Below are positions 1-64,000 of a DNA stretch of 64,000 nucleotides, one piece after another. A model generated the notes under the pieces. That model saw only the letters and a program-made list of their open reading frames with translations. It was not told the DNA's origin and did not search any database. Source of the DNA: Thiorhodococcus drewsii AZ1. Lineage in GTDB: Bacteria > Pseudomonadota > Gammaproteobacteria > Chromatiales > Chromatiaceae. The DNA lies in contig NZ_AFWT01000002.1 in NCBI RefSeq assembly GCF_000224065.1, positions 1 through 64,000 of the forward strand, given 5' to 3'. Position 1 is the stretch's first letter. Every line of letters begins with the position of its first letter. A program made the position numbers and the translations under genes.

Positions 1-1137
1 CGGCCCAGGGGCGCGACGGCGGCACCGGCTCCTCGGCGCGCGCCTGCAGGCTGTCGTCGTCGATGCCCAGATGGCGCGCCGGGGTCAGCCCGAAGGCGGC
101 GCGCCGGAGCCGATGGGCCTCGGCATCGGTCTCGCAATCCATGAACCAGGCGGCCAGGGTGCGGTAGTCGGCGGAGCGGTCGCTGCGCCCGAGCCGGCGC
201 TCGTTGAGCTGGACCACGGCGTCGACCAGATCGGAGATGGCCCGCCGCGCCCGCGAGCGCAGCAGCTCGGCCTGGGAGGGGCGGTCCGACGAGCCGATGA
301 ACCAGGCCTCGAGCCCGGACCAGCGGGCCTGCCATTCGTCGAGCATTCTGGCCCGGGCCAGGGCCGGGTCGAGCGGAGTGGGCTCGGCGCCGTCCAGACC
401 GGACGCCGGGGCCAGGTCCGCGGCGTCGCGCTCGGCGATCCGCTCCAGCAGAGGCCGGAAGGCCGGATGCCCCTGGATGTCCTGGATCAGCCCGGCGATC
501 TCGGCGGAGCGGGTCACCAGGTCGCCGATGAAGCGGCGCAGATAGTCGAGCAGACGATCCTTGTAGTCGATGAAGGCCGCGCGCTCGGCCCGACGCAAAT
601 CCAGACCACGGGCCAGCCCGGCCATGAAGTCGCGTGCGTTATCGGCGAGATCGGCAAAGACCCGGGTGATGTCGCGCAGCAGCAGATGCGCCTTGGCGCC
701 ATCCAGGCCGCCCTCGCCGTCCTGGGCGTCGAGCAGGGTCCGCAGAGCGCGCAGTTGACTGGCGATGTCGGCCAGGGCCACCGACTGGAGCGCGCCATGG
801 TGCCCGAGCATGCGCTCGTAGGTCGCCAGGGCAGCCTGGGCGGCCTCGCCCTCGCGGGTGATCTGGTAGAGATAGCGGGCGCGGTAGAAGTCCTCGACCG
901 TGGTGACCCGGCTGGTGTCGGGCTCGGCCTGGAGGTTGCCCCATTCGACCAGCTGGCCGAGCGCCGCCTGGACGGCGTCGAGATCGAGTTGCCGACCGTC
1001 ACGCCTGACGTGCTCGAGCACGTCTTCCGGGCCAGATGGACCAGGAAGTGTTCCTTGGCCTCGGAGAAGACCCGCATCAGGGTGCGGTAGAGGTCCGTCT
1101 AGTCGGCGGTCAGATAGTTGAAGCTGGTGTCGGGCAT
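1..1137 (-). pseudogene. Inactivated DUF2397/TIGR02677 (Wadjet JetA-like) gene, cut by window edge
   Basis: The minus strand reads as one coherent protein from about 1025 to the left edge, with typical DUF2397 text such as LVEWGNLQAEPDTSRVTTVE (a winged-helix kleisin-like family). Members sit in four-gene clusters with DUF2398, an SMC-like ATPase and DUF2399, the arrangement called Wadjet, which removes plasmids. The start is ATG at 1137-1135, because a TGA lies a few codons upstream in frame. The reading frame is broken twice: an in-frame TAG at 1101-1099 (codon 13) and a one-base deletion near 1025-1030, between the segment ending FLVHLAR and the one beginning EDVLEHVRRDG. Downstream partner genes, if any, lie outside the window to the left. 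Family is inferred by eye; the two lesions are seen directly and could be sequencing errors only if both calls were wrong. Confidence 0.7.
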
Positions 1138-1256
1138 CCGTTGGCGGAATCAATCACGGCAGGTTCTGCCCCGGACCGTTACATCGGCGAAAACGGCGGT
1201 CCAGCGACTGAACAGCCCGAGCGTCCAGGACAGCGGTCGTTCCTGGTGGATGCGGC

Positions 1257-1988
1257 TCACTCATGCAGTCCGCACTCCCGCTTGAGCCCGAAGAACCGCG
1301 TCTCTTCCGCCAGCATGCCGGGCTCCAGCGGTCGGGTTGTATGCACATCTCCAACCGAGACATAGCCCTTGTCCCATAAGGGGTGGTAAGGCAGATTGTG
1401 CCGTTTGAGGTAGCGATAGACATCCCGGTCACGCCAGTCGACGATGGGATGGACCTTGAAACGGCCATCCTTGCTCGCCAGCACAGGCACCTCCTGACGG
1501 CTGCTGGATTGGTCCCGGCGCAGCCCGGCGAACCAGCTCCCGACCTCCAGATCTTCCAGCGCCTGACGCATGGGCTCGACTTTGTTCATACGGTTGTAGT
1601 GCTTGATCCCATCCAGCCCACGCTCCCAGAGCCGGCCGTGCCGCGCCTCAAGCCAGGCGGAGGACAAGGGGGCGCGGTAGACGTGCAGATTGAGATCCAG
1701 TCGCTCGGTCAGCTCGTCGACGAAGCGGTAGGTCTCAGGGAAGAGATAGCCAGTGTCGATGAAAACGACGGGAATGCGCGGCGCGATGCGGGTGAGCAGG
1801 TGCAGCATGACGGCCGCCTGAACGCCGAAGCTGGAGGAAAGGACGTGGCTGCCTGGAAGCCGATCCAGCGCCCAGGCGACGCGGTCCTCCGCACTCAGTG
1901 CGTTCAGGTGCCGATTGGCCGATTCGATGCAGTCCGCTTGGTGCTCGACTCCGGGTGCTGACCAACCGGATTGCAATGTTTCACTCAT
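1257..1988 (-). CDS. cysH: Phosphoadenylyl-sulfate (PAPS) reductase
   Basis: This 243-residue protein reduces PAPS to sulfite with thioredoxin or glutaredoxin in assimilatory sulfate reduction. It shows the adenine nucleotide alpha-hydrolase fold: SSSFG loop near residue 50, the [12 protein letters not shown] segment, [10 protein letters not shown] and the C-terminal catalytic ECGLH motif (Cys239). The CC...CxxC cysteine pairs of [4Fe-4S] APS reductases are absent ([11 protein letters not shown] stands where CCxxRKVEPL would be), so PAPS is the expected substrate. I chose ATG 1988 because GAGAG lies about 8 nt upstream and the upstream extension reads as junk. It overlaps the stop of a sulfite-reductase-like remnant by 8 nt (ATGAGTGA), suggesting it was once the second gene of a cysI-cysH pair. 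In a sulfide-oxidising phototroph it would serve sulfate-only growth. Confidence 0.92.
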
Positions 1989-2172
1989 GGAAGTCTCTCG
2001 CTGGATCGATGACGAGCCGGACGATGCCGGCACGAATGACAAAGTCGCCGAATCGCTCATTGGGCACGCGCTCTGCGGCGTAGCGGCCGAGAAGCACATC
2101 GAGCGATGGCGTCTCCCGGACCGCCGCGAGCGCTCGTCGATCGGTTTCAATTGCGAGAAAGTATGAGGCGAC
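1981..2172 (-). pseudogene. 3' remnant resembling sulfite reductase hemoprotein (cysI-like)
   Basis: A 63-codon open stretch without a start codon runs from just after an in-frame TAG (2175-2173) to a TGA that overlaps the cysH start. Its tail, including [13 protein letters not shown], resembles the extreme C-terminus of nitrite/sulfite reductase hemoproteins, the usual neighbour of cysH. The rest of that roughly 550-residue protein, including the siroheme Cys motifs, is missing. The break falls inside a 16-bp palindrome. Remnant status is clear from the lack of a start; the family call rests on a short tail. Confidence 0.5.
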
Positions 2173-2183
2173 CTATAGGTCGC
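2168..2183. repeat. 16-bp perfect palindrome at the cysI-remnant breakpoint
   Basis: GCGACCTATAGGTCGC is its own reverse complement. It sits exactly where the sulfite-reductase-like reading frame is interrupted and where sequence changes from coding-like to AT-rich. It could be a hairpin, a dimeric protein site or a rearrangement scar. Confidence 0.6.
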
Positions 2184-2366
2184 GTGAAATGACTTAATTT
2201 TCTTCTTTATAACTTTAAGATATATAGAGCTGCGCCAGCTCCGCGCCTTCTGCGCCTGTCCACGGTAAAGGTTGGGGAGCTGATCTTCGTTGCCGAGCGG
2301 TCCCCGCAGACCGACCGCAATCTGAAACCGACAATGGCGTACAGGAAAGACCCAGGCTTTTCACAC

Positions 2367-2396
2367 GTAGGGCGCAATAGCGCAGCGTATTGCGCC
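2367..2396 (+). repeat. REP-like palindromic repeat, copy 1
   Basis: The element starts with GTAGGGCGCAATAGCG and ends ATTGCGCC, so GGCGCAATA pairs with TATTGCGCC around a short loop. Flanking GTAG plus a GC-rich hairpin in intergenic DNA is the layout of bacterial REP sequences. Related copies lie at 2494-2524 and 63908-63937. Confidence 0.65.
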
Positions 2397-2493
2397 GCGC
2401 CAGGCCATACAAACGGGGTTTGGCGTCAAATCACGCTTCGTAGCATCAAGCACGCGCGGATCGATCGGATAGGGAGGTGATCCGTCTCCATCC

Positions 2494-2524
2494 GGCGGAA
2501 TACGCTATCGCTATTCCGCCCTAC
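2494..2524 (-). repeat. REP-like palindromic repeat, copy 2
   Basis: GGCGGAATA pairs with TATTCCGCC and is followed by CTAC, the reverse of copy 1 with compensating C/G changes in both arms. It lies just downstream of the diguanylate cyclase gene and could act as an mRNA 3'-end hairpin. Confidence 0.65.
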
Positions 2525-2551
2525 GGCTCTTGGGTATGAGTAAACGCGACC

Positions 2552-3544
2552 TCAGTCGGCCTCGACCCGATTGCGCCCGCCCTCCTTGGCTCGATACAGG
2601 GCAGCGTCCGCCCGGGCGAGCAGGCTTTCGATACTGTCGCCCTCGCGATAGGCGCTGACCCCAAAGCTCGCACCGCAGCAGTCGATGACCGGGAAACGGT
2701 GGTCCGCGATCGCGACACGCTGCTTTTCGGCCAGGAGGATGGCTCCGTCAAGACGGGTTTCGGGGCAGATGATGAGGAACTCCTCACCGCCCCAACGCCC
2801 GGCCCTGTCGGTGTCACGAACGGTAAGGCGCAAGATGTCGGCAAGTTCGACCAGGACACGATCGCCCATCAGGTGTCCATGGTTATCGTTGACCCGTTTG
2901 AAGCGATCAATATCCAGAAGCACGACGGAAAACGGTGTGCCATAGCGGTTGGCCCGTGACAGCTCGTGGTCAAGCTCCTCGTCCAGCTTCAGACGATTGT
3001 AGAGACCGGTGAGGCGGTCCGTGACTGACAGACATTCAAGCTCGCGATTCTTCTCCGCCAGCTGTTGCGTGCGCTCGGCAACCTTAAGCTCCAGTTCCTC
3101 GTTGAGCCGACGCAGCTGTTCGTTCTGACGCTCCAGTTCGCGCTCCTGGTCGTAGGCGGTCAGCGCACCACGTAGCGTCAGCAGCACGTCCTCGTTTTGC
3201 CAGGGCTTCTCGATGAAGCGATAGAGATCGGCCTCGTTGATCGCCCGTTTCACTCCGCCGATGTCACTCTGCCCGGTGAGCAGGATCTTCTTGGTCCGAG
3301 GCAATCGCCGATGGATGCGCACCAGCAATTCGTCGCCACGCATCTGGGGCATGATGTAGTCGGCGACGACCACCTTCAGCTCGACCCCGTCACTCAGCAG
3401 CTCGTCCACCACCTCCAGCGCCTCGGAGGCGAGTTCGGCGACCTCGATGACCTGGACCTCCTTCAGGTGCTGCTCCAGCAGCGTGCGCAGCGCGTTGATG
3501 ACCATCGGCTCGTCATCGACACAGAGAATCGCGCTCTGGGTCAT
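2552..3544 (-). CDS. Response regulator diguanylate cyclase (REC-GGDEF)
   Basis: This 330-residue protein should make cyclic di-GMP when phosphorylated. Residues 4-120 form a receiver with DDE at 10-12, phospho-acceptor Asp62 and Lys at KPW 113-115. A helical linker (about 125-165) leads to a GGDEF domain with an intact GGEEF at 252-256 and an inhibitory RxxD site (R243-D246) five residues before it, so product feedback is expected. The start MTQSAILCVDDE was chosen over an upstream frame extension because it begins right at the receiver. It is the last gene of a four-gene operon whose kinase and binding protein lie upstream; the likely phosphodonor is that kinase. Confidence 0.9.
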   Translation of the reverse strand: MTQSAILCVDDEPMVINALRTLLEQHLKEVQVIEVAELASEALEVVDELLSDGVELKVVVADYIMPQMRGDELLVRIHRRLPRTKKILLTGQSDIGGVKRAINEADLYRFIEKPWQNEDVLLTLRGALTAYDQERELERQNEQLRRLNEELELKVAERTQQLAEKNRELECLSVTDRLTGLYNRLKLDEELDHELSRANRYGTPFSVVLLDIDRFKRVNDNHGHLMGDRVLVELADILRLTVRDTDRAGRWGGEEFLIICPETRLDGAILLAEKQRVAIADHRFPVIDCCGASFGVSAYREGDSIESLLARADAALYRAKEGGRNRVEAD

Positions 3545-3614
3545 GCGTCTCGCCTCGACTCGGCGACGCACCGGCTCGATATCGGAGCCCTCGACCTCGG
3601 CGAGCGCGCGCCCA

Positions 3615-4027
3615 TCATGACCGGACACGCGTCCACAAGGCGTCGAGGCCGACGTCGATCGAGGCAATCAGCACTTCCGTGCTCCAGGGCTTGACGATGA
3701 ATTCATGCAGGTTGGCTTGGGTACGCACGCGCAAAACCGCCTCCTCGTCGGCCTGGCCCGAGAGCATAATCTTGATGACCTGGGGAAAGCGACGATGCAC
3801 CTCGGCGAGAAACTCGTCGCCCTTCATTCCGGGCATGCGCCAATCCGAGATGATCACCAACGGGATATAGCCATCGCCGGACAGCTCGTCGAGGATCTCC
3901 AGCTCCTCCTCCGCGCTCTCCGCAATCTCGATCAGGTGGCGGTCGCCATAGACGCGTCTCAGTTGGTCCCGCAGGGCACTGAGCACCATCATCTCGTCGT
4001 CCACGCATAGCAGGATCCCCTGCTCCA

Positions 4028-4031
<4 letters not shown>
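3615..4031 (-). CDS. Single-domain-type response regulator
   Basis: This 138-residue protein is a receiver alone: DDE at 11-13, phospho-acceptor Asp63 in ISDWRMPGMKG, and IVKPW near residue 113. No output domain follows; about 18 helical residues close the protein. It resembles the receiver of the downstream diguanylate cyclase (shared DWRMP/DYIMP, GDEFL/GDELL and FI.KPW patterns), suggesting duplication. Its ATG overlaps the kinase stop (ATGA at 4031-4028), indicating translational coupling. It may act as a phosphate sink or relay between the kinase and the cyclase; that is inference. Confidence 0.88.
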
Positions 4032-6333
<2,302 letters not shown>

Positions 6334-6337
<4 letters not shown>

Positions 6338-7470
6338 GGCGTCTCTATCTCAGGCACGTCCGGTCGGTAGCTGAAGATCGGCTTGAAGTCGCGCTCGCCG
6401 AAGAACCGCTCGAACGGATACTTCTGAATGGTCTCCTCGGTGAGGATCGGGATCTGCGGGCCGGCGCGGAATGGAAAATCCACCCCTGGGCGCTGCCCGT
6501 CCAGGATCCGAATCATCATATCCATGGCGATGCGCCCCTGATCGATGTTGAGATCGGCCGCCGCAGCCTTGACCCGTCCAGCCTGGATGTGGGCGTAGAC
6601 CTGTGGAATCAGGTAGGTCGAGAGGATCCGCACCTCCCCGGATGAGCGCCCGAGCTCGGCCAGAACGCTCGGGGCGACCTGGGCCATCACCGCGTTGCCC
6701 ACCAGATAGTCGATCTGCGGGTAGAAATGGAAGGCCCGTCGAATCAGGCTGCGCTGGGTTCTCTCGTCGGTGTCGCCCCAAAAAGGCGCCAGCAAACGGA
6801 GACCCGGCATTCCCTCCAACTCATCGGTGAATCCGGCCAAACTCTCGGGCGCCCAACCGCTGTTCTTCGGTCCCGGGAAGAAGGCAACCTTCACCGCCCG
6901 TTCGCCCACCTCCTCGCGCAGATACTCGCCGATCTTTCCGCCCATTTCGTGGAAAGACACCATCGACTTGGCTTGAACACCCGGCGCCCGAATGTCGTTG
7001 ACCAAAGCCACCACCGGAATCCCCGCCGCCACCGTCGCGGCCACCTCCGCATCCAGCTTGTCGTAGGCGACCCCGGCCAGAATCACACCATCCACCCCAC
7101 GATCCCGGAATTGACGCAGCTGCTGGATCTGCACGGCGAGGTTGGGATATCCCCCCGCCTCCAGGAGTTCGAAAGCAACGCCGCCCGAGACCGCTCGCTC
7201 GGCGATCCCGAAATCGACCGCACCCCAATAGGGGTCGTTGAGGTGAGGAAAGAGCACGCCAATCCTGTAGGAGCCACGTGCCCGCTCGACGAAGTGCCAG
7301 CGCTTCAATACTGGCCCCCTCAGCGAGGCCGCCGGTGTGCCTGGCACCTTGGTGTCCACCAGATACGCGCCATCGTAGGCATTGACCATCACCTCTCGCA
7401 CCGACGCGGCCCCAGCGAGTGAGAACCCGGCGAGCAAAATGGAGAGCGCCAGCCAATTGAAACGGAACAC
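6334..7470 (-). CDS. TorT-like periplasmic binding protein
   Basis: A 378-residue exported protein with signal peptide (about 1-22, ending SLAGAAS) and a type-1 periplasmic-binding fold: IGVLFPHLNDPYWG, then GVDGVILAGVAYD, AGIPVVALVNDI and FFPGPKNSGWAPESLAGF. It resembles TorT of the TMAO sensing system and sugar-binding proteins. As first gene of a binding protein-kinase-regulator-regulator operon without permease genes, it is more likely a sensory co-receptor than a transport component. The ligand cannot be read from the sequence. A hairpin sits 23 nt upstream of the start. Confidence 0.85.
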
Positions 7471-7493
7471 CCCGTTCTCCCGAATCGTGACGA

Positions 7494-7519
7494 CCTGTTC
7501 CGAGCCCGCTCGGGACAGG
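7494..7519 (-). promoter_or_regulatory. Inverted repeat in the leader of the binding protein-kinase operon
   Basis: Arms CCTGTTCCGAG (7494-7504) and CTCGGGACAGG (7509-7519) pair over 11 positions with one G-U type mismatch and a 4-nt loop. It lies 23 nt before the binding-protein start, so it could be an operator or a leader hairpin. Confidence 0.4.
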
Positions 7520-7701
7520 TTTGATAACGCATCAGTCTAGCTGAACCGCACCAGTCGCACGACCGGATCCCAGATCGGGCCGAGCCTTCGACCATGACTC
7601 GACTGAACTAAACCGCCTCTTACCTGCCGCGCCTTATTTTTTGAAATCCGATCACCATTGTTTCAGGCATGCGCGATTGGAAATGCTAAAGAGGGGTGCG
7701 T

Positions 7702-8493
7702 GTGAAGATCGATTTGAGCGGCAAGACGGCACTGGTGACCGGTTCGACAGCCGGCATCGGATTGGCAATCGTGAAGGGGTTGGCGACGACGGGCGCGAGG
7801 GTGATCCTCAACGGTCGCAAGGACGCCTCGGTGGCGCAGGCGCTGGCGGACGTCACTGCCTCGGTACAGAACGCAAGCGTCGAGGGATTCGTCGGCGATC
7901 TCGGCCAGGCGGAGGGCTGCGAATCGTTGGTCGCGGCCCATCCGAACGTCGACATCCTGGTCAACAACCTGGGCGTCTACGGTCCGCAAGATTTCTTCGA
8001 GACACCGGACAGCGAGTGGAGCCGTTTCTTCGAGACCAACGTCATGTCCGGCGTGCGTCTCTCCCGCGCCTATTTACCGGAGATGATCGAGCGGGGATGG
8101 GGACGTGTCGTCTTCATCGCCTCGGAGTCGGCGCTCAACATTCCGTCCGACATGATCCACTACGGTTTTTCGAAAACCGCTCAACTCTCCATCGCCCGGG
8201 GACTTGCCAAGCGGGTTGCGGGAACCGGCGTCACGGTCAACTCGGTGCTCCCAGGCCCAACCCTGTCCGACGGACTGATCGAAATGCTGAAAGACGCAAC
8301 CAAGCCGGGCCAGTCGATCGAGGAGACGGCCGCCGAGTTTGTCATGGCCAATCGCCCCTCGTCGATCATCCAGCGGGCGGCAAGCGTCGAGGAGGTCGCC
8401 AACATGGTCGTCTATGTTTGCTCGACTCTCTCCTCGGCAACCTCGGGCGCGGCGCTGCGCGTAGACGGCGGCGTGGTCGACAGCATCGTCTGA
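7702..8493 (+). CDS. SDR-family NAD(P)-dependent oxidoreductase
   Basis: A 263-residue Rossmann-fold enzyme of the short-chain dehydrogenase type. The cofactor loop is TGSTAGIG (13-20), the structural NNLG is at 88-91, and catalytic Ser141/143, Tyr154 and Lys158 occur in IASES and YGFSK. The C-terminus GAALRVDGGVV is typical. Residue R39-K40 after beta-2 favours NADP(H), as in ketoreductases. I prefer GTG 7702 (MKIDLSGKTALV) because AGAGG sits about 7 nt before it; GTG 7696 is an alternative. It is divergent from the sensor operon and ends at a strong hairpin; substrate unknown. Confidence 0.87.
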   Translation: MKIDLSGKTALVTGSTAGIGLAIVKGLATTGARVILNGRKDASVAQALADVTASVQNASVEGFVGDLGQAEGCESLVAAHPNVDILVNNLGVYGPQDFFETPDSEWSRFFETNVMSGVRLSRAYLPEMIERGWGRVVFIASESALNIPSDMIHYGFSKTAQLSIARGLAKRVAGTGVTVNSVLPGPTLSDGLIEMLKDATKPGQSIEETAAEFVMANRPSSIIQRAASVEEVANMVVYVCSTLSSATSGAALRVDGGVVDSIV

Positions 8494-8537
8494 CTTGCAA
8501 CCCATAATCGGCATGGGTCGATGGGCGTGAACGAAAG

Positions 8538-8570
8538 CGCCCCCCAACAGCAACGCAACGTTGGGGGGCG
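8538..8570. terminator. Bidirectional hairpin between SDR and DUF4388-like gene
   Basis: Perfect 11-bp arms CGCCCCCCAAC (8538-8548) and GTTGGGGGGCG (8560-8570) separated by 11 nt lie between convergent genes. A short TGTTT follows on the plus strand. Confidence 0.65.
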
Positions 8571-8595
8571 TGTTTCACTCCACACCCCATATCGA

Positions 8596-9150
8596 TCAGC
8601 CGCTTAACTTAGACAGAACCAGTGTACGGAACTGCGCGGCTTGATCCGGCGAGGGGATTTCGCCGGCCAGGGCGTCGATGGCCGTGTTTAAATCGCTCGC
8701 CTGACGGAGATGATCCTCGGACAGAATCTCGGCGATCGGTCCGATGAACTCGACCAAGCACGCGACGAGCACGGACTTCTGAGGCTCCGTCAGCCCGGCC
8801 GCAACGGCAGGTGCCTCGCCGCCCTCGCGCCGATCCGATGCGCCTTCCCGAGAAGCCGCCGCCTCAAGTGCCGCCAGGATCGTCTCCGTCGGCGGCAGAT
8901 CCACACGAGGCAGGCCGGCCGGCCCCTCCTGAAACCGGTATCGACCCGCATGGATCTGCGCCATGCGCTCAAGCGCGGTCGTGCCGACCGTGTTGCTGAA
9001 GTAGAGATAGACGATCTTGCCATCCTCGATGGAGACCTGGGCACTGCGGTTCTCGTTCGTCGCGATAAAGAGCGTACCCGTCACCTGCTGCGACACGAGC
9101 CGCCGAATCTCCTCGACGATCTTGGCGAAAAGAATGTAGCCATCAGCCAT
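8596..9150 (-). CDS. DUF4388-like signalling protein
   Basis: A 184-residue soluble protein without signal peptide. Residues about 15-80 (TGTLFIAT...SIEDGKIVYLYFS...GRYRFQEG) match the pattern of DUF4388/PATAN-like domains that occur in regulators of cyanobacteria and delta-proteobacteria. A linker rich in charged residues follows, then a C-terminal helical segment (about 118-184, VEFIGPIAEILSED) reminiscent of DUF8082-type effector modules. The gene is 6 nt downstream of a sensor protein with no output domain, so the two may form one signalling unit. Function is otherwise unknown. Confidence 0.6.
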   Translation of the reverse strand: MADGYILFAKIVEEIRRLVSQQVTGTLFIATNENRSAQVSIEDGKIVYLYFSNTVGTTALERMAQIHAGRYRFQEGPAGLPRVDLPPTETILAALEAAASREGASDRREGGEAPAVAAGLTEPQKSVLVACLVEFIGPIAEILSEDHLRQASDLNTAIDALAGEIPSPDQAAQFRTLVLSKLSG

Positions 9151-9156
9151 AGTCGT

Positions 9157-10248
9157 TTACCGCTTACGCAATCGATCGAGCGCCATTTCCAGACTCACGC
9201 GCATCCGTTCGATGGCTCGCGCTAAGGCGCCAATTTCATCGCTTCGCTCGGTTTCGCCAACCGTGGTCTTGAAGCTGCCCCGGCTGATTTCATCCGCAGC
9301 GGCAGTCAATGCGCGGATCGGCGTACTGAGGCGTCTCGCCAGCAGCAAGGCGACCAGAAGCACGGCGATCAAGGTCGAACTCAGCAAGATCAGGGCATGG
9401 CGTTGCGCCTGATCGGCTGCCGCATAGGCCTCGCTGGCATCCTGCTGGACGATGAACTTCCACCCATGTTTCAAAACCTTGGTATAGGCGACGAAGCGTT
9501 TGCCTCCTTCCTCGAAGACGAAGGGCGCATCGCCCGGCTGCGAGTGCAGACGCGCGGCCGGATAGTCGCTGAAGTCCTGTAGCTCCGAAGAGATCTCGCC
9601 CGCGCCATGCGCGATGAGGCGGTTGTTCTCGTCGAGGAGGATCGCGTAACCCGTCTTGCCGATACGGGTGTTGGTGATCGTGCTGGAGAGATCCTCCAGC
9701 GTCATCGCAATCGCGATGACGCCTTGGGTATCGCCCGTATCGGCAAGTATCGGTTTCGCCAGAATGAATGCCGGCTTCTTCGAGGTCTTTCCGAGCAGGA
9801 CCTGCTGACCGATCGGCGCGCCCTCCATGACCTGTTTGAAGTAGGAGCGGTCGCCGTAAAAGGTCTGCGGCTTGCCATCGCTCCGGCCCAGATTTTTACC
9901 GTCGGGCGAAACCGTGAACGCCAGATAGATCCAGTCGTAGGTCTCGGCAACCGTCGCCAGCACCGGATCCTGAAGCCTGGCATCCATGCTGCGAATCGCC
10001 GGGGTACGGGCATTCTGGTCGAGCAGGCGTAGATTCGCCGCCGTCCAGTCCTCGACGCTACGGCCCAAGGCATCCGCAGTTTGACTCAGATTTTGCGCAA
10101 CGATCGCGCTCCATTCCAACCTGGATTCGTGGACGCTGATGTACCAGAGCCCGGTAATGGGAATGGTCGACACGACGACCATGGCGAGGAGTATCTGATA
10201 AAAGATGGTAAAGCGAAGGGGTTTACGCTGAGGCTCACGGCCTTCCAT
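9157..10248 (-). CDS. dCache-HAMP transmembrane sensor lacking an output domain
   Basis: A 363-residue membrane protein. A first membrane helix (about 15-38) is followed by a double-Cache periplasmic domain (about 45-285; FYGDRSYFKQVMEG, KPAFILAKPI, TGYAILLDENNRLIAHG and HGWKFIVQQ are typical signatures), a second helix (about 290-312) and a HAMP segment (about 313-362). The protein then stops; no methyl-accepting, kinase or GGDEF domain follows. dCache domains usually bind small ligands such as amino acids or organic acids. It is paired with the DUF4388-like gene 6 nt downstream. Confidence 0.85.
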   Translation of the reverse strand: MEGREPQRKPLRFTIFYQILLAMVVVSTIPITGLWYISVHESRLEWSAIVAQNLSQTADALGRSVEDWTAANLRLLDQNARTPAIRSMDARLQDPVLATVAETYDWIYLAFTVSPDGKNLGRSDGKPQTFYGDRSYFKQVMEGAPIGQQVLLGKTSKKPAFILAKPILADTGDTQGVIAIAMTLEDLSSTITNTRIGKTGYAILLDENNRLIAHGAGEISSELQDFSDYPAARLHSQPGDAPFVFEEGGKRFVAYTKVLKHGWKFIVQQDASEAYAAADQAQRHALILLSSTLIAVLLVALLLARRLSTPIRALTAAADEISRGSFKTTVGETERSDEIGALARAIERMRVSLEMALDRLRKR

Positions 10249-10357
10249 GTTGTTCTCCGGGATTCCAGAACAGGGGATCTTTCGATCCTAAAATTTGGAT
10301 CGACGCGAAGCAACGCGTACCTGTCGATCAATGATTAGGTTTGAACGACAGGGACGA

Positions 10358-11116
10358 CTACTTGGACGCACCCATGTGCGCGTCGAGAATCGCCCCGGCA
10401 TCGATCTTGGTCAGCCCCTCATCGAGTATCTCGCGCCATTTGGCGCCGGCTGCATTGTTGGCGAAGGCCGCATAGATATCCTTCATCTCCAGAAGGCGAT
10501 TGTTCATTCTGACCTTCGAAGAAACCGACTTCAGCCGTGGAGTGTTGGCGAGCAGATAGGCCATCACGTTGGAGTCGATGACCGCCGCATTCAGACGACC
10601 AGCAGCGACCTTGAGGATGTTCTGCGTATCCGTGCCCACCGCCTCGACCTTGATGCGCCCGGCGGCGACCAGATCATCGAACGCCTTGGTGTTGACGTAA
10701 TCTTGGACAACCCCGATCCGATAGCGTTCGAGATCCTCGACCTGCTCCCAGGTGATCGGCTTCGATACATTCTCCACCAACCCGAGCGGCCCCTCGCCGA
10801 GCGGCTCCGAGAACTGAAAATCCTCGGTCTCGTACTTGTACTCGGGCAGATAGGCAACGTACTTCGAATTCGGCTGCTGCACGAGCTTCACCGCGCGCGA
10901 CCAGGGATAGAACTCGACGACCAACTCGTGCCCCATCGCCTCCAGGGCAGCCTTGGCGACGGCGATCGCAGCGCCCTGATCGGGCAAGGCCGCGCCCGAG
11001 TATGGCGGCCATTCGAGCGAGGCCATATAGACCTTATCGGCCGCGGCCGACTGAAAGACGCCGGCCAGTACCAAGAAGACACTCAATAGCCAGGCATTGC
11101 GCGAATGCTGCTTCAT
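10358..11116 (-). CDS. Periplasmic solute-binding protein (SBP_bac_3 type)
   Basis: A 252-residue exported protein with a signal peptide ending near SAAADK (about residue 24). The body starts with VYMASLEWPPYSG, the usual opening of family 3 solute-binding proteins, and contains the GVVQDY and DSNVMAYLL segments typical of that fold. Start ATG 11116 was chosen for a strong AAGGGGG ribosome site. No ABC permease or ATPase genes are near; neighbours are a sensor and a chemoreceptor, so it may deliver ligand to one of them. Ligand unknown. Confidence 0.82.
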   Translation of the reverse strand: MKQHSRNAWLLSVFLVLAGVFQSAAADKVYMASLEWPPYSGAALPDQGAAIAVAKAALEAMGHELVVEFYPWSRAVKLVQQPNSKYVAYLPEYKYETEDFQFSEPLGEGPLGLVENVSKPITWEQVEDLERYRIGVVQDYVNTKAFDDLVAAGRIKVEAVGTDTQNILKVAAGRLNAAVIDSNVMAYLLANTPRLKSVSSKVRMNNRLLEMKDIYAAFANNAAGAKWREILDEGLTKIDAGAILDAHMGASK

Positions 11117-11198
11117 GCTTTCCCCCTTAAAGTGAACATATTTTTGATCGGAATGTCCTCTGGCAGCATCAGGATGCCAGACCGACATCCGACCCAGA

Positions 11199-12728
11199 TC
11201 AAAATCGGAACTTGGCAAACAGGGACTGCAGCCGGGTGACGCTGGTCGCAAGCGATTCGCCCGAGGCGCTCGTCGAATCCGATAGCACGACGGTCTTCTG
11301 ATGGACCTGCTGAATGCTGCTGACATTGCGGTCGATCTCGGCGACGGTCGAGCTCTGCTGCTCGGCGGCCGTGGCCACGCTGGTCATCATCTGAATGATC
11401 TGCTTGATCGCCTCATCGATCTCGGCGAACGCCTCACCCGCATCCGATGCCAGTTCGACACTTCGGGTCGACTTGAGCTTGCCCTGCGCCATCGTCTCGA
11501 CCGCCTGATAGGTGCGCTCGCGCAATCCCTCAATGGTCTCCTGTATCTGACGGGTCGAGTCCTGAGTGCGCTGCGACAGGGTGCGCACCTCGTCCGCGAC
11601 GACCGCGAACCCGCGCCCCTGCTCGCCCGCCCGCGCCGCCTCGATCGCCGCGTTGAGCGCCAACAGATTGGTCTGATCGGCAATGCCTCGGATCACATCC
11701 AGGATCCCGGTGATGGCCTCGGTGCTCTGTCTGAGTTCCGAGATCACGCCGGATGCCTCGTCAACGGTCGCGGCCAATTCGCTGTTGGATTCATTCGCCT
11801 CCCGGACCAGTTGCAGACCCGTCTCGGCACGCTTCCCGGCCTGCTCTCCCGACTCCGCGACCAACGCGGCGTTGCGCGCCACCTCGTCCGTCGTGGCACT
11901 GAACTCGGTGAGCGAGGTGGTCAGCATATAGAGATCTTCCTGCTGTTGGTTCAGCTGAAGATTGAGATCCTGGGTAATCCCCTTGGCCTGATGTGCCGAG
12001 CCGTTGAGCCCTTCGATGACCCCGTTTACCTGGGTCACGATGTCCCTGATCGAGGCGATGAATTGATTCAATGCCTGCGCCAGATGGCCAAGTTCATCCC
12101 GACGTGGCGACTCGACCCGTTTGGTCAGATCGCCCTCCCCCTCGGCGATGTCGCGCACGCGCAGAAGAATCTGATCGAGCGGCTTGAGCACCAAGCGGGT
12201 CAGCGCAAACCCCAGCGACAGGACCAACACCGCGTTGAGCACCAGCATAATGATAAGGTTGCGCACAATCGCATCGTGAACCGCCTGACGCAGAGGCTCC
12301 TCGGAAACGAACAGCACGACGGAGCCGATAGGATGATCCTCGCTTCCGTCCGAATAGCTCAATGTCCGCTCCACCTTGGTCGTCCTCGGCAGATCCGGCA
12401 AGGCATCGATCGTTTCGACCCCCTTCTCTCCCTGCGTCAGGCCGACCACAAGAGCGCCCTGCTCGTCCAGCACCACGACGCCGAGGATCGCCGGATGACT
12501 CATCTCTCCATGCAGGATGTCGTCGACCGTGGTCATAGAAAAATCCCACAGCGGCTTGGGCAAACCGAGCGCCAGACGATTCAGCACCGAGGAGACGTCG
12601 TGCTCCTGCCGCACCGTCTCGCTCGCCTTGATACGCATGACATCCCAGACGCCATAGGCCGCCAGCACCAGCGTAACAACGAGGATGAGGGCCAGGTTCA
12701 GGGTCGTTTTCAAACCGCTCTTGATCAT
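11199..12728 (-). CDS. Methyl-accepting chemotaxis protein
   Basis: A 509-residue chemoreceptor. Membrane helices at about 7-27 and 163-186 enclose a small periplasmic sensor (about 135 residues; [11 protein letters not shown] and [12 protein letters not shown]). HAMP follows ([16 protein letters not shown], about 208-225) and then the long coiled-coil signalling domain with the conserved tip [19 protein letters not shown] and [18 protein letters not shown]. No C-terminal CheR/CheB-binding NWETF-type pentapeptide is present (it ends LFAKFRF). It should control CheA through CheW; the core che operon lies 12 kb away on the same strand. Start ATG 12728 precedes [10 protein letters not shown]. 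Confidence 0.92.
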
Positions 12729-12952
12729 CGAAAAGGCACCGAGGTCGTTTGAGAGAAACAAGACGAGATCGCGACAACGAAACCGCGCATGAATACGAGG
12801 CCGAAGGTCCAGCCTGGATTGGGGCAGACTGCAATTGACATCGCCAAGGCACGCCAACGGCGGGTCGCGACCAAATCGAAGTCCAGCAGGCTGGCGACAA
12901 GGATCACGATCTTTGATTTGAAGAACAGTCGAACGCAGTGGATACGCGCGGG

Positions 12953-13870
12953 TTATCGGGACTCTCGAAGCACATCGACGGAATAGTCCCTTTCGACTTC
13001 GGGATCCAGATCATCGGACTCTGAATATTCCGAGATACGAACATAGTCGACCAGCATCCGTTGAGGCAAGGCATCAAGGTCGATCCCCTCCCGACCGCCC
13101 CAGCTTCCACCGACCGCCAGATTGAGGATGACATAGAATTCCTGGTCGAACGGCCACCACTCCCAGCCCTCGCCGTTGTTCTCCACTCGGAAGAAGCTCT
13201 CGTCGTCGACGAAGAACTCCATGGAATCCTCCAGCCACTCGACCGCATAGCGATGATAGACATCTGCGGCGTCCGCGATCTCGATTTGATCGGTGCGCTG
13301 ATTGCCGTTCTTGAAGTAAGCGGCCTTGCTGTGGACGGATGCATGAACGATTTCGGGTTCGAACCCGACCTGCTCGACGATGTCGATCTCGCCGCAGTTC
13401 GGCCAGTACCAGCCCTCATCCTGGTTCCAGCCATAGAGACTCGGATCGCTCGGCATCAGCCAGAAGGCCGACCAGGTTCCGCGCGCGTCGGGAAAACGGA
13501 TCCGTGCCTCGAAACGGCCATAGGTCGAGGCCCCCATCCCTCGCGAATTGATCCTAGCCGAGGTGAAGAGGCTGTCATCGTCTGGATCGACCTGGGCCTC
13601 GATCACGAGCCTGCCGTTCTCGACCCAGACGTTCTCGGGATCGTCGGTATAGGACTGGAGTTCATTGTTCACACGGCGGGGAGGCCAGTTCTCGATGTTC
13701 CATTTGGTCGCGTCCGGCGGTCCGACATAGTCGAACTCGTCGCTCCAGACGACATGCCAGTCGGCAAGCGCGACGGGCGCGAAGAGCGGACAGCACAGGA
13801 ACAGCAGACCCCCCATCGACGATTCCCGAGCGCCCCCGGGAGGACGGTGGATGCCTCGAGCGAAATTCAC
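12953..13870 (-). CDS. Secreted glycoside hydrolase family 16 beta-glucanase
   Basis: A 305-residue protein (287 from the internal start) with a signal peptide ending near PVALAD. The GH16 catalytic signature ExDxxE is seen as GEIDIVE around residue 160, after NELQSYT and [10 protein letters not shown] blocks and before VWSDEF-type N-terminal sequence. Such enzymes cut beta-1,3(4)-glucans. Two starts are possible: GTG 13870, which overlaps the glyoxalase stop as GTGA and gives a long n-region, or ATG 13816, which gives a short classic signal peptide. A polysaccharide hydrolase is unusual for a photolithotroph but base composition matches its surroundings. Confidence 0.88.
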
Positions 13871-14247
13871 GCCCCGATCAGCTCGATCGGATAGCCGTCC
13901 GGATCCTCGACGAAGGCGATGATAGTGGTACCCGCGTTCATGGGACCGGCCGCGCGCAGGATCTTGCCGCCCTTGGCCTGGATACGCTCGACGGCCGCGT
14001 AGACATCGTCCACCTCAATGGCGATATGGCCGTAAGCGGAACCCATCTCGTAGGTCTCGACGCCCCAGTTGTAGGTCAGCTCGATGACGGTATGCGTGGA
14101 CTCATCACCGTAGCCGAGGAAGGCAAGCGTGAACTTGCCCTCCGGATAGTCCTGGCGTCGCAGCAACTTCATGCCCAGGACCTCGGTATAGAAATCGATC
14201 GAGCGCTGGAGATCTCCAGTGCGCAGCATGGTGTGGAGGATTCGCAT
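13867..14247 (-). CDS. gloA: Lactoylglutathione lyase (glyoxalase I)
   Basis: A 126-residue cytoplasmic enzyme converting the hemithioacetal of methylglyoxal and glutathione to S-lactoylglutathione. It has the two-module vicinal oxygen chelate fold: [40 protein letters not shown] and [11 protein letters not shown]. Metal ligands expected in the family are visible as His5, Glu56, His74 and Glu122 (approximate). The start MRILHTML was taken three codons inside a longer frame, as in homologues. Its stop overlaps the GH16 gene start. Confidence 0.93.
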
Positions 14248-14352
14248 CGGTCTCACTCGTGGGATCTAGAAGATTGAACGTCTATTGTCGCATTTAAGCG
14301 GGCCGAATCGGACGCACAGACCCGACGCCAGGATAAGGGCCTTGCGCGGCAC

Positions 14353-15891
14353 TCAGTCCGAATCCGCCGTCCCGTTGGAATTGGGAGGCACCAGACGCAC
14401 CTGTTCGAGCCCGTCGTAGTTACCGTCGGCGGCAAGACGGTAGCCCTCGACACCCCCTCGAACAGCCAGTATCTGGGCCTCATACCAAAGGGGTACATAA
14501 GGCAGATCATCGTGCAGCAGTCGCTGCAGCGCACGATAGAGCGCGGCCTGATGTTCCAGGTCCGGTTCGCTGGCCGCCTGGTCGATCAGACGATCCGCCT
14601 CTGGATTGCGATAGCGCCCGCGATTGGCCCCATTGGGCGGAATGGAGCGGCTGTGGAAAACGTAACGGAAGATGTCCGGGGTATGGACGCCGACCCAGGT
14701 CAGGCCATAGAGCTGAAACCGGCCCGCCTTGACGTCGCCGAAGAAGGTTCCCCAATCGTAGCTGCGAATCGACAGCTGGATCCCGACCGCCGCCAATTGC
14801 GACTGAATGGCCGTGGCCAGCCGCAACCGGAAGGGGTCGCTGGAGGTCTTGAGCGTCAAGCGCAACGGATGCGAGGCATCGAATCCGGCCTCCTTGAGGA
14901 GTGCAACGGCGCGCTCGGGCGCGTATGCATAGGGCTCGAGCCCTTGGGTTCCGACCCAATGATCGGGCGGGAAGATGGACTCGGCAATACGCCCAAGATC
15001 GCGAAAGAGAAAGTGAAGCAGCGTCTCGCGATCCAGGGCATGGGCGATCGCCTTGCGAACGGCGAGCCGACCGGTGGCTGGATCCTCCTGATTGAACGCC
15101 AGATAGGAGAAGTTGGTGCCAGGTCGCACCTCGACCCGCACCCCGTCCCGCTCGCGCAGATAAGCATAGAGCTCGGGCGATAGGTCGTTCTGGAGCATCT
15201 GGATCTCGCCGCGCAGCAGCTTCATCACGCGCACGCTCGGATCCTTGACCGCCAGCAGCTCCACATGCAGTCCGTCCGAACGCCGCGCTAACCGCAACCG
15301 ACCCGGCTCGGGCCAATCGAGCAGGACAAAGGGACCGCTGCCCAGCGGGGCGTCGCTCAGAGCCCGGCCCTCCCGGATGACCCGCGCGGGCAGAATGCCC
15401 TCGGCCAGATAGGCCGGAAACAGCGGATCGGGCGCGTTCAGGCTGAACGCGATCGTGTCGGCATCCGGTGTCTCGATCGAGGCGATCAGGCTCAACTGAG
15501 CACGGTGCGGCGAGGCATTGTCGGGGTCGAGGATGTAACCGTAGGTGGCGGCGACATCGGCGGAGGTCAGACGGCTGCCATCGCTGAAACGCCGCCCTTC
15601 CTCGCCCAATCGGAATCGATATAGGGTCGGTGTGAGCCGCTCCCAGGTGGCGATGCCGGGAACCGGCAGTCCGTGCGCGTCGAACTCGACCAGGCGACGA
15701 TAGAGCAGCCGGTTGACGCGTTCGGAGGTGGCGTCGGTGGCGAAGCGCGGATCCAGATTGCGCGGCGGTTCGGCCAATCCGAACCGCAGCACCCCATCGT
15801 CCTGTGAGCTGGATGCGCCGCATCCAGTCAGCAATGGGGCCAGCAATAGCGCAAGGAGCAGACAGGCCAGACGAGACCGGATGCGATTCAC
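14353..15891 (-). CDS. Oligopeptide-type ABC substrate-binding lipoprotein
   Basis: A 512-residue family 5 solute-binding protein. The lipobox LLTGC places the lipidated Cys at residue 24. The SBP_bac_5 landmarks are DVAATYGYI, the YLAFNQEDPATGRLAVRKAIAHA block, and YRNPEADRLIDQA near the C-terminus. No permease genes accompany it, so transport partners must be elsewhere. The start overlaps the CYTH gene stop (ATGA at 15891-15888), so the two are co-transcribed. Confidence 0.9.
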   Translation of the reverse strand: MNRIRSRLACLLLALLLAPLLTGCGASSSQDDGVLRFGLAEPPRNLDPRFATDATSERVNRLLYRRLVEFDAHGLPVPGIATWERLTPTLYRFRLGEEGRRFSDGSRLTSADVAATYGYILDPDNASPHRAQLSLIASIETPDADTIAFSLNAPDPLFPAYLAEGILPARVIREGRALSDAPLGSGPFVLLDWPEPGRLRLARRSDGLHVELLAVKDPSVRVMKLLRGEIQMLQNDLSPELYAYLRERDGVRVEVRPGTNFSYLAFNQEDPATGRLAVRKAIAHALDRETLLHFLFRDLGRIAESIFPPDHWVGTQGLEPYAYAPERAVALLKEAGFDASHPLRLTLKTSSDPFRLRLATAIQSQLAAVGIQLSIRSYDWGTFFGDVKAGRFQLYGLTWVGVHTPDIFRYVFHSRSIPPNGANRGRYRNPEADRLIDQAASEPDLEHQAALYRALQRLLHDDLPYVPLWYEAQILAVRGGVEGYRLAADGNYDGLEQVRLVPPNSNGTADSD

Positions 15892-16355
15892 CAGCGACCG
15901 AACGGATGGCTGGCGAGATTGACGTTGTAATAACGCGGGTCGTCCGAGACCTCCTCGCCCAGCCAGTCAGGGCGCTCGAAGGGGGCGTCCTCGGACTCCA
16001 GCTCGATCTCGGCCAGCACCAGACCGGCGTTCTCGCCCGCGAAGACGTCCAGATCCCAGACATGATCGCCACAGGCGACCCGAAAGCGGGTCTTCTCGAT
16101 CAGGGGCGAAACCGCCAGATCCCGGAGCATGGTCTCGGCATCCGCGACCGGAATGGGATACTCGAACTCGGCGCGCGAGATTCCCCGAGTCCGCCCCTTG
16201 AGGGTCAGGAAGGCCGTCTCGCCACGGATCCTGGCCCGCACCGTGAGTCCGGGATCCGCGCTCAGATAGCCCTGCAGCAGACGCGTCTCGGAGAGCACCC
16301 GATCGCGCCAGCTCGCGCCCCGGACCAGAAATTTACGTTCGATCTCGACGGCCAT
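15888..16355 (-). CDS. CYTH-domain protein (inorganic triphosphatase-like)
   Basis: A 155-residue CYTH protein. The signature EIERKFLV (residues 4-11) and alternating charged strands (TVRARIRGETAFLTLKG, EFEYPIP, DVFAGENAGLVLAEIELE) line the triphosphate tunnel in this superfamily. Short stand-alone bacterial members such as NeuTTM hydrolyse tripolyphosphate; others make cAMP. Sequence alone does not settle which. It lies between rlmD and the binding-protein gene on the same strand. Confidence 0.88.
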   Translation of the reverse strand: MAVEIERKFLVRGASWRDRVLSETRLLQGYLSADPGLTVRARIRGETAFLTLKGRTRGISRAEFEYPIPVADAETMLRDLAVSPLIEKTRFRVACGDHVWDLDVFAGENAGLVLAEIELESEDAPFERPDWLGEEVSDDPRYYNVNLASHPFGRW

Positions 16356-16377
16356 CGACTCGGCTCCTGGATCCGCG

Positions 16378-17706
16378 TTATTTCACCCGCTCGAACAGGG
16401 CCATGGACTCCACGTGCGCCGTGTGCGGGAACATATCCATGACACCTGCCGCCCGAAGTTCGTAGCCCAGATCGTTGACCAAACGGTCGGCGTCGCGGGC
16501 CAAGGTGCTCGGGTAACAGGACACGTAGAGGATGCGCTCGGCGCCCAGCTTGGGCAGCCAGTCGAGCACCTCCAGCGCCCCGCTGCGCGGTGGGTCCAGC
16601 AGAACCTTGCTGAAACGCTCGTCCATCCAGGGCTGCTGGGTCAGCTCGCCATAGAGGTTCGCGGTATGAAAGCGGACATTCTCAATGCCGTTCTGAGCGG
16701 CATTGGATTCAGCTCGGCTGACCAGCCCCTCCTCGCCCTCGACGCCGACGACGAACCCGGCCTGACGTGCCAGCGGCAGGGTGAAATTGCCCAGACCGCA
16801 GAAGAGATCCAGCACCCGATCATCGGGCTGGAGCTGCAACAGATCCAGCGCCTGGTCGATCATGGCCCGATTGAGTTCCAGATTGACCTGGGTGAAATCG
16901 GTCGGCTGGAACTCCAGCCGCACCCGCTGCATCGGCAAGGTGTAGTGCAGATCGATCCCCTGTCCGGGCAGGGGTCGGATGCTGTCCACGCCGCCCTCCT
17001 GAACATAGACGTGGAAATCCTCGCGCTCGGCGAAGGACATAAGCACGGCGAGATCCGGGGCACTCAAGGGCTCCATCACCCGGAAGATCAGCACGCAGGG
17101 CCCGTCGCCCATGGCGACCTCGACCTGAGGGACATGGTCGCGGATGCTCAGGGCATCGATCGCCTCACCGATCGTCTCCAGATGCTCGCCCACTTTGGGA
17201 TGCAGCACCTCGCAGCGGGTGAGATCGGCCAGGAAGGAGTTGCCGCGCTCGCGAAAGCCGACCAGGGTCTTGCCCTTCTTGACGACATGCCGGACACCCA
17301 GGCGCGCCTTGCGTCGATAGCCCCAATGATCGCCGGTCAGGGGCGACAGCCAACGCTGGGGGGCGACCTTCCCGATACGGGTGAAGACGTCCTCCAAACT
17401 GTCCTGCTTGACACGAATCTGGGCCTCAGCGCTCAGATGCTGGAGCCTGCATCCGCCGCAGACGCCGAAATGGGGACATTTGGGCTCGACCCGATCCGGC
17501 GAGGCGCGCAGCACCTCGACCGCGACACCTTCGTCATACCGGCGCTGGATACGCTGATACCGAAACCGCACCCGCTCACCAGGGAGGGCGCCATCGATGA
17601 AGACGGCCTTGCCGTCGATATGGGTCAGGCCACGGCCTTCGTGGGTGAGGGACTCGATGTCGACCTCGACGAGCTCTTGCGGAAGGGGTTTACGTTTTCT
17701 CGACAC
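16378..17706 (-). CDS. rlmD: 23S rRNA (uracil-1939-C5)-methyltransferase
   Basis: A 442-residue enzyme that methylates U1939 of 23S rRNA using S-adenosylmethionine. An N-terminal TRAM domain (about 8-65, VDIESLTHEGRGLTHIDGKA) is followed by the [4Fe-4S] cysteines CPHFGVCGGC (77-86), with a fourth in LTRCEVLHP. The methyltransferase core shows VLDLFCGLGNFTLPLA, DPPRSG and the catalytic motif YVSCYPSTLARD. Length matches E. coli RlmD. It stands alone upstream of the CYTH gene with 22 nt between them. Confidence 0.95.
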   Translation of the reverse strand: MSRKRKPLPQELVEVDIESLTHEGRGLTHIDGKAVFIDGALPGERVRFRYQRIQRRYDEGVAVEVLRASPDRVEPKCPHFGVCGGCRLQHLSAEAQIRVKQDSLEDVFTRIGKVAPQRWLSPLTGDHWGYRRKARLGVRHVVKKGKTLVGFRERGNSFLADLTRCEVLHPKVGEHLETIGEAIDALSIRDHVPQVEVAMGDGPCVLIFRVMEPLSAPDLAVLMSFAEREDFHVYVQEGGVDSIRPLPGQGIDLHYTLPMQRVRLEFQPTDFTQVNLELNRAMIDQALDLLQLQPDDRVLDLFCGLGNFTLPLARQAGFVVGVEGEEGLVSRAESNAAQNGIENVRFHTANLYGELTQQPWMDERFSKVLLDPPRSGALEVLDWLPKLGAERILYVSCYPSTLARDADRLVNDLGYELRAAGVMDMFPHTAHVESMALFERVK

Positions 17707-17772
17707 GGTATCAGTCAGCGTTCGTTAAGCCAGTTACGGTTTCATCTGCTTCAGTTGCAGACAGGTTGATTC

Positions 17773-17791
17773 GGGGCCTTTATCCGGCCCC
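17773..17791. terminator. GC hairpin between cysM and rlmD
   Basis: GGGGCC (17773-17778) and GGCCCC (17786-17791) form a 6-bp stem just downstream of cysM. No T-run follows, so it is a weak terminator candidate. Confidence 0.3.
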
Positions 17792-17848
17792 TGAGATGCG
17801 CGCGCGCCCCGAAAGGTACGGGAGAGAAGTGGGCCGCGACCTCATCGC

Positions 17849-18754
17849 TCAGACGGGAAAGACTCCGGTCGACAGATAGCGGTCGCCGCGATCGCAGACG
17901 ATGACGACGATCACCGCATCCCTGACCTCGGCCGAGAGACGCAGCGCGGCCGCCATGGCCCCACCGGAGGAGATGCCGCCGAAGATGCCCTCGCGTGCGG
18001 CCAGATCTCTGGCGGTCTGCTCGGCCTGGCCCTGTGAGACGTCGATGATGCGATCGACCCCCTTGGGGTCGTAGATGCGCGGCAGATAGGCCTCCGGCCA
18101 GCGTCGAATGCCGGGGATGTTGGAACCCTCCTCCGGCTGCACCCCGATGATCTGAACCGCCGGGTTGCGCTCCTTCAGATACCGCCCCGTCCCCATGATC
18201 GTGCCCGTGGTTCCCATGGAACTGACGAAATGGGTGACACGTCCCTGGGTATCGCGCCAGATCTCGGGGCCAGTGGTCTCGTAATGGGCCGCCGGATTGT
18301 CCGGATTGGAGAATTGATCGAGCCGAATCCCCTCTCCGCGCGTCTCCATCGCATTGGCGAGATCGATGGCCGCCTCCATGCCGCCTTCCTTGGGGGTGAG
18401 CACGATCTCGGCGCCGAAGCTCTTCATCAACCCCCGACGCTCCTCGCTCATATGCTCGGGCATGATGAGACGCATGCGGTAGCCCATGATGGCCGCCGCC
18501 ATCGCCAGCGCGATCCCGGTATTGCCGCTGGTCGCCTCGATCAATCGATCTCCCGGACGGATGGTCCCGCGTTCGGCGGCGCGACGGATCATGTTCAGCG
18601 CCGGGCGATCCTTGACCGAGCCCGCCGGGTTGTTGCCTTCGAGCTTGGCGAGCACCAGGTTGCCGGTCTCACCGGGCAGACGCTGCAGACGCACCAGCGG
18701 GGTATCGCCAATGCAGTGCTCGATGGTCGGAAATGCGGGGCTCGCGTTGGACAT
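17849..18754 (-). CDS. cysM: Cysteine synthase B
   Basis: A 301-residue PLP enzyme that makes cysteine from O-acetylserine and sulfide or thiosulfate. PLP lysine is in GNNPAGSVKDRPA (Lys about 47). Substrate loop TSGNTGIALAMAA and the phosphate loop SSMGTTGTIMG are intact. The C-terminus CDRGDRYLSTGVF is diagnostic of CysM rather than CysK. Start ATG 18754 has GAAGAGG just upstream. In a thiosulfate-using purple sulfur bacterium CysM would allow S-sulfocysteine formation directly from thiosulfate. Confidence 0.95.
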   Translation of the reverse strand: MSNASPAFPTIEHCIGDTPLVRLQRLPGETGNLVLAKLEGNNPAGSVKDRPALNMIRRAAERGTIRPGDRLIEATSGNTGIALAMAAAIMGYRMRLIMPEHMSEERRGLMKSFGAEIVLTPKEGGMEAAIDLANAMETRGEGIRLDQFSNPDNPAAHYETTGPEIWRDTQGRVTHFVSSMGTTGTIMGTGRYLKERNPAVQIIGVQPEEGSNIPGIRRWPEAYLPRIYDPKGVDRIIDVSQGQAEQTARDLAAREGIFGGISSGGAMAAALRLSAEVRDAVIVVIVCDRGDRYLSTGVFPV

Positions 18755-18987
18755 GGCCTCTTCTCGTCGGTTCGTATCCGGAATGTCTATTCTGTCCCGA
18801 CCATCACTCGCGAGCGAGCCGAGCGGCGGTCGAAGACGTGCATCATAACGAATGCCTTGGCTTCGAGCCCGAACCATCGGAATCGCCAGCGGACGCAGAC
18901 GCTATCCGAGCGTCTCGCCGAACGGCTGGACCCAGGTCGTTCGATGCAGTTTAATTCCACCAACCCGGTTGCAAAGAGGATTCCCTC

Positions 18988-19341
18988 GTGCAGACCAATG
19001 ATCCTGCCTCTAGGTTCGACAGGCTGCCAGCCCGCGACGAGTCGGCGGCCCTGACCAGTGCCGGCGGTGACGCCGAGCTGTCTACCGAACTGCTGCACGC
19101 CCTGCTCTCGGGGCTTCCCGCCGAGCTCGACGCACTACGCGACTCGCTCGGCGAATCCGACTGGCCCGGACTGGCCGAGTACGCGCATCAAATGCGAGGC
19201 GCCACCCGCTATTGCGGGGTTCCCGCGCTCGACGCGGCGATCGAGGCACTGGAGCGCGCGGCGCGCGTCGGCGATCCGGAGCGCTGCAACGAAGGGGTCC
19301 TACAGGTCGAGATCCAGGCGCAACGCCTCTCGGGCATCTGA
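18988..19341 (+). CDS. Stand-alone histidine phosphotransfer (HPt) protein
   Basis: A 117-residue HPt domain without other domains. The phospho-acceptor motif is YAHQMRGATRYCGVPAL with His about 67, closest in pattern to the HPt of BarA-type kinases. Start is GTG 18988 with AGAGGA 8 nt upstream. It lies divergent from cysM and about 1 kb from two receiver-like phosphatase/kinase proteins; those receivers lack the acceptor Asp, so its partners are probably elsewhere. Confidence 0.85.
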   Translation: MQTNDPASRFDRLPARDESAALTSAGGDAELSTELLHALLSGLPAELDALRDSLGESDWPGLAEYAHQMRGATRYCGVPALDAAIEALERAARVGDPERCNEGVLQVEIQAQRLSGI

Positions 19342-19422
19342 GGCGGGCTCCCCGCAAGGACGTCTCTGTCGAGGATCTGGTGAGGACCGACCCGCATCGG
19401 GAAGAAATTTCTATTCTGGATA

Positions 19423-19728
19423 TCAGGAGCGCCCAGCCGGTGGCGGCGCCTGATCGCCGGTCAGCCCATTGCGCTCCAGAACCCGATGGACCTTTCTCGC
19501 GGTACGCACCAGGTCCGAGAGTTCCTCGAATCCCGGTCGCTCACCGCCGTCGAGGCGACGCTCCCAGGCTTCCAGCTCTCCGTCGAGGAATTGGAGCAAC
19601 TTCATCGAGCATCCCTGGCAGTTTCCCATACAGAGTCGCGCCTGCGGCAGATCGAACGGAATCCGCGTTCGGATCTCCGCGATGACCTGGCGCATCGCCT
19701 CTGTGGTATTCGGTTTTCGCGAGCCCAT
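19423..19728 (-). CDS. Conserved hypothetical small protein with CxxxCxxC motif
   Basis: A 101-residue soluble protein. Cysteines 33, 37 and 40 form LCMGNCQGCSMKLLQFL, followed by an acidic helical part (ELEAWERRL, FEELSDLVRTARKVHRVLERNG). The cysteine cluster could bind zinc or an iron-sulfur centre; three cysteines leave room for an external ligand. I do not recognise a characterised relative. Start ATG 19728 gives the compact protein; a longer frame upstream reads as non-coding. It converges with the HPt gene. Confidence 0.6.
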   Translation of the reverse strand: MGSRKPNTTEAMRQVIAEIRTRIPFDLPQARLCMGNCQGCSMKLLQFLDGELEAWERRLDGGERPGFEELSDLVRTARKVHRVLERNGLTGDQAPPPAGRS

Positions 19729-20032
19729 TCTCTGCGTAGACGCCTCCTCTTGAATCAGGATTCCACTGATGGCCGAGAAACCAAACACGCAGCGGACATC
19801 ATGCCCAGAACACCCGAGGCCCACGACACCAAGCTCGACGCAGTGGCACGACCGAATCGAGATGACGTCCAATATGGCGCCTGTGGCGGAAACGAAGCAT
19901 TCACCAAGGTATGATGAATGATCGGAGCCATGCTCGAATCGGATCTGCGCTCAGATCGCAGCCGAATCTCGATCAGCTTATCGGGCCGAACCAAATACAC
20001 TCAATCGGAACACTTCAAACGGACAGACCGGA
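19729..20032. other. Gene-free stretch before the fliL-like gene
   Basis: About 300 bases between divergent small genes without a believable coding sequence. Promoters for both would be expected here; no near-consensus -35/-10 pair stood out. Confidence 0.5.
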
Positions 20033-20449
20033 ATGCGCCTTATCCACCGTCGATTCAGCTTCTTACCTATCATCCTACTGAGCCTCCTAACCGCACTCGG
20101 CCACGCGAGCGAGGAAGCCGCGAATTCAGACTATCCAGGTTATGTTCCGCTCAAACCCTCCATCGTGGTCAATCTCGACCCTTCGGGGCGCGCGAAGTAT
20201 CTGAAAGTGGACATCCAGTGCCAAGTGGACACAGCCGAGGATGCCGCCTTGCTCGAAAAGCATATGCCGCTTGTGCGCGATCGCCTGATCAGCCTGCTGG
20301 GCGGACGTTCCGCCGATGAGATGCGGACGACGCAACAAAGGGATGACCTGCGTGCCGAATTGCTGTCGAAGCTACGCGAAGCACTGGGCGATCAGACCGG
20401 GCGCGTCGTGGTCAGCGCCATCTACTTCACCGGCTTCATCATCCAATAG
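20033..20449 (+). CDS. FliL-like flagellar basal-body-associated protein
   Basis: A 138-residue protein with an N-terminal hydrophobic segment (about 10-25, signal peptide or anchor) and a FliL fold: YVPLKPSIVVNLDPSGRAKYLKVDIQCQV, then RDRLISLLGGRSADEM and a C-terminus GRVVVSAIYFTGFIIQ. FliL stabilises the stator around the flagellar motor. This copy is outside a flagellar operon and is convergent with the chemotaxis/partner-switch run, so it may be an accessory FliL paralogue. Confidence 0.85.
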   Translation: MRLIHRRFSFLPIILLSLLTALGHASEEAANSDYPGYVPLKPSIVVNLDPSGRAKYLKVDIQCQVDTAEDAALLEKHMPLVRDRLISLLGGRSADEMRTTQQRDDLRAELLSKLREALGDQTGRVVVSAIYFTGFIIQ

Positions 20450-20471
20450 GGCGGGATCAGGGCGCCGATGG

Positions 20472-22220
20472 TCAGGACCACCAACGGTAGGATGCATCCG
20501 CGCGGCGCCCCCCTTCACTGTAAGTGAGGGATTCACACAACTCCTGCAGCAAGACGAGCCCCTCGCCCCAGGGGGGCGGCGGAAGGCAGTTCCCCTCCGA
20601 ATCGCAGCGGCACTCGAATCCCTTCCCACCGTGGCTCACACTCACCGCGAAGGCCCCGCCGTCAGCGTGTCGCAAATAGCGAATCTCGATTCGGATCCAA
20701 CCGGAACAGGATGTACCGCTCGCGGCCTCCGAGACCAAGAACTCGCCCGAAACGAGTGCGTCCGGTGAAACCTTGACGGCCCAGGGAGCCATGGATATTC
20801 CGTGCTCAAGCGCATTGGAATAGAGTTCGGCGACGATGATCTCCAGAGCCGGCACATGGGCGTCCAGTCCGTCAAGCAGTCCGAGCGGACGCAGCAGCGA
20901 ATCCACCGAGCGCATGGCGCTCAAACGCGCGTCGCGCAGCTCGATCGACCAGGTCCAACCACCAACCGGAAGTTTGCGCCAATCCGGTTCGGGGATGGAG
21001 AAGATGGACGTCTCGATCGGAATTTCGAGCACGGCGATATCGTCGACCTGATCGACGCCGGCACAATGCCGGTCAAGCGCCTCGATCAGCCCTGGAAAGA
21101 CCCGATCACCATACCGCCAATCATCGAGAACCCGATGCAGGCACATCTCCTTGAAGCGGTCCCCAGCCGTATTGCTCGCTTCGAGCAGGCCGTCGGTGAA
21201 CACTAACAGACGATCGCCCGGCCTAACGCTGATCTTGCGAGGAACATTGCCGTCGCACAGCTTGGGCAGAACCCCCAGCGGCAGGGCATGCGAGGACAGC
21301 TCATAGAGCCCCTCTGCCGTACGCAGCCAGGCACTGGGCATACCGCCATTCCACCAGTAGAGATACTGACTGCTGCTCGGAATCGAGATGAGGGTAGCCG
21401 ACATGAAGCGATCTGGCGGAAGCAGTGCATGCAGCTTGCGGTTGATCTCCTCCAGGACCTCGTCGTCCGAGACTCCCTTGGCCGTCATCGCATGAAATGC
21501 CTCCGCGACCGGGAGCGCACCGATCGTAGCCGCCAGGCCGTGCAAGGTGAAATCTCCCATCAGCATCCGCAGACCGCCGTCAGGAAGATGCTGGGTCAGC
21601 ACCAGATCGCCGTTGAACATGGCGGCGGCTCGCTGCTCCAGCGATAACAAATCGGCCACCACGTTGCGATTTCCGATCGCGCGACTGAAGACCCGTTCGG
21701 CCAGCGCCTGCTCCTGATGTTCCAACTCCAGGCGCTTAGTGAGCGGAGCACCGCTGGCAAAAACGGCGCGATGCAGGCTGCGGACGCGGTCCATGGCGAG
21801 GATTCGGGTCAGAAGCAGGTCGGCGCTGAAGGGCCACACCAGAAAATCGTCGCCGCCCGATTGGATACAGCCCATCAGGCTCTCCTCGTCTTGGGCACAG
21901 CAGACGAGTATCACGGGCACGAAATCCGCTCCCGCCATCGCCTTGATATATCGGATGGCGTCTTGGCCGCTCATGTCGGACATCTGAGCAGCCACCAGGA
22001 CGAGGGCCGGCCGAGTGCGCTCGAACAGAACCAGCGCCGCCTCTCCGCTCTCGGATTCCACCGGTTCGAACCGCTCAGCGCGCAGCATCTCGACCAGTTC
22101 GTGACGAACCTTGAAATCGCTGATGGCGGTCAAAACCGAACCGCGTCGCACCAGGCTTAAACCGGCAGCAACGCCCTGATCTTGATCTTGGCGTCCATCT
22201 CGAATGCTCCCCGACGACAT
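20472..22220 (-). CDS. Pseudo-receiver/PP2C phosphatase/HATPase protein, copy A (HsbR-like)
   Basis: A 582-residue three-domain protein. The N-terminal receiver-like domain (about 28-145) is degenerate: the phospho-acceptor Asp is replaced by Ala (PALVLVAAQMSD), the switch Thr/Ser by Cys (LVCC) and the conserved Lys by Trp (VWPFS). The SpoIIE-type PP2C phosphatase domain (about 190-390) keeps its metal Asp residues: FNGD, MGDFTLHG, TDGLLEAS and DDIAVLEI. The C-terminal HATPase domain has an N-box (ELYSNALEHG) but its G1 box reads SHGGKGF instead of DxGxG, so ATP binding is doubtful. GGAGG precedes ATG 22220. Last gene of the che-STAS run; predicted STAS phosphatase. Confidence 0.88.
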   Translation of the reverse strand: MSSGSIRDGRQDQDQGVAAGLSLVRRGSVLTAISDFKVRHELVEMLRAERFEPVESESGEAALVLFERTRPALVLVAAQMSDMSGQDAIRYIKAMAGADFVPVILVCCAQDEESLMGCIQSGGDDFLVWPFSADLLLTRILAMDRVRSLHRAVFASGAPLTKRLELEHQEQALAERVFSRAIGNRNVVADLLSLEQRAAAMFNGDLVLTQHLPDGGLRMLMGDFTLHGLAATIGALPVAEAFHAMTAKGVSDDEVLEEINRKLHALLPPDRFMSATLISIPSSSQYLYWWNGGMPSAWLRTAEGLYELSSHALPLGVLPKLCDGNVPRKISVRPGDRLLVFTDGLLEASNTAGDRFKEMCLHRVLDDWRYGDRVFPGLIEALDRHCAGVDQVDDIAVLEIPIETSIFSIPEPDWRKLPVGGWTWSIELRDARLSAMRSVDSLLRPLGLLDGLDAHVPALEIIVAELYSNALEHGISMAPWAVKVSPDALVSGEFLVSEAASGTSCSGWIRIEIRYLRHADGGAFAVSVSHGGKGFECRCDSEGNCLPPPPWGEGLVLLQELCESLTYSEGGRRADASYRWWS

Positions 22221-22282
22221 TGGATGGCCTCCAATCAAGGCTAAAGAATGGCCGATGGCTCGTCGAACCAGGGTCCGACACA

Positions 22283-24031
22283 CTACCAGCGGTAGAGTAC
22301 CTCGGCCTCGGAGCCATTGCGGCGAAAGACGAGCGATTCGCACAGCTGTCTCAAGAGCATGAGACCGCGCCCCCAGGGACACGCTGGATCCTGGTACAGA
22401 GTCTGGACATCGGTTGAGTCGAATCCGCTCCCGGAATCGCGGACACACATCCGAACCGAGCCACCCCCATCCGGACCGGGCTCATAGCCGATTCGGATCG
22501 AGACCATGCCACTGGCCTCCAAGGCCAAACGGCTGGAGCGCTCGCGATAATAGGCGTCGAAACCCTCTGGGGTCACCTTCATAATGGAGTCCAACTTGAG
22601 GACGCCGTGATCGAGTGCATTGGTGAAGAGTTCGGCCAAAATGGTCTCCAGCACCCCCTGCTGCACCTCCAAACCATCTAGGAACCCCAGCGGCTTAAGC
22701 GCCGATTCAAGCGTCGGCTGATTGCACAATCGCGCGCCCTCAAGATCTAACGACCAGCTCCAGCCGGTGGTCGGACAGACCGTCTCAGGCCCAGGCTCGG
22801 GCACCATGAAATTCGGATCGAGCGGAATTTCCAATGCGGCGATGTCGTCCAACTGTTCTGCGCCCTGACAGTGCCGATCCAGCGCGGCAATGAGCCCTGG
22901 CAGGATGGGTGCGTCATCCTGCCAGGAATGCAGGACCGAATCGAACGCGGCATTGATGAACATGACGCCATCGCGGCCGCTCGCCTCCAGCAATCCGTCG
23001 CTCATCATTAGAATTCGATCCCCGCCGCACAAATGGACGCGACGCGGAATCTCCTGGGCCGGAAGCTCCGGCAGGATTCCCAGTGGCAGCGCATGCGAAG
23101 TCAGCTCGGTCAGCCCGGACCTGGTTCGCAACCAGGCGCTGGGCATACCACCGTTCCACCAGCGCACCGCCTCTCCATTGCCGGGTAAGGAAACGAGACA
23201 GGCCGCCATGAAACGATCGGCCGGCAGCAACTGGTAGAGTTTACGGTTGATCTCGCCCAGGAGCTGTGAATCAGTCACGCCCTTGCGGGTCATGGTGTGG
23301 AAGACATCCGCCACCGGCAGTACCCCGACCGCCGCCGCAAGGCCATGCCCGGTAAAGTCACCCAGCAGCACGCGCAGCCCGCCGTCCGGCAAGAACTGGC
23401 TCAGCATCAAATCGCCGTTGAAGATGGCGGCCGGACGCTGAACCAACCCCAGCCGATCCATGGCGACGTTGCGACTGCGCACCGCGTGACTGAGCAGATG
23501 CTCGGCCAACTCCTGGTCCTCGCGATCGCGTTGCAGGTGTGCCGCCAAGACCTTCTGCCTGTCAGCATGGGCTCGGTGCAGATCGCGCACCCGCTCCGAC
23601 ACGAGGATCCGGGCCTTGAGACGCCCCGCGCTCACCGGCTTGGAGACGAAATCGTCCCCACCGGCATCGGTCGCGCGCCGGATAACCGCACGCTCGTCCG
23701 AGTCGCTCAAGACGATGAGCGGAGTAAACCCACTACCGGCGCATTGCTTGATCCGTCGCACGGTCTCGAAATCGGCGGCTCTCGCGGGATCGACATTCAA
23801 CAGAACGATATCGGGCCGCTCTCGCTCGAACAGCGACAAGGCGGTCTCGCCATCGGCGGCAAGCAGGACCCGAAAACCCTCGAGCTGGAGGGTCTGGCGC
23901 AGTCGGTCGCGCTCGGAGGCGTCCGGATCGAGTATGAGAGCCGTTCCCCGGGAGAAGGTCTCGACCGACGCACCCCGAGCCTGGGATGCGGGCAGACGCG
24001 ACACCTCTGGAGGCAAGTCCGATCCTGTCAT
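22283..24031 (-). CDS. Pseudo-receiver/PP2C phosphatase/HATPase protein, copy B (HsbR-like)
   Basis: A 582-residue paralogue of the next gene downstream. The receiver-like domain (about 30-145) has Asn in place of the phospho-acceptor Asp (PDIVLLNVD) but keeps DPD near the N-terminus and the Lys (SKPVS). PP2C motifs are intact: FNGD, LGDFTGHG, SDGLLEAS, DDIAALEI. The C-terminal RsbW-like HATPase domain looks functional with ELFTNALDHG, DSGSGFD and GRGLMLL. It could therefore both phosphorylate and dephosphorylate a STAS partner, encoded only 10 nt upstream. Architecture matches HsbR of Pseudomonas and, in content, SypE of Vibrio. Confidence 0.9.
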   Translation of the reverse strand: MTGSDLPPEVSRLPASQARGASVETFSRGTALILDPDASERDRLRQTLQLEGFRVLLAADGETALSLFERERPDIVLLNVDPARAADFETVRRIKQCAGSGFTPLIVLSDSDERAVIRRATDAGGDDFVSKPVSAGRLKARILVSERVRDLHRAHADRQKVLAAHLQRDREDQELAEHLLSHAVRSRNVAMDRLGLVQRPAAIFNGDLMLSQFLPDGGLRVLLGDFTGHGLAAAVGVLPVADVFHTMTRKGVTDSQLLGEINRKLYQLLPADRFMAACLVSLPGNGEAVRWWNGGMPSAWLRTRSGLTELTSHALPLGILPELPAQEIPRRVHLCGGDRILMMSDGLLEASGRDGVMFINAAFDSVLHSWQDDAPILPGLIAALDRHCQGAEQLDDIAALEIPLDPNFMVPEPGPETVCPTTGWSWSLDLEGARLCNQPTLESALKPLGFLDGLEVQQGVLETILAELFTNALDHGVLKLDSIMKVTPEGFDAYYRERSSRLALEASGMVSIRIGYEPGPDGGGSVRMCVRDSGSGFDSTDVQTLYQDPACPWGRGLMLLRQLCESLVFRRNGSEAEVLYRW

Positions 24032-24041
24032 CACGAAAATA

Positions 24042-24347
24042 TCAGTCGAGTGTAAACAGCTTTCCGAAGTTGGCGATCTTGAGCACGCGACGCACGTCGT
24101 CCGCACAGCCACCGATCGTCACGCGCGACGGATTACCTCCGGCAAATTCGCGCAACAGCAACAGCATGCCCAATGCGGAACTGTCCAGATAAGAGGCCCC
24201 GGAGAGGTCGACGAGGAACCGTGTCGAATTGGGATCCTTGTCCTTATAGGCATCGCGAAACGCCTTGTGCTGTGCGAAATCGAAACGACCATCGACGATG
24301 ATCGTGACCAGATTTTTGTCCTGGTCGACCCTAGATGTAATGCCCAT
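24042..24347 (-). CDS. STAS-domain anti-sigma factor antagonist (HsbA-like)
   Basis: A 101-residue single STAS domain. The phosphorylatable serine region is YLDSSALGMLLLL (Ser about 57-58), preceded by FLVDLSGA as in SpoIIAA and RsbV relatives. In partner switching, its phosphorylation by a HATPase kinase and dephosphorylation by a PP2C phosphatase decide whether it binds an anti-sigma factor or another target. Both enzyme activities are encoded immediately downstream and the gene is 30 nt after cheB, tying the switch to chemotaxis. Confidence 0.92.
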   Translation of the reverse strand: MGITSRVDQDKNLVTIIVDGRFDFAQHKAFRDAYKDKDPNSTRFLVDLSGASYLDSSALGMLLLLREFAGGNPSRVTIGGCADDVRRVLKIANFGKLFTLD

Positions 24348-24377
24348 TCATGCTCTCCTTCAAATTCGAAAACGGAC

Positions 24378-25454
24378 TCAGAGCATCCGCTTCGCCACCG
24401 AACCCCGGAGTAGCGCGTCGGCAACCCCGCCTATCGGGACAACCTCCACCGCCGCACCACGTTTAACCGCTTCGCCCGGCATGCCCCAGACGACGCTGGT
24501 CGCCTCATCTTGGGCGATCGTATAGACCCCGAGATCCCTCAGCTCCTTGAGCCCCTGAGCGCCATCGGCGCCCATGCCGGTCAAAAGGGCCACGCAGGCA
24601 TTCTTTCCCGCCGACTGGGCGACCGATCGAAAGAGCACGTCCACGCTCGGTCGATGCCGATTCACCAGCTCGCCCTGAGTGAGACGACAACTGTAGCGCC
24701 CCCCGTCCCGGACCAGCAGCAAATGCCGATCGCCAGGAGCAATGTAGACATGGCCCGGCATGACACGGTCGCCCTCGGCCGCCTCCTTCACCACGAGACC
24801 CGTCAGCCGATTCATGCGTTCGGCGAAGGCCGCGCTGAAACCGGGCGGGATATGCTGGCCGATCACGACGCCGGGCGCGTCGGGAGGCAACCCCAGCAGC
24901 ACTTCCTTGATCGCTTCCGTCCCTCCAGTCGAGGCCCCGATGGCTAACACTCGATTGCTCGCCCAGCCCGAGGGAGCCTTGGGCTTCGGAAGCACCGAGC
25001 CCACTGCGGAGGCTTGAGGCGGGCTGGAACGCGCGGTCAGCGGACGCACCCGCACAGCCGCAGCCATTCGAACCTTCTCCACCAATTCCGCTCCGTAAGC
25101 CTCAAGAGCATGGGCGAGATCGCGGCCCGGCTTGCGAACGAAATCGACCGCGCCCAATTCCAGCGCACGCAGCGTCACCTCGGCCCCGCGCTCGGTCAGC
25201 GACGACACCATCACCACCGGCATGGGACGCAACCGCATCAGGTTCTGCAGGAAGGTCAGGCCGTCCATGCGCGGCATTTCGACATCGAGCGTCAGAACGT
25301 CGGGATTGAGTTCCTTGATCCGGTCGCGCGCCACGAACGGATCTTGGGCCGTACCCACCACCTCGATATCCGGTTCCTGGGACAAGATCTCGGAGAGGAT
25401 CTTTCTTACCAAGGTCGAATCATCGACCACCAACACACGAATCGGTTTGGTCAC
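24378..25454 (-). CDS. cheB: Chemotaxis protein-glutamate methylesterase
   Basis: A 358-residue CheB. The N-terminal receiver has VVDDS, phospho-acceptor Asp in LTLDVEMPRMDG (about 57) and RKP. The C-terminal esterase shows catalytic Ser in GASTGG, His in GQHIPPGF and Asp in TGMGADGA. It removes methyl groups from, and deamidates, chemoreceptors to provide adaptation. It starts 7 nt after the receptor gene stop, inside the che run. Confidence 0.96.
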   Translation of the reverse strand: MTKPIRVLVVDDSTLVRKILSEILSQEPDIEVVGTAQDPFVARDRIKELNPDVLTLDVEMPRMDGLTFLQNLMRLRPMPVVMVSSLTERGAEVTLRALELGAVDFVRKPGRDLAHALEAYGAELVEKVRMAAAVRVRPLTARSSPPQASAVGSVLPKPKAPSGWASNRVLAIGASTGGTEAIKEVLLGLPPDAPGVVIGQHIPPGFSAAFAERMNRLTGLVVKEAAEGDRVMPGHVYIAPGDRHLLLVRDGGRYSCRLTQGELVNRHRPSVDVLFRSVAQSAGKNACVALLTGMGADGAQGLKELRDLGVYTIAQDEATSVVWGMPGEAVKRGAAVEVVPIGGVADALLRGSVAKRML

Positions 25455-25461
25455 AGTTGCC

Positions 25462-26661
25462 TCAGAACAGCTCTATGTCACCTTCATGCATGGACGTCTG
25501 GCTCACCGGACGGTGAACCGCCGCAATCAGCTGCTCGCGCAGCACCTCCAGCCGAGCCTTGGCCTGGGCGAGGTCCTCGTCCGAGCGAGCCTGCCCCATC
25601 GGAATCTGCTTGAGTTCTGCGACGAAGCGATCGATGAAATCGATGCGCATCTCGGCCTGCGCCAGCACCTGGCGCGAGATGTCCTCGAACTGCAACAGAC
25701 GCACCGCCGAGTCGACGTTACCCTGGATGCGATCCACAACCGAGGACAGTTGGACGAGTCCATCGGCGATCATGGTATTGAGCCCCTGGACCTTGACGAT
25801 CATCTCGTCCATCGCGCCCTTGGCCGTAATGGAGGTATTGAGATCCTGCGAGGCCATTTCACCGACGATGTTGCGGGTCTCGTCGAAAACACCCTGGGCC
25901 CGTTCCGCTTGATCGCGAATCTGGTCGTTGAAATCTGCTGCATCCTGCGAGAGCTTCCGCACCTCCTGTGCGACCACAGCAAATCCCCGCCCCGCCTCGC
26001 CCGCGCGAGACGCCTCGATCGCCGCATTGAGCGCCAGCAGATTGGTCTGGCGGGCGATGCGTTTCGATCCCTCGAGGCTAATAAAGATCTCGCTCATCTG
26101 GGTCGAGAGATCGTCGATCTGATGGGCCACCTGCACACTGTGCTTCCCCATATCGATCAAACGATCGACGTTTTCGGCCAGCAGGTCGCTGTTGGCAGAC
26201 AGGAAGGCGTTGACATCGACCAGATCGTCAGGATCGTCGGAGGAATTGGCACTACGAGATACGAGATTGAGCACCAGTTGCTGTTGCGCCTTGGACTCGT
26301 CGGATAGACCATTAAAACTGACGTGCAGATCACTGGCGGCATGGGAAATCAGCGAGGATGCCTGATCGAGGAGATCGCGTAGTTCCTTCATCTGAGGCCC
26401 GATCAGCCGATCCGTTTCGACCACCAGATTCCAGAGTTCGCGCTCGCCAGGGCGACTGCTCTGGCCGCTCGCACTCGGGGCCAACCGAGCCGTTCCGGTA
26501 TCCGGCACCTCCTTTTTCAGAAGCACGGTCCCCAACCAAACGGCGGTCACGAGGACCAGATTGAGCCAAGGCGCAAGCACGCCGGGGAGCAACACAGACT
26601 GTAGAATCAAGACTGCGGCGATGACCAGGGGCAGCCAATAGGGTTTCAATTTGCCCAACAC
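25462..26661 (-). CDS. Methyl-accepting chemotaxis protein without periplasmic domain
   Basis: About 399 residues from GTG 26661, which has AAAGGAGG just upstream (an ATG at 26697 is possible but lies before that site). Two adjacent membrane helices (about 5-45) form a hairpin with no periplasmic sensor, so it must sense inside the cell or membrane. The signalling domain tip is [20 protein letters not shown] with [16 protein letters not shown]. The last residues are HEGDIELF, almost the same as the end of CheD encoded by the preceding gene. Embedded between cheD and cheB, it is probably the receptor most tightly linked to this pathway. Confidence 0.93.
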
Positions 26662-26715
26662 GAGACCTCCTTTCGAGCAGTATCCATTCGCCGCCATTTC
26701 GAAGTATGGACGGCA

Positions 26716-27327
26716 TTATGAGAAGAGTTCGACATCGCCCTCGACCCGCGACTGACGCAACGTCTCGCTGTAACTGAGTTCGCGCTCGATGATGGTGTCG
26801 TTGTGCAGACTGCGCAGCTTCTTCACCAGGACACGTCCGGTCGCGGGGAAAAAATAGACCTTGCGTGGATGATTCCCCAGAAGATCCTTGGCGACGACCG
26901 GAACACCCTCCGTCGCCAGGTAGTCCATAACGAAACGCGCATTGCGCTCGCCAACCACGTGATTTTTGAAACCGGGCAGGACATTGCCTCCTCCGAAGAC
27001 TTTCGCCTCCAAATGTGCGCGACGGGCACCGAGCTTGAGCAATTGGTTGATCAGGATCTCCATGGCATAGTCGCCGTAGCGCATGGAGCGTCCAAAGCGG
27101 CTGTCCTCGTCGCGCTTGTCGTCGGGCAACATGAAATGATTGATGCCGCCGATGCCGCTGATGCGATCGCGAATGCAGGCTCCCACGCAGGAGCCGAGCA
27201 CGGTCACCATCAGTAACTCTCGGGTCGATACGTAATATTCCCCAGGGAGAATTTTGACCGCATCCATGTCGAAATTGCGGTCGTAGTAGAGATTGGGCGC
27301 CAGAACTTCCTCGAAACGCTGTTGCAT
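26716..27327 (-). CDS. cheD: Chemoreceptor glutamine deamidase
   Basis: A 203-residue CheD, which deamidates receptor glutamines to glutamates. The catalytic Cys lies in VLGSCVGACI, the His in GGINHFMLP, and the family block AKVFGGGNVLPGF is present. Start ATG 27327 (MQQRFEEVLAP) is preferred over a TTG at 27348 that overlaps cheR. The C-terminus VEGDVELFS parallels the receptor encoded next. The first 25 residues before the core are typical of longer proteobacterial CheD. Confidence 0.93.
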   Translation of the reverse strand: MQQRFEEVLAPNLYYDRNFDMDAVKILPGEYYVSTRELLMVTVLGSCVGACIRDRISGIGGINHFMLPDDKRDEDSRFGRSMRYGDYAMEILINQLLKLGARRAHLEAKVFGGGNVLPGFKNHVVGERNARFVMDYLATEGVPVVAKDLLGNHPRKVYFFPATGRVLVKKLRSLHNDTIIERELSYSETLRQSRVEGDVELFS

Positions 27328-27338
27328 CTTGACCTGTC

Positions 27339-28166
27339 TCAGTTGCAAACGGTGGGGGCGTAGACGGTCTTGCCTTGTAGACGAAACAGCTCCGCCACAT
27401 GCGTCAGACTCTCCGAATGCCCAACGAAGAGCCGTCCGTCCTGACGCAACAGCGGATGGAATCGCGCCAAGATCTTGGCCTGCGTCTGCTTATCGAAATA
27501 GATCATGACATTGCGACAAAAGATGGCGTCGAATGGCCCCTTCATCGGCCAGCGGTCCTCCAACAGATTCAAGGCTTGAAAACGTACCAGCGCGCTCACC
27601 TCCGGACGAACGCGCGCCATGCCTTTGTGTGGGCCCTTGCCGCGCAGGAAGAAACGCTTGACGTCGGCCTCCGGCATCTTCTCGATGCGTTCGAGCGGAT
27701 AGATACCCCGCGCCGCCTGCTGAACGACATTGGTATCCAAATCGGTCGCCAGAATCTTCACCGGCGGCCTCCAGGACTCAAAGGCGTCGATCATGGTCAT
27801 CGCCATCGAGTAAGGCTCCTCGCCCGTCGAACAGGCGGAGGACCAGAGCATGACCGGAGCGCGCCCTTGACGCCTGGCATCCAACGCGACCTGAGCCAAC
27901 ACCGGGAAATGGTGTGCCTCTCGGAAAAAGGACGTCAGGTTGGTCGTCAGCGAATTGATGAACGACTGCCATTCCTCGGGGTTGGCATCCAGGTGATCAA
28001 GGTAGTCATCGAAGGATTTCAGACCGTTCGCCCGCAGCCGCCGTGCGATCCGGCTATAGACCATATCGACCTTGGCCGCGCTCAGCGAGATCCCAGCGTG
28101 CGCGTAGATAAGCGAACGAATCCGCTCGAAATTCCGATCTGTGAAGAGAAACTCGCGCTCATTCAT
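27339..28166 (-). CDS. cheR: Chemotaxis protein-glutamate methyltransferase
   Basis: A 275-residue CheR that methylates receptor glutamates with S-adenosylmethionine. The helical N-domain (FERIRSLIYAHAGISLSAAK...YSRIARRLR) is followed by the catalytic domain: NLTSFFREAHHF, SSACSTGEEPYSMAM (SAM binding), ILATDLDTNV, FCRNVMIYF and FVGHSESL. Length is normal. It follows cheW after a 108-nt gap with no visible gene. Confidence 0.96.
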   Translation of the reverse strand: MNEREFLFTDRNFERIRSLIYAHAGISLSAAKVDMVYSRIARRLRANGLKSFDDYLDHLDANPEEWQSFINSLTTNLTSFFREAHHFPVLAQVALDARRQGRAPVMLWSSACSTGEEPYSMAMTMIDAFESWRPPVKILATDLDTNVVQQAARGIYPLERIEKMPEADVKRFFLRGKGPHKGMARVRPEVSALVRFQALNLLEDRWPMKGPFDAIFCRNVMIYFDKQTQAKILARFHPLLRQDGRLFVGHSESLTHVAELFRLQGKTVYAPTVCN

Positions 28167-28274
28167 GGGCCGAGAGACGCATCGGACGCCGAGAACGGAA
28201 ATGCATCAAGCACCATGACCTCCTGTCCGCAGGGAAACCCTCTACCATGAACGCCCTCGCCGCTCCTTGAGCGT

Positions 28275-28781
28275 CTAAGCGGTCAGCTGCGATTGCTCCA
28301 CCAGGCCCATCTCGCTACTGGTCATGAGCCGCTCAATATCGACCATGATGATCATGCGCTCGTCCAACGTCGCGAGCCCATCGATATAATCCGTGTCCAG
28401 CACGGCGCCAAACTCGGGCGCCGGTCTGACCTGCTCCCGACTCAGCGCGATCACGTCCGAGACGCCATCCACCACGATTCCCAACACCCGACCCGCGATG
28501 TTGAGAATGATGACGACAGTGAAGGCGTCATACTCGACCTGCCCCAGATTGAATTTGAGGCGCATATCGATGATCGGGACGATCACGCCCCGCATGTTAA
28601 TGACCCCTTTGATAAAGGTCGGCGAGTTGGCGATCTTGGTCACGGCGTCATAGCCGCGAATCTCCTGCACCTTCAGGATATCGATCCCGTATTCCTCGTC
28701 ACCCAAGGTGAAGGTCAGATATTCCTGCGAATCTTCGCTGCGGGGCAAAGCGCCGTTATTGCGTTCTTCGTTCATGTTCAT
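28275..28781 (-). CDS. cheW: Chemotaxis coupling protein CheW
   Basis: A 168-residue CheW linking receptors to CheA. After an unstructured start of about 17 residues the fold begins with [24 protein letters not shown], followed by [20 protein letters not shown] and a C-terminal [10 protein letters not shown]. The conserved Glu and Arg used for CheA and receptor contacts are present. It sits 37 nt after cheA. Confidence 0.96.
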
Positions 28782-28818
28782 TACCCCTTCGATAGCCGAA
28801 TTCAGCCACGGCCCCGGT

Positions 28819-31041
28819 TCATGCCGCCTTGCGGTTGAGTCTTACTAGGGCGTCCACGTCAAGTATCAGCGCTACCCGCCCATCGCCCATAATGGTCGCG
28901 CCCGAGACGCCCTCCACCTTGCGGTAGTTGGTCTCGAGACTCTTGATGACCACCTGATGCTGAGCCACCAGCTCGTCGACCTGAAGCGCGGCGCGTCCCT
29001 CGGCCGTATCCACGATCACCAGGATGCCGTCATCCTGCTGAACACCTGCCGCGCTGAGATGGAAGACGTCGCGCAGCACGATCAGCGACAGGTACTCTCC
29101 GTTCACGTGCACCACTCGGCCACGTCCGGAAATCGACTTGAACTGCTCTTGACGCGGCTGAATGGATTCCTGGATGGCGGTCATCGGCAGGATGAAGATC
29201 TCCTCGCCCATGCGCACCGAGAGTCCATCGAGAATCGCCAGCGTCAGAGGTAGACGAATCGTGAGATGGGTCCCCTGCCCAGGATAGGAATCGATATCGA
29301 CACGACCGTTCATCTCCTCAATGTTGCGTCGAACGACATCCATGCCAACGCCGCGCCCCGAGATGTCGGTGACCTTCTCTGCGGTCGAGAAGCCGGGATG
29401 GAAGATGAGCTGCCAGACCTCCTTGTCCGATGGATTGTCCGGCATCGGGATCCCCTGCGCTTCAGCCTTGGCCAGCAGCTTGTCTCGATTCAGTCCGCCA
29501 CCGTCGTCCGTCACCTCGACCACGACGCTTCCACCACGATGGCTCGCCCGCAGGATGATCTCGCCTCTCTCGGGCTTACCCGCCTCGCGCCGCCGTTCGG
29601 GCAGCTCGATGCCGTGATCGATGCTGTTGCGCACCAGATGATTGAGCGGATCGGCCAAACGCTCGATCAACCCCCGGTCGAGTTCCGTATCCTCGCCGAT
29701 CAATTTGAGCGACACCTGTTTTCCGAGCGTCGCCGCCGTGTCGCGGACCACCCGTGGGAAACGGTTGAAGACGAAACTGATCGGCATCATGCGAATCGAC
29801 ATGACCGCCTGCTGCAGATCCCTGGAGTTGCGTTCCAGATTGGATAGACCGCTGAAGATACGGTCGTTGAGCACCGGATCGAGCAGGGACGCAGACTCGG
29901 CCAGCATGGCATGGGTGATGACCAGCTCACCAACCAGATTGATGAGCTGATCCACCTTCTCGACGCTGACCCGAATGGACGAATCGCCCGTCGCTGCACG
30001 TTTGGCCGGCGCTGCCGCGCCTTTGTGGGAGGTGGCATCGGACACGGGCCGATCACTGGCTCCGGCCTGATGCGTCGAAACCGCCTCACCCTTGGGCTCC
30101 GGCGCCCCAGGCGAGGTCGCGAAGAAGCCATAGCCCCGCTGCTGCTCGACCCGCTCGGAATCGGCAACGGCGACGACCTCTCCCATCCCCGGATTGCCGC
30201 CGAAAAGCCCGAACCCATCGCCCTCCTGATCGGAAAGCACCTCGCTTCCAGGCGCGTCGGCGAAGAATCCGAAACCGGCATCGTCCTGATCCGACGGCGT
30301 CTCGTCCACCACATGCTCGCTTCCGGGCGCACCCTCAAAGAAACCGAAGCCGTCATCCTCGGAGTCCAACGCATCGGCACGGACCGACACATCCTCAAGA
30401 TCGCAAACGAAGGCGAAGGTCTCAAGCACGGCCTCGCGATCGAGGCGCGTCGTGAGGCGCCAGACGCAAGGCGCCGAGGCATCCTCGCTCAGAACCTCCA
30501 GACGCCCGACCTCAGTCAGCGCGTCCTTCAACGTCTGAGGATCCGAGCCTGGTTGAAGCTGCAAACTCTCAGGATGGAATTCGATCAGCCACGCCATCTC
30601 GTCCGTAGCGCCCCGAACGTTCGGATCGGCGGTCGCAACGGAGAGTCCGGCCTCGGTCCCCGCCAACGCGTCGAGCGTGCCGCACACCTGCGCGATACGC
30701 GGATCGTCGAACTCGCCCCCCTCTTGATGCGCCGCCAGCTGAGCCTTCAAGACGTCGCCAGCCTCCAGGAAGGTATCGATCATCTCGACGGTCGGACGCA
30801 TCTCCTCCTTGCGCAAGCGATCGAGAAGGGTCTCAAGGACATGGGTGACGTTCGCCATATCGGAAAAACCGAAGGTACCCGCCCCGCCCTTGATGGAATG
30901 TGCCGCTCGAAAGATCGCGTTGAGCGTTTCGAGATCGGGCGCATCGACATCGAGCTCCAAAAGCAGACTTTCCATCGCGCCCAGATGCTCGCTCGCTTCC
31001 TCGAAGAACACCTGATAGAACTGACTCATGTCGATGGTCAT
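28819..31041 (-). CDS. cheA: Chemotaxis histidine kinase CheA
   Basis: A 740-residue kinase. P1 HPt domain with His48 in [16 protein letters not shown]3 dimerisation near 345-400; ATPase domain with [25 protein letters not shown] and [13 protein letters not shown]-terminal CheW-like P5. Instead of a compact CheY-binding P2 domain, residues 120-345 are a long linker carrying four short repeats: GFGFF at 231-235 and 256-260, GFGLF at 276-280 and GYGFF at 303-307, each followed by a Pro-Gly turn and acidic residues. These may be CheY or CheB docking sites. Starts 33 nt after cheY. Confidence 0.96.
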
Positions 31042-31074
31042 ACCCGTTCCCCCGGGGGTGTTGCCGCAACCCGA

Positions 31075-31440
31075 TCAGCCAATAACCTTGCGGACGACCT
31101 CAAGCAGCTTCTGCGGATCAAAGGGCTTGACCAGCCAGCCGGTAGCGCCCGCAGCGCGACCTTGGCTCTTCATGGTGTCGCTCGATTCGGTGGTCAACAT
31201 CAGAATCGGCACGGAGCGGTATTGCGGGAGCCCACGCAATTGCTTGATGAGGCTGAGACCGTCCAGACGTGGCATGTTCTGATCGGTGAAGATGAGGTTG
31301 AAATTTCCGGCACGGGCCTTGTCCAGGCCATCTTGGCCGTCAACCGCCTCCGTCACCGAGTACCCGGCCCCCTTCAAGGTGAAGGACACCATCTGACGGA
31401 TTGACGGAGAATCGTCCACTGTAAGTATCGTTTTGGCCAT
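31075..31440 (-). CDS. cheY: Chemotaxis response regulator CheY
   Basis: A 121-residue single receiver: VDDS at 8-11, phospho-acceptor Asp in FTDQNMPRLDG (about 53), Thr in MLTTESS and Lys in VKPFDP. It carries the CheA signal, in flagellated cells to the motor switch. It is the first gene of the minus-strand che run, so the operon promoter should lie just above 31440. No cheZ is seen in the window. Confidence 0.95.
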   Translation of the reverse strand: MAKTILTVDDSPSIRQMVSFTLKGAGYSVTEAVDGQDGLDKARAGNFNLIFTDQNMPRLDGLSLIKQLRGLPQYRSVPILMLTTESSDTMKSQGRAAGATGWLVKPFDPQKLLEVVRKVIG

Positions 31441-31957
31441 TGGCTGCGCCCTGAAGTCGCTGTTGGTTCTGAATTGAAAGGGGCCGCGCGGTCCCAGCCC
31501 CCTAGATGATCAAAGACGCCCGGCGCCAGAAAGGCGCCAGGAAGCACGCACTCTAACTCGCTTGCATCGCCCGCAGCCAGTTGACCGGGTCCATTCGACG
31601 ACGAGCGCCGAGGATCCGGCACCGATCGATCGAGCGCGGAATAAACCGGGAATGACATCAGGCTGGCGAACGATGCTTGCAACCCTCAGCCGCTGAGTTA
31701 TAGGCCCAAAGCAGCACAGGAGCAATGAGGGTTCCCACGAACCCCATTGAATTAGGGACGCCGATCATAACCGAAAATTCCCACCCACATTGCGTTCAAC
31801 GTGCCCGAATGGCGGCCGGCGTACATCGCAAGGAACGAACGTCGCCCGGCATCGTCGAACCTCAGCTACGCCGCCGTTCGGACGAGCGGCCACACTGCAC
31901 GTCCGCCCCCGGTATGCGAGAATCCCACCCATTAGACGACTTGAGGTATTGCCGTCC
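31441..31957. other. Long non-coding gap between cheY and mfd
   Basis: About 515 bases without a convincing gene. It must carry divergent promoters. On the minus strand, TGGCGCCTTTCTGGC (31521-31535) has GG and GC spaced by ten as in sigma-54 promoters, but the -12 box is a poor match. The same place is an imperfect repeat of GGCGCC. I see no RNA gene with confidence. Confidence 0.4.
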
Positions 31958-34900
31958 ATGCACCCGGAGGACAAGACGCATCCGGAGGCTTCGGCCTATC
32001 CGGACAGCCCGCCCCATCGCTGTTCAGCACTCACTCCACCGCGACCCGACCGACTCGGCGAGCGTCTGCTATGGGGACGCCTCTATGGCGCCTCTCCCGG
32101 ACTGGCGATCGCCCGAGCCGCGCAGGAACACGCGGGGTTGGCGCTGGTTATCGCCCAAGACGTCCAGGCCGCCGTACGGCTGCGCGAAGAGCTGAGATTC
32201 TTCCTCGCCGATACGGATCTCCCCATCCTCGGTTTTCCCGACTGGGAAACGCTGCCCTACGATGTCTTCTCGCCGCTCCCCGAACTGATTTCCGAACGGC
32301 TACTGACGTTGCACCAGCTACCGGCGCTCACCCGGGGCGTACTGATCGTCCCGGTCGGCACCCTGATGCAACGCCTTCCACCACGAGACTATGTCGAGCG
32401 TCAGTCGCTGGTACTCAAGGTCGGAGACCGACTGGACCTCGACGCCATGCGTCAGCGTCTGGGCCGAGCCGGCTACTCTTGTGTCTCTCAAGTCATGGGG
32501 CACGGCGAATATGCGGTGCGCGGATCCCTGCTCGACGTCTTTCCGATGGGCAGCCAGACACCGCTGCGCATCGACCTCTTCGATCTGGAGGTGGAAAGCA
32601 TCCGCACCTTCGATCCAGAGACGCAGCGCACACGCGAGCGGATCGAGCACATCCGGCTACTACCCGCACGCGAGTTTCCCTTCGACGAGGAGTCCATCGC
32701 CGGCTTCAGACAGCGTTATCGGGCGAACTTCGAGGGCGATCCGCAATCGAGCATCATTTATCGCGAGGTCTCCGAGGGCCGAACGCCCGGCGGCCTCGAA
32801 TACTATCTGCCGCTTTTTTTCGACCAGACAGCGACCCTGTTCGACTACCTGCCGAACACGACGCTGGCCTTCGAACCCGAGGACGCGCGGGAAACGGTCG
32901 CCGCCTTCTTCGCCAACGTGGAACAGCGCTATGAACAGCGTCGCCACGACCGCGAACGGCCCTTGCTCGCGCCAAACGGACTCTACCTCGCACCCGATCA
33001 GATCGCCTCGGCACTCAACGGCCTCTCCGGCGTCAACTACCAGTCGCACGAGATCGCCGCGCGACGCCGTGGCTATGCGCGTGTCGGCAATTTCGCCACC
33101 GGGCTCTTGCCACCGCTCGCGATCCAGGCGCGCGCGGCTCAACCAGCCCAGGCGCTGAAGGATTTCATCGCCGCACCGGAACGCCGAACCCTGTTCGTCG
33201 CCGAAAGTACCGGCCGGCGCGAGATGCTGGCCCAGCATCTCGCCGGCTTCGAGATCCGCCCACGCCAGGTCGCCGGATGGAATGCATTCCTCGCGAGCGA
33301 TATCCCCATCGGCCTCACGGTCGCCCCGCTCGAACAGGGATTGCTACTGGAAGACAGCGGAATCGCCGTCGTCACGGAAACCCAACTCTATGGCGAGCGC
33401 GTTCGACAGGAGCGCCGTCGACGTGCCCGCGAGCGCGACAGCGATGCCATCGTCCGCAACCTCACCGAGCTGACCGAGGGCGCGCCAGTCGTCCATGAGG
33501 AGCACGGCGTCGGGCGCTATCTCGGACTCCAGACCCTGGATGTCGGCGGCATGACTGCCGAATTCCTCGCGCTGGAATACGCCAATGGCGATCGACTCTA
33601 CGTCCCCGTCAGCTCGCTGCACCTCATCTCGCGCTACACGGGCACCTCGCCCGAAAACGCGCCACTGCACCGACTGGGCGGCGATCAGTGGGAAAAGGTC
33701 AAGCGCAAGGCCGCCCAGAAGGCCCACGACGTGGCGGCCGAGCTGCTCGACATCTATGCGCGCCGAGCGGCACGACAGGGTGTCGCCTGCCCTGACGGCG
33801 GGGAAGAATATGCCTCCTTCGCTGCAGCCTTTGCCTTCGAGGAGACCCCGGACCAGCTGCGGGCGATCGAATCGGTCCTGAGCGATATGGCCTCGCCCAA
33901 GCCGATGGACCGGGTGGTCTGCGGCGACGTCGGCTTCGGTAAGACCGAGGTCGCCATGCGCGCGACCTTTATGGCGATCAACGGCGGACGCCAGGTCGCT
34001 GTGCTGGTGCCAACGACCCTGCTCGCCCAACAGCATTTCGAGAACTTTTCCGACCGCTTCGCCGACTGGCCGATCAGGGTCGAAAGCCTCTCGCGCTTCC
34101 GCACCGCCAAGGAACAAAAGGCGGTCTTGGAGGGGCTGGCAAACGGCACCATCGATATCGTGGTGGGGACCCACAAGCTGCTGCAGGCGAGCACCAAGTT
34201 CAAGAACCTGGGGCTCGCCATTATCGACGAGGAACACCGCTTCGGTGTCCGACACAAGGAGCAGCTCAAAAACCTCCGCAGCGAGGTCGATGTTCTGACC
34301 CTGACCGCCACGCCCATCCCGCGCACGCTCAATATGGCCCTGTCCGGCATGCGCGACCTCTCCATCATCGCCACCCCACCGGTGGAACGTCATCCCATCA
34401 AGACCTTCGTCAGCCCCTGGAACGACACACTGCTCCAGGAGGCGGTGCTACGCGAACTCAAGCGTGGCGGACAGGTCTATTTCCTCCACAACGAGGTGGA
34501 GACGATCGAGAATCAGGCGCAGAAGCTCCAGGCACTGATCCCCGAGGCTCGAGTCCAGGTGGCGCACGGACAGATGCGCGAACGCGATCTGGAACGGGTG
34601 ATGCGCGATTTCTACCATCAGCGCTTCAATCTGCTGGTCTGCACCACGATCGTCGAGAGCGGCATCGACGTCCCGAGCGCCAACACCATCATCATCAACC
34701 GGGCCGACAAGCTGGGCCTGGCGCAGCTGCATCAGCTACGCGGACGCGTCGGACGCTCGCACCACCGTGCCTACGCCTATCTGGTGACGCCACCGACCAA
34801 GACCATGACGGCCGACGCCAAGAAGCGGCTGGAGGCGATCGAATCGATGGAGGATCTGGGCGCCGGCTTCACCCTGGCGACGCACGACCTGGAGATCCGA

Positions 34901-35476
34901 GGCGCGGGCGAACTGCTCGGCGACGAGCAATCCGGCCAGATCGCCGAGATCGGCTTCACGCTCTACATGGACCTGCTGGAACGCGCGGTCCAGGCGCTCA
35001 AGGCCGGACGCGCGCCCGAATTGGACCGCCCGCTCGATCACGGCACCGAGATCGATCTCGGGATCCTGGCCCTACTGCCGAACGATTATCTGCCGGACGT
35101 GCATGCGCGCCTGGTGATGTATAAACGCATCGCCAGCGCCAAGGACACGGAGGAGCTGAAGGAATTGCAGGTCGAGATGATCGATCGTTTCGGACTGCTG
35201 CCAGAGCCGGCCAAGAACCTGCTCGACATCACCGCGCTCAAACTCAAGGTCCAACCCTACGGTATCCGCAAAATAGAAGCGGGACCGGCAAGCGGGCGCA
35301 TCCTGTTCGACGAGAGCCCCAAAATCGACCCGGCCAACCTGATCCGACTGATCCAGACCAAACCCAAGGAGTTCAAACTCGACGGTGGCGACAAGCTCAA
35401 GTTTTTCCGCCAGATGCCGGAACCGCAGCAGCGGTTGCGGCAGACCAACGCAGTGGTTGAGGAGTTGATCGGATAA
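31958..35476 (+). CDS. mfd: Transcription-repair coupling factor
   Basis: A 1172-residue ATPase that releases stalled RNA polymerase and recruits UvrA. N-terminal UvrB-like damage module (about 30-400, GFPDWETLPYDVFSP), RNA polymerase interaction domain (VHEEHGVGRYLGLQ), then RecG-like translocase motifs: Walker A GDVGFGKTEVA, DEEH box IIDEEHRFG, TATPIPRTL, VESGIDVPSANT and QLRGRVGRS. C-terminal UvrA-binding-blocking domain follows. Start ATG 31958 was taken over a 56-codon longer frame that lacks family resemblance. Length is that of typical Mfd. Confidence 0.96.
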   Translation: MHPEDKTHPEASAYPDSPPHRCSALTPPRPDRLGERLLWGRLYGASPGLAIARAAQEHAGLALVIAQDVQAAVRLREELRFFLADTDLPILGFPDWETLPYDVFSPLPELISERLLTLHQLPALTRGVLIVPVGTLMQRLPPRDYVERQSLVLKVGDRLDLDAMRQRLGRAGYSCVSQVMGHGEYAVRGSLLDVFPMGSQTPLRIDLFDLEVESIRTFDPETQRTRERIEHIRLLPAREFPFDEESIAGFRQRYRANFEGDPQSSIIYREVSEGRTPGGLEYYLPLFFDQTATLFDYLPNTTLAFEPEDARETVAAFFANVEQRYEQRRHDRERPLLAPNGLYLAPDQIASALNGLSGVNYQSHEIAARRRGYARVGNFATGLLPPLAIQARAAQPAQALKDFIAAPERRTLFVAESTGRREMLAQHLAGFEIRPRQVAGWNAFLASDIPIGLTVAPLEQGLLLEDSGIAVVTETQLYGERVRQERRRRARERDSDAIVRNLTELTEGAPVVHEEHGVGRYLGLQTLDVGGMTAEFLALEYANGDRLYVPVSSLHLISRYTGTSPENAPLHRLGGDQWEKVKRKAAQKAHDVAAELLDIYARRAARQGVACPDGGEEYASFAAAFAFEETPDQLRAIESVLSDMASPKPMDRVVCGDVGFGKTEVAMRATFMAINGGRQVAVLVPTTLLAQQHFENFSDRFADWPIRVESLSRFRTAKEQKAVLEGLANGTIDIVVGTHKLLQASTKFKNLGLAIIDEEHRFGVRHKEQLKNLRSEVDVLTLTATPIPRTLNMALSGMRDLSIIATPPVERHPIKTFVSPWNDTLLQEAVLRELKRGGQVYFLHNEVETIENQAQKLQALIPEARVQVAHGQMRERDLERVMRDFYHQRFNLLVCTTIVESGIDVPSANTIIINRADKLGLAQLHQLRGRVGRSHHRAYAYLVTPPTKTMTADAKKRLEAIESMEDLGAGFTLATHDLEIRGAGELLGDEQSGQIAEIGFTLYMDLLERAVQALKAGRAPELDRPLDHGTEIDLGILALLPNDYLPDVHARLVMYKRIASAKDTEELKELQVEMIDRFGLLPEPAKNLLDITALKLKVQPYGIRKIEAGPASGRILFDESPKIDPANLIRLIQTKPKEFKLDGGDKLKFFRQMPEPQQRLRQTNAVVEELIG

Positions 35477-35527
35477 GAAGGGAGCCGCCGATCAACGCCA
35501 TCCCGGCATTCGATCGGCTCGCGGGAA

Positions 35528-35546
35528 TCCCTTGCGACGCAAGGGA
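35528..35546. terminator. Hairpin between convergent mfd and fur
   Basis: TCCCTTGCG (35528-35536) and CGCAAGGGA (35538-35546) are perfect inverted arms around one base. It lies between the two convergent stops; no T-run, so termination is only suggested. Confidence 0.4.
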
Positions 35547-35583
35547 AACCGCACTCGGTCGGCGTTGACCTAGAGCAAGGGGA

Positions 35584-36000
35584 TCAGGCCTTCTTCTGGC
35601 ATTCAGAACAGATACCGTAGACCACCAGAGAATGATCCTCGATACGAAAATTGTGCTCGGAGGCGATTCGCGCCTGACGGTTTTCGATCGTGGAATCAAC
35701 GAACTCGACGATCTTGCCGCATTTGATGCAGACCAGATGATCGTGGTGATCGCCGTGGTTGAGTTCGAAAACCGACTGGCCGCCCTCGAAGTGGCGCCGA
35801 CACACTAGCCCCGCGCTCTCGAACTGGGTGAGCACGCGATAGACGGTCGCCAAACCGATTTCCTCCTGCTGGCTCAGAAGTTCCTTGTAGACATCCTCTG
35901 CACTCAGATGGCGCTTGCCACAATTTTCAAGAATTTTCAGTATCTTGACTCGAGGCGCCGTCACCTTGAGTCCAGCCTGTTTGATCTGCTGGCTTTCCAA
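35584..36000 (-). CDS. fur: Ferric uptake regulator Fur
   Basis: A 138-residue iron-responsive repressor. DNA-binding helix region GLKVTAPRVKILKIL...HLSAEDVYKEL...ATVYRVLTQFE; metal sites include GDHHDHLVCIKCGKIVEF and the structural CSEC. I chose TTG 36000 (ESQQIKQAG follows) because GGGGAG lies 7 nt upstream and because homologues begin MESQQI; a GTG at 36051 would add 17 residues. It is divergent from bamE, the standard gammaproteobacterial neighbour. Confidence 0.94.
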   Translation of the reverse strand: MESQQIKQAGLKVTAPRVKILKILENCGKRHLSAEDVYKELLSQQEEIGLATVYRVLTQFESAGLVCRRHFEGGQSVFELNHGDHHDHLVCIKCGKIVEFVDSTIENRQARIASEHNFRIEDHSLVVYGICSECQKKA

Positions 36001-36134
36001 TTGAATCTCCCCGTCAGGTGCCAATGAGCCAAGACTGACCCAATTCGACACACCTTGCCATGCTCCCCCTGTAAACGGGTGCCGGCGCTGCTGTATGATG
36101 CTGCGGTTTATCGCAAAGTCGTTGTCAGAGCAAG

Positions 36135-36626
36135 ATGCGAAAGATATTCAGTTTTCCGATGATTGGTTGGCTGGCGGCACTGGCTGTCGTGGGATGCGCA
36201 CGGGAAGAGAAACCGGACGACTACCAGACATCGGTTCTGGAGGATCTGCCGTTCGTCTATAAAATGACGGTTCAACAAGGGAATATCATCACCGAGCAGA
36301 TGGTCGACAAGCTCGAACTCGGGATGAACAAGCGCCAGGTTGCCTTCCTGCTGGGCACACCGCTGCTCACCGATTTCTTCCACACCAACCGCTGGGATTA
36401 CGTCTACACCATCAAACGTGGACACCAAAGCATGGAGCAGCGCTCGCTGACGCTCTACTTCAAGGATGACGCCCTGGTCCGCATTGCCGGCGATATGCAC
36501 CCGGACCCCAATCGCAAGGCCGCCCAGGAGCCTTCGGAGATACTGGTCACCGTGCCCGATTATAAAGAGCGCAAGGGCCTGATCACGCGTGGACTCGAGG
36601 CCGTCGGGCTGGAGCCGGAACAGTAA
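36135..36626 (+). CDS. bamE: Outer-membrane assembly lipoprotein BamE
   Basis: A 163-residue lipoprotein of the BAM complex that inserts outer-membrane beta-barrels. Signal peptide with lipobox AVVGC (Cys21), then the SmpA/OmlA fold: QGNIITEQMVDKLELGMNKRQVAFLLGTPLL and NRWDYVYTIKRG. The C-terminal extension of about 45 residues beyond the fold is common in Chromatiales. It converges with rnfH. Confidence 0.94.
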   Translation: MRKIFSFPMIGWLAALAVVGCAREEKPDDYQTSVLEDLPFVYKMTVQQGNIITEQMVDKLELGMNKRQVAFLLGTPLLTDFFHTNRWDYVYTIKRGHQSMEQRSLTLYFKDDALVRIAGDMHPDPNRKAAQEPSEILVTVPDYKERKGLITRGLEAVGLEPEQ

Positions 36627-36644
36627 TCGCCGAAACGATTCGGA

Positions 36645-36953
36645 TCAAGCGGCGGCCGTCTTACCCGCGCCCTTGGTATCCGCGGCCCGCTGCTTGCGCG
36701 CCGCTTTGGGATCGGCGATCAGTGGGCGGTAGATCTCGATCCGGTCCCCATCCTGAGGGACCTGATTGAGCTTGGCAAGTTTGCCGAAGATACCGATCTT
36801 GTTGACCCCAAGATCGATCTCCGGGAAACGCGCAAGCACCCCGGACTGTTCGATCGATTCCTCGACGCTGGTTCCGACACGCACCTCGAGATCGCGCTGG
36901 AACTGCTCCGAAGCACCAACGTAGGCAATCGAGATCTGCAGATAATCGCTCAC
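36645..36953 (-). CDS. rnfH: RnfH-family ubiquitin-fold protein
   Basis: A 102-residue small beta-grasp protein (UPF0125). It contains ISIAYVGASEQFQRDLEVRVGTSVEESI and the signature GVNKIGIFGKLAKLNQVPQDGDRIEIYRPL. Start is GTG 36953, overlapping the ratA stop as GTGA. The ratA-rnfH pair is conserved in gammaproteobacteria; biochemical role is poorly known. Confidence 0.92.
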   Translation of the reverse strand: MSDYLQISIAYVGASEQFQRDLEVRVGTSVEESIEQSGVLARFPEIDLGVNKIGIFGKLAKLNQVPQDGDRIEIYRPLIADPKAARKQRAADTKGAGKTAAA

Positions 36954-37381
36954 CGGTAGACCTCGTCGGCACGTTTGCAAAAGGCATCGACCAGCGTGTT
37001 GGCGATTTGGTTGAAAACGCTACCGAAGGCCTTGTCGATCAGCTTTCCCGAGAACTCGAACTCGAGCTCCAATTCCACCTTCGAGGCATCCTCACGCAAG
37101 GCGGTGAACGTCCAGCAGCCATGGAGCTTGCGGAACGGGCCATCCACCAGTTCGAGTGTCATCCATTGGTCGCGCTCGAAACGATTACAGGTACTGAAGG
37201 TCTGACGGATCCCCATGCGGGCGACCTCGATCTGACCGCAGATCTTTTCGTCGGTCTCCGACAACACGGACGTGCTACTGCACCAGGGAAGGAATTTAGG
37301 ATAGGAACCGACGTCGTAGACGAGATGGAACATTTGCGACGCAGAGTGAGACACCAGCGCACTTTTCTTGACGGTAGCCAC
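36950..37381 (-). CDS. ratA: RatA-family START-domain protein (Coq10-like)
   Basis: A 143-residue START/Bet v1-type protein: SALVSHSASQMFHLVYDVGSYPKFLPWCSS near the N-terminus and FSGKLIDKAFGSVFNQIANTLVDAF at the end. Relatives are RatA of E. coli, reported to block 70S ribosome association, and Coq10, which binds ubiquinone. Start GTG 37381 gives family length; the ribosome site is weak. smpB, the usual neighbour, is not here; glmM lies upstream instead. Confidence 0.88.
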   Translation of the reverse strand: MATVKKSALVSHSASQMFHLVYDVGSYPKFLPWCSSTSVLSETDEKICGQIEVARMGIRQTFSTCNRFERDQWMTLELVDGPFRKLHGCWTFTALREDASKVELELEFEFSGKLIDKAFGSVFNQIANTLVDAFCKRADEVYR

Positions 37382-37451
37382 TATTTTTCTAACGAACCAA
37401 CTTGTTGTTCTGAAACCAGCGGGGTTCAGGTGCCCGACATGCCGAAACCGG

Positions 37452-38786
37452 CTAGTCCGAGACCTGATCTCGCACGATATCGGCCAACCATTCGGCAAGC
37501 CGCCCTACCTGATCGGCATCCACGCCCTCGACCATCACCCTGACCAGCGGCTCCGTGCCCGAGGGACGTAGAAGCACCCGCCCCCGCTCTCCGAGTTCGC
37601 GCTCGGCCATCGCAACCGCATCCAGCACAGCGGGCGCCCCGACGACCTCTCGATTGCCGCCCAGCCGCACGTTGACGAGCCTCTGCGGATAGAGTTCGAC
37701 CTCGTCCGCCAAGTCTTCAAACGACAGCTCGAGGCGATTGATCGCGGCCAGGACCTGTAGGGCGGAAACAATCCCATCACCGGTACTGGTACGGTCGCGG
37801 CAGATGATATGCCCGGAGGGCTCTCCACCCAGAATGCCATCGGAACCCCTGAGGCGCTCCATGATGTAACGGTCACCAACCTTGGTGCGCGCGAACCCAA
37901 GCCCCAGACGCCGCAACGCATGCTCCAGCCCCAGGTTGCTCATCAACGTCCCCACAACCTCGCCGCGCATGGTTTCGGCCGCCAGCCGAGACTTGGCGAT
38001 GATATAGAGCAGACGATCGCCGTCGATCAAACGGCCGCGCGCGTCCACCATGAGCACGCGGTCCCCGTCGCCGTCGAAGGCGATGCCCAGATCGGCACCC
38101 TCGGCCACCACCGCCTTGCAGAGCGCTCCAGGCTCAGTCGAACCGACATCGCGGTTGATGTTGAACCCGTCGGGTTCGGTCCCGATCGAAACGACGCTCG
38201 CGCCCAACTCCTCAAGGACATGGGGGGCCGTATTGTAGGTCGCGCCATTGGCGCAATCGACGACGATCTTGAGGCCGCGAAAATTCATCGACGATGGAAT
38301 CGTGCTCTTGCAGAACTCGATGTACCGACCGTTGGCATCCTCGACACGCTTGGCCTTGCCCAGAGCGCTCGACTCGACGGTCCGCAACGGGCACTCCAAC
38401 TCCGCCTCGATCGCCATCTCGACCTCGTCCGGCAGCTTATCGCCGTCCGAAGAAAAGAACTTGATGCCATTATCCTGATAGGGGTTGTGCGAGGCCGTGA
38501 TGACGATGCCCGCCGAGGCGCGGAAGGCCCGCGTCAGATAGGCAACGCCCGGTGTGGTCATGGGGCCAAGCAGGCGGATATTGACGCCTGCCGCCACCAG
38601 TCCCGCCTCCAGGGCCGACTCGAACATATAGCCCGAAATACGGGTGTCCTTTCCGATCAGAATTTTACCCCTGCCGTTGCCGAGCACCCGCCCGGCCGCC
38701 CAGCCGAGCTTGAGCACGAAATCAGGGGTGATATGTCCCTCGCCGACGCAACCACGAATGCCATCCGTACCGAAATAGCGACGCAT
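37452..38786 (-). CDS. glmM: Phosphoglucosamine mutase
   Basis: A 444-residue enzyme converting glucosamine-6-phosphate to glucosamine-1-phosphate for UDP-GlcNAc synthesis. It has FGTDGIRG at residues 5-12, phospho-serine loop [15 protein letters not shown] (Ser about 101), magnesium loop [10 protein letters not shown], sugar loop GGEPSGH and phosphate loop [11 protein letters not shown]. It begins 3 nt after ftsH. The usual folP gene between ftsH and glmM is missing. Confidence 0.96.
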
Positions 38787-38789
38787 CGA

Positions 38790-40706
38790 TCAATGCTCTC
38801 CAGCAGGACGCGCGACAGAATCGCCGCCGGAAAGGTCTCCCTTACCCTCGGACGAACCGGCGGGACGCTTGGGCTCGTCGTCCTCCCAGTCGCGAGGCGG
38901 ACGCGGGACGCGACCTTCCATGATGTCGCCGATCTGGGTCGAATCGATGGTCTCGTACTTCATCAGTGCCTCAGCCATGGCGTGGAGCTTTTCGATGTTC
39001 TCGACAAGCAAGGTCCGAGCCCGTTCGTAGTTGCGCTCGATGACGTCGCGGATCTCCTCGTCGATGACATGAGTGGTCTCGTCCGACACGCTCTTGTGCT
39101 GAGTCACCGAATGACCGAGGAACACCTCCTGTTCATCCTCGCTATAGGTCAGCGGCCCGAGTCGATCGGACAGTCCCCACTTGGTCACCATGTTGCGGGC
39201 GATCTCGGTGGCGCGATGGATGTCGTTCTGCGCCCCAGTGGTCACACAGTCGGGACCGAAGATCAGCGCCTCGGCTACGCGGCCACCGAAGAGACTGGAG
39301 ACGCTGCTTTCCAGACGTTGCTTGCTGTAGCTGAAGCGGTCGTCCTCGGGCAGGAACAGCGTCACGCCCAGCGCACGACCCCGCGGAATGATGCTGACCT
39401 TGTGCACCGGATCGTGATCCGGGACCAGACGCCCGACGATGGCATGACCCGACTCGTGATAGGCGGTCAGTCGCTTCTCGTCCTCGGACATCACCATGGA
39501 CCGACGCTCGGCACCCATCATGATCTTGTCCTTGGCCTTCTCCATGTCGTCCATGTCGACCAGCTTCTTGTTGGCGCGCGCAGCGAACAGCGCCCCCTCG
39601 TTGACCAGATTCGCCAGGTCGGCACCGGAGAAGCCCGGGGTTCCGCGCGCCAGGACCGACGCCTTGACGTCCTCGGCAGCCGGAATCTTACGCATATGGA
39701 CCTTGAGGATCTGCTCGCGTCCGCGCACGTCTGGCAGCGGCACCACGACCTGACGGTCGAAGCGGCCAGGGCGCAAAAGCGCAGGATCCAGAACGTCCGG
39801 GCGGTTGGTGGCGGCGATCACGATCACACCCTCGTTGCCCTCGAAGCCGTCCATCTCGACCAGCAATTGGTTTAGGGTCTGCTCGCGCTCATCGTGCCCG
39901 CCGCCGAGACCGGCTCCGCGATGACGTCCGACCGCATCGATCTCGTCGATGAAGATGATGCAGGGCGCATGCTTCTTCGCCTGCTCGAACATGTCTCGAA
40001 CCCGCGAGGCGCCGACACCGACGAACATCTCGACGAAATCCGAGCCCGAAATGGTGAAGAACGGCACCTTGGCCTCACCGGCGATAGCGCGCGCCAGCAA
40101 GGTTTTACCGGTTCCAGGCGGACCGACCATAAGGACGCCCTTGGGAATCTTGCCGCCGAGCTTCTGGAACTTGGCGGGATCCTTGAGGAAGTCGACCATC
40201 TCGGTGACCTCGTCCTTGGCCTCCTCGGCCCCGGCAACATCCTGGAAGGTGACCTTGATCTGATCCTCGGACAGCAAGCGCGCGCGGCTCTTGCCAAACG
40301 ACATGGCTCCACGCCCGCCCGCGCCTCCCTGCATCTGGCGCATGAAGAGAATCCAGAGGCCGACGAGGATCAGCAGCGGGAACCAGTTGATCAGGATCTG
40401 CAGCAGCACGGACTGCTTCTCGGGCGGTGCGGCCTTGATGACCACGCCATGATTCAGCAGATCACCGACCAATCCGTTGTCCCCCGGACTGTAGGTCGTG
40501 AAACGCCGCCCGGACTCGTTGACACCCTCGATCGTCCGCCCTTGGATGGTGACCTCTTTGACGCCACCCTGCTTCACCTGCTCGATGAAATCCGAATAAT
40601 TCAGGCTTCTTGGGGTCGATTGGGTGGTAGTGAAATTGTTGAACACGGACATCAGCACAATGGCGATGACCACCCAAAGAAGAATATTTTTCGCCATGTC
40701 ACTCAC
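38790..40706 (-). CDS. ftsH: ATP-dependent zinc metalloprotease FtsH
   Basis: A 638-residue inner-membrane AAA+ protease for membrane protein quality control, sigma-32 and LpxC turnover. Two membrane helices (about 6-23 and 98-118) flank a periplasmic domain. Walker A GPPGTGKT, Walker B FIDEID, second region [19 protein letters not shown], zinc motif HESGH and downstream D in [13 protein letters not shown] are all present. The C-tail is charged and rich in Gly/Asp. Operon order rlmE-ftsH-glmM. Confidence 0.97.
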
Positions 40707-40780
40707 GGCTTATTGGCCCCTAACGGTTGTCTGCCCAAAACGCTGGCACAGGTTAATCTAATGAAGTTAGCACCGACGCA

Positions 40781-41401
40781 CTAGCGATTAAAGCCTTTTG
40801 CGACCAGATAAAGCTCTCGGCTCTGGGCGCGCGAGGATTTAGGCTTGCGGCTCGCGACCTGCCGGAAGCTCCCGCGCAAGTCGCGCAGATAGGCGTCGAA
40901 CCCGGTGCCTTGAAAGGCCTTGACGACCATCGCCCCCCCTGGCTTCAACTGCTCGCGCGCGAGTTCCAGCGCCAGTTCAAGGAGGTACATACTCCGACTC
41001 TGATCGACAATGGACGTTCCGGTGATATTGGGCGCCATATCCGATAGCACCAGATCCAGCGGGTCCTGACCAAGCGCGACGCGCAACTCCGAGAGCACTG
41101 CGTCATCGCGAAAATCGCCTTCCAGGATCTCGACCCCGGCGAGCGGGTCCATCGGAAGGATATCAAGGGCGATGACGCGCCCCTTCGCCCCGACCAGCTG
41201 GACGGCGATTTGCGACCAGCTACCGGGTGCCGCGCCCAGATCGACCACGCGCATTCCGGGCGAGAGGACGCGATCCTTCTCCTGGATCTCCAGGAGTTTA
41301 TAGGCCGCGCGCGAACGATATCCGTCCACCTGGGAGCGCTTGACGTAGGGATCGTTGACGTGACGGTCGAGCCAACGTCGACTGGATTTGCTTCTTGCCA
41401 T
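40781..41401 (-). CDS. rlmE: 23S rRNA (uridine-2552-2'-O)-methyltransferase
   Basis: A 206-residue FtsJ/RrmJ enzyme that methylates U2552 in the ribosomal A loop. It has VDLGAAPGSWSQ for SAM binding and the K-D-K-E tetrad visible as RAAYKLLEI, LSDMAPNITG, VVKAFQG and SRELYLVAKGF. Start ATG 41401 (MARSKSSRRWLDRH) was chosen over a longer frame. It precedes ftsH by 74 nt, the usual order. Confidence 0.96.
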   Translation of the reverse strand: MARSKSSRRWLDRHVNDPYVKRSQVDGYRSRAAYKLLEIQEKDRVLSPGMRVVDLGAAPGSWSQIAVQLVGAKGRVIALDILPMDPLAGVEILEGDFRDDAVLSELRVALGQDPLDLVLSDMAPNITGTSIVDQSRSMYLLELALELAREQLKPGGAMVVKAFQGTGFDAYLRDLRGSFRQVASRKPKSSRAQSRELYLVAKGFNR

Positions 41402-41524
41402 GAATGGAACGGAAGGGATCAGGAAGGAGAAACGGTACGAAAGTCGGCCCGACATCAAGCCGGCGGATTAGGCTAACACATTCTGCGCAATGATCCCGCC
41501 GGAAATGGAACGGCTCGGCTGATA

Positions 41525-42370
41525 TCAGAGGTCGTGAACCCAGCGAAACCGAAAGAGCTCAAGCAGAACACCCGCCGTTCCACCACCGAATAGACCACCC
41601 AGAATGGCCTGCTGGATTTCGAGATGCATGGTTTCGCTCGCAATCAGCGACACCCCATCGCCGAAACTGAGCAACGGGCCAGAGACCATCCAGACGCTGC
41701 CGGCCGCGACACCGGCGAGAACCGCCATGATGAGGGCCTCGACCACATAGCAGGAACGCGATTCGAGCCGAATGCGGCGAGACAGGGTCACCCACCAGCG
41801 CACAGTCGAGACATAGAGGATACCGTTAACGCTCACCACAAAGGCGAGAATTGCGAAGATCGGGAACGGCTCGGGATGAAGTGGCTCGGCGATCGCCAGC
41901 ACGGCCCCACCGACCACGCCGGTCGCGAGACCAGCCAGCGCCTTGCCAGGGACGCTACGCGAACAGCGCTTAGGGAAGGAGATGGTAAGCCCGACAGTTG
42001 CCGCCAATATGGCCGCCACCAAGGCGACGTCCGAGAGCGACACCTGCCCCCCGAGCAGAATCAGCATGGCGACACCCACCATCGCGCCCACTCCAGTACT
42101 GATGAGCGCAAGCTCACGCGCACCGTAAAGAACCGCGCCCACGCCACCAGCAACCGATGCGGCAACGACGTAGGAAAAATAGCCAAACCCCATCCCCTTC
42201 AGGAGCAGCACGACCCCGATGAACAAAGGGGCGTAGATCATGCCGATCAGGCTCCAGACGATACCGCGCAGGAAGGCGGACCGAAAGCGTGATTTCAAGG
42301 TGAGATCTGCGACTTCAAGCGAGGCGTAGGGTCGAGCATTGGCAAATTCGGTCGAACTCTCGGGAGACAT
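41525..42370 (-). CDS. Polytopic membrane protein of unknown function
   Basis: A 281-residue protein with about eight hydrophobic helices (roughly 34-55, 58-80, 84-105, 110-130, 145-165, 170-190, 215-240 and 255-275) and a charged soluble N-terminus of about 30 residues. Several Gly-rich helices occur. No catalytic motif or recognised family was found. Start ATG 42370 gives MSPESSTEFANARPY; a longer frame upstream is not membrane-like. Neighbours are rlmE and the HiPIP gene, which give no functional hint. Confidence 0.75.
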   Translation of the reverse strand: MSPESSTEFANARPYASLEVADLTLKSRFRSAFLRGIVWSLIGMIYAPLFIGVVLLLKGMGFGYFSYVVAASVAGGVGAVLYGARELALISTGVGAMVGVAMLILLGGQVSLSDVALVAAILAATVGLTISFPKRCSRSVPGKALAGLATGVVGGAVLAIAEPLHPEPFPIFAILAFVVSVNGILYVSTVRWWVTLSRRIRLESRSCYVVEALIMAVLAGVAAGSVWMVSGPLLSFGDGVSLIASETMHLEIQQAILGGLFGGGTAGVLLELFRFRWVHDL

Positions 42371-42557
42371 GAACACACCACCGCATACTGCTAAGGACTT
42401 CTGAACCAAGGATACATCAAGGCCGCACCCTTCCCCATGACCCAGCCCAACCACCGCACGCAAAACAGCCAAGAGGTGCTCGCCGATAGAGAAATATCAT
42501 GGCGGATCATGGATCAATGGTAAGAGAACCGAGCGGTATGCGACGAGAAAGACCTCA

Positions 42558-42588
42558 CACAAAGAAAAACGGGGCCAGTGGCCCCGTT
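42558..42588 (-). terminator. Intrinsic terminator of the HiPIP gene
   Basis: On the minus strand, AACGGGGCC and GGCCCCGTT arms (9 bp, 3-nt loop) are followed by TTTTCTTT. It lies 36 nt after the hip stop codon. Confidence 0.85.
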
Positions 42589-42623
42589 CACGTATCCGAT
42601 CCGAGGGACCGAATTCGATGCGA

Positions 42624-42992
42624 TCAGCCGGCCCGCAGGGTCCAGGAGGCACACCAGCCGTTCAGGTTGATCAGCTTACCGGGGAACAACTGGCAACCCT
42701 TCCATTCATCCGTCGCACCCTCAGCGTCCGGAAGCATGAACTGGCAGTTGCCGCAATGCTGTTCTGCCGGAGGCAAGCCAGGACGAGCGGCCGCAAGGCG
42801 GTCGGACTCAGCGGCATTCTCATGGTACTTCAGGGCCGCTGCGGTCGGGTCATCGGGGGTCACGGCATTCGCGGGAGCCTGAGCGCGAGCGGTGCCGACA
42901 CCGACCAAGTTGATCATCGGAATCGCTGCGGCGGTACCCAGCATCACTTTGACGGCGTCGCGACGGCTCTTGCAGATTGGCTTATCGGACAT
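42624..42992 (-). CDS. hip: High-potential iron-sulfur protein (HiPIP)
   Basis: A 122-residue precursor of a periplasmic electron carrier that reduces the photosynthetic reaction centre cytochrome or terminal oxidases. A Tat signal ([13 protein letters not shown], about 8-20) ends near ARAQA. The mature part has the four cluster cysteines in [16 protein letters not shown] and NGWCASW. It is close to, but not identical with, the proteins of Allochromatium and Marichromatium, and it is the best taxonomic marker here. AGGAGTGA gives a good ribosome site and a strong terminator follows, so it is monocistronic. Confidence 0.97.
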
Positions 42993-43135
42993 TGAGTCAC
43001 TCCTGAGGGATTAGGCACAGTATTGAAGTCTCGACACTTCCGGCCTCAAACCGGAGGTCGTCGGCCATTTTGCATCACTAGCTCGAAAAAGGCGAGTCAC
43101 GCACTTTGTGAATCGCGCGACGGGTCAGACCCCTA

Positions 43136-43615
43136 TCAGTCGAGATAGGTTCCCGCGCCGAGGTAGCGCGCGCGCCAGTATGGATTGCCAAGGCGCGCGA
43201 TACGGACCCGATTACGCGACGTCGACGCGTGCACGAAACGCTCTCGATCGATCATCAATCCAACATGATAGACGCCTGGCCCGGTCTTGAAAAAAACCAT
43301 GTCACCCGGACGCGGGCGATCGCCGGAAATAGGCTTTGCCGCCTTTCGTTGAGCCTTCGCCGTTCGAGGGATATTCAAACCTACAACATGATGCGCGTAG
43401 AAGGTCAGCCCGCTGCAATCGAAGCCCTCTTTCGGCGTCTCACCCCCATAGACATAGGGTGTCCCCAACTGAGCCAGCCCCGCCATAACCACATCCGCCC
43501 GCTGGTTCGTCGTATCGTCGCCCTCCAGTTCCCCGACACTGGAACAGCCAGACACGAGAAACAGCCCACACGCAACACCTAAACAGACCAACAGCCGACG
43601 CGCACAAACCTTCAT
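43136..43615 (-). CDS. NlpC/P60-family lipoprotein peptidase
   Basis: A 159-residue putative cell-wall hydrolase. From ATG 43615 (MKVCARRLL) the signal peptide ends in lipobox LVSGC. The catalytic Cys is in FDCSGLTFY, with His in GVYHVGLMI and a further polar residue in RFVHAST. Such enzymes cut gamma-D-glutamyl-diaminopimelate bonds (compare Spr/MepS). An upstream ATG at 43687 would add an unlikely Tyr-rich prefix. Confidence 0.9.
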   Translation of the reverse strand: MKVCARRLLVCLGVACGLFLVSGCSSVGELEGDDTTNQRADVVMAGLAQLGTPYVYGGETPKEGFDCSGLTFYAHHVVGLNIPRTAKAQRKAAKPISGDRPRPGDMVFFKTGPGVYHVGLMIDRERFVHASTSRNRVRIARLGNPYWRARYLGAGTYLD

Positions 43616-43781
43616 AAACAACTCACAGTTAGATTCATAATATGCTGTTTTAAATAAATAGATACGTACATAAAACGCCGATGTCAAGCAGGCGACACAG
43701 CGACATCGACGACCGCCACCACGCCGCCCGAGTCACGACGAAGGCTTTACGCGACCAGCCGCAAACCTTAAATTTATTAGA

Positions 43782-43795
43782 TTGACAGAAATCAA
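43782..43795. promoter_or_regulatory. FNR-like box between nlpC and trxB
   Basis: TTGACAGAAATCAA matches the FNR consensus TTGAT-N4-ATCAA with one mismatch. It lies 85 nt before trxB. No good -10 was found at the expected distance on either strand. Confidence 0.4.
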
Positions 43796-43843
43796 ATTTT
43801 CGTCCGTTTTCCAGCAACCCCTTACCCATGCAGGCGAACCTGA

Positions 43844-44845
<1,002 letters not shown>

Positions 44846-44891
44846 CGTCCGCCCGGCTTGGAGCTGACCCGAGAGCCCATATCTCGATGCC

Positions 44892-46064
44892 ATGGATGGC
44901 ATCATCAAACCCACGCCAAACGTCTATAGGGTGACGACCCACGCAGCGATTCGCGAGATCCCCGCCTGCGACTGGAATCGACTCACAAGCCCGGACACCC
45001 CCTTCCTGCGCCACGAATTCCTGGCGGCCATGGAGGATCACGAGTGCGTTGGCGAGAAGCTGGGCTGGCTACCCATGCACTTAGCGCTCAGGGACGAGAA
45101 CGAACGCCTGCTCGGCGCTGCACCTTGCTACCTCAAGAGCAACTCCTACGGCGAATTCGTCTTCGATTGGTCCTGGGCCGACGCCTATCATCGGCACGGA
45201 CTGAGCTACTACCCCAAGCTTGTCATCGCCTCGCCCTACACACCCGCCACCGGACCGCGAATTCTCACCGAACAGGGCACGGCACGCGCGCAACATGCCT
45301 GCGCGCTCATCCAAGGTGCGGCCCGGGTCGCGGAACGCCTTGGCGTCTCTTCGGCCCACTGCCTCTTCAATACGGATGAAGAGGCAAGCCTCCTGGAATC
45401 GCAGGGATTCATGCGACGTGTCGGCTGCCAGTTTCACTGGGACAACCGAGGATACGAAAATTTCGACCAGATGCTCGATACCTTCACCTCGGCCAAGCGC
45501 AAGCAAATCAAACGCGAGCGTCGGCGCGTCACAGAGGCAGGGCTGCGCCTGCGCCGCGTTCGAGGCGACGACGTCACCGAGGAGGAATGGGATCGCTTCC
45601 ATCGCCTTTATTGCGACACATTCGACAAGCGAGGAGGCCTCCCAACGCTAACGCTCCCCTTTTTCCAGGCCATCGCACAGGACATGGGCGAAAACCTTTT
45701 ACTCGTGCTCGCCTACCAGGAAAATCGCATCGTCGCGGCGGCATTCAACCTCGCGGGCAGGCACTCGCTCTATGGACGGCATTGGGGATGTGCCGAGGAT
45801 TTCCATAGCCTTCACTTCGAAGCCTGTTACTATCAGGGCCTCGAATATTGCATCGAACAGGGCTTGAACCGTTTCGAGCCAGGCGCCCAAGGTGAGCACA
45901 AGATCAGCCGAGGCTTCCTGCCAACCCGAACCTGGTCTGGCCACTGGGTGGCCGACCCAAGATTCCGAGCGGCCATCGCTCGATTCCTCGAACAGGACAC
46001 CAGGGGCATGGATGAATATCTCGCCGCAATGCAGACACATAGCCCCTACCGGGCGCCTGCATGA
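44892..46064 (+). CDS. DUF482 (COG3146) acyltransferase-like protein
   Basis: A 390-residue cytoplasmic protein of the peptidogalycan-biosynthesis-like/GNAT superfamily. Recognisable blocks are TPFLRHEFLAAMED, APCYLKSNSYGEFVFDWSWADAY, YPKLVIASPYTPATGPR and the C-terminal FEPGAQGEHKISRGFLP. Two GNAT-like halves resemble FemAB folds. Substrate is unknown. It lies 46 nt after trxB and 48 nt before aat; this neighbourhood is common in proteobacteria and may relate to aminoacyl-transfer chemistry. Confidence 0.85.
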   Translation: MDGIIKPTPNVYRVTTHAAIREIPACDWNRLTSPDTPFLRHEFLAAMEDHECVGEKLGWLPMHLALRDENERLLGAAPCYLKSNSYGEFVFDWSWADAYHRHGLSYYPKLVIASPYTPATGPRILTEQGTARAQHACALIQGAARVAERLGVSSAHCLFNTDEEASLLESQGFMRRVGCQFHWDNRGYENFDQMLDTFTSAKRKQIKRERRRVTEAGLRLRRVRGDDVTEEEWDRFHRLYCDTFDKRGGLPTLTLPFFQAIAQDMGENLLLVLAYQENRIVAAAFNLAGRHSLYGRHWGCAEDFHSLHFEACYYQGLEYCIEQGLNRFEPGAQGEHKISRGFLPTRTWSGHWVADPRFRAAIARFLEQDTRGMDEYLAAMQTHSPYRAPA

Positions 46065-46112
46065 TGGAGCATCGCGCACACCGCCCGCCTCCTCGCCCGG
46101 TGCGGATAGTCG

Positions 46113-46862
46113 ATGATCGCCCTACTCGATCCCTACGACCGGCAGTCGTTTCCAGACCCCCGCGTCGCGCTGCTCGAACCGAACGGCCTGCTCGCCGTGG
46201 GCGGAGACCTGAGCCCCGGACGTCTACACAACGCCTATCGACGCGGAATCTTCCCCTGGTTCAGCGCCGGAGACCCCATTCTCTGGTGGTCCCCCGACCC
46301 GCGTACCGTCATCTTTCCAAAACAGCTTCATATCTCCCGCAGCCTTCGAAAACATCTGCGCAAGCATGATCTCAGCGTCTCATTCGATCACGATTTTTTC
46401 GGCGTAATCCATGGTTGCGCCCAGCCGCGCGACGACCAGGGCGGAACCTGGCTCCTGCCCCAGATGATTGCCGCCTATCAAAGCCTCCACGCGATCGGGC
46501 TTGCCCATTCGGTCGAAGTATGGCGGGACAAGGAACTGGTGGGCGGACTCTACGGCGTCGCGATCGGTCGCGCCTTCTTTGGCGAATCCATGTTCAGTCG
46601 CGTTACGGATGCATCCAAGGTCGCGCTTGTCCATCTATGCAAGCGTCTTGCCGACTGGAGGTTTGGCCTCATCGATTGCCAGATGCGAACCGATCACCTC
46701 GTCAGCATGGGGGCGATCGAGATTCCACGCGAAGAGTTCCTAACGCTGCTCGAAGAACATTGCCCCCGATCCGGCTTCAATTCCAACTGGTTCGGGGGCT
46801 TCGAGGATCCAACGACGGCACTGGAAACGACTGATTCCAAACCAAAAACCCCGCGATCGTGA
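46113..46862 (+). CDS. aat: Leucyl/phenylalanyl-tRNA-protein transferase
   Basis: A 249-residue enzyme that adds Leu or Phe to N-terminal Lys or Arg of proteins, making N-degrons read by ClpS. Family blocks: [78 protein letters not shown] and [18 protein letters not shown]. The start MIALLDPYD is typical. 30 nt separate it from bpt. Confidence 0.96.
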
Positions 46863-46892
46863 TGAACCGGGGATCGTGATGAGTCCGCTGTC

Positions 46893-47693
46893 ATGATGAA
46901 TCAGAACGACAGGTCTCGACAGGATCGTCACATCGCGCTTTACACGAGCGCAGACCATCCATGCTCCTATCTCGATGATCGGCTCGCCAGGACGCTCTTC
47001 GTCGATCCGACCATCCGCGTCGACAGCGCAACCTATCAGGCTCTGATCGATCAGGGATTCCGCCGCAGCGGGACACATGTCTACCGTCCCGCATGCAACG
47101 GATGCAACGAGTGCGTTCCGGTGCGAGTCCCGGTCGAGCGCTTCGTACCGAATCGTTCGCAACGGCGCAACTGGAAGTCAAACGCCCCCGAAATCCTGCT
47201 CCGGGAACGCCCGGCGGAATTCGACGCAGAGCACTTCGCGCTCTATCGACGTTACCTCGAAAGACGTCACCCCGATGGGGGCATGGCGGAAGACGCAACA
47301 GAAGAGAGCTATCGCCGCTTTCTGGTCGACCCATGGGGTGGACAGACCCGATTCGTCGAGCTGCGGCTGGACGCAAGACTCGTCGGAGTCGCCGTGACCG
47401 ATGTACTGAAGAGAGGCCTCTCCGCCGTCTACACCTTTTTCGACCCAGAACTGTCCGCTCGAGCCCCCGGAACCTTCGCCGTACTTGCCCAAATAGAGCT
47501 TACGCGACGCGTCGGCCTACCCTATCTGTATCTCGGCTACTGTATCTCGGACAGCAGAAAGATGGCATACAAGACACATTTTCGCCCGGTCGAGGCCTGG
47601 AATGGGCAGGAATGGCGTCCGCTCTGCAACGAAAAAGGGCGTGTCACCAAGCGACCCGCCGCTCACAGACGGAACGGCAACGGCCTCGAATGA
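46893..47693 (+). CDS. bpt: Bacterial protein-transferase Bpt (Asp/Glu leucyltransferase)
   Basis: A 266-residue member of the arginyltransferase fold that in bacteria adds Leu to N-terminal Asp or Glu. N-terminal ATE blocks: HPCSYLDDRLARTLFVDP and YRPACNGCNECVPVRVPV with the conserved Cys cluster; C-terminal GYCISDSRKMAYKTHFRPVE. Together with aat it feeds the ClpS-ClpAP pathway encoded 0.5-3 kb downstream. An in-frame Met codon directly follows the first. Confidence 0.95.
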   Translation: MMNQNDRSRQDRHIALYTSADHPCSYLDDRLARTLFVDPTIRVDSATYQALIDQGFRRSGTHVYRPACNGCNECVPVRVPVERFVPNRSQRRNWKSNAPEILLRERPAEFDAEHFALYRRYLERRHPDGGMAEDATEESYRRFLVDPWGGQTRFVELRLDARLVGVAVTDVLKRGLSAVYTFFDPELSARAPGTFAVLAQIELTRRVGLPYLYLGYCISDSRKMAYKTHFRPVEAWNGQEWRPLCNEKGRVTKRPAAHRRNGNGLE

Positions 47694-47716
47694 AATGCCG
47701 CGAAGCCAATTCGATG

Positions 47717-47725
47717 TGATACAAT
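47717..47725 (+). promoter_or_regulatory. Extended -10 promoter of infA
   Basis: TG-A-TACAAT is a sigma-70 extended -10 element placed 43 nt before the infA start. No good -35 precedes it, as is common for extended -10 promoters. Confidence 0.55.
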
Positions 47726-47768
47726 CCGTGGGCTTTGATAGCCGAGTTGTTCACCTAGAAAACACACT

Positions 47769-47987
47769 ATGTCAAAAGACGACGTCATTCAAATGGAAGG
47801 CACGGTCACCGAGACCCTGCCGAATACGGTCTTCCGAGTTCAGCTGGAAAACGGCCACAACGTGACCGCCCATATTTCCGGAAAGATGCGCAAGCACTAC
47901 ATCCGCATCCTCACCGGCGACAAGGTCACGGTCGAACTCACACCTTATGACCTGACCAAAGGCCGCATCGTCTACCGAGCCAGATAG
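47769..47987 (+). CDS. infA: Translation initiation factor IF-1
   Basis: A 72-residue S1/OB-fold protein that binds the ribosomal A site during initiation. Sequence [39 protein letters not shown] and [16 protein letters not shown] is near-universal for gammaproteobacterial IF-1. Converges with clpA. Confidence 0.98.
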
Positions 47988-48204
47988 GCTCAACACGCCG
48001 CGCCGCTTCGGCTGAGTCGGTTCGCCCAGGGCGCGAAAACCAGAATGCGACAGACTTGGTCGGCAACCGCCATCCATGGCGGCTTCGCTCTCTGCGCGAA
48101 AGATGGCGGACGGCTCTCCGCACGCTTGCGGATCGTTCGAGCGCCTGGACTAAATCCAGCGACGCACCTTCGAGCCGCCCTTCCCGCAGGGACGACTCAT
48201 CAGA

Positions 48205-50478
48205 TCAGGCACCGACCAGATCGCACACCTCGCCGTTGATCTCGAACGAGAGTTCCTCGCCGTCCGCGCAAACGCGCACGGAGCCCCCTCCGACCAACTC
48301 TCCGAACAGAAGCGCGTTCGCCAAAGGCTTCTTGATGTGCTGCTGAATGACCCGAGCCATGGGACGAGCACCCATCTTGGGATCGTACCCCTTCTCGGCC
48401 AACCAGCGACGCACGCCGGCATCGACCACCAACTGAACCTTCTTCTCCGCCAACTGCTGTTCGAGTTCGAAGACGAACTTGTCGACAACGCTATGGATGG
48501 TCTCCTCCGTCAGCGAGGAGAACTGAACCACCGCATCGAGACGGTTGCGGAACTCGGGCGAGAAGTGGCGCTTCAATGCTTCCATGCCATCGGTCGAGTG
48601 ATCCTGCTCGGTGAAGCCGATCGAGCGACGCGAGGTCTCCTCCGCCCCAGCGTTCGTGGTCATCACCAGCACAACGTTGCGGAAATCGGCCTTGCGACCG
48701 TTGTTGTCAGTCAAGGTCCCGTGGTCCATGACCTGCAGGAGCAGGTTAAAGACATCGGGATGCGCCTTCTCGATCTCGTCGAGCAGCAGGACCGAATGAG
48801 GGTGCTTGTTGACCTGCTCGGTCAGCAGACCGCCCTGATCGAACCCAACATAGCCGGGAGGCGCACCGATCAACCGCGAGACCGTATGGCGCTCCATATA
48901 CTCGGACATGTCGAAGCGCAGCAGCTCCATACTGAGAATCCGAGCCAACTGACGCGTCACCTCCGTCTTGCCGACACCGGTCGGTCCCGTGAAGAGGAAG
49001 GAGCCGATCGGCTTGCCCTCGTTGACCAAACCGGAGCGATTCATACGAATCGCCGACGCCAGCGCATCGATTGCCGGATCCTGGCCATAGACGACCATCT
49101 TGAGATTGCGATCCAGGTTCTTCAGCGATTCCGTATCAGACGCCGACACCCGCTTCGAGGGAATACGTGCCATCTTGGCGACGATGGACTCCACATCGGC
49201 GACGTCGATCCGCTTCTTGCGCTTCGAGGGCGCCATCAGCTGGACATAGGCACCCGCCTCGTCGATGACGTCGATCGCCTTATCGGGCAGATGCCGATCA
49301 TTGATGTGACGACTGGACAGTTCGGCCGCAGCCCGTAGCGCCGGATTGGTGTAACTGACCTGGTGGTGACCCTCGAAACGCGATTTGAGCCCCTTGAGGA
49401 TCTCGACCGTTTCCTCAACGGACGGCTCCTCGACGTCGATCTTTTGGAAACGCCGCGCCAAGGCCCGATCCTTCTCGAAGATTCCCCGGTACTCCTGATA
49501 AGTCGTAGACCCGATACAGCGCAGATCTCCCGACGCGAGAACCGGCTTGATGAGATTGGAGGCGTCCATGACACCGCCGGACGCCGAGCCCGCACCGATG
49601 ATGGTATGGATCTCGTCGATGAAGAGAATCGCCTGGGGTTGGCGCTTGAGTTGCGCCAAAACCGATTTCAGGCGCTTCTCGAAATCGCCGCGATATTTGG
49701 TGCCAGCGACCAAACCGCCCAGATCGAGCGAGTAGATCACCGCGTCGGCGAGCACATCCGGCACCTCGCCATCGACGATCTTCTTGGCCAACCCCTCGGC
49801 AATAGCCGTCTTGCCGACACCGGCCTCACCGACGAACAAGGGATTGTTCTTGCGCCGCCGACAAAGAATCTGGACGGTGCGCTCCACCTCCTTCGCGCGA
49901 CCGATCAGGGGATCGATTCGCCCCTGGCGAGCCATTTCGTTCAGATTGGTCGCGAAATTCTCGAGCGGAGAACCGCCGCCCTCCTTCTCTTCACCGCGAA
50001 TCTCGTCGGCGTCGCCGGGCGACTCATCCTCTTGACTCTCGCCCGGAACCTTGGAGATCCCGTGCGAGATGAAATTCACCACATCCAGACGCGTCACGTC
50101 CTGCTGGTTGAGCAGATAGACGGCCTGCGAATCCTGTTCGCTAAACAGCGCGACCAAAACATTGGCGCCCGTGACTTCCTTCTTACCGGCCGACTGAACA
50201 TGAAAGACCGCGCGCTGCAGGACCCGCTGGAACCCAAGCGTTGGCTGGGTATCCCGTTCCTCGCTTTCAGGGATGAGCGGTGTCGTCTCCTCTATGAAGG
50301 AGGAAATCTCCTTACGCAGCCGATCCGAGTCCGCACCACAGGCGCGCAGCACCTTAGCTGCGGTTGGATTATCCAGCAAGCACAGCAACATGTGCTCGAC
50401 GGTCATATATTCGTGATGCTTTGCGCGGGCCTCCTTGAAGGCTCGGTTTAGCGAAAATTCGAGTTCTTTGCTCAGCAT
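48205..50478 (-). CDS. clpA: ATP-dependent Clp protease ATP-binding subunit ClpA
   Basis: A 757-residue double AAA+ unfoldase that feeds ClpP and takes N-degron substrates from ClpS. N-domain repeats (about 1-145), first ATPase with GEAGVGKTAIAEGL and FIDEIHTIIGAG, second with GPTGVGKTEVTRQL and LLDEIEKAHPDV, and the ClpP-contacting loop region in the second domain. An acidic linker (EDESPGDADEIRGEEKEGGG) after the N-domain is longer than in E. coli. 84 nt downstream of clpS. Confidence 0.97.
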   Translation of the reverse strand: MLSKELEFSLNRAFKEARAKHHEYMTVEHMLLCLLDNPTAAKVLRACGADSDRLRKEISSFIEETTPLIPESEERDTQPTLGFQRVLQRAVFHVQSAGKKEVTGANVLVALFSEQDSQAVYLLNQQDVTRLDVVNFISHGISKVPGESQEDESPGDADEIRGEEKEGGGSPLENFATNLNEMARQGRIDPLIGRAKEVERTVQILCRRRKNNPLFVGEAGVGKTAIAEGLAKKIVDGEVPDVLADAVIYSLDLGGLVAGTKYRGDFEKRLKSVLAQLKRQPQAILFIDEIHTIIGAGSASGGVMDASNLIKPVLASGDLRCIGSTTYQEYRGIFEKDRALARRFQKIDVEEPSVEETVEILKGLKSRFEGHHQVSYTNPALRAAAELSSRHINDRHLPDKAIDVIDEAGAYVQLMAPSKRKKRIDVADVESIVAKMARIPSKRVSASDTESLKNLDRNLKMVVYGQDPAIDALASAIRMNRSGLVNEGKPIGSFLFTGPTGVGKTEVTRQLARILSMELLRFDMSEYMERHTVSRLIGAPPGYVGFDQGGLLTEQVNKHPHSVLLLDEIEKAHPDVFNLLLQVMDHGTLTDNNGRKADFRNVVLVMTTNAGAEETSRRSIGFTEQDHSTDGMEALKRHFSPEFRNRLDAVVQFSSLTEETIHSVVDKFVFELEQQLAEKKVQLVVDAGVRRWLAEKGYDPKMGARPMARVIQQHIKKPLANALLFGELVGGGSVRVCADGEELSFEINGEVCDLVGA

Positions 50479-50562
50479 CGGCCTAATTCCAAGCGGGGGT
50501 TTATAAAACCGGGTTTATGAAATCATTGTCATGCTTCCGCACAGCGGTCCACAGGCAACACC

Positions 50563-50886
50563 TCAAGCCTCTTCCATCGTACACATCAGCGGATGCTGAT
50601 TGGTGCGCGCGTAATCGTTCACCTGGGAGACCTTGGTTTCGGCGATATCCTTGGTGAATACACCGCAGACACCGACGCCACGCGTATGCACATGCAGCAT
50701 AACTTGGGTCGCCTTTTCACGATTCATAGCGAAGAAGATCTCCAGAACCAGAACGACGAATTCCATCGGGGTGTAATCATCGTTCAATAACAACACCTTG
50801 AACAAAGGTGGACGGCGTAGCTTGGGTCGCGACTCTTGGACCGTGAGTCCAGAGTCGCGTTCCTCGCCTGGTATATCGTTGCTCAT
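50563..50886 (-). CDS. clpS: ClpS N-degron adaptor
   Basis: A 107-residue adaptor delivering proteins with N-terminal Leu, Phe, Tyr or Trp to ClpA. Flexible N-terminus of about 25 residues, then [20 protein letters not shown], where the NDD and downstream His ([14 protein letters not shown]) form the N-residue pocket. The C-terminus [12 protein letters not shown] is typical. Confidence 0.97.
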
Positions 50887-51043
50887 GATCTCGGATTCTA
50901 GTCAAATTTGATTCAGGGTTTTCGATCTCCCCCAAGAGCCGGAACGAGACCGTGCACCCGAACGAATCAACCGGGTAAAAACGGGATTCGAGCGCCCAGC
51001 AACAGATCCAGCAACCTTCTCGCAAACGGCCCGATCAGTCGAT

Positions 51044-51071
51044 TTGACCAGCGAAATCAACTCACTATACT
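51044..51071 (+). promoter_or_regulatory. Sigma-70 promoter of the cold-shock gene
   Basis: TTGACC (51044-51049) and TATACT (51066-51071) are separated by 16 nt. Predicted start near 51078 leaves a leader of about 90 nt before the AGGAGG ribosome site, usual for regulated csp genes. Confidence 0.65.
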
Positions 51072-51169
51072 ACGGAGTTGTGGTGTCAGCCGCCGGATTC
51101 AAGGTATGGCGCCAGAAGAAGAATAATTACCGCTAACGAGAGCCCCGCAACCCTAGGAGGAGTGCGTCA

Positions 51170-51376
51170 ATGATCACCGGTGTCGTTAAATGGTTCAATA
51201 ACGCTAAGGGCTACGGCTTCGTGCAACCTGATGGACGCGAAGAGGACGTTTTCGTTCACTTCTCGTCGATCGACATGGAAGGATACAAAACACTCAGGGA
51301 GGGACAGAGGGTCGAATTCGAATTGAGCGAGGGGCCGAAGGGGCTGCACGCGGCCAACGTCCATCGCGTCAGCTGA
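51170..51376 (+). CDS. Cold-shock domain protein (CspD-like)
   Basis: A 68-residue OB-fold nucleic-acid-binding protein with RNP1 KGYGFVQPD and RNP2 DVFVHFSSI. The position beside clpS/clpA is that of cspD in other gammaproteobacteria, where the protein inhibits replication in stationary phase; this sequence is equally compatible with a general Csp. A strong AGGAGGAG ribosome site precedes ATG 51170. Confidence 0.92.
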
Positions 51377-51422
51377 CCATCCATTCCAGGCCGGACCACC
51401 CGGCCATGATCTAAGCGGGACA

Positions 51423-51467
51423 CGGCTCTCGCGCCGAGGCCAACAAACGGACCCGACGCGAGAGCCG
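51423..51467. terminator. Hairpin between convergent csp gene and icd
   Basis: Perfect 11-bp arms CGGCTCTCGCG (51423-51433) and CGCGAGAGCCG (51457-51467) with a 23-nt loop. A short T-rich CTTCTT follows on the plus strand. Confidence 0.5.
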
Positions 51468-51472
51468 GCTTC

Positions 51473-52729
<1,257 letters not shown>

Positions 52730-52881
52730 ATGCATCACTCTGTTGGCGGTGGAGAGAAAAGGCGTGATCCTACCATCCCGTCGCCTTTTTGAGCAGGGCC
52801 GAAGCGCCCGCCCCCGTCTCGCCAGCCCGTCAAACAGACCGTGACGCCTGGCCACTCAGGGCCAGGTCAAGGATCGAACGA

Positions 52882-53253
52882 TTATTCGAAACCGGGTCTA
52901 CGACCGCGAGAACCAGCCGTTAGATCGCAGCTCGGCGCATGCTCGAACAGCTCAACGAAGTTCTCCAGATCCTGCGCCACGACATCCAACACCCCCATCG
53001 GCCCGGCCTGGTTGACGCTAGTCTGGCGCCAATCCGGCTCGATACGACCCGACGTATCCTCCACCACATCTCGACCGGAATGCCGGGACATGGCGAGTTC
53101 CGCCAACCGTTGCTGCCGAACCTGATGCTCGAGTATCTGTTGCTCTGCGAGCCTGTCGAAAGATGTCATCTCCAACGTCCTCCAGATTGATTCGATGTTA
53201 TCCATGACCCCGGCAGCCAGAACCACCAGCAAGGCACGCAACTGCTCGTCCAT
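52882..53253 (-). CDS. Hypothetical protein downstream of hydrogenase large subunit
   Basis: A possible 123-residue protein beginning 22 nt after the hydrogenase large-subunit stop, with GGACAGG before the ATG. The middle is rich in Gln, Glu and Arg (SFDRLAEQQILEHQVRQQRLAEL) and probably helical; a second helix contains VLDVVAQDLENFVELFEHA. I recognise no family and no metal-binding motif. It could be a hydrogenase accessory factor by position, or a non-coding frame. Confidence 0.45.
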   Translation of the reverse strand: MDEQLRALLVVLAAGVMDNIESIWRTLEMTSFDRLAEQQILEHQVRQQRLAELAMSRHSGRDVVEDTSGRIEPDWRQTSVNQAGPMGVLDVVAQDLENFVELFEHAPSCDLTAGSRGRRPGFE

Positions 53254-53275
53254 CCTGTCCGACTACGGAATCAAG

Positions 53276-55006
53276 TTAGCAAACGCGAACCTTCAGCACC
53301 TCCTCCCCATCGGGGTCTGTCAGATGGACCGCACAGGCGATACAGGGATCGAAGCTGTGCACCGTTCGCAAGATCTCGATCGGCCGATCCACATCGGCCA
53401 GGGCATGCCCCTCAAGCGCGGCCTCATAGGGGCCAAGCTGCCCGCTCGCGTCACGCGGACCCGCATTCCAGGTACTGGGAACCACGGCCTGATAGTTTGC
53501 GGTACGTCCATCCTCGATGACGATCCAATGCCCCAAGGCGCCGCGCGGCGCCTCCAGATGCCCCACTCCTTTGGCCTTGGACGGCCAGGTCGAGGGATCC
53601 CAGAACGTCTCGTTGAAGGTTCGCAGATCGCCGCCGCGAATGTTGGCAAGCAACTGGTCGTACCAGCCATCCATGGCCTCAACCATGACCTGGGTCTCCA
53701 ACGCCCTAGCCGCCGTCCTGCCCATCGTCGAATAAAGGGCATCAAGCGGCAGATCGAGCGAGGCGAGCATGCCGTCCGTCAGCTCCTTGGTCCGCGTATG
53801 CCCGGTCGCATAAAGCATCAGGACCCGCGCCAGCGGCCCGACCTCCACAGGACGACCACGCCAGCGCGGTGACTTGAGCCACGAATACTGGTTGCCGACG
53901 TCCAGCTGCTGATACGGCGGCTCGGGTCCGGTGTACTTGAACTCAGTCTCGCCGCTGTAGGGATGCAGCCCCGCGTTCCTGCCAGCGTCATAGTCGTACC
54001 AGGAACGCGAAACGAACTCCTGAATCTCATCCTCGGCGTTCAGATCGACCTCGTGGAGATCGGCGAGATTGCGATCGAGGATGACACCGCCAGGCACCAT
54101 ATAGGAGCCGCTGTCGCCGAAGCCCTTGGCGGGAAAATCGCCGTAGCACATAAAATTGCCCACACCCTCGCCCTGCTGAAACCAATCCTTGTAGAAGCCC
54201 GCGATCGCGACCGTATCCGGCAGATAGACCTGTTCCACGAACGCATGCATCTCGGCGATGAGCGAACGCACCCGCTCCAGCCCCGCCATATCGAGCGCCG
54301 TCCCTGCCTGACTTCCAGAATCGATACTGATGGCGCAGGGCACACCGCCCACGACCAGATTGGGATGCGGGTTCTTGCCGCCGAAGATGGCATGGAGCTG
54401 CGCGACCTCGCGCTGCCAGGCGAGTGCCTCGAGATAGTGGGCGACGGCCATCAGATTGGCCTCGGGCGGCAGCTTGTAGGCCGGATGCCCCCAATAGCCG
54501 TTGGCGAAAATCCCGAGCTGCCCGGATTCGACGAAGCCCTTCAGTTTCTGCTGGACGTCGGAGAAATAGCCCGGTGACGACTTGGGATAGCGGCTGATGG
54601 ACTGGGCCAGCTCGGAGGTCGCCTTGGGATCTGCGCTCAGCGCGGACACCACATCGACCCAGTCAAGCGCATGGAGGTGATAGAAGTGCATGACATGGTC
54701 ATGCACGTACTGAGCAGCCACCATGAGATTGCGGATCAGCTCCGCATTGGGTGGGATGGGATACTTCAGCGCATCCTCGACGGCGCGGACCCCGGCCAAT
54801 CCGTGCACCAGGGTGCAGACACCGCAGATGCGCTGAACGAAGGCCCAGGCGTCGCGCGGATCGCGGTCGCGCACGATCAGTTCGATGCCGCGCACCATAG
54901 TGCCCGACGAATAGGCGCTTTGGATCAGATTGCCATCCATCTGCGCCTCGATCCGCAGGTGACCCTCGATCCGGGTCACCGGATCGACCACTAACCTTGT
55001 GCTCAT
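53276..55006 (-). CDS. hydL: Membrane-bound [NiFe]-hydrogenase large subunit (HydL/HynL)
   Basis: A 576-residue subunit holding the Ni-Fe(CN)2CO centre. The four Cys ligands are in RICGVC (about 60-65) and DPCIACAVHL near the C-terminus. Fifteen residues after the His (LTDPDGEEVLKVRVC) form the tail cut off by a maturation protease once nickel is inserted. EGHLRIE and HDHVMHFYHLHALDW are typical of group 1 uptake enzymes. Its start overlaps the isp2 stop by 4 nt, so it is last in the HydS-Isp1-Isp2-HydL operon. No maturation protease gene follows. Confidence 0.96.
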   Translation of the reverse strand: MSTRLVVDPVTRIEGHLRIEAQMDGNLIQSAYSSGTMVRGIELIVRDRDPRDAWAFVQRICGVCTLVHGLAGVRAVEDALKYPIPPNAELIRNLMVAAQYVHDHVMHFYHLHALDWVDVVSALSADPKATSELAQSISRYPKSSPGYFSDVQQKLKGFVESGQLGIFANGYWGHPAYKLPPEANLMAVAHYLEALAWQREVAQLHAIFGGKNPHPNLVVGGVPCAISIDSGSQAGTALDMAGLERVRSLIAEMHAFVEQVYLPDTVAIAGFYKDWFQQGEGVGNFMCYGDFPAKGFGDSGSYMVPGGVILDRNLADLHEVDLNAEDEIQEFVSRSWYDYDAGRNAGLHPYSGETEFKYTGPEPPYQQLDVGNQYSWLKSPRWRGRPVEVGPLARVLMLYATGHTRTKELTDGMLASLDLPLDALYSTMGRTAARALETQVMVEAMDGWYDQLLANIRGGDLRTFNETFWDPSTWPSKAKGVGHLEAPRGALGHWIVIEDGRTANYQAVVPSTWNAGPRDASGQLGPYEAALEGHALADVDRPIEILRTVHSFDPCIACAVHLTDPDGEEVLKVRVC

Positions 55007-56406
55007 GCAGCCTCTCCTCGAATCGGCATCACCCTGCCAGTGTGCGGCTCATCACCGAGATGCTCGGCGACCAGCTCGACCAGACTCTCCACCCGCGTGC
55101 CCCAATGGTTCTTCTGGCGACCGGACTCGAAATTGAGCCGGCAACTGGCGCAGCTCACCACCACCGTCTCGGCACCGGTGGCATCGACCTGCTGCATCTT
55201 GATCCGGAACGAAGCGTCGCGCAGATGTGTCGCCCGCTCCAACAAAAAGATGCCGGCACCTCCGCCACAGCACCAATTGAATTCCCTGTTGGCCGGCATC
55301 TCCACGAAATCCGCATCCATGGCCTTGAGAAGGGCGCGCGGCTCATCGAAGGCCCCTCCCCGACGTCCGGTCTTGCAGGGATCGTGATAGGTGATCCGAC
55401 CCTCGATCGGAGTCAGCTTCAACCGACCGGCCTTGGCCTGACGCCCCAGAAACTCGGACATGTACATCATCTCGAACGGCAGATCGCCGCCCTTGAGCAT
55501 CGGATTCCAGCGCAGCGCAGGATAGGCGTGGCCGCACTCGGCGATGACGAGCGTCTTGGCACCAATGCGACGGGCGGCGGCGACGATGGGATCGACCTGC
55601 TTTTTCCACAGCGCCATATCTCCCGACAAGAGTCCAAAGTTCGCACTCTCGAACCCATCGCTACAGAGGGTCCAGTCGACGCCCAGATGATTCATCACCT
55701 TCCCCGTCGCCAGCAGCCCCTGACAGTTGCCGACCAGATCCACGGCGGAGCTGAGAACCATAACCTCGGCCCGCTCGCGATCCAGCGGAATCTCGATTCC
55801 GGCCTGCTCGCGGATGGTGTCGACCACGCGCCTCAATGTCTCGGCGGAGGCCCCGAACACGGTGCCGCGATGCAGTTGTTCCATGCGCAGAGCCGCCAAC
55901 TCCGGCGGCACCAATTCTGCGGCAACGAGCGCGCTGCGTTGGTGATGCACGAGCGAAGCGATATCGATCCCCATCGGACAAACCATGGTGCAGCGACCGC
56001 ACTCCGAGCACGAGTCGTAGACCAACTCCTGCAGCTCTTCGAGGTCGCTCAGCTTGATCGGACTCAGCACCAACCGATACCACCAGCGAAAGGGACCCAG
56101 TTCACGCTGGTAGACCCGCCGATAGAGATTCATCTTGCGTAGCGGGGCGTATTTGGTCTCGCCGGTAGCCTGGAAAAAGTGACAGGCGTTGGTGCACTGA
56201 CCACAGCGGATACAGCTCTCCAGCCACACGGCCTCGTCCGCATTGGTCTCCGCGATCAGCGTGTCGATCGCCCTCCTCACCCGCACGGTTTCGGGAAGAC
56301 TCGGGGGAGGCGCCATCTCGCGCAACATCCCGATTTGGGAGGCGAAGCCCTGGAAGACCTGATCGAAGGTCGGAAAAATCCGTTTCGGCACGGCGACGCT
56401 GCTCAT
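55003..56406 (-). CDS. isp2: Hydrogenase-associated Isp2 (HdrD/DsrK-like Fe-S protein)
   Basis: A 467-residue cytoplasmic iron-sulfur protein. Two [4Fe-4S] ferredoxin motifs, CIRCGQCTNAC and CSECGRCTMVC, are followed by two CCG-type cysteine domains: AECGHAYPALRW ... YHDPCKTGRRGG and NWCCGGGAGI ... VSCASCRLNF. This matches heterodisulfide reductase subunit D and DsrK. With Isp1 it is thought to carry electrons between the hydrogenase and thiol/disulfide or quinone chemistry. Start ATG 56406 overlaps the isp1 stop (ATGA). Confidence 0.94.
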   Translation of the reverse strand: MSSVAVPKRIFPTFDQVFQGFASQIGMLREMAPPPSLPETVRVRRAIDTLIAETNADEAVWLESCIRCGQCTNACHFFQATGETKYAPLRKMNLYRRVYQRELGPFRWWYRLVLSPIKLSDLEELQELVYDSCSECGRCTMVCPMGIDIASLVHHQRSALVAAELVPPELAALRMEQLHRGTVFGASAETLRRVVDTIREQAGIEIPLDRERAEVMVLSSAVDLVGNCQGLLATGKVMNHLGVDWTLCSDGFESANFGLLSGDMALWKKQVDPIVAAARRIGAKTLVIAECGHAYPALRWNPMLKGGDLPFEMMYMSEFLGRQAKAGRLKLTPIEGRITYHDPCKTGRRGGAFDEPRALLKAMDADFVEMPANREFNWCCGGGAGIFLLERATHLRDASFRIKMQQVDATGAETVVVSCASCRLNFESGRQKNHWGTRVESLVELVAEHLGDEPHTGRVMPIRGEAA

Positions 56407-57053
56407 ATGCGGACCCCCTTGTGGGCATAGGCGACACCGCTCTGGGCGCGCGAGAAGACGAACCAGAAGGCATGCATCAGCTTTCCGAAGGGGAACCAGG
56501 CGAACAGCAAGGCCGCACTCAGGATATGAATAGCCAACATGGTTTCGTACCTCGGTCCCAGATGGGCGAACGCCATCAGCCCCGTCACCAGAGGCGCCGC
56601 CATCAGGACCCAAGAGAGATAATCGCCCCAGGTGGAGCAATAGACAGCCGGCTTCGACACGCGTCGGGCGATGAGCGCGAACAGAGACGCGAGGGCCAAG
56701 ACTCCAGCCCCGACTCCGGCGGCATTCGGCAAGCCTGGCCAGGAGGCCCCGGTCAAACGGGTGATGAACTCGATGTGCGGGACGATCCCGATCACCACGA
56801 CCAGCGTGGCGAGGTGGAAGACATAGGCCATGGCCGTCTGATAACGCGTCGCGGTCGTGAATTCGCCGCTCGGCCAGGCGCGACTGAAAACGGTTCGATA
56901 GCCCTTGAAGTTGCCGAAGGCATCCCTCGGACGGGACAGGTCGGCCCCGCGCGTCAGCACCAGAACGCCGAGCAGACGCCAAATGGTTCCAGTCGCCATG
57001 ATGATGAGGGACCAATGGATCGCCGGCCCCCGTGCGAAATCCAACAGAGTCAT
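56403..57053 (-). CDS. isp1: Hydrogenase-associated cytochrome b Isp1 (NarI/DsrM-like)
   Basis: A 216-residue integral membrane protein with about five helices. His residues in helices (for example IHWSLIIMATGT near 12, YVFHLATLVVVIGIVPHIEF near 76-90 and LAIHILSAALLFAW near 175) are candidate heme b ligands, as in NarI. It should anchor the HydS/HydL dimer and transfer electrons to or from the quinone pool and Isp2. 69 nt separate it from hydS. Confidence 0.92.
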   Translation of the reverse strand: MTLLDFARGPAIHWSLIIMATGTIWRLLGVLVLTRGADLSRPRDAFGNFKGYRTVFSRAWPSGEFTTATRYQTAMAYVFHLATLVVVIGIVPHIEFITRLTGASWPGLPNAAGVGAGVLALASLFALIARRVSKPAVYCSTWGDYLSWVLMAAPLVTGLMAFAHLGPRYETMLAIHILSAALLFAWFPFGKLMHAFWFVFSRAQSGVAYAHKGVRI

Positions 57054-57122
57054 GGATCGTTCTCCTCCTGAGTTTTTTGGCGGACGAATGAATCGTCCGG
57101 ACGCATGCGACCCGCGCTCGGG

Positions 57123-58187
57123 TCATTCGTCCGAATGCATCTTCGTCTCTGTTTTGTGCTTCTTATCGCGTGCGAGCAGCGCCGCACCGGCGCCGGCAAC
57201 GGCCCCGACCGAGGCCGCGACCGCAATCTTCGGCCCGCTGCCGAACTGTCCCATGGCGACCGAATCGTAGATGCCGCCCTTGTCCCAGAAATTCGGCTCG
57301 GAACAACCGATGCATCCGTGCCCGGACTGGATCGGGAAACTCGTTCCCTGATTCCATTTGACCTGCGCGCAAGCGTTGTAGGTCTCGGGGGCCTTGCACC
57401 CCAATTTGTAGAGACACCAGCCCCGACGGGCACCCTCATCGTCGAAGGTCTCCGCGAACAGACCCCGATCATAGAAGGGGCGGCGGTAGCAGCGGTCGTG
57501 AATGTTCTCGCCGTAAAAGGCCAGCGGGCGCCCAAGCCGATCCAACTCGGGCATGGAACCCATCGTCAGGTAATGCGCGATCAGACCCGTGATGGCGAGC
57601 GGCAGCGGCGGACAACCGGGGATATTGACGATCGGGCGATCCGTGATGATTTCCTCCACCGACATCGCACCCGTGGGATTGGGTGCCGCCTTGGGCAGTC
57701 CCCCGTAGGCCGCGCAGGTCCCGATCGCAATGATCGCGGCAGCGCCCGCCGCGCTGTCCTTCAGCATGTCGAGATTGCTGATTCCGGCGATGGTCGAATA
57801 GGCCTTGACCGAGGGAATGGACCCGTCGACCAGCAGCAGATACTGACCGGCGTTCTCGTGCATCGCCTCCTCGCGGGCGGCCTCCGCCGCCGCGCCGGAG
57901 GCCGCCTGCAGGGTGTGGTGATAGTCGAGCGAGATGAAATCGAAGATGAGTCCTTCAATGCTCGGCGTGTTGGAGCGGGTCAGCGCCTCGGTGCATCCGG
58001 TGCACTCCTGAAAGGAAAGCCAGATCACCGAGGGACGGCGAGCCTGTTCCAGCGCATCGGCCAGCGCCGAAACGCTCGCGGCGGGCAACGCCATCATCGA
58101 CGCCATGGCGGAGCAGAACTTGAGAAAAGCCCTGCGACTCACGCCCTGGCGCCCTAGAAACTCACCCAGAGTTTCTCCAGTTGTCAT
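57123..58187 (-). CDS. hydS: Membrane-bound [NiFe]-hydrogenase small subunit (HydS/HynS)
   Basis: A 354-residue precursor with a Tat signal (SRRAFLKF, 17-24). Mature domain carries the proximal cluster ligands (ECTGCTEAL, GTCAAYGG, PGCPP), then distal and medial cluster ligands (HDRCYRRPFYD, GWCLYKLGCKAPETYNAC, GCIGCSEPNFWD). A C-terminal hydrophobic helix (about 315-335) anchors it. This is the first gene of the operon, as in Thiocapsa roseopersicina, where the enzyme is a stable bidirectional hydrogenase. An FNR-like promoter lies 250-290 nt upstream. Confidence 0.96.
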   Translation of the reverse strand: MTTGETLGEFLGRQGVSRRAFLKFCSAMASMMALPAASVSALADALEQARRPSVIWLSFQECTGCTEALTRSNTPSIEGLIFDFISLDYHHTLQAASGAAAEAAREEAMHENAGQYLLLVDGSIPSVKAYSTIAGISNLDMLKDSAAGAAAIIAIGTCAAYGGLPKAAPNPTGAMSVEEIITDRPIVNIPGCPPLPLAITGLIAHYLTMGSMPELDRLGRPLAFYGENIHDRCYRRPFYDRGLFAETFDDEGARRGWCLYKLGCKAPETYNACAQVKWNQGTSFPIQSGHGCIGCSEPNFWDKGGIYDSVAMGQFGSGPKIAVAASVGAVAGAGAALLARDKKHKTETKMHSDE

Positions 58188-58764
58188 CGCATCCTCCGTC
58201 GTCCTTTCTAATGATGATCATCCAATTTCGGCCAAGGTCATTTTCGACCTGAAACCGCACCTCATTGATTAAATCAATAACCAAGCCGCTCAGCATAAAT
58301 CCACAAATACGAATGAAATAACAAGAACGATCAAGCAAACGTTCGAAAATTCCGCCACCCCACCTCATCCAGATTCACCCGAAAATGGAGGAAGGACGAT
58401 TCGAGAAACATCATCCCAAAAGCTCAAGCGTACACAGATATAAGCACGCGAGGCTCCAAAAGTCATTTGACGCAGATCAATATGCGACCGCATTAATAAA
58501 TACAAACCAATGATAAAGCATGATATTTAATGAGATTGGCTTATTAGCATAAGATTAATTAGCCATACAAAAACCAAGCAGCACACATTCATTTGAATTT
58601 ACTGAAATACTCAAACGAATGGAATCGTGGACACCTCGCGCCAAAAGCACCGGCACTAGGATCGAGTCTGAAAGAATAGGGAGCAGATCGATTTCGATGG
58701 CGTTTCAAACGATGGGGCAAAAGATAGAAACGCGAGGGGGGCGAGTTTGAATTCATCCAATGGA
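58188..58764. other. AT-rich hydrogenase leader and promoter region
   Basis: Nearly 600 bases of lower GC than the surroundings, without a believable gene. It contains the FNR-like promoter (58438-58480), a predicted leader of about 245 nt, and a further perfect inverted repeat ATTGATT-A-AATCAAT at 58264-58278, one base short of the FNR spacing. The long leader may carry regulation of its own. Confidence 0.6.
58438..58480 (-). promoter_or_regulatory. FNR-type anaerobic promoter of the hydrogenase operon
   Basis: TTGACGCAGATCAA (58467-58480) matches the FNR consensus with one mismatch. On the minus strand, TTATAT (58443-58438) sits at the distance expected for a -10 when FNR binds at -41.5, giving a start near 58432. 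In T. roseopersicina the homologous operon is FNR-controlled, which supports the reading. Confidence 0.7.
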
Positions 58765-58805
58765 CTCTAAAAACAAAACGACTCGAAGAGGTTATCTTCG
58801 AGTCG
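58765..58805 (-). terminator. Intrinsic terminator of a minus-strand small transcript
   Basis: Arms CGACTCGAAGA (58779-58789) and TCTTCGAGTCG (58795-58805), 11 bp with a 5-nt loop, are followed on the minus strand by TTTTGTTTTTA. The only upstream gene candidate is the 39-codon frame at 58869-58988. Confidence 0.85.
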
Positions 58806-58868
58806 CAGACCAGTCGGGCGCCGGAAGGGTACGAACAGCTACACGACCTTCGGACGCAGCCGAACGTT

Positions 58869-58988
58869 TCAGGAAACGAGTCCGTAGAGGAACACCATGG
58901 GCAAGCCGAAAACGATGGCGATCGAAAGAATCTCGCTCAGAGTCAGAGCTTTGAGAATGGCTAGAGCTTTCACGATGGGGAACTCCAT
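58869..58988 (-). CDS. Putative 39-residue single-span membrane peptide
   Basis: The frame encodes a short amphipathic start (MEFPIVKALAILKAL) followed by one strongly hydrophobic segment (EILSIAIVFGLPMVFLYGLV) and a Ser stop. It lies inside a well-delimited unit: a TTGAAG-17-TAATAT promoter at 59094-59066 and an intrinsic terminator at 58805-58765. An in-frame TGA lies 9 codons before the ATG, so the start is fixed. Weak point: no clear ribosome site precedes it. I recognise no relative. The roughly 295-nt transcript could instead be a regulatory RNA. Confidence 0.45.
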   Translation of the reverse strand: MEFPIVKALAILKALTLSEILSIAIVFGLPMVFLYGLVS

Positions 58989-59061
58989 GATACGTATCGG
59001 ATTGAAACAGGGTCACACGGGCAACCGAACGAGGCGAGACAAGGGCGGCATCCACCCATAT

Positions 59062-59094
59062 GAATATATTAGACTATTCTAATATATTCTTCAA
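59062..59094 (-). promoter_or_regulatory. Promoter overlapped by a perfect 12-bp inverted repeat
   Basis: GAATATATTAGA (59062-59073) and TCTAATATATTC (59078-59089) are exact inverted arms around 4 nt. They overlap a minus-strand promoter, -35 TTGAAG (59094-59089) and -10 TAATAT (59071-59066), spacing 17. Covering both boxes is the geometry of a repressor operator. mnmA starts 147 nt away on the other side. Confidence 0.6.
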
Positions 59095-59235
59095 ACAAAC
59101 GAACCCAAGCACCTTTGGATCCAAACCTCGAACCAAGGCTGGATCTCGCCCGATACATGGCTCAGGATGCTCGCCCTCCAACGCATCAACGATCGCCCTC
59201 CCCGCTTTCGGGGCTAGTTCCATTAGACGCCTTTC

Positions 59236-60342
59236 ATGACATCCAAAACCCGCACCACATCACATCACCGCATCATCGTTGGACTCTCAGGAGGCGTCGA
59301 CTCGGCGGTCGCCGCTCACCTGCTCAAGGAAGAAGGACATGAGGTCGAAGCCCTCTTCATGAAGAACTGGGAAGAGGACGACGAGGAAGGCTATTGCGCA
59401 GCCGCCGAGGACCTGGCCGATGCCCGCGCAGTGGCCGAACGACTCGATATCCGACTCCACACGGTGAATTTCGCGACCGAATACTGGGATCATGTCTTCG
59501 AGTATTTCCTCGCCGAGTATCGCGCGCTGCGTACCCCTAATCCGGACGTGCTCTGCAACCGGGAGATCAAATTCGCGGCCTTTCTCGATCATGCGCTGGG
59601 ACTCGGCGCCGAGGCGATCGCCACGGGTCACTATGCGCGACTGACCCGAGACGAGAACGGCCAGCATCTGCGATGCTGCGCCGACGAGGGCAAGGATCAA
59701 ACCTATTTCCTGCATCTTCTCAACCAGAGCCAGCTTGCCAGTGCATACTTTCCGCTGGCGGACATCACCAAGCCCGAGGTCCGGCGGATCGCCCGCGACC
59801 TCGGACTCGCAAATGCCCAGAAGAAGGACAGCACGGGGATCTGCTTCATCGGCGAACGCCGGTTCAAGGACTTCCTGGAGCGATTCCTGCCGCGCGACCC
59901 TGGCCCGATCGAAACACCCGAGGGCGTCCAACTCGGAGAACATCAGGGACTCGCCTATTACACCATCGGCCAGCGCCAGGGACTGGGGATCGGCGGCATC
60001 GCGGGAGGCCGCGAGGCCCCTTGGTACGTAGCCGTAAAGGATGTCGCCCAAAACAGGCTGGTGGTCGTGCAGGACGACGCGCATCCGCTGCTCATGTCAA
60101 ATGAGCTGCATGCGCTCAGACCCCATTGGATCAGTGGGCAGGCTCCTCAAACACCCTATCGATGCCGTGCGAGGCTGCGTCACCGACAACCGCTGCAACC
60201 CTGTACCCTGCTGGAGGTCGACGCGACCGGCTGCCGCGTCGGTTTCGACGCCCCTCAGCGCGCCATCACACCCGGTCAGTCGGTCGTCTTTTACGATGGG
60301 GACGAATGTCTCGGCGGTGCTGTCATCGAGCGCGCAGTATGA
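59236..60342 (+). CDS. mnmA: tRNA-uridine 2-sulfurtransferase
   Basis: A 368-residue enzyme that thiolates U34 of Lys, Glu and Gln tRNAs. PP-loop [12 protein letters not shown] near the N-terminus; catalytic Cys pair in [12 protein letters not shown] and [22 protein letters not shown] and QLQPCTL-type C-terminal beta-barrel. Start ATG 59236 has a weak ribosome site. Followed by hflD as in E. coli. Confidence 0.96.
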
Positions 60343-60466
60343 CCTCCTAACCAAGATGCATCGATTCCATGTCCACCATCAATCCAGCCGCCAGCAAGAT
60401 CTGGCGCTCACCTCGGCTTCGCGTTCAAATGGGGCTAGAGTCAACCCAGCTGGAGATTGAAACCCA

Positions 60467-61093
60467 ATGCCTCGTGACACTCTAGAACGCGTCATCGCGC
60501 TCGCGGGCATCTATCAAGCCGTCACCTGCGTTATACAGATCGCGCGCACGGGAGACACGGATGCGGATGCCATGGCACCCAGCATCCACAGCCTCTTCCA
60601 AATCGATGCCGCCAATGTGGAGACCGTTTTCGGAGAGCCTGGCGCGGTCGCGAGCGGAATGCGTCAGCTGGTCGCCCAACTGACGGGCCAACCGGAGCGC
60701 AACCTGGAGCTGACCCGCTATGTCGTACAGCTGATCAAGTTGGAACGCAGCCTGACCCAACGGCCGAAACTGCTGGATCGCCTCAGCGAAGGAATCGCCG
60801 AAGCCAAGGTCAAGCAGGAACATTTCGGACCGCTGCATGCCAATCTGCTAGCCCATTTCGCCGAACTCTACAGCGAGACGCTCAGCAGACTCGAACCCCG
60901 CATCATCATCCGCGGCGAATCGCTCCATCTGCGAAGCCCCGACAATCAGAACCGTATCCGGGCACTGCTGCTCGCCGGTGTGAGATCCGCCGTGCTTTGG
61001 CGTCAGGTCGGCGGATCGCGCTGGCAGATCCTGTTCAAAAACAGACAGATTCTAGCGGATGCCCGACGCTATCTCGCCGCGCAAGCGGCCTGA
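60467..61093 (+). CDS. hflD: HflD-family lysogenization regulator
   Basis: A 208-residue, mainly helical protein of the HflD/YcfC family. Blocks ERVIALAGIYQAVTCV, HSLFQIDAANVETVFG, NLELTRYVVQLIKLERSL and the C-terminal AGVRSAVLWRQVGGSRWQILF are characteristic. In E. coli it binds the lambda CII protein; its native role is unclear, though the mnmA-hflD pairing is widely conserved. 124 nt follow mnmA. Confidence 0.94.
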   Translation: MPRDTLERVIALAGIYQAVTCVIQIARTGDTDADAMAPSIHSLFQIDAANVETVFGEPGAVASGMRQLVAQLTGQPERNLELTRYVVQLIKLERSLTQRPKLLDRLSEGIAEAKVKQEHFGPLHANLLAHFAELYSETLSRLEPRIIIRGESLHLRSPDNQNRIRALLLAGVRSAVLWRQVGGSRWQILFKNRQILADARRYLAAQAA

Positions 61094-61225
61094 TGGACGG
61101 CGGGCATCAGGGTCTCGAAATAAACACCTGGACCTATTGCACCGCAGCATGTGGCGTACAACCGAGTAGAACGGTAAAATTTCGGGTTGCACCGAATCAC
61201 GCGAACCAGTCCGGAGCCTTATTAG

Positions 61226-63889
<2,664 letters not shown>

Positions 63890-63907
63890 GAGGGTTTCGA
63901 GCCATTC

Positions 63908-63937
63908 GGCGCAATAGGCATTCGCGATTGCGCCCTA
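63908..63937 (-). repeat. REP-like palindromic repeat, copy 3
   Basis: GGCGCAATAGGCATTCGCGATTGCGCC followed by CTAC repeats the design and much of the sequence of copies 1 and 2 at 2.4-2.5 kb, 61 kb away. It probably stabilises or ends the acnA transcript. Confidence 0.65.
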
Positions 63938-64000
63938 CTCAAACGCCGGTTCGAGGCCTGGCTCCCGACAGAGGGTCGGGTGACGGCTGGCAGGGGTGTC

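Follow-up and report, generated by a model that had tools for sequence, protein, structure and literature searches.

The chemosensory operon of Thiorhodococcus drewsii AZ1 analyzed here raises the question of how two predicted regulators of a STAS protein can be controlled when neither of their receiver domains appears able to take up phosphate. In the window (the whole analyzed stretch of DNA, 64,000 nucleotides), Pfam domain matches give the minus-strand gene order cheY-cheA-cheW-cheR-cheD-MCP-cheB-STAS-C1-C2. The CheY protein (31075..31440, Response_reg 4.3e-27) has an intact D-D-D-T-K set, and all four of the Hpt, dimerisation, HATPase_c and CheW domains were found in CheA (28819..31041). 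They are followed on the same strand by cheW (28275..28781, CheW 1.8e-39), cheR (27339..28166, CheR 3.8e-59), cheD (26716..27348, CheD 2.8e-34), a short MCP gene (25462..26697, MCPsignal 7.5e-23) and cheB (24378..25454, CheB_methylest 8.6e-63). The STAS gene (24042..24347, minus strand) and two PP2C/HATPase genes, C1 (22283..24031, minus strand) and C2 (20472..22220, minus strand), lie downstream of cheB in one run, in agreement with the original prediction, in which C1 was copy B and C2 was copy A. Both encode 582 amino acids, with start codons read from the sequence, and the STAS gene ends 10 bases before the start of C1.

The location of the STAS and phosphatase genes inside a cheY-A-W-R-D-B cluster is shared with the stage-1 F7 cluster, as far as the latter is described in the available part of PMC7184735. 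Compared with that description, the window lacks an aer2-like gene and the first antagonist gene and contains a single cheW; its MCP gene precedes cheB, and there are two phosphatase genes. Promoter-like sites (3, vs. 2.7 in shuffled sequences) and terminator-like sites (7, vs. 9.4) showed no excess.

Receiver Domains of C1 and C2

In the C1 receiver (23600..23947, minus strand), the alignment places D35 at the first acidic position, P36 at the second, where the acid is lost, and N79 at the acceptor position, while S109 and K131 are retained at the Thr/Ser and Lys positions (D-P-N-S-K). The C2 receiver (21795..22142, minus strand) has lost all five residues, with I33, S34, A77 at the acceptor, C107 and W129 (I-S-A-C-W). 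On the minus strand, the acceptor codons are AAT for Asn79 (23795-23797) and GCT for Ala77 (21990-21992). The alignment thus agrees with the earlier claims that the acceptor Asp is Asn in copy B and Ala in copy A, and that copy A also lacks the switch Thr/Ser and Lys. Both N-terminal domains match Response_reg above the Pfam cut-off of 30.2 bits (C1, 55.8; C2, 42.8).

A second Asp as acceptor was considered and ruled out. The alignment has no gaps through beta-3, so that no other Asp lands on the acceptor position, and the register is anchored by the first copy of genome G049, in which the acceptor Asp and, two residues on, an additional Asp are both present. Asp35 of C2 was likewise rejected as a metal ligand, since MAFFT alignment and Pfam match coordinates alike place it one position past the acidic pair; judged from the sequence, a local one-residue register shift is formally conceivable there. 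In structure models, which were poor (mean pLDDT 51.2 and 56.8, from three-sequence alignments) and used solely for the position of beta-3, N79 lies near the end of this strand in C1 (75-80) and A77 at its end in C2 (73-77). The best structure match of the C1 model was Pseudomonas RssB (3eq2; Z 20.9, rmsd 13.6 over 345 residues). The sequence alignments give good support to the view that both receivers have lost Asp phosphorylation.

It is highly improbable that the receivers are chemically switchable in an unorthodox way, for example by deamidation of Asn79 of C1 to Asp. The retained Ser109 and Lys131 would fit such a route, and the available part of PMC4395418 discusses reversion to Asp of an Asn at a receiver acceptor position. 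However, C1 is without the second acidic residue and C2 is without the whole set of five.

Phosphatase and Kinase Domains

The metal-binding Asps of the PP2C domain are intact in both proteins (DDDD), as originally noted, and both domains are above the Pfam cut-off for SpoIIE (C1, 115.6 bits; C2, 108.7 bits). The C1 HATPase domain (22286..22762, minus strand) has intact N, G1 and G2 boxes, with the motif ENDGGGG, and reaches 29.0 bits for HATPase_c_2 against a cut-off of 27.4. The corresponding C2 domain (20475..20957, minus strand) reaches only 16.5 bits; its motif is ENHGGGG, with His530 in place of the G1 Asp and Glu553 in place of the G2 Arg. In the order REC-PP2C-HATPase, all three domains of C1 and the first two of C2 are therefore above cut-off, and GHKL serine kinase motifs are intact in C1 and not in C2. 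This does not bear out the earlier treatment of the two HATPase domains as equivalent.

We consider it rather likely that duplication of a bifunctional CrsR-type switch gave rise to a separate kinase (C1) and phosphatase (C2), and that the C2 receiver later decayed in the genus of the window. The ancestor would have been one regulator with receiver, serine phosphatase and serine kinase domains, whose activities came to be divided over two genes. Since its receiver is not phosphorylatable, C1 should remain kinase-on: its working-looking kinase/anti-sigma domain, held in an unphosphorylated-like state under a dead receiver, would phosphorylate the STAS protein on a serine of the DSS motif. The intact PP2C domain of C1 means that it may not be kinase-only. 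C2, without the G1-box Asp and with PP2C kept, should act as a phosphatase only and would dephosphorylate the STAS protein. In the genus of the window, the C2 input would have decayed too, so that expression, a ligand or contact with a protein would govern kinase and phosphatase. The analysis itself shows the residues, the gene layout, the distribution and the domain dN/dS values; what the enzymes do, which way the switch runs and what it acts on are predictions from motifs and analogy.

Distribution and Ancestry of the Tandem Pairs

A tandem-type pair is present in 12 of 210 family genomes, and seven of the 12 form one lineage, hereafter the split lineage. Receivers were scored as intact with D or E allowed at the acidic pair and T or S at the switch. 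Among the split-lineage first copies, the receiver is intact in none of seven and the HATPase motifs in all six that have the domain; among the second copies, the corresponding counts are 4/7 and 0/6, and the PP2C Asps are intact in all 14 copies. The seven pairs are related, so these counts are not independent events. Receiver loss does not extend to the family as a whole: receiver and HATPase are each intact in 13 of the 13 single-copy full-length homologs compared, and all five receiver residues are present in the 12 REC-PP2C-only homologs compared. In the pairs of genus g57, the receiver is intact in 5/5 first and 4/5 second copies, and the HATPase in 3/4 and 5/5, respectively. By analogy with the SypE D192A mutant discussed below, split-lineage first copies, whose receivers are dead and kinase motifs preserved, resemble locked kinases, and second copies, in which the kinase motifs are broken, resemble phosphatases.

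Profile scores were also obtained for these copies. HATPase_c_2 gives 25.5-31.3 bits in the six split-lineage first copies with the domain, three of them over the 27.4 cut-off, and the second copies give 16.5 (window), 18.3 (G049) and, in four cases, no match at E<=1; four scanned second copies of g57 give 30.6-33.4 bits. Response_reg gives 47.5-69.7 bits in the same six first copies, and in the second copies 84.1-106 in G100, G022, G121 and G070, 60.5 in G049 and 42.8 in the window. The first copy of G049 retains the acceptor Asp and Lys (S-P-D-V-K). Since the C2 receiver is intact in the sister lineages G022, G070 and G100 and in the fused G031, phosphorylation probably sets phosphatase activity there. 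Neither half of the fused G031 protein has a HATPase domain, so the kinase would be elsewhere or absent in that genome.

Two other cases are less clear. The first copy of G113 (g57) has the same G1 Asp-to-His change together with an intact receiver, and is at odds with the split. In G503, L094 has an intact receiver and a degenerate kinase, and L095 has degenerate receiver and PP2C domains and an intact kinase; an independent split is only suggestive, as L094 and L095 are on different contigs, each with its own STAS gene.

In the PP2C tree, the split-lineage first copies form one clade (support 100) and the second copies another (99), and all 12 second copies fall into one clade with a support of only 71. 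A single ancestral duplication is favoured by the tree, though not proven. A tree constrained to give the split-lineage copies their own duplication (deltaL 28.2) was not rejected by p-AU (0.057), p-KH (0.067) or p-SH (0.094), and was excluded by bp-RELL (0.039) and c-ELW (0.038). Between the window and G049, NG86 dN/dS is below 1 in every domain measured, with 0.195, 0.124 and 0.308 for the receiver, PP2C and HATPase of C1, and 0.437, 0.223 and 0.220 for those of C2. The value of the C2 receiver is the highest, so relaxed constraint is possible there. The C2 HATPase of genus g1 is still under purifying selection, and the motifs examined there differ at two residues only, the Asp of G1 and the Arg of G2; binding of ATP or a partner may thus persist.

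Possible Links to the Chemosensory Proteins

Control of C1 and C2 by contact with Che proteins is possible. The original prediction suggested input by protein contact, perhaps with CheA, CheW or CheD; in this model, both proteins would be bifunctional kinase/phosphatases with pseudo-receivers that respond to one of these or to some other protein. The Response_reg matches of both receivers, the shared operon with cheA-cheB, and the low dN/dS of the C1 receiver, which fits a retained binding role, are consistent with this, and the review PMC12632262, in its available part, lists protein contact among the possible mechanisms of pseudo-receivers. On the other hand, the kinase motifs are degenerate in all six split-lineage second copies with the domain, C2 of the window among them, and G121 retains the pair although a CheA search of its genome gave nothing at E <= 1e-120. 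In this draft genome of about 390 contigs, STAS-C1-C2 is kept at a locus with only fragments of cheD and cheB, which, judged from sequence, weakens CheA as an obligatory input. We therefore regard the proposed contact switching of two bifunctional proteins as unlikely; the reading of a locked kinase and a phosphatase is simpler and fits the relatives. Similarly unlikely is a link from the chemosensory array to a general-stress partner switch without phosphotransfer, in which the two pseudo-receivers, one on a kinase and the other on a phosphatase, would dock Che proteins or each other and the recruited enzyme would set STAS phosphorylation.

The truncated che cluster of G121 would also fit decay of the system, with C1 a constitutive kinase left after loss of chemosensory input and C2 becoming a pseudogene. 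The dN/dS of the C2 receiver points the same way, as does an Aer2-like receptor that lies between cheW and cheR in relatives and is missing from that position in the window. However, the reading frames of C1 and C2 are intact in the window and G049, dN/dS is low in the PP2C and HATPase domains of C2, and the PP2C Asps are retained throughout the split lineage, which makes such decay quite improbable. A tie between the degenerate C2 receiver and the missing Aer2-like receptor was also considered; G000, G049 and G121 fit, and G146 does not. No correlation is claimed, because the G146 operon has no Aer2-like match and its receivers are intact.

Comparison with Known Switches

HsbR/HsbA and SypE/SypA, named as relatives in the original prediction, are indeed related, but the closest system is CrsR-CrsA, encoded in a chemosensory locus, che1 of Shewanella oneidensis (PMC9855816, available part). 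One CrsR is present there, in contrast to two tandem copies in the window, where both receivers and one kinase domain are degenerate and the operon has no Aer2-like receptor gene. According to the available text of PMC6482189, HsbR of Pseudomonas aeruginosa is a kinase when unphosphorylated and a phosphatase when phosphorylated; it resembles C1 and C2 in combining receiver, PP2C and kinase/anti-sigma domains, and its STAS-type antagonist HsbA is phosphorylated on Ser56. The HsbR receiver is a target of HptB and thus works, whereas the window has two copies with dead receivers, C1 with P36 and N79 and C2 without any of the five residues.

SypE-SypA of Vibrio fischeri is similar in that serine kinase, receiver and PP2C domains act on a STAS protein, and in the acceptor-less SypE D192A mutant SypA stays largely phosphorylated (PMC3610818, in part). 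As described there, the domain order of SypE differs, with the kinase N-terminal and the receiver central, and the system controls a polysaccharide locus and is not in a che operon, unlike that of the window.

Kinase and phosphatase on separate proteins, as in the Sia system, are predicted here from sequence. To our knowledge, SiaA has no receiver. In SiaA-SiaB-SiaC of Pseudomonas aeruginosa, phosphatase and kinase are likewise on separate proteins with one antagonist-like protein; the PP2C phosphatase SiaA is a protein distinct from the kinase SiaB, whereas C1 and C2 are paralogs of one three-domain protein (PMC7647112, available part). The CrsR/HsbR-type switch is already known; no publication on a split or double-pseudo-receiver CrsR or HsbR was found in an open-access library, which does not extend to the primary CrsR papers.

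The review PMC12632262 puts pseudo-receivers at about 6% of bacterial receivers and calls their activation and inactivation mechanisms a mystery. Here, one family offers a graded series, from intact single-copy switches through largely intact pairs and pairs in which one receiver and one kinase are dead to the genus of the window, in which both receivers are degenerate. The role of a receiver that can no longer be phosphorylated is thus directly testable with natural proteins of one family, and the series suggests a route by which a bifunctional switch enzyme splits into opposing enzymes.

The STAS Protein and Its Possible Target

The STAS protein (101 amino acids; Pfam STAS_2 1.8e-10, STAS 2.5e-8) is of the anti-sigma antagonist type and CrsA/HsbA-like, and contains LDSSALG with the candidate phosphorylation site Ser56/57. 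No STAS protein was recorded at 18 of 61 loci examined, which include L053, L055 and L060 (the three g57 pairs outside a che cluster), the eight loci of genus g27 with REC-PP2C-only genes and the five distant family loci. Of the 26 STAS proteins retrieved from family loci, 25 have DSSALG and the remaining one DSSAMG; at other loci, DSSALG is present in 16/18. Depending on its phosphorylation, the STAS protein would capture a target or let it go; by analogy, the target would be RpoS, and an RpoS gene is present in the genome (440.6 bits; cut-off 378.7).

Operon and Domain Architecture

In Thiorhodococcus drewsii AZ1, the minus-strand run cheY, cheA, cheW, cheR, cheD, a short MCP gene, cheB, STAS, C1 (22283-24031), and C2 (20472-22220) is bordered at its end by a fliL-like gene in convergent orientation (Pfam FliL 5.2e-26). 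The last two genes code for products of 582 aa apiece, which are 44% identical in alignment. C1 contains the Pfam domains Response_reg, SpoIIE (PP2C), and HATPase_c_2, and C2 contains Response_reg and SpoIIE, with HATPase_c_2 at just 16.5 bits, below the 27.4 cut-off. When the genome was searched with C1 (E ≤ 0.001), 54 places matched, only C1 and C2 at full length; the remaining 52 matches were confined to query residues 9-249, around the receiver. A second, separate STAS gene was observed near a SpoIIE-family phosphatase (G000:C110:44169-46861).

The N, G1, and G2 boxes of the C1 kinase domain are all intact. In C2 the Glu and Asn of the N box are retained, but His replaces the G1 Asp, an ATP contact in the HATPase fold, and Glu replaces the G2 Arg. 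These substitutions lead us to infer that the C2 kinase is dead or impaired. Neither protein has lost any of its PP2C Asp residues, confirming the original prediction that the phosphatase metal residues remain. Its claim that the acceptor Asp is replaced in both receivers, with further losses in C2, was also borne out: the five catalytic positions (first acid, second acid, acceptor, Thr/Ser switch, Lys) align as D-P-N-S-K in C1 (acceptor Asn) and I-S-A-C-W in C2 (acceptor Ala), compared with D-D-D-T-K in CheY of the same operon. Beyond that claim, the second acidic residue is also gone from both. Judged by these residues, both domains are pseudo-receivers as defined in PMC12632262.

Complementary Losses in Chromatiaceae

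Among 210 family genomes searched with C2, 88 matched at E ≤ 1e-70, and 12 carried a tandem pair: G000 (T. drewsii AZ1), G049, G146, G160, G090, G113, G181, G100, G022, G121, G070, and G031. Forty family loci and one of Thiospirillum jenense (L011) were fetched; 20 further loci were picked from the matches of the family (one locus, L101) and of a class-wide sample that gave matches in 82 of its 369 genomes (E ≤ 1e-40). In seven pair-bearing genomes of genera g1 (that of T. drewsii), g23, and g32, here the split lineage, motif counts, which represent related sequences and not independent events, showed complementary losses. The first-copy receiver was degenerate in 7/7, and the HATPase motifs were intact in all six first copies with the domain and degenerate in all six such second copies. 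The second-copy receiver was intact in four of the seven, the others being C2, G049 (D-A-D-F-R), and G121 (D-G-D-T-K). In G031 both copies are fused in an 845-aa REC-PP2C-REC-PP2C protein lacking HATPase (L065, G031:C15, 5023-7560), with a degenerate first receiver (G-A-E-T-E) and an intact second (D-D-D-S-K).

Receiver and kinase motifs were intact in 13/13 single-copy full-length family homologs and 5/5 more distant family homologs compared, as were the receivers of 12/12 REC-PP2C-only homologs. The five pairs of another genus, g57, had intact receivers in 9/10 (exception: G160 second copy, Lys to Ile) and intact kinase domains in 8/9 (exception: G113 first copy, Asp to His), a count that leaves out the C-terminal piece, with intact kinase motifs, of the G181 first copy, which occupies two separate frames in an assembly that is 14% contaminated. 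The 20 further loci yielded 22 proteins, with receivers intact in 20 (exceptions: L095, and L096 with Thr to Ala) and HATPase motifs intact in 17 of the 20 with HATPase (exceptions L090, L094, L101).

Outside the family, G503 has two paralogs on different contigs, each with its own STAS gene: L094 (7605-9257), with an intact receiver and degenerate kinase, and L095 (8237-10057), with degenerate receiver and PP2C and an intact kinase. These complementary losses are perhaps an independent split. L084 and L085 (G548 and G325) likewise lie beyond the family; there a full-length REC-PP2C-HATPase gene precedes a REC-PP2C-only copy, with receivers intact in both; this arrangement is another route to extra phosphatase. 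At L066-L073 (genus g27), REC-PP2C proteins without HATPase, all with intact receivers, adjoin a receptor gene, several with a further receiver ORF; no cheA match and no STAS were found at these fetched loci.

Phylogeny and Selection

In a tree of the PP2C domain, built on 230 columns from 76 of the 77 homologs, split-lineage first copies formed one clade (support 100), as did split-lineage second copies (99) and all 12 second copies together (71). Constraining the split-lineage copies to their own duplication cost 28 log units (p-AU 0.057), and a separate duplication within this lineage is disfavoured, though not rejected. NG86 dN/dS between T. drewsii and G049, rough values because dS was 0.92 to 1.81, was 0.195, 0.124, and 0.308 for the C1 receiver, PP2C, and HATPase, and 0.437, 0.223, and 0.220 for those of C2; for the G121 and G070 second copies it was 0.188, 0.163, and 0.400. 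All values were below 1, and constraint was weakest on the C2 receiver in the genus of T. drewsii and on the dead HATPase in G121/G070.

Genomic Context in Relatives

As in T. drewsii, cheB and STAS precede the pair within a che cluster in G049, G100 (cheY outside the fetched stretch), G022, G070, and G031. G121 keeps STAS-C1-C2; cheA is gone from the locus, and a genome search at E ≤ 1e-120 found none. Its reduced cluster (L059, G121:C22:27000-46500, 6780-13100), which retains cheW and cheR, pieces of cheD and cheB, STAS, and both partner-switch genes, is a natural test of the CheA requirement. G022, G018, G057, G160, G031, G070, G100, G113, and G090 carry an Aer2-like receptor gene in the interval from cheW to cheR, and G131 has a match nearby (flanks not fetched). 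No such match was found in the operon of G000, G049, G146, or G121; in T. drewsii the gene is absent between cheW and cheR (28166-28275), and the best full-length match (40%) lies elsewhere (G000:C133:71232-73421). STAS was recovered at 26 family loci, with DSSALG in 25 and DSSAMG in one; rows from other loci had DSSALG in 16/18. No STAS was found at 18 of 61 loci examined.

Possible Mechanism

HsbR is described in PMC6482189 as a kinase when unphosphorylated and a phosphatase when phosphorylated, and SypA stays largely phosphorylated when the SypE acceptor Asp is replaced (PMC3610818). By that logic, first copies, with a dead receiver and a live-looking kinase, would be kinases locked on, and kinase-dead second copies would be phosphatases, with the receiver probably still in control in four relatives. 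In the T. drewsii genus the receiver of the putative phosphatase has decayed as well, and the kinase/phosphatase balance might be set by expression, a ligand, Che-protein contact, or C1-C2 pairing. Close by, in convergent orientation to the pair, is a gene for a stand-alone HPt protein (18988-19341, plus strand; Pfam Hpt 2.4e-11). Several relatives have a comparable ORF near their fliL-like gene, and the HPt protein is a possible phosphodonor for those with intact receivers.

The closest known counterpart is CrsR-CrsA, whose genes lie inside the Shewanella che1 locus (PMC9855816), and the gene arrangement is similar to that of the stage-1 F7 cluster (PMC7184735). Separate kinase and phosphatase on one antagonist are already known from SiaABC (PMC7647112). 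A search of the open-access literature did not find a CrsR-type regulator duplicated with complementary loss. RpoS, by analogy a candidate target of the STAS protein, is a reported target of CrsR and HsbR (PMC6482189) and is encoded in the T. drewsii genome.
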